Below, piece after piece: positions 1 to 28,387 of a stretch of 28,387 nt of DNA (positions are counted from its first letter, which is position 1; every line of letters begins with the position of its first letter). The notes beneath the pieces are model-generated. The model worked only from the letters and a program-made list of their open reading frames with translations, made no database searches and was not told the DNA's origin. The stretch is taken from the NCBI RefSeq assembly GCF_000003605.2, contig NW_003137327.1:55034-83420 (forward strand), read 5' to 3'. The stretch comes from Saccoglossus kowalevskii (lineage: Eukaryota > Hemichordata > Enteropneusta > Harrimaniidae). Made by a program: the position numbers and the translations under genes.

Positions 1-149
1 GGGCCAGGAGGGCAATGCCCCCCCCCCCACCCAACGCATGGAAATGCATCTGGATTACGCATAGCTTCTCTGCGATTTACGCTTCGTAAATTTTAAGCAA
101 AGCTGGAAAAAAAAAACCCTCAATGCATTTTGCTGGATCCGCCTCTGCT

Positions 150-322
150 GCCGGCTTGCATTTTTGCACGTCTTCCTATCTAACGGTGAGATGGCTGTGT
201 GAATTGTATCCCGTCGCGTCGACAGGGCGGGCGAATGAAAACCCTAGTTATGGTCGTATTGCGGCAAATGAGCCAACAATTTAAAGTACACGAGTTCTAC
301 ATGCACTTAGACACCAATAAAC
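150..322 (+). repeat. Dispersed repeat, copy 1
   Basis: About 170 bp that recurs in the same orientation about 1.03 kb downstream. Shared landmarks in order are TTTTTGCACGTCTTCCT, GTGAATTGTATCC, GTCGCGTC, ACAGGG, CCTAGTTAT, CAATTTAAAGTACA and ATGCACTTA. The copies differ by scattered substitutions and small indels, as expected of an old interspersed element or an old local duplication. No terminal repeats or coding capacity are evident. Confidence 0.7.
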
Positions 323-1178
323 TCAACACTGCCCAAAAATTACATAGTATGACGCGAAATTGCGCTTACGAAATGTTCACGCTCTTCACACGCCTTAATA
401 GAGAGTTTAAGATTTGCGTACGTAGCGAGAACGTAACGTGATGTTCTAATTTCGTTTGCGTTACGTTCCCGAGTGTCAGAAAACGAATAAGTACAAGCGT
501 CCCCAACGGGAACGTAACTGAAACCAGAACCATGTCAATCCGTCTCTCATTGGGCAACAATAACTACCTAATAAAATTTGTTATGTCATTTTACGTCCGG
601 AATCAGAATTAGTAGTTAGTTCACAGACATTTGACAGAGCTCTCGCTATTTCCATCCACTCTCTGCTGAGGTCCCAGGCCTGTCGACGTCTTTCAGCAGA
701 ACAATGTCTGCTAGAATGGTGCTGTCATACGCCATAACTTGTTTCTGTGGTGCACCGCAATAAATTATAATTAAAATTACCGATATTTGCTAGTGTAATA
801 ATTTCGAAATGCTATAGAAATACAATGCAGATAATACCAGCCTGGAAAGAAAGTAACAGTTTATACTTGCAAAATTCTGTGAAGAAAGTATGTCATGTTG
901 TAACTTATAATTTGCAATATTTTATAAATAAGGTGACCCCCCCCCCGAAAATGCTGTATGAAAAAGACAGATCCCCTCTTTATACTTCAGAAATAAGGAA
1001 CCCCCCTGGAATTTGCCAGCCCAGTCCCGGCTATAATAACTGATCCGTCCCTTGTGTACATTCAGTTTTCATAAAGGTGTTCAAATTACGTTTACTTTCA
1101 ACTATGAATTCACCCACACGATTAACAAATGCGAGTGACAACGATCGATGTGTCACGCCTGACAGTATATGCGATGTC

Positions 1179-1350
1179 GCCGGCATGCATTATTTTTGCA
1201 CGTCTTCCTTTCAATGGTTGGCAATGTGAATTGTATCCTGTCGCGTCAACAGGGGTATGACGAATAAAATTCCTAGTTATTGTTGTGCTTGTGCAAAAAT
1301 CAGTCAGCAATTTAAAGTACATGAATTCTAAATGCACTTATCAATAAATA
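1179..1350 (+). repeat. Dispersed repeat, copy 2
   Basis: Second copy of the element at 150-322, with the same order of landmarks (TTTTTGCACGTCTTCCT, GTGAATTGTATCC, GTCGCGTC, CAATTTAAAGTACA). The end points are approximate because similarity fades at both sides. Confidence 0.7.
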
Positions 1351-2403
1351 AACAAACGAGTCGTCAGCCGATTGCTAGCTCACTTGTTGTGTTACACACG
1401 ACAGTCACATTGTCAAATCGGCTGACCAAAGTAATTGACATTACTTTGCATCGCTGTTAGTCGTGAAACGGAATCGCTGAAGTCCGTTCACGCTCGAGAG
1501 AAATACCGACACAAGTTAGGTATTTGTATAGTGTCGTTTAAATGGATAATATAAATTGGGATTTGACGATTTGAAAATTGAAGAAGAAGATTTTGTGAAA
1601 ATAAATGTTTTAAATAAATGAACATAAATGTTTTAAACTTAGGATGAAAAACAAATGTATTCACATTCAAGCGAAAGATGTGTGCAAAATGTATTTTAAA
1701 GCGAACCTAAATGCGGCCTTAATTTATAGTTGTGTATATTCTAAACTGTATTCGAAATAATATTGCAGTGGTTTAATTTTGTTTTAATTATAACTGTAGC
1801 TTGGATAGGCATTTGAAGTGCTTGCAATTAAACACCATGGAAACGTAACACAAATGTGTACGCTTAGAAATAGGAATGTACGTTGCCATAGGAACAATGT
1901 GAACAGTCTAAATTAAGATTACTACAATTTTATTTGAATGTATGAATAGGGGTATTTTGTTGAGTGAGTCTACTGGGCCTGGTGTGTTGAAGTGAATTCT
2001 CATATTTAATATACTATGCGTAAACATTTCCAGAAAATGACAAGGTCTGTGTTTAATGATGATGAAAACTATAACACTATAACTAGTGTATGAGCAAGCA
2101 TTCTGAAATAGGATAAGAACTTAAGTTTGCGATTATCTATGATTTTTGTTCACCACAAGTACTCACTGCATGAATAGATAATGCAGGCACATATGTATTT
2201 TCCCCAATCCCTTGTATTATTTATATACAGGGATGCGAGGCATCAACTGTTAATGAAAATCACTTTTCGGCAGACTAAATTCCTCAAAACCCACGCCTTG
2301 AAACAAATACACTAGTTCAAAATCGTGGTAAAATAGACCAATACTAATGCCGCACATTACACATTATATCGACACAGCCAAAATTCGACCCCGTTTGATT
2401 CCT

Positions 2404-2458
2404 GAAAATGTCAAAAAGTGACTCCCTGACCATTGAAAATGTCAAAAGGGTACCCCTT
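2404..2458 (+). repeat. Short two-unit tandem repeat
   Basis: GAAAATGTCAAAA occurs at 2404 and again at 2435, each followed by a G/T-rich then C-rich stretch, giving a 31-bp period. A related AAAAGGTACCCC string lies near 23925, so this may be a fragment of a dispersed repeat. Confidence 0.45.
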
Positions 2459-3089
2459 GCCTATCAAGAAACATAATTTATAAAGCCTTCAAAAGTTGAT
2501 GGTACCGACCAACACCCTGGCTCGTAGACAAGATATTCCATTTTATTGTTGTCGTAAACGACTTCTCGTTGCTCATCTGAAGTGAGTTGCATTAAAACTA
2601 AGTCGTTATATATTGCATGATAACATCAATGGTTTATTACACGCAAATGTACATAATTTAGTCGTATTAACTGCCATTTTTCCGAGTATGTGCATTGTCA
2701 ACAGAGTGAATCACCGAGCAAATCATAGATGTATCGTGACAGCTTTCCTTCTGACAGTCATAGAAGTCAGTATCGGGTGCGCCAAACGATGACACATGTA
2801 AAGTTCGTCCTAGCTCATAAACGTTTATCAGATGAACCGCGTACTGTGGTACCCACACCATATATGGTATTACAATACGTCACATCCTGTCGTCCAACCC
2901 GTACGAAGTCCACTATCAGAGGTCAAGGGTGAAATAGAAGAAGTTTATTGCACTTTTTGGGCAAACGTAGCCAGTGGACAATTATTTAGTCAGTGTCGAA
3001 TTTCTATAAGAACAAAATAATCGTTTAGCTTTAACAAAGGCCATCGTCGTATTCCTGAAACAAACTGTACTTCGTGTGTTATGAGTGAG

Positions 3090-3125
3090 CATAGACCTTA
3101 AAAGACATGTCTTTTAAGGTCTATG
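3090..3125. repeat. Perfect 36-bp palindrome
   Basis: The 18 bases CATAGACCTTAAAAGACA are followed at once by their exact reverse complement, with no spacer. The central decamer AGACATGTCT fits the p53-family half-site pattern RRRCWWGYYY. The palindrome lies about 1.4 kb upstream of the gene 1 start codon. It could be a cruciform-forming site, a regulatory site or a relic of a mobile element end; no duplication flanks it. Confidence 0.8.
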
Positions 3126-3561
3126 GAGTGAGTTAGCCAGGTCTCCAGCCCATCCAGCGAGTGCGTCATTAGATTGTCACAATGATACGTAACGCATTTT
3201 TCTAAAATGACAATAAATGTGGAAGTGTTTCATTCCATGACGTCATTCGCTCAATTAGTCTGCAGATCATAAGTGTTTTTTCTTCCACACTTGGTATCAT
3301 CTTATTTGCATATAGGAACACGATTAAGTGATGAGTGTCGCATCCACCCCTTGAATGGAATCCCCCATGTATTATTGGATGTCGCATTTTGCATTTCCTG
3401 TCAGTTACCTAGGCGACGATTTCTCCATAAATTGACTTCCCCCAGCCTCAGATGGTATAATTCTCCGGAAGCTCCAGGCAGAAGCAACACCGAGAGGATA
3501 GATCTCTAGTCACCGCGAAATACGAACAGAAGATTACAGCTACTAAACTTGATTTCATTCA

Positions 3562-3638
3562 TATATATTTATAATTTTTATAAGATTTTATACTCATTTA
3601 ACGACACGTCCAGGGAAACTACACAAGCAACTTGAAAG
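3562..3638 (+). promoter_or_regulatory. Candidate promoter and 5' UTR exon of gene 1
   Basis: A TATA-rich stretch at 3562-3590 is followed by a strong donor, AAAG|GTGAGT, after 3638. The first coding exon of gene 1 starts right after a splice acceptor (4485), so some upstream non-coding exon must exist if that acceptor is used. A second candidate donor, CCAAG|GTAGGT after 4379, would give a 106-nt intron, close to the 92-nt intron proposed for gene 2. I cannot choose between them from sequence alone. Confidence 0.25.
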
Positions 3639-4485
3639 GTGAGTTTTATTCAAATTCGAGAAACACAATAAGCCTATAAAGTAAGAGAACCAAATTTATT
3701 TACGCTTCTCTGTTTTAAAATGTTTTAATTTTTTTTTTTGTGAAGGCACATTCTGAAATATACTCCTAAAACAAGTTTAAAAAAAAAAAAACTTGTCGAT
3801 CGTTACTTAACGTCGCAAAATCAGACTATACTTTATTGACAAATAAAATGGTTGTTTTGGCAGAAAACATCGCAGTTTTTGTTCAATTGAATAATGGCAG
3901 CATCAGTGCGCACGCACTCAGGATTAATATATATGTACAGGGTAATGTGAAGCGCATGCGAACAAATATCACTATTTCGTTAAACGAAAGCCGCTACATT
4001 TGCCGCCAAAAGAATGTTTTTACTTTACGAACAATCACACCCTAATATTTTAATCGGGATTAAAACATGTTCGAAATACTCTTAGTTACCCACAATGCCT
4101 TTTATAACTTATGACTCAATATATTGTGTTGGGCTCAAAGATTCAATTAGTCGTGAAATCGAACTCCTTGGTGGACTTTTGCGATTATGCGTAAGTACAC
4201 TAAAAATTGGCTCTTTCACGATGGTTTCATTCGTTGTCATGAATAGTAGCTCTTTGGAAACACAGTCAGGATTATAATCTTCATCGAGTTTACGGAGCGT
4301 GACAATAATATGGGTACATCAATGTAGCTGCCTTGTTTTGATTGAAACGATAACAATCACGTACCACGTCGTTGCCAAGGTAGGTATCGGATGCTGGGGT
4401 TTAATCAAATGCGATATGCTTGTTTATGAAAAATTATGACGATTTTGTTTAGAATTATATTTTAATATAATTTTGCTTTTTTCAG

Positions 4486-6833
4486 ATGGAAATCATTCTG
4501 AAATTATCGGTTGTTATTCTTGTTTATTTGACATGTGTCTGTCATGGCAAGTCTTCATGTGGTACGTATTTTTGCATTTTTCTGTCAACGGTTAATTTTC
4601 TATTTAAGAACAAGATTATTAGCAATATGACGTCAAAGCTATTCATTACAAACAAAGTTGCTGAATCCTGGAACACAGCATGTTTGCTTCCATATACGTC
4701 ACATTAGTCTTCATGTGTGAGTGCATGGGGTGATACACGGCGTAGTAGGGTACGGCGACCCGGGGGCAATACATAGAACTTGCCTAATGGGGACGTGGCC
4801 CTGAAATGAATGTCGTTTTTTATTTATTTTAGGTATAACTATCAGTAATAATTTTCCGATTCGGTGTACTTATGGGTTCGTATATGAGCGAATATCTCCA
4901 CCTCAGATCCCGGCCTCATATCCATATATACATCAACCCGGAAATTAAACAAGGCAAACAAGACATTTGTGTTAATAATATGTTCTTATGTACGTGACAG
5001 AGGTGTTGCTATGGTCAAAATACATATTTTAATAAATCAATATACAATGCTGTTGGCTTACATGTGCTTCTATTGGAGATGCTCTTCTAATAGAGCAAAT
5101 ACGGTAACTGTTTTATTTGGAATAAACAGGGATGACAGAAATGGTACTTTGGTATAAATATGGGTATAGATTTTGCCAGTGTCCAGGTATAAAAATGGTC
5201 ACACTTTTGAGCACTATGTATCAACTGCTCCCGGGACGGCGACATTCTGTGCACATTCTTGCTACAGAGACATTATAATTTCAAATCTGTTTTTTTTTTT
5301 CAGATATGAATGTTTATGCTGTGACGATATTGGAGCCGGAACCCAACAACGGTATCGTGTCTTTCTATTCCGGCAGAGACACGTTCGTAGAACTGAGTGT
5401 CATTCTTATTAACGATGGACCGGAGAAATTACCAGCTAACTCCGACGGGAACTACGACTTTGTTCTCAGTTTTGAGTATTCGGAACCAGACCCAGATACC
5501 ACTTTAGAACACCCTGGGAAATTTACCTTCGAAATGGAGTTCTCCCATGAAGATGAATACAACAAAGGGATTGAGATGGATGTTAAAAAGAACCCAGTGA
5601 CGTTTACTCCGAATGCCACCATTGCCGTCCCCACCTGGCAATGCGGTAACCTGACCAAACTGTGCGTTACGTTGATTCACAGCAAAGACATTGAATACGA
5701 AGACGACGATAAATCCAATGACTTTTACTGTTTGGACTGGGGAAATGGTCCTAACTTCGCCGGGTTGTTGCAATGCACGGCAGGTAAGTCGCCTTACTGA
5801 CGTCACCGACACTTATGTTCACGCATGCGCATGCATTATCTACAAGTAACCATATACAAGAGAAATATATCGCAATTTAAGGATATTTTCGACTTAAAAA
5901 ACACATTTACGACAACATCTGTTAAAACTTATGTTTAATTTTAAAGGAATGGTCGAATTACTTCACAATATCCTCAGTTTCTCAACAAAACTTTGGAAAT
6001 AGGTCCCGGTTTTTCCAAAATTTGAATGTTAAATGTTTATTTTATTTGCCAGATCTTCATGTAGCCGATCTGAACATCACGAAACCAGATTCAAATCTTA
6101 TCTACACCATTGGAGAGGAAGTCAGTGTGACCTTTGACATGGAAATTTACAACATTGGGTGGGATTCAATCAGCGCAACCGGCGGGCCAACAAACTATGC
6201 ATTTGTTGCGAGTATGTCTGATAAACAAGATTTACAAGACGACAACGCCACCGTGGTACTATTCAACGTTGATGTCAGTGACGCATACGACCTGACGGTC
6301 GGAATAACTTCCTTTGACTCAATTACGATACGAGAACTGAAAGCCGACATCATTTTCCCGAGTGAAGACTGCTACATGTATCAGTATATCTGTATGTCTG
6401 TATCGGCACCAAAAACTGCTTTGTACATCGATGGTAATATGACGAACAGCCATTATTGTCTACCGTTTGGTGACGTAGAAGACGGTTATGGCGGCAATAC
6501 GCCGTGTTCGGGTAAGAAACACTTCTTTTTTTGTTTCAGAACAATCAGAGTTGCAAATCGTTCAGAACGCTTGAACGGTTAAACCTACACCTAATTTAGA
6601 AGGGCGCCACCACTTGGCTATATTGGACTGAAAAACAAGTCATTCACACGTAAGCAGGGCCGGGGTATTTTTCTAAGTGGGTCTGCTGTACCACGTTGGT
6701 GCTCAATAGACGCGTGGATCACAGATGGGCGATACTGACTTCGTTTTACTTTTATTTTACAGGGTACGCGATCAAGTTCAGTATCGGACTTCTCTTGACG
6801 ACGATAGTTTGCTCTATGATCGGACGTTATTAG
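4486..6833 (+). CDS. Gene 1: two-domain, GPI-like cell-surface glycoprotein
   Basis: Four exons (4486-4561, 5304-5783, 6053-6511, 6763-6833) join in phase 1 to encode 361 residues. All introns are GT-AG. Residues 1-20 are a signal peptide (hydrophobic core VVILVYL, likely cut after CHG). Domain A is about 26-185 and domain B about 186-338; each has four cysteines with the same spacing and sequons (NAT, NLT; NIT, NAT, NMT). The last exon gives a small-residue site followed by the hydrophobic FSIGLLLTTIV, ending RY, which looks like a GPI signal, though a single-pass membrane anchor is possible. An extra Cys at residue 25 (KSSC) precedes domain A, as in gene 2. The ATG follows splice acceptor TTTTTTCAG directly. 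The nearest paralog is gene 2. I do not recognise the family, and the molecular role is unknown. Confidence 0.85.
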
Positions 6834-7384
6834 TAGTAAACGCTGTGACGTCAGCGACCTCAATATTTTTGCCAACACTCCGTCGACTCAGACCACTATA
6901 TATTAATATAAATTTAATGGTCGGAAGTACAGATTACACGGGATCAACATTTGTCAAGCGTATTGGTAGAATCCTAAGGAAGATTGGTGACGCAAAATAT
7001 TTCCTTTTTAGAGCGTCCGTTAGTACTTGCGGTTACTTGGTATATGTTTTGCGCCCTCTCTTGACCGGTTCCACATCTTAAGAGGGCGCTTTTGATAGAT
7101 TTCCGACTCTAATATGACGTCAATATCACCAATACCACATCGCTTACTGTATGATCAAATCAATCGAAATTTACCATACGATCTTATTAGACTTGGTTTG
7201 TTAATTTCACGATATTTGGAAAAATAAGCAACACTCTTTACAAAAATACCAAGCACGCAAAAACTTGTAATTCTTTCTCTTGGATACATGTGGCGAATAC
7301 TCCAAGTCGAAGTTCATCTATTTTTTCGTGAAGTAAATGAAACGGCTTTTACAGATATAAGGCCATGACTACCAAGCCGCAATA

Positions 7385-7456
7385 TGACATATTTCATCAG
7401 ACCCTGAGTTCATCAATCTAGTTAATCAAAGGTCAAGGGTCAGATGAAATATGTCA
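7385..7456. repeat. Inverted repeat (21-bp arms, 30-bp loop)
   Basis: The arm at 7385-7405 (TGACATATTTCATCAGACCC plus one base) matches the reverse complement of 7436-7456 at 20 of 21 positions. Weaker pairing (GCC..CAAT) continues outward on both sides. It may be a degraded foldback element. It lies about 550 bp after the gene 1 stop. Confidence 0.75.
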
Positions 7457-8493
7457 GATTGAAAGGCAATAATGTGTCCATTTTGAATACAACTTTATTT
7501 TTCAATAATGAATGATATTGTACATTTTATAATTTTATAATAAATATTTTGACCTCTTCATAGCTTGTAATATTATTTTCATTGTGTACCACGCCCCCTG
7601 CGATGAGTGTCATTTTGGTGTGTTTTTAGCTGGTACACCACCATGACTGGCTCATACAGCTCACAAACTTCGTGTTAAAAAAATAAAACAGAAATTGCAA
7701 AATCATATGTAGCCTCAAAAAAATGAATTAGAAGAAGTACATGCTTATTGGTAAACTGGAACTGGGTGTTGTAGGATCGCTGTGTTAATCACAGGTTTTA
7801 AAAAAAAAATCCGTAATAAGCCGATGTCGGAATCTGTTCATTTTTTTGTTTAGATCGAATAACATTTTATCTCACCATTATTCAATAACTGTGGGTTTTT
7901 TGGTCTAGAACTCCTGAAAACGGAAAGGTCCCTTTCTTTCTACATCCCAGGTCACACATGCAAGCTAACAGTGATTGAGTCGACACAAACTAACTTCTTT
8001 GGCGGTAGAGGGCATAGTGTCCCAAGCCATGTCATCATGCACGACATATAGTCTATTTGTATAGAATCATCAGAAAATGTACTACAGTGTAAACAAACGG
8101 GTCAATTACGATGACATTGTATGTTAGTACACAAATGATTTTTTGTTTGAGTTATGAGTAAAACTATTTCCTAACCATATACGAACATAGCTTGTTATAC
8201 TGCATCGCACAAATCCCTGACAGACGCCCTCTATGTTTAGTTTCGCCCCATCTCACAAGAGAGTGGACAGACGTAAACGGAAATAACGTCATTTCTATTA
8301 TTAGTGTGTGTCACTGTAAATAAAAAATCAATAAATCTCTGTTTTTTCAATTGTTTTAGTAATATAGATAATGTCATCCCGAATTAGCCCTATCGTCTAC
8401 ACATATTTGTGTTAATAATTTCGTTGACATGGAAGTTTGTCGAACGTGACCACTGGGCGTCATGTGATTGCACTGTGAAGACAGCAATGTAAG

Positions 8494-8509
8494 TAGCGCC
8501 CTCTGGCGA
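8494..8509 (-). promoter_or_regulatory. CTCF-like motif
   Basis: Read on the - strand, this is TCGCCAGAGGGCGCTA, which closely fits the bilaterian CTCF core CCASYAGRKGGCGC followed by TA. It lies in the gene 1-gene 2 spacer and points opposite to the copy at 8699-8711. AGAGGGCGC can also belong to dispersed repeats, so a functional site is only possible. Confidence 0.3.
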
Positions 8510-8698
8510 TCATGCTCGTTCGTGGTGTCCAAACATTGCGTAGATGTATGAAATCAGTGTCGTATATAACGTCGACTGTCCCTGCTTGTGCATTCGTTTG
8601 TCATTCGCAATATAGTGCATCTTCAATAACTAATTTATTTTCAAAACAACATGCGAACGGTTTTTCTTTCATCCATTTACGTCATCGATAATATTCGT

Positions 8699-8711
8699 CC
8701 CAGAGGGCGCT
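8699..8711 (+). promoter_or_regulatory. CTCF-like motif
   Basis: CCCAGAGGGCGCT on the + strand is about 200 bp from an opposite-facing copy at 8494-8509 and about 650 bp upstream of the gene 2 start codon. The same caution applies about repeat-derived motifs. Confidence 0.28.
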
Positions 8712-9167
8712 GCTAACAGTAGGGGCCATTGTCCCAATAAGATGGTTATGAAACTTTTTTGTTGTGAAATTCGATGCACATACGTTGTATATGTCGCATG
8801 GGACCCACGTCGAACACGACATGGAAGGACGACTATGGCGCTTTAAAAGTATGAAATATCTCGTACACAGTTAGTGATAAACGTTAAATTTGGTTATAAA
8901 TTGTGAGAATGATCACGTTATGCGTCAGGAAATGGGGAGAATCTGACATGAAATGGTTTGCGAGATAAATTGCTGTAAGATTGACACACCTAAAATTCCA
9001 CGTACTTGGTACTAACATGCTCATGACGTAATTTATTGAAAGTTCATGGAGAAAATCTGCCATAGCAACAGTTCGACGTGAAAATAATGCGAAAACATCC
9101 ACTAATACAAACACTAACATTTGTTTAATATATAACAGACTAAGTGCACACGCCCATTGCCGCTGAC

Positions 9168-9256
9168 ATTAAAAGGGAATTCTGGCGAGATAGATCAGTT
9201 TTCTTTCATTTGGCGGTCTGATTACAACATCTCCTGGTACTGGTAGTGACACTAAG
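9168..9256 (+). promoter_or_regulatory. Candidate promoter and 5' UTR exon of gene 2
   Basis: ATTAAAAGG near 9169 could act as a weak TATA element and TCAGTTT near 9196 as an initiator. A donor CTAAG|GTTAGT follows 9256. Splicing from there to the acceptor CTATTCAG (ending 9348) would remove 92 nt and place the start codon at the first base of the next exon. Confidence 0.28.
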
Positions 9257-9348
9257 GTTAGTACTAGTCATTAGATTGAATGCGGATTCAGTATAAAAGT
9301 GATGAAGATTGTAGCTGTATTTTAAAATTGTTATATTGTTCTATTCAG

Positions 9349-11205
9349 ATGGCGTATTTAATAACAACCACAGTTCTCATGCTCTGTTTGGTAAGCATCT
9401 GTTATGCTCAGTCCACGTGTGGTGAGTATTCATTAATTTTTTTCATATCTGTAAAATTCAAGAAATTCAAAAATATTACTGCTGTGCACATATATCACTA
9501 CAAACGTATCATCGCTGTGTTTTCTACTTTAGATTTGAACGTGTACGGTGTAACGGTCATTGAACCAGACCCAAACAACGGCCAGATCTCGTACTATTCT
9601 GGCAGGGACACCTACACTGAGCTGAGCATAGTGATCATTAACAACGGACCTGATACATTACCGGCCGACCTGAACGGCGACAACTATGAACTCGTTCTCA
9701 GTTTAGAATATACAGACACAATCATGACGTACCCATTTGAAATCGACATGGAGTTTTCCTACGCGGACGAGGCTAATATGGCGGCTGAATTGCTGTATCT
9801 GGATTCTATGTCGTACACACCAAACGCTACCGTTGCCGTGCCAACCTGGCAGTGCGGCAATCTCACGAGTATGTGCGTGTCCTTGGTCAAAACCACCACA
9901 GCGTACGTGGATTTAGCTCCCGATAACGATTTCTACTGCCTTCAGTGGGGTGACGGCGCCACCTCAGCCGGGATTCTGTCATGTACTGCTGGTGAGTTAC
10001 GTGTTTTCTGAAGCGGCAATGTGTTTTTTTGCACGTTTGAATCATTTGTTTGTTGGTTTTGTATCTTAAAATTTATGGTATAACTTGTTATTAAAGATTA
10101 TTTTTTTGGCAGCACATGTATCAGTTTTAATGAAACAATGAACAAACGTCATACGCATGTAATTCGAACCGCACGCGCACTAACGTTTTCATTATTTCGT
10201 CGAACGAATACTGCCATGTGTGCTTCCAAAATAGACAAAAAATTACCCATATTATAAACTATTTAAAGCGCGGTGGTCGTCGCGCAGCGCGTGTTCGAAT
10301 TTCATGTAAATAAACAATGTGTTTTACATGCGTTGTATACGACGCTATGAGTCCCATATCGAACAGAACGCGGCGCGACGACCACTGCCCTTTAAACTTG
10401 GCAAGTTTAAAGGAGGCACAAGGACACGATCATGTTAGTTAGATGCTCCTATACTTATATATATACATATTTTATATTATTTTTTCAGATCTGCACATAC
10501 ACGATGTAAACATCACGGATCCAACCTCTAATCTAATTTATCGAATCAACCGAAACGTCGAAGTGACATTTGACATGGAAATGTACAACATTGGTTGGGA
10601 ATCCATTAGTGCGACCGGTGGGGCAGCGAATTACGAATTTGTTGCGAGTATTTCCGACAAATCTGATTTAGAAGACGACAACGCTACTATCGTGCAATTC
10701 GAAGTTGACGTCCGTGACGCCTACGATCTGACTGTGGGAATACCGTCCTTCGAATCTATTATGATTCGCGAACTGAAAGCAGACATTAAATTTCCGAGTG
10801 AAGACTGTCATATTTACCAGTATGTTTGCCTGAGTGTTTCGGCGCCCAATACTGCAGCGTACGTCGATGGCAATGCGACAAACAGTCATTTTTGTCTGCC
10901 GTTTGGCGACGTAGAAGACGGATATGGCGGGAATTCTCCGTGTTCAGGTAAAGAGTGCCGGTTTTATTACGTTATTTTATGTATTTAGTGACCCAGCCTT
11001 TTCCTTCACAATGTTATGCTTGCGAATGTAAACATCGCCATCACACGACCAGTTTGACCAACACTTTTGCAAACATTTGGTCAACAAGGTGAAATAAATC
11101 ATTCTATAACGAATTTAATGTTTTGTTTTATTTATAGGTTGTGCAGTTACGTTCAGCATTGGACTTCTTTTACTGGCAGCTCTTGTCTCACTTTTCGGAC
11201 AATAA
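9349..11205 (+). CDS. Gene 2: two-domain, GPI-like cell-surface glycoprotein
   Basis: Four exons (9349-9421, 9533-9991, 10489-10947, 11138-11205), all joined in phase 1, encode 352 residues. Residues 1-20 form a signal peptide (core TVLMLCLVSI, likely cut after CYA). Domain A is 25-177 and domain B 178-330, each with C-x6-C-x20/21-C-x14/15-C and conserved sequons (NAT, NLT; NIT, NAT, NAT). The C-terminus, CSG then CAVTFSIGLLLLAALVSLFG, is a good GPI-signal candidate: small residues, then an uninterrupted hydrophobic end. The ATG follows acceptor CTATTCAG directly; an in-frame ATG at 9280 is upstream of it and would lie partly in the 5' intron. This is the closest relative of gene 1, and both keep an extra Cys just before domain A. 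Intron 2 holds a TTAA MITE. The family is unrecognised. Confidence 0.87.
10263..10395. mobile_element. TTAA-type MITE in gene 2 intron 2
   Basis: A 133-bp non-coding element with TTAA at both ends. The 23-bp terminal inverted repeats match at 21 positions (left begins TTAAAGCGCGGTGGTCGTCG, right in reverse TTAAAGGGCAGTGGTCGTCG). TTAA targets are typical of piggyBac-like transposons, so this is probably a non-autonomous relative. It lies between domain exons and does not touch the splice sites. Confidence 0.8.
10389..10413. repeat. Short perfect hairpin at a MITE end
   Basis: CCTTTAAACTTG, a single G, then CAAGTTTAAAGG: 12-bp perfect arms. It overlaps the right TTAA of the element at 10263-10395 and may mark the abutting end of a second, lost element. 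Confidence 0.7.
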
Positions 11206-11570
11206 AATGGTAATTTACCTCCCTAGCAACGACTTCTCTAAACATTACACACCACCGTGATTATGTCACAGGGTCGAACTTTGTCAGACCGAAATTCAAC
11301 CGTTTAATATGAAGAGTTGTTAATTGGGAGTAACTATTCAAAACATGTTTTCACAAGTATTGTATCTGAAAATATAGAAACATTTTTAAATATTAAACTT
11401 AGTAATTATGTGGCAATTGAACTAGGAGGATTGACGCTATCGGCTCATGTTTTGGTGACGTCATCGGTTATGGTGCAGTCGTGTCTGGAACAAAACGGCA
11501 CCTAGCCTCATTTTAGACCAGTGTAACTAACTGCCTCAATTTAGACGATTATTGATGGTTAACTCGTTTC

Positions 11571-11576
11571 AATAAA
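11571..11576 (+). terminator. Candidate polyadenylation signal of gene 2
   Basis: AATAAA about 370 bp after the gene 2 stop, followed by T-rich sequence. Another AATAAA overlaps the stop codon itself (11201-11206), but it would leave almost no 3' UTR and is less likely. Confidence 0.4.
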
Positions 11577-11599
11577 AGCTAATTTTATTTTTTGCGGAT

Positions 11600-14500
11600 T
11601 TCGTAAACAAATATTTATTTATTATATTTCAGCTGTCAATGAGAACAAAAAAATGAATAATTAATTATACACACACAAAATTAAGATATATATTTGTTTC
11701 CAGTAGTGTATTGTTTGTGTTCTTATAAGCTATGAATTTATGATTTGATGTTTGTCATGGTATTTCAGCCCATGGTCATTTGCAGTTGGTCACGACCTTC
11801 TAACTTACTAGTTACGAATACTTGTATGTCAGATAAACGAGTATGTTAGGGGGCATTGGCAACTAATGAAAGTGACAACGATAGCGAATATATTGCAATA
11901 TGGCATTGTTACCTGATGTATTATATCTGAACCTGTATTTTTTAATCGATTTTTTGGTTTGATATAATAACGCTGCAAATGGGAATTACTTTGAAATTCT
12001 GTGATAAATGACAATAGCGCGTGTTTTTTTTTGTGTGTTTTGTTAGCACAAGACCATGCTCGTAGATATTTCAGTCATGTACTTAATAATGCAATGTCGT
12101 GTTTATTAAACAATGAAATTATTACATACTATAAAATATCATTTCGCATTGTGTTTAATATGTTCATTCAAATAAAATGGTATTATGGTGGTATTGTGAT
12201 AGGTATTTTTGATGGTTAAAAACCTTTCACTTAGGTAACCGGGATTCGGTCGTTTCCACGCTAGGCTGACAAAAGACACACACAAGCTTCGTTCATGTTC
12301 CCAAGACGATTCTCTGCCCAGTCCCTGGTTTTCACCCGAGACAGCATTAAATCCATCTTTATTTCTTGTCACTCCTTAACCAATTACAATCAGTATAAGA
12401 GACTCCAAGGCCTTGCCTTCCAACAAACAACCAATCACATGAAAGTTTTACACATCATAATCAATTAATTACTCGTCAAGCTGTCTAGAGAAAACATTTC
12501 TATACATTGTCAACACTAACTAATATTGATGGGGTAATAATCTCGCACTAACATTCCACCAAGATACTACCTTTTTTAAACTCGCAAACAACATTGGTTT
12601 AGAATTACAGCTACTGTCTTGTATCTTAAAAACTGCAGAGTCATAAGATGTTTTTGGTTGATTTCGACCAGCTCGCCATCTGGTCTTGTCATTAACCTTT
12701 ATCAGTATATGTCATGACAACCACTGTCAAACTGACTGAAATATAAATCATGATAGTATAATGACAATGTCTTTGGACATCGGGGGTATTTTGGGAGATC
12801 TCATTATTTGCGTATGTTTTTTGCCGTTGGTCCGGGTAGACGTCCCATTTCTAAGCTATATCACCCCACCCCCACGCCCATCAACGCTACCATAATGTTC
12901 AAAGTATGATCGACGTATAGCAGCACCGTGAAAAGTCGAATGGTAATGCAATGGTGGCGGCGGAGAATATCAGGGTTAATGTTGTTGTTCACATGCATCC
13001 ATCACTGTGATGGCAGACTGATAGTAAGATATAGGAGTATGTCGCCAATTAATGGGGGGGTCTTCTTTCTATTGGGAAAACCAAAAACAAATGTTATTCA
13101 CGCTTACTATCGGTATTTTGGTGCGGAAAATGGTTTGTTTCATAAACAAAATGATAAACAAGTAATCTATTTTGTAAAGGGTTACACGTTTTTCGAAAAA
13201 TCGGGTAAAATCCCAATCCTTACCCCACCATGAGCATCGCCAGGGGTCTTTCCCGGACGCACTGTACGTGTTCTGGTTTATGGTCAAGACATGTTTGGTG
13301 AAAACATGATGGCACACTACTTCCAGTAGAACATATTTCCACACTCTTATAAATGAAACAAAACCACCGCAGTACACACATTGAATAACACAAATACCTC
13401 ATAGTGAAACAGTGACAATATATATGCAGCGGTAAATCGCTACTCAGTTTCTCAGTGATATGATGTCGTAACCCAGACACGACGCGCCATGGACAACTTT
13501 TCGAGGGGAAGGAGTCATTCAAAACCGTAACTTTTTTGAATGGAGATGACGTTAAACGGGCAACCACTTCGTGAAGGAATTGTCGTTGAAAAAGGGGCAA
13601 CTATTTGTGAGTCAATGTTCTGTTAAACGGACATTTTTTTTGTGGAGAATGTGCCGTTAAAACGGGCAATTTGTTGATGGGAGAAATAAGATAAAATGTT
13701 TCAGATGGTCATTTGTATAATTTATAATATATCCACGAAATACCTTACGACGTGACTCGGGTTTCAACAACAAAAGAAGACAACAAGTTGATAGGGGGCG
13801 GTGTGAAACGAACACATATATACTGAATACTCGTCTCTTACAATGTGTCAGAATTTGTGACGTCACTTCTAGCTTTGATCACGACATGACATGAAGTACA
13901 CATCGTATTGTATTGTTTGCAAGTTATTCAAACTTTCGATATGTTTGTTTTTTAAACTTGAAGTTGTTTACGTATTTGCCGTGGGCAGTTAGGAATGCAC
14001 ACGTTTCGTGTAGCGATATTGACCTCTGCTCTGTTGATTGGTGTTCGAGTGGGTGGCCAACACTGTTATCAATGTGTGAACATTTGAAGTGTTCGTCCAC
14101 TTTCATTGAAGTACGTGTCGGATTGTTTCCGTTAAAATTAAATGCTTTGTTACTACAAACAGTTCAACTGTTTAAAAAATATTCATGAAATGTTCGTTGA
14201 CAACCATAAAAACAGTAATTCCAACCGATGTATGGAAATAACACATTACGGGATTTCGGCGCCCGTGTTATTCTGTTCGATTACGTCATCTACATGTAGC
14301 CTCGTTCCAAGTTAGTCCATGGCGCACAGTCGTGCATGCAAACACATGGTCCAAATAAATGAATGCAACTTTTTCGGGATTTCGTTTTGTTTCAAGAAAA
14401 ATATTCACCACGCCGTAGTGTGATGTATTTTAGTGACGAGTACATGACTCGTAGTGTGCAATATAGTAAGTGCATAGTTTTACTACAGAAATAGTCTGAA

Positions 14501-15260
14501 AAACGAACTAAGTATATTCCTGATATATTACTCACAGTCTATGCCAGTAAGACAAATGTGGTCATAATCTGATTCGCCATTAGATAAATTCAATTTCCTA
14601 GCATTCGCTGGGCGTTTACTATAACGAATTGTCAAAGATGCGTTTCAACTTTTCAAATCCATGAGGTATCCTCTTCTCATCTGACCACAACAAAATGATA
14701 GGATTATGGACGAGTAATGGAGAAGTTAACTGCAGAATGTGATTGTATGCGTCCATTAAATTAGATTTAATTATTTTGTAAGCAATAGACACTCGCTGAG
14801 TTATGAAGTTTGTTGTCCTTGGAGACCAGTTACATTGTATGAATGTTAAATCCAAGGGATACGAACGTCCGGTACTCTCAAAATAAAATGTGTAAAAGGC
14901 GAAATATCTACTTTCGATATATCATATTTTAACAAAAATATAATTTGTCATGTTTTCAGCTTGCTCGAGAAATTTCACAAAATTGCAACTTTAATAGTAT
15001 CATTTCATCGAATTAGATAGTAATTATGTTTACACACCTTGTAGAAGTAAATGTTAAAATCTTAGTATGTACAGAGGTTAAAAGACATCTTGTTTCATTT
15101 CAATGGTATGTATGCATAACGATTGTATGACACACTGTGGCGTAGGATGAGGCGTGGTTGGTACTAATTTCATATTGAAATATAAACAACTTCAACTATT
15201 GTTTGGTATTCACACGAAAAATGATTTGTATACCCTGCTGTCATGGAGACGTCTATGTTT
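11600..15260. other. Spacer between genes 2 and 3
   Basis: No exon resembling the cluster genes and no other gene is recognisable. Open frames on both strands are short and lack family-like composition or paired splice signals. The only clear structure is a degenerate minisatellite at 13551-13684. Confidence 0.5.
13551..13684 (+). repeat. Degenerate minisatellite, about 35-bp period
   Basis: Four units start with GTTAAACGGGCA-like sequence at 13551, 13584, 13622 and 13656 (spacings 33, 38 and 34). Each is followed by a T/G-rich middle. Units differ by substitutions and small indels. Confidence 0.65.
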
Positions 15261-15269
15261 ACTCGACCT

Positions 15270-15368
15270 TATAAATGCAAGTTATATCAGTAACACGTCT
15301 GCAGTGCGCAGTAAAAGTGGAAAGTATTATACCACGTGATATTCCAGCAATCGAGTAAGTTAAGACTG
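15270..15368 (+). promoter_or_regulatory. Candidate promoter and 5' UTR exon of gene 3
   Basis: TATAAAT at 15270-15276 is followed about 30 bp on by a possible start site near 15300 and a strong donor ACTG|GTAAGT after 15368 (another, CGA|GTAAGT, is just upstream). Splicing to the acceptor ending at 16035 would remove 667 nt and leave two untranslated bases before the ATG. Confidence 0.3.
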
Positions 15369-16037
15369 GTAAGTATTCCCTTATCAGAGTTACTTTGTAC
15401 TCAGTTTGGGGTTTACGATTTTAACCGGCTTTCATTCAGGATATATCGTGTATATATATGTTATAAAATATCTTTGAGATGTATAATCGTTACTTTAGGC
15501 AAGCTCATAAGGGATAAATACTCTTCGTGTATTTCGTGACTGGATGCATTCACTCTATAACTTTTGACTATGACGAGAATGAGACATGTCACAATTCTAA
15601 CTAACCCTAAATGTCGAGTTCCGCATCATAAGTTGAATACGTCGTTATTGGCATTGCTAACGTGTACTGAAATTCAAATTTTGGGCGTTGATTTCCTATG
15701 TAATCGAGATATTACATTTAATTTGTTACTGATGCGCTTGTTAAATAATTTGAGCTGTTGACAATTTTCCGTGAAAACCACGACAACTTCCCGACCTCGG
15801 TGAAATACGCTAGATGAAGACCAGTGGTCAGCTACCACCAAAAATACACGCATATTCTCAAAACGATGAAAAAACAATTTCGCATCAGTATGTATGTTAT
15901 GCGTTTGTTATTGGTAAAGGTCACCAAAGAGATAATGAAATGCAATATGAATATCGTTTTCCCGTTTTAATAATTAGATATATGTTTTATAACATAGAAT
16001 ATTTCTAATAGGTGTTATTTGTTTTTGTTTCATAGAA

Positions 16038-19000
16038 ATGGGTTGTTTTGCAAGAATTGTGAAATTCGGTCTTCTGTTCTTGTCATGTTTTCTTGGTAAT
16101 TGTTCGTCCCAGGTTACATCAGGTAAGTCCACGTGTGCATTTTTTTGTATGTCAACAAGTCTGAAAATCAACGACAATTTGCGTGGGTGTTTTGAATAGT
16201 ATGTAGGTTTGCCATTGCAGAGCGTTTGGAGTCAATGCTACTTACAAGAATACACCTGATTGGCCCTAACACCTACCATTCAGACCAATCAGTAAACAGC
16301 TTGCTTGTCGATATTATTTCCTTTTAGTTCTGTCGTTTCATGCATATCATGTGGAATTGAAATGACCATTCTAATGAGTCTATTTGGCGGGAACCTACAC
16401 CGGGACCCACAGTAGCCTAGCTGCTAAAGCCTCTACCTGCTGTGGTTGTTGTTATTGTAGGTTTGGACCCCTTCCTCGGCCTATTTTTTCAATAGTTTGG
16501 AAAGATTTCCCTGTCAACTCCAGATATTGCACTTTGACAATACCTATCAATACAATCTTAGCCAAGATGAAGTTCTGATAAATGCGTACTGTAGAAATAA
16601 AGAGACTACATATCATATAAGGGTTGTGAGTTATGCTAAAATGTTGCAGTAAACTGTCATAAATGTGACGTGTGCAATTAAAGGGCGGTAGTAGACGCGC
16701 CACGCATGCGCGAGATATATGGGTTTTATATAAACAATGATGGCGAGTTTGATTGTTGCAGATACACGAGAACAACAAGATTTAATTGGATATTTTTTAG
16801 GTGATTGGAAGGTATCGAAGGGGTCACCGGCGGTGATTAGTGAAGTCGCGTCCAAGTCAATTTATAGTATAAGAGCGCATTGGGTTGTGGGAAAATCAAA
16901 GTTTATCAACTCAAACGTCGTACATCGTAGCGCGACGGCCACCGCTCTTTAAAGTAATATTTTGTATTTTTTTCTAGACCTCAAGGTATATGGCCTTGTT
17001 GTTGCTGTACCCGACCCAGCCAACGGCCAAGTTTCATTCACTTCCGGTGAAGACACCTTCACTCAGCTGAAAACTGTTGTCATTAACGACGGTCCGGATA
17101 CGTTGCCAGGAAGCAGCAATGGTACATACATGTACGACTTCATCGTCAGTCTCGAGAACAGCAACACTAATCTACTGTATGACGTCACACTGGATATAGA
17201 GATGAGTGAAACAGATGAAGCTAAGCTTAGTCAACAACTGGCCTTATTTGCATCGGCATCTTATGAGCCAATGAACGTCACCGTTACCATACCAACCGAC
17301 TTGTGTGGCAACCTCGCGTACTTGTGTATTACGATAAAACACAACGACGACGGAGGTTACGTCGATGACGTCAGTACAAATGATTATTTCTGTTTATCAC
17401 TGGTCGATGGTTCCAGCAACGCCGGCATCAAAGAATGTACTCCGGGTGTGTGATACGTTGATTGTTATGTTATTGTGTTTATAAGTGCACTTGTCGAACT
17501 ACGCATCGATTGTTTTTATGTTAATATACACAGTTCTATGTCGGTCTACTGGCGACAGTATGCGACACAGTGGTATCTTAGGCATTTTAACCCCGATATT
17601 GATTCTCGCAAAAATTTACGTAATTTTGTATAATTTTTTTTTTGGTAATTTTGTACAATTACACTAACAACCACATGCTGGAGTGTATGAGACGAAGAAG
17701 AAATTTGTAGTACAATTCTAAATTTCAATTTGGTGAATTTAGTGATACTATGTGAAGCGACCCTGCAGTCGACCATCATGGGAGTTTTCGATTTTGATTT
17801 CATGTGACGTATATATAACGCGTGTGATACAATGATTGGTGACACCAAATATGGGCATAGTCGGTTTATTAATAAGTGTTTAATGTTGTAAATTGGAAAA
17901 CTGGAACAAATCATATGTAAGTTGTATAATTAGTTGTGAAAGTTGTTCATACTAAGGAATTGCTTTTTTCCCGCTTTTCCAGATTTGTCTCCCAGCAGTT
18001 TGAACATCACAGACCCTGGTATCAATTTAGAGTACGTACTCGATAATGACGTCACCATAACGTTTGACTTCAACATCACAAACATTGGATCGGAAGAGAT
18101 TAACGGCACAATTGACGGCTCGGCTAACTACGATTTCGTCGCCAGTATTAGTGACATCGACGACCTGGACGACGAAGATATACATCGCATTACATTCAAT
18201 GTTGACACCAGCTCCGCCGTAGGCTTGACGTCTGGAATACCAAGTTCGGGAGTCACCACCATCAGCGGTCTGAAGACTGATATTAACATCCCCACGCTCA
18301 ACTGCGGCGGTTACCGCTACGTATGTGTGATGGTTACAGTCCCCTCTGGCGCCCTCTACGTGGACGGCGATACTGACAACAATTACTTTTGTTTACCATT
18401 CGGTGACGTCGAAGACGGGTATGCTGGTGTCAAACCGTGCAGCGATAGTAAGATTCTTTTTTACTCTTTTCATAAATCTGTGATGACTGATGCATGCCCC
18501 CAAAAGAAGAACTGTTTCTTGTCAATTTGTTTTCCAAGATCGTTTTTTTTAATTACATGTATAGTTTAAATTTTGATTTCTCGTGAACACTTCGAAAATT
18601 CTTTCAAAACACCTAAAAAACTCTAGGAACATCATCTTTGGGAAGGGCCAACAAACATGTCAGCTCGTTGTTTCAAACTCATGGCATGTTGATTGTATAG
18701 CGGTAAAATACTGTGATCTCATCACGTTGCAATTTCCATAAGCAAACACGTACAGTTAAAATATTTCTGAATGGGCGGAGAATGTTAATATACACGTTCT
18801 GGTACTAAATTCTTTATTTAAATTTACTCTCCGTCGTACTCGAAGTTCAGAGCACATGAGTGGTAACTCCGAAAACACGCAACCGTGTTTACATTATATT
18901 TTCACTCTTCAAATGAGTGTACATACAACGGGATATATTCTAGAAGAAAAGAATAATTATACAAAAAAATGTATTTATAAACCGCAATATACTTATGATT

Positions 19001-19542
19001 TATGGTGTCTGCTTTATATTCCAGGTGCCTTCTTTGTCACTACTACTCCGGGACAACCGACACTGCCCTCTACAGGTAGTTTATTAATATCATACATAAT
19101 GACCATTACTTCGTTCAAGTTTATATTAGACTCGTTTCAAATACTGTATTTGGTTAACGCGTTCCGAGTCATGGAAGTCAGTTGACTAAATTAAAGCTTA
19201 TTATATGGAACATAGTCGAGGTCGGTTGTGTCGGTTGTGTGTTGTCAGTCTCACTTAATATTCTATGGCATCAGCGAATAGACCTATAGTGAAATTGACA
19301 CTATAAACAACAACAATGTTACCTTGGTAACACACGCTAGCGTGATATATCCCTGAGACGTAGTGTAGTTCGAATAATGATCATAATCAGACTCGATAAA
19401 TATCTGTCTTACAGTAACACGTTTCTATTCTATATTCCACATAGGTACCAAAGGAGCCACGGCACGTGTTACCATGGTGACAGCAATTGCGTCAAGTATT
19501 TACATGTTGACAACTATGTTGACAACTAACAAAGTATTCTAA
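16038..19542 (+). CDS. Gene 3: two-domain surface glycoprotein with stalk exon
   Basis: Five exons (16038-16122, 16978-17445, 17983-18447, 19025-19075, 19445-19542), all joined in phase 1, encode 388 residues. A signal peptide (core GLLFLSCFLG, likely cut near NCSS) precedes domain A (29-184) and domain B (185-339), both with the family four-cysteine pattern. Residues 340-356 come from an extra 51-nt exon rich in Thr, Pro and Ser (TTTPGQPTLPST), a likely O-glycosylated stalk absent from genes 1 and 2. The last exon encodes a moderately hydrophobic end (VTMVTAIASSIYMLTTML) that could be a GPI signal but is less convincing than in gene 2. The donor after exon 2, G|GTGTGT, is weak. A MITE ends 25 nt before the exon 2 acceptor. 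The relative most like it is gene 4. Function unknown. Confidence 0.82.
16678..16952. mobile_element. TTAA-type MITE in gene 3 intron 1
   Basis: A 275-bp element bounded by TTAA. The left end starts TTAAAGGGCGGTAGTAGACG; the right end in reverse starts TTAAAGAGCGGTGGCCGTCG, and the 23-bp arms agree at about 18 positions. The right arm closely matches the terminal repeat of the element at 10263-10395, so they are one family. The open frame running through it (from 16737) is not transposase-like. Confidence 0.7.
19318..19331. promoter_or_regulatory. RFX X-box-like palindrome
   Basis: GTTACC-TT-GGTAAC in the last intron of gene 3 is an exact fit to the X-box consensus GTNRCC-N0-3-RGYAAC. A 14-bp palindrome can arise by chance, and the position is intronic, so a regulatory role is speculative. 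Confidence 0.25.
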
Positions 19543-20800
19543 ACTGTTTCTGTCGATTTCAGATTTTTTTATTCATTTTTGTAGTAATAATAATTTTCTT
19601 TTGATTTTGATTGCATATGAAATTTGAATTTGTAAAACATTATTTCGATAATCAATGTAAGATATCTGATAATATTTACAAGTATGAGTTAAAGTGGTCG
19701 CGTGTACTTTCTGTCTTCAAGTTCTCGGACACGAATTGCCGCACCCCTTTAAATAACAGACACTTTGTGTCAGCTCAATGTATATAATGTTATGTTGTTA
19801 ACAGTAATTTACTCCCTGTGAACAGGCAGCCATAGTGATTTTTTGTCGAAGCGCTACTCACCACAAAAATGATTTGGGCTGTTCTCATAAATATACACAC
19901 CCATACTTTATTTTCATATGCTATACTTTGCCTTGGTTGTACGGCCATGAGAATCAGTGTTTGTATTCACCACATATCACGCATCGATAAATGCACACTG
20001 TAAATATTGACTTCTAGAAATGTAACAAATATTCATGGTTGTATATGAAATAAATAGGCGTTCTATGAAATAAATTTGCTTTGATTGCTGAATTATAATA
20101 TTGACCAAGAACAATCAGGGATACACCATTATATTTTTGCTGGGGGTGGCTCGAACGGACGTTCCTTCACGAAGTTTCATGATTTTTCTCTGTAATAGTG
20201 TCTTTCTAATTCTAGCCCACCACCCATGCAAAAGCAATGGTCCACTCCCAATATATACAGTATATGTGGTGTATTTTTTCAATGAACACCTTAAATTTAG
20301 TTTACATGTGACAAGTTCACTGATTTGTCAAATTATATGCTGAGTTGTGTTGTGTGTTGTGGGCCACCGTAGGAGACAAGTTATTGCCGTATACTGGTGG
20401 AATCCGTGATGAATTATTATTTTAACATGTAAACCGAGCTTCGTTGCTATGGCCACCATCGAGACATGGTGTCTGCTTCACAAGTTACTGATATGGTGTC
20501 CAAACACCGCACGATGAAACACCGTGACCGAGCACCGAGTTTTGTTGGTATGGACGACGATATTGTAGGAGGGGTATTCATTAGCATGACTCATCTCGTA
20601 CGAACTAAATCGTAAATTGATTGAATTGGAGGTGCGTCTCAACGATACGAGTAGTTGCAACCCAAACATTACGAAAACCAAGTGAGAGTGGTACGAGCTT
20701 TATATTTACTCTGTGACGTATGAATATTTGGCTTACACTATCCAAGAGGCACCAGTACGCCCATGAATACACTCGCCCTGGCAACGTTTTTTTTTCTCCC
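19543..20800. other. Spacer between genes 3 and 4
   Basis: This should include the gene 3 3' UTR, with AATAAA at 20049-20054 and again at 20069-20074. A possible small foldback lies at 19689-19754 (TTAAAGTGGTCGCG at one side, CCCCTTTAA at the other), perhaps a degraded TTAA element. No gene is seen. Confidence 0.45.
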
Positions 20801-20809
20801 GAAACGGTC

Positions 20810-20978
20810 TATTTAAGTTGATAAAGTATTTGTGTTGCGAACTATTGAGTCACTCGCCACAAGTGACACCACATATATTACAGTCGATACTGTGCGTATT
20901 TACATCACTTTCTAAAGTGTCTAACGTTAAACTGCCAAGGTCACTGTCGTTCTTGGCAATATTGCCGATACGTCCAAG
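20810..20978 (+). promoter_or_regulatory. Candidate promoter and 5' UTR exon of gene 4
   Basis: TATTTAAG at 20810-20817 could serve as a TATA element, with a start near 20840. The donor CCAAG|GTAAGA follows 20978; the sequence before it resembles the GCCAAG|GTAGGT candidate upstream of gene 1. Splicing to the acceptor ending at 22565 would remove 1587 nt. Confidence 0.25.
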
Positions 20979-20999
20979 GTAAGATTTTTATCTATACAA

Positions 21000-22560
21000 A
21001 TTCATATCTAGTTTCTCTAAACATCATTATTATGGGGATTAATATATTCACTTAGTGCAAAGTTGACAATATATAAATTATATTCAATTTGGATCCAGCA
21101 GAATGAGCAACGACGCGCAGAATATACTGTAATAGCAGTAGTAGCAGAGTGCGCATTTTCCTCTAAATGTGGATGAAATGCGGTCGCTAGAACTTTCGGG
21201 GAGGTGGTTCAGGTTGAACTTGTTTCGCTGTCGTCCTTGCGTGTTTTGAACATACAAGGAAACTTAAGCGTTTGAAAACAATCATAACACACGACCGATG
21301 CCTGATTTAAAAAGGAAACGCACCCGTATAAAACATTAAAAAAACAAATATATTGGAACTTCGAAAGATCTGATTATAATCTGACGAACTCCGTGATGAA
21401 AATGTTTTTGTGTTATAATTTTATAAATTGCGACTGGTAAATCGAAAGACTTTTTGGCCTGGAAAGGTTTCCTAAAATGTAGTGTTATAAAAGTAAGATT
21501 AAAATAAGATCCTAGCTTGGGCTTTATTGTTTTTTTTCTTGTTTTCATTAAATTATTTGTTTTATTATACCCAATTTTATCTGAAATTATTTATTTGATG
21601 GCAGTTCTTAAAAAGTGTTGTCAATTGTGAAAGCTCATAATATAAGATGTACGTAGTAATAATAATAATAAAAATATTAAAAATTATACTGAGTACAAGT
21701 AAAATAAAATGTATAAAAAATACATAACATACGAATACATCATATTTTAATCAAATTTGGAATTGGTCATCTACCTCGTCTGTTCAACTGTAATTTTCAA
21801 ATCAAACTTGTGACAGCGACACTCAATGTACATATCTACACACTTTATTGGGTAATAATTTATTTTAATTTGTTAATATATTTCTGTGAAATTAGTTCGA
21901 GATTATTTCCCACAGTTTACAAACTGAAAGTCGATCAACTCATCACAGTGCTTGTAAATGTAATACTGTTTTATAGTAACACAACAAATGACTCGTCTTT
22001 ACATATATATATATATAAACAAGTAACAATTTCCTGTTACTTACTACATTTCTAGGAATCAAATAAACAAAAAACGGTGACGCTGTCGTCTTCGCAAAAT
22101 CCAGCATTGAAGGGCGGCAAAATTTGTAATTTTTCGTATTTTAGGCAGTTTTGGGCAAAATGTGTTAAATGAACAAGATTGTAAGTCTTGACGATGCACA
22201 CCAATGTGCGCAATGACACAGCATAATGGAACGTTTAGAAGAACTCGGGAAAGATTATTCTGTTTGATTCAGAGTATCATGCTAAAGATGATGGAATGTC
22301 GGTGAGAACATGTCATTTTAATGTTATTTGACACTACAAATGACGAATACATTGGATTATTATTCATCGTGAACTGACAAATTCTTGTAGCACACACATG
22401 AGTATTCGTTTTAATGAAAAAAATGACAATATCCACCCGAGAATAGTAGTCAAACAATATTAACAATGCATGTTTTAGTTAATATATAGAAAAATCATCG
22501 TTCCTGCAAATGTAAGAAAAATAACAGTAAAGTTATTATTAACAATGAGTTTATGTTCCC
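21000..22560. other. AT-rich stretch, probable 5' intron of gene 4
   Basis: Very AT-rich, with short A/T simple repeats (TAATAATAATAATAA near 21657, a TA run near 22003). No supported exon or RNA gene. If the upstream 5' UTR exon is real, this is intron 1 of gene 4. Confidence 0.4.
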
Positions 22561-22565
22561 TACAG

Positions 22566-23680
22566 ATGTGTGTTCGTGTGTTTATGAAGATGGGTTTAAT
22601 CAGCCTACTATTGCAATTATATGATACGGTTTCAGAGACCGCAGGTGAGCAGTTACATTCCGAAAGAGCGCCACCATTGTGTTACTTAACAGCTAGGTTC
22701 CATTCACTCTGTGTTGTCTAATTATGGAATAGTATATACATACACCTTAAAGCGGGAGTGTCGTCACCTGCGCACGCGCGGGAATTGAGTCCCAAGCGAT
22801 TATAACACAACACACACTAAAACGCAAAGGCTCATGGGTAGACGCTTTTTTGTAAACAATGGCACGCTATGGCCATCAGACGCATGCGCAGGTGGCGACT
22901 CCCCCGCTTTAAGATCATACATGGAATCATATTAATGTCCCAAAATGGAATACAAGCAATTTTCACCAGTGTACTAGCGTTCAAAGCGCCACCACGCGGT
23001 TGCTAATTGATACATTTTGTTTTTACAGACCTTCGGGTGTACGGTATTCAAGTAACAACACCGACCCCCGGTGATGGCGCTGTGTCTTTCATATCTGGCA
23101 GGGAAACACTCACCCAACTGAAAACAATGATTATCAACAATGGGCCTGACACATTACCAGCAAACGTTGATGGTAATTTCGATCTGATACTCAGTCTTGA
23201 ATTCACGAACAACGACTTGACGCTCGACTATACTTACCCCATTTACGTAGAAGGTACCCAAGATGCGCAGAGATACGAGTCGATCGCTTTGTTGGAGAGT
23301 GCACTGTTCGACTCGATCAACGCCACTGTCACGATACCAGTGGAACACTGTACCAATATCAGTTATATCTGTATTAGCATACGCAATACCTTCCCTGGCG
23401 GTGTCATCGATGACGTTGCAGCCAACGATTATACTTGTTTACAGTTTCTTGATGGTTTTGAGAACGCTGGAATAAAAGAATGCGTTTCAGGTAATAATAC
23501 CACATCGTCAAGTTCATCGTCAGAAGCCTAGTCATAATTATATATTCATATGATAACAACACACACTAAAACACAAAGGCTCATGGGTAGACGCTTGTTT
23601 GTAAACAGTGACACGCTATGGCCATCTGACGCATGCGCAGGTGACGACTCTCCCGCTTTAACATAGAAGCCTACTCATAA

Positions 23681-23719
<39 letters not shown>

Positions 23720-26415
23720 TAAGGTGGTCATACATTGCATGATAACGTTCAATGTTTATTATGTACAACCATGGAGCTAATGTCTCACGGTACACTGAAA
23801 AAGTATTATTTTGTGTGTTTTTTTGACAAACTTGTTATATTTGTCAAAATCACTACAATGTTAAAGAAAAATTGCATTTTTGACACTTTTTAAAACCCAG
23901 ATTTTAAAAATAATTCAGGACAACAAAAGGTACCCCATCATTAATGTCTTATTTTTTTTCAGCATATGCCATAATATCTCTGATATAGGAGTCTATGGTA
24001 AACACGTTATAATACTGACAAACTGTGATTGTTGTTTTTTAAGTGCTCATAGTATCGCTACAACTAGATTTTTTCAATTCATAAAAAAATGTTGAAAAGA
24101 TTAGACTCGGTAACATTACATTGCTTTCATTGTCTCTTATCAGATTTAATCCCCAGCAATTTAAAAGTCACTTCTCCCTCAACCAATCTCTACTACACTC
24201 TCGATGCAAGCATCCCTGTCACCTTTGACCTGATGATTACGAATCTTGGAGAAGATTTCAACAAAATTTTTGACGGATCGTCAAATTATGAATTCGTTGC
24301 AAGCATCGCCAGCAACGACAACTTGGACAATGGCAATACAACTCGTATCACGTTTAATGTGGATGTAAGTTCAGCGTACGACCTGGGCGCTGGCATATCT
24401 AAATATGATACGATCATAGTTACATCATTGAAAGCAGACATTAAGATTCCATCAACAGACTGTAGTATATATCAGTACTTATGTATGAGTGTGACGGTAC
24501 CGAGTGGTGCTTCTTACACTGATGGTAACCTTGACAACAGTCATACGTGTTTACAGATGGGCAATGTCGAGGATGGATATGGAGGCATTAATCCATGTAC
24601 CAATAGTGGCAGTGAGTACAACATGCATTTTTATCGAGTTGCGCCCTCTAAGTTGTAGCTCCCAGAAAAAGAGGGAACTCTGTCTTCTAAAGATAATTTA
24701 AAATCAACCAAGACATTTTAGTAGGCAAGATAGATTTAATTTTGTTTTTCAACTGTGGTATGGAAACTAATGAAACATAAATGAAAGAATGAGCAGAAAT
24801 CGGATACACTTACTTATCTCTATGGTTTCTTCAGTTAGAGGTAAAAAGCTGATTTTAATATAGGGCTCTATTGAAAAGATGCGAGCCCCCCCCCCCCCAA
24901 TGCCCTCTACAGTTCAATTTTCTATCCCACTCTTTACAAAATCCAATATTTTTTTCCTATGGGTTCGAGTTAGAAAGAAAATACATTATATGTCCCGGTC
25001 AACGGCGTAGTGCACAATCAGTCACTTATATGGTGGTCGATGAAGTCGGTTGAAGTGCCGACATCTATTGCCACGATCTCTATGTCGATGTTTTTCAAGT
25101 TTGTCAAAATAGAGTTTGACGTCTGGCTTGTCTTCTAGTTATTTGTCAGGTTACTGGGTACCGGTATGTTCGTAAACTGATGTATTCCATCGACCGAGTA
25201 AAAAAACAGATTCAAAATTAAAATAAAATGTGAAAATGTGTTAACATTCTAAACAATGAACTATAGCGATCAATAAAATAGAGAAATAATAAAAAATGAT
25301 AATGACTCGATGATTCGTAAATCACAGTTACTAAATGATAGTCACGTGCGAGTGGATTAACATCCTGTTGAAACGGGTGAACGCCTCGGGTCACGGCGAG
25401 GAAAAGTGCGTGAATGGCGGCGTTTGATTGGATAACAAAAAATTGAGAGCGAAAAACAGCAAAATTTATCTGAGTTAATGTGATTGTCATAATTAAGACA
25501 GGACATTACTTAGTCGCAAACTATTGACATCCCATTTTTTATGCAGATCAAATTGCAATAAAAGGTCACGGAAGTGTGAAGTCGTCATTCAACTTTATTG
25601 AAAGCGAAATTAAAAACAATTACAAACGTGCCAGTGCTGCGTAATTTCTGGTTTGACCAACCTTTGGTTTTCGCGTCACATCATTACATAACATAACACA
25701 AACTATATAGTCTCTATAAAACATTATTCAGATTACCAAAACATTTGAAAAACCAACCTGACGTCTCTTTTATGAAAGCCAACGCGGTGATGGTCTGGTT
25801 CGGAATCTGGTTCTTCAAAAAGTGTTAGTACTGTGCCAGATTTAAGTTTTCGGCATTTGTTTTTAAATCCAAGGTGTTCTTTTATAAAATGAGGACAGTT
25901 GTTCAGCGAAAGAATATGCGGTATGATGGTATAGGGAGAATGTTCATTCCAACTTTTCTCATTGATTTTTCGGCTTTCGTCTACTAATGTCACATCTTCA
26001 TACTATTAAAATATATATTATTAAATGACGCAGTATTATAAAAGAATGGCGCAAGAGTATGGCTTCTTCTCGTATGTTTGCATATGGTGGCGCATTTTTA
26101 CTGCAGCTAGTGTCCAAGAGCTGAAAACTGTCAACTGCTTCAACTGTAGCATGACTACAACACGAGAAATATCTCAAATTTACTCGGGTACGATTAATCA
26201 TTTCAAGAAAAAATCGATGACTGTCCAATTCAGTTCACAAATCCAAAACGGTAAATGTGTAGGTGGGCATTTCACAGACACTTGAATGAAACGATCGTAA
26301 ATTACATAGCGCCAGCACACGGTCACAATAATTATTATTATTTTCAGGCACCGGGACGAACACAAATGTGTCGCTGGTAATTATGGTTTTAGTGCTGAAC
26401 TCCATTTTGCCCTGA
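22566..26415 (+). CDS. Gene 4: two-domain, GPI-like cell-surface glycoprotein
   Basis: Four exons (22566-22644, 23029-23490, 24144-24611, 26348-26415), all joined in phase 1, encode 358 residues. The ATG follows acceptor CCCTACAG directly. The signal peptide core is GLISLLLQLY (weaker than in the paralogs, with Met at 1, 7 and 9). Domain A is 27-180 and domain B 181-336, both with the family cysteine spacing; sequons include NAT, NIS and NTT. The last exon encodes STGTNTN followed by VSLVIMVLVLNSILP, a good GPI-signal shape. The intron before it is 1736 nt, much longer than in genes 1 and 2, and contains a candidate optional exon at 26107-26187. Read-through of the exon 2 donor would add a Ser-rich end and stop at 23531. 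Two MITE copies lie in its introns. Function unknown. Confidence 0.8.
22747..22912. mobile_element. TTAA-type MITE in gene 4 (between exons 1 and 2)
   Basis: A 166-bp element with TTAA at both ends and inverted repeats of about 34 bp (left TTAAAGCGGGAGTGTCGTCA, right in reverse TTAAAGCGGGGGAGTCGCCA), about 28 positions matching. Its inner part includes ACTCATGGG-like and GCATGCGCAGGTG strings shared with a second, truncated copy at 23553-23661. Confidence 0.8.
23491..23531 (+). other. Possible read-through end of gene 4 exon 2
   Basis: If the donor G|GTAATA is not used, the frame continues for 13 codons as GNNTTSSSSSSEA and stops at 23529-23531. This would give a soluble one-domain product with no anchor. 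In genes 1-3 the equivalent read-through stops after a few unremarkable residues. Confidence 0.2.
23522..23686. repeat. 22-bp direct repeat flanking the truncated MITE
   Basis: AGAAGCCTAGTCATAATTAT(AT) at 23522-23543 recurs at 23665-23686 with one mismatch. It encloses the MITE fragment at 23553-23661. The repeat is much longer than the 4-bp TTAA duplication expected from transposition. Confidence 0.8.
23553..23661. mobile_element. Truncated TTAA MITE in gene 4 (between exons 2 and 3)
   Basis: About 109 bp matching the right two thirds of the element at 22747-22912 with few differences (shared GGCTCATGGGTAGACGCTT, ACGCTATGGCCATC, GACGCATGCGCAGGTG, CCCGCTTTAA). The left terminal repeat is missing. 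The close match suggests recent spread or copying between neighbouring introns. Confidence 0.8.
23688..23716 (+). repeat. (TA)n microsatellite
   Basis: About 14 uninterrupted TA units just after the direct repeat flanking the truncated MITE, within a gene 4 intron. Confidence 0.9.
24886..24898 (+). repeat. C13 homopolymer
   Basis: Thirteen consecutive C residues in the last intron of gene 4. Length is prone to sequencing error. Confidence 0.8.
26107..26187 (+). other. Candidate optional exon in gene 4 last intron
   Basis: Bounded by acceptor TTTTTACTGCAG and donor TCGG|GTACGA, 81 nt, open, and phase 1 at both ends, so it could be included or skipped without shifting the frame. It would insert 27 residues with two cysteines and a Thr-rich patch (NCFNCSMTTT) between domain B and the anchor, the place where gene 3 has its stalk exon. 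No sequence similarity to that exon is evident, so chance remains possible. Confidence 0.3.
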
Positions 26416-26647
26416 AGATAAATGCTACCGAACATCGACCAGCTTGTGAATTTCGAGTTGACTTTATATTATAATAGTACTTTGATAACAGAACAAGTAC
26501 TAGCATAAACATCAACTAGTAACATTATCTATTTTCCCCAAGTCTTTTTATACCCGTATTTATCTTTATTACACTAATATTTATTCATTTTCTTTCATGC
26601 CAGTATATTGTACATTGTTATTTACATAAAATCTTTGTACAAGTGGA

Positions 26648-26653
26648 AATAAA
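26648..26653 (+). terminator. Candidate polyadenylation signal of gene 4
   Basis: AATAAA about 235 bp after the stop, followed by T/G-rich sequence (TTGTTTATATGT) near 26680. A sensible 3' UTR length for the gene. Confidence 0.5.
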
Positions 26654-26894
26654 CATAGCTTGCATCCGTGGTCTTAACTTGTTTATATGTACATGTACAT
26701 GTATTTCGAATCACTGGTGTTTTTCATTATTTCATCAAACTGCTACTTTTGCTGTACTAACAAGAGAACTTTCTTATACCGGTATTTACGGCAAACATTA
26801 CAATAATGTATAATTTCGAATACAACTTCACTCAAAGAAATAGATAGAACTACCGTCAGCTGAGAGTATTGGAGACACATTTAAAATTAATTCA

Positions 26895-27750
26895 AAATTA
26901 CTTGTACTTGAGATATTGATGAAAAAGCTGAAACCTAATTATGCAAATCACGTAATTAATATGAACAGATTTGAGTGTAAAACTAATGAGGTCTGCGCAG
27001 TGTAACAAATCATCTATGTACCAAGTTTAATTGAAATGTGATTAGAACTAAAATATGAATTATTATGCTAATAAGGGAATACGAACGCTTTTTAACCCAA
27101 AACTAATAAAGTTTTTACAATGTCCTAGATTATAAATGTACCAAGGTTTATTGAAATGTGATGATTAGTACTTGAGATATCAGTGTGAAAGTTGAAAATT
27201 GGTTAATTATGCAAATTGGGTCTTTACATAGTCTTAGATTCATTGAAATGTGACAATTAGTATTTGAGATATCAGTGAAAAAGCTGAAAATTAACTAATT
27301 ATGCCAATTAAGTAATTAATATGCACAATTATATATCAGGCCTCCGCATATCCCAGAGGATCTATGTAGCAAGTTTCATTGATATGTGATAATTAGTACT
27401 TGTGAAAGTAGCTGAAAATTGACTAATCATTATGCAAATTAGGTAATTAATATGCACCAACATTTTACCCAAAACTAATCGAATCTGCACATTAGTTCAG
27501 AGTCTCCATGTACCAATTTTCGTCAAAATCCAATGAGTGGTTCTTTAGATATCAGTGGAACAGTCATGGAACAGCCAAAAAATAGCTAAATATCATGCAA
27601 ATTAGGTAATTAATATGCATGAATTTTTACCAAAGTCTAATCAAATCACATTGGCCTGGAGCATATATGCACCAGGTTTTATCAACAACCGATGTGTGGA
27701 TCTTTAGATACCAGTGGAACAGACAAACGAGCACACACACATACAGACAG
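26895..27750 (+). repeat. Degenerate tandem repeat array
   Basis: Recurring blocks follow the order AATTGAAATGTGAT, AGTACTTGAGATATCAGTG, GAAAAAGCTGAAA, TTATGCAAATTAGGTAATTA, ATATGCAC. The ATGCAAATT-like core appears near 26941, 27064, 27209, 27301, 27432 and 27595, so spacing varies from about 92 to 163 bp. The last unit runs into ACAGACAAACGAGCACACAC and ACAGACAGG, a tail seen in some dispersed invertebrate repeats. No coding frame. Confidence 0.75.
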
Positions 27751-27880
27751 GCTAACTGCAAAGACTTCCATTGTGTGCATCGCACACAGGAGTCAAAAAG
27801 ACAAGCAGCCTCTCGGCTGAGATAGCTCAGCTTCTAGCAATGCACATTTCAACAAAAATTTTAAAATATCTCTTTTTACC

Positions 27881-28020
27881 AAAAATATTCATCAAAATTA
27901 GATAATTGAAAATATCAAGAAATGAACAAATCTGAGAGAGGTCTACCTGTAGTACCTATATGTATAATATCAAAACTGACAAAAATATTCATCAAAATTA
28001 GAGAAATAAAGATATCATGA
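27881..28020 (+). repeat. Two-unit direct repeat, 100-bp period
   Basis: AAAAATATTCATCAAAATTA occurs at 27881-27900 and again at 27981-28000, exactly 100 bp apart, and similarity continues downstream (AGATATCATGAAACA against AAATATCAAGAAATGAAC). Confidence 0.75.
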
Positions 28021-28245
28021 AACACAAATTTGAGGGGTTTGCCCAATGTACATATACCAGTATCAAAGCTATAAGAATTGTAGTTTTCAAGAAGTAGTCG
28101 AAAAGGTATACAAGATACAGACAGACAATCACTCATATGATGAGCTCAGCTAGACTAAGTCAACAGGGTAGGTAAACAAGGATTAAACACAGAAAAAAAC
28201 ACTCAGTCATCCATCTCTTTCCAAAGATGTGAAAATAATATCAGT

Positions 28246-28387
28246 GATTTAGTCTTGTCCATACCACCCCATTCATTTCATTGATTTAGTCTTGTTCAAA
28301 TGTTATCATTCATTTTAATGATTTAATCGTTTGTATAACTCATTCAATGACAGTTCAGTCCATAATTCATTTCAATGGTTAAGATTA
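28246..28387 (+). repeat. Minisatellite running off the window end
   Basis: Units begin GATTTAGTCTTGT at 28246 and 28283, then diverged forms at 28320 and 28349, each preceded by CATTCATTTCAAT-like sequence. The period is 37 bp for the first units and about 29 bp later. It is cut by the window edge. Confidence 0.7.

Follow-up and report, generated by a model that had tools for sequence, protein, structure and literature searches.

The stretch of Saccoglossus kowalevskii DNA analysed here (the window; 28,387 nucleotides, C2884:55034-83420) carries a tandem array of four plus-strand genes, each of which encodes a signal-like N-terminus, two related four-cysteine domains (A and B) and a C-terminal tail. 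These domains, unrecognised by the sequence libraries that were searched, appear to make up a sizeable family of surface proteins in an animal near the base of the deuterostomes. With moderate confidence we favour a model in which this is an enteropneust family of cell-surface glycoproteins with two tandem domains, GPI- or transmembrane-anchored, whose ectodomains most likely serve adhesion or recognition. Domain A would be the outer and domain B the inner domain, each encoded in the window genes on its own phase-1 exon. A GPI anchor would tether the window proteins to the membrane, and in some of their relatives a transmembrane helix followed by a short tail would do so. The inner B domain would act as a constrained spacer, while the outer A domain would present the more variable face and meet the ligand.

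Splicing at GT-AG junctions predicts proteins of 361, 352, 388 and 358 residues, all open, within positions 4486-26415, a span that correctly gives the extent of the coding parts of genes 1 to 4. All 13 coding introns across the four models are GT-AG and all 13 are in phase 1, and the order of signal-like N-terminus, domain A, domain B and tail is common to all four genes. Shuffled extracellular domains usually take this form, with a phase-1 intron on either side of the exon. This re-splicing agrees with the original prediction, which had described four spliced plus-strand paralogues of these lengths, sharing exon order and phase and open to a stop. The pattern shared by the four gene models is far beyond chance.

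The exons were all placed by splicing, with genome searches adding support for every domain exon of genes 2 to 4 and for the B exon of gene 1, domain alignment for both domain exons of gene 1, and hydropathy for the tails. Gene 1 consists of a start codon, signal peptide and mature N-terminal cysteine ending in a phase-1 donor (4486..4561), a domain A exon (5304..5783, phase 1-1), a domain B exon (6053..6511, phase 1-1) and a hydrophobic, GPI-signal-like tail exon with the stop (6763..6833). In gene 2 the signal-peptide exon (9349..9421) likewise includes the mature N-terminal cysteine and is followed by domain A (9533..9991), domain B (10489..10947) and a hydrophobic tail exon with the stop (11138..11205). 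The coding part of the gene 3 signal-peptide exon (16038..16122) lacks a cysteine directly before domain A; domain A (16978..17445) and domain B (17983..18447) follow, and this gene alone has an additional 17-residue Thr/Pro stalk exon in phase 1-1 (19025..19075) between domain B and a tail exon that is less hydrophobic than those of the other genes (19445..19542). Gene 4 comprises a signal-peptide exon, also without a cysteine directly before domain A (22566..22644), domain A (23029..23490), domain B (24144..24611) and a hydrophobic, GPI-signal-like tail exon with the stop (26348..26415).

Gene 1 may have a promoter and a non-coding 5' exon at 3426..3638 on the plus strand, where there is a CATAAA box and a donor, GTGAG, at 3639. 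This element was proposed from a donor scan and from the resemblance of positions 3274-3441 to a fifth, upstream copy of the gene (67%, E 1.15e-6 by blastn). Also upstream of gene 1 are a direct repeat of about 175 bp (150-322 and 1179-1353, 76% alike) and a perfect 36-base palindrome (3090-3125). A search of the window for tRNAs and Rfam families found none.

The four genes are clear paralogues. Searched against the whole genome, the B domain of gene 1 matches those of genes 2, 3 and 4 at E 1.2e-78, 5.6e-39 and 6.3e-45, and the A domain of gene 2 matches those of genes 1, 3 and 4 at E 5.9e-50, 7.2e-37 and 1.4e-29. Third-position differences exceed second-position ones by 1.7- to 4.7-fold, and exceed first-position ones as well, in all 12 pairs of A or B exons. 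dN/dS could be computed in 4 of these 12 pairs, the other 8 being saturated in dS; it is 0.14 between the B domains of genes 1 and 2 and 0.17, 0.21 and 0.31 in three A pairs, all with dS above 2. Genes 1 to 4 are thus genuine coding sequence under constraint. That some or all of them are pseudogenes or unexpressed is very improbable, given that every model stays open and uses GT-AG splice sites and that constraint by codon position is present across the four copies.

Domains A and B are themselves related, a point that goes beyond the original prediction. They can be aligned with 15 of 163 columns invariant, and in whole-genome searches the B domain of gene 1 reaches the A exon of gene 3 (E 3.4e-4), while the A domain of gene 2 reaches the B exon of its own gene (E 0.003). 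Judged by their sequences, the two are homologous, both being copies of a single domain type of about 150 residues. An alignment of 27 domains has seven invariant columns: the Asn and Gly of an N-x-G motif, four cysteines and one further Gly. The cysteines follow the pattern C-x6-C-x~20-C-x~15-C. Among 36 domain stretches that each cover at least 121 profile positions, and that were selected by a profile itself containing the cysteines, C-x6-C is present in 35 (the exception being C4196_12533); Asp and Glu outnumber Lys and Arg in all 36.

Among the four window genes domain A is less conserved than domain B. Invariant columns number 36 of 164 in A and 54 of 158 in B, and within columns 61-100, which are numbered in separate alignments and are not equivalent positions, 1 of 40 is invariant in A and 11 of 40 in B. 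Genes 1 and 2 are identical at 86 of 153 positions in A and 118 of 154 in B (Fisher p 0.00017); the difference is also significant between genes 1 and 4 (p 0.0011) and is not significant in the remaining four of the six gene pairs. Tandem paralogy combined with a more variable outer domain is common among gamete-surface and reproductive proteins, and the array could be read as such a set. We consider this quite improbable, however, because low dN/dS where it is measurable, together with deep divergence, points to long-term constraint rather than rapid change; the computable dN/dS values (4 of 12 pairs, with 8 of 12 saturated) give no sign of positive selection.

The family extends well beyond the window. 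Searches of the 572-Mb genome with the A domains of gene 2 and of a C4196 relative, read together with a tree, place A-type domains at no fewer than 17 sites on six contigs, 15 of them whole and two cut; as lower bounds, there are five on C2884, four on C4196, three on C844, two each on C2472 and C1146, and one on C447. The two incomplete domains, in the fifth C2884 copy and at C1146:14588, both run into Ns. Across 29 residues the fragment on C1146 shares 97% identity with a C4196 domain, and it may be an assembly duplicate. The original prediction had proposed looking past the edges of the window for further copies, and the fifth copy starts upstream, with a signal exon and the beginning of domain A followed by a run of Ns. 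It lies at C2884:35034-37891 (L045:1-2858) and possibly has a 5' non-coding exon as well. Ns flank the window at either end, as an assembly gap or as withheld sequence. On the minus strand, upstream of the window by about 22-25 kb, sit other relatives of the domain (L044:5022-5441, L044:6002-6394, C2884:32285-32527 and C2884:29661-29834). Two long open frames, one upstream (5775 residues) and one on C1146 (4895 residues), were rejected as genes, each adjoining a run of Ns.

A tree of 39 domains separates 15 A-type domains (the four of the window plus 11 from elsewhere) from the remaining 24 (the four B domains of the window plus 20 from elsewhere), with support of 99/98; nine of its end branches are long, and the placement of those rows is unsure. 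Beyond the window there are 11 whole A-type domains; nine have a domain of the other clade after them on their own strand and one has a partial domain, while for the A-type domain at C2472:4321 no following domain was found in the stretch examined. Constraining the eight domains of the window to a single clade makes the tree 19.8 log units worse, and that grouping, which was named after the tree had been seen, is disfavoured (p-AU 0.0275). Genes 1 and 2 are closest relatives in both halves of the tree. Given the 99/98 support for separating A from the rest, an A-B gene probably arose first and was then duplicated whole, as far as the tree allows one to judge. The local expansion put forward in the original prediction therefore needs qualifying: the four-gene cluster is real, but the tree places the split between A and the other domains outside it, and family members occur across the genome.

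Gene architecture varies among the relatives. On C2472, C4196, C844, C1146 and C447, unlike in the window genes, domain B is apparently split across two exons (splice context was read for C2472), which appears to reflect intron gain or loss between subfamilies. A 10-kb stretch read on another contig (C2886:92001-102000, L048) has seven such domain exons in a row on one strand, perhaps forming one long gene.

Signal-like N-termini are found in all four window proteins, which carry 5, 5, 6 and 4 N-glycosylation sequons in gene order. By hydropathy, the C-termini of genes 1, 2 and 4 are short hydrophobic stretches with no cytosolic part, as would fit GPI anchoring, and the tail of gene 3 is weakly hydrophobic, which makes the same prediction weak for that protein. 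Two types of tail occur among the relatives. Of 11 terminal frames, three encode a transmembrane helix and a short tail (C2472:17798, C4196:67586 and C844:232925; splice context was read for one of these genes), two have GPI-like tails (C1146:21046 and C4196:26045), another is truncated where the locus ends, and no tail is visible in the other five. No ITIM- or ITAM-like motif was seen by eye in the three transmembrane tails, that of C2472 having one Tyr at the membrane edge, and therefore no signalling route is visible in them.

The composition of these proteins brings in a second reading, in which they are very acidic secreted or anchored glycoproteins of the epithelium, mucus or another coat, with a structural or matrix role, putative calcium binding and no specific partner. 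Asp plus Glu amounts to 54, 48, 49 and 41 residues in genes 1 to 4 against 18, 9, 14 and 14 of Lys plus Arg, an Asp-rich loop such as VEDGY is invariant in the four B domains, and several relatives have Thr-rich stretches ahead of their tails, all of which would suit a matrix role. The GPI-like and transmembrane tails, on the other hand, indicate the cell surface rather than bulk matrix, and we regard this reading as possible, though somewhat unlikely.

The favoured model of anchored ectodomains may include dimers. A cysteine stands directly before domain A in genes 1 and 2 and in the fifth copy and is missing from genes 3 and 4; among nine other upstream stretches scanned, three contain a signal-like exon, each located on C4196 and with that cysteine at its end. 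The ectodomain of gene 1 has nine cysteines, four per domain and one before domain A. The tail exon of gene 2 supplies a further cysteine next to the likely site of anchoring, which leaves the ectodomain count of that protein unsure. With the cysteine before domain A, the mature ectodomain has an odd number of cysteines in gene 1 and several relatives, and these proteins may therefore form disulphide-linked dimers.

The original prediction could not name the family, and that statement stands: searches of Pfam, NCBIfam, PHROGs and the PDB, the profile searches it had called for among them, returned weak and scattered matches and no well-described family. Six single domains searched against Pfam at E up to 10 gave nothing convincing, with CARDB and Ig models absent from the matches, and 27 family domains, including all eight of the window, matched no CARDB and no Ig family at E up to 1. 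Ten Pfam families were each matched by one of these 27 domains, the best at E 0.0018; this match, to SlpA_C, and one to DUF5027 (E 0.0024) were set aside as sub-threshold and confined to one member each. The best NCBIfam match of the eight window domains, between gene 4 B and an alpha-amylase model (E 0.00061, 17.9 bits where the cut-off is 864), and the PHROGs family phrog_7997 (three of the eight window domains, best E 0.0021) were set aside as well. Sequence searches of the PDB gave no match, and a search with the family profile gave a best E of 1.4.

Consensus sequences fared no better. The family consensus matches positions 15-72 of the 101 of the CARDB profile (PF07705) at E 0.022, with 15.4 bits against a curated cut-off of 22.7, and also DUF5008 (E 0.0033) and SH3DP (E 0.084; 0.011 with the B consensus); the A consensus has no Pfam match. 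As a control, the reversed consensus matched Cep192_D3 at E 0.0079 and Isoamylase_C at E 0.037, while of nine shuffled controls seven had no match at E up to 1 and the other two matched at 0.18 and 0.19. Since the CARDB match does not surpass that of the reversed consensus (0.022 against 0.0079), membership of CARDB was rejected, leaving no more than a guess at the fold; DUF5008 and SH3DP were set aside on the same grounds. The N-x-G and D..NN motifs of the family resemble those of CARDB, and from this and an alternating pattern we would guess at an Ig/CARDB-like beta-sandwich. CARDB itself is a beta-sandwich of prokaryotic surface proteins, whereas the acorn-worm domains have four conserved cysteines and lie on phase-1 animal exons. 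In bacterial and archaeal genome contigs 136 stretches matched a pattern, none of them encoding a relative, in a search able to find fairly close relatives only. A literature search of titles and abstract openings returned none that names this domain family. The N-x-G and C-x6-C signature and the split between A and the other domains suffice to find and name it.

A comparison with known recognition systems shows both likenesses and differences. Vertebrate CEACAMs of the Ig superfamily likewise occur as clustered paralogues with a signal peptide, both types of anchor and phase-1 exons encoding tandem domains. The acorn-worm pattern C-x6-C-x~20-C-x~15-C is nevertheless unlike the Ig cysteine pair, the domains have no Ig match in Pfam, and the three transmembrane tails are without the ITIM- or ITAM-like motif. 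The Alr allorecognition cluster of Hydractinia is also a cluster of cell-surface paralogues in a marine invertebrate, from which the acorn-worm array differs in its low dN/dS where measurable and its GPI-like tails. A bolder form of the recognition model, in which GPI-anchored and transmembrane proteins have in common a distal/proximal ectodomain built on a hitherto uncatalogued four-cysteine domain and, diversified in their distal domain, make up a paired set for self/non-self or cell-type recognition independent of the Ig superfamily, seems to us unlikely. If a recognition role is true, the family would add one more ectodomain type to those known.

Two minor observations concern repeats near gene 4. 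A dispersed, MITE-like repeat of about 110-170 bp, 88-93% alike and with short inverted ends, sits in the first two introns of gene 4 (22747-22917 and 23552-23672) and upstream of the window (L044:6444-6629). Downstream of gene 4, at 26904-27725, are diverged repeat units about 67-84% alike.

A further observation concerns the mitochondrial contig C4830, whose genetic code and COX1 orientation make Saccoglossus or a close relative the likely source. COX1 is encoded there on the other strand from ND1 and COX2, the last two being assigned from their sequences. TGA occurs internally seven times in the matched stretch of COX1, where ATA stands at what we take to be isoleucine sites. ND1 has eight AAA and no AAG codons in lysine contexts, AGA stands at a presumed serine site, and AGG is absent from both ND1 and COX1. 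A published account describes the S. kowalevskii mitochondrion as having AUA for Ile, AAA for Lys, AGA for Ser, AGG missing and COX1 inverted (PMC3121625).
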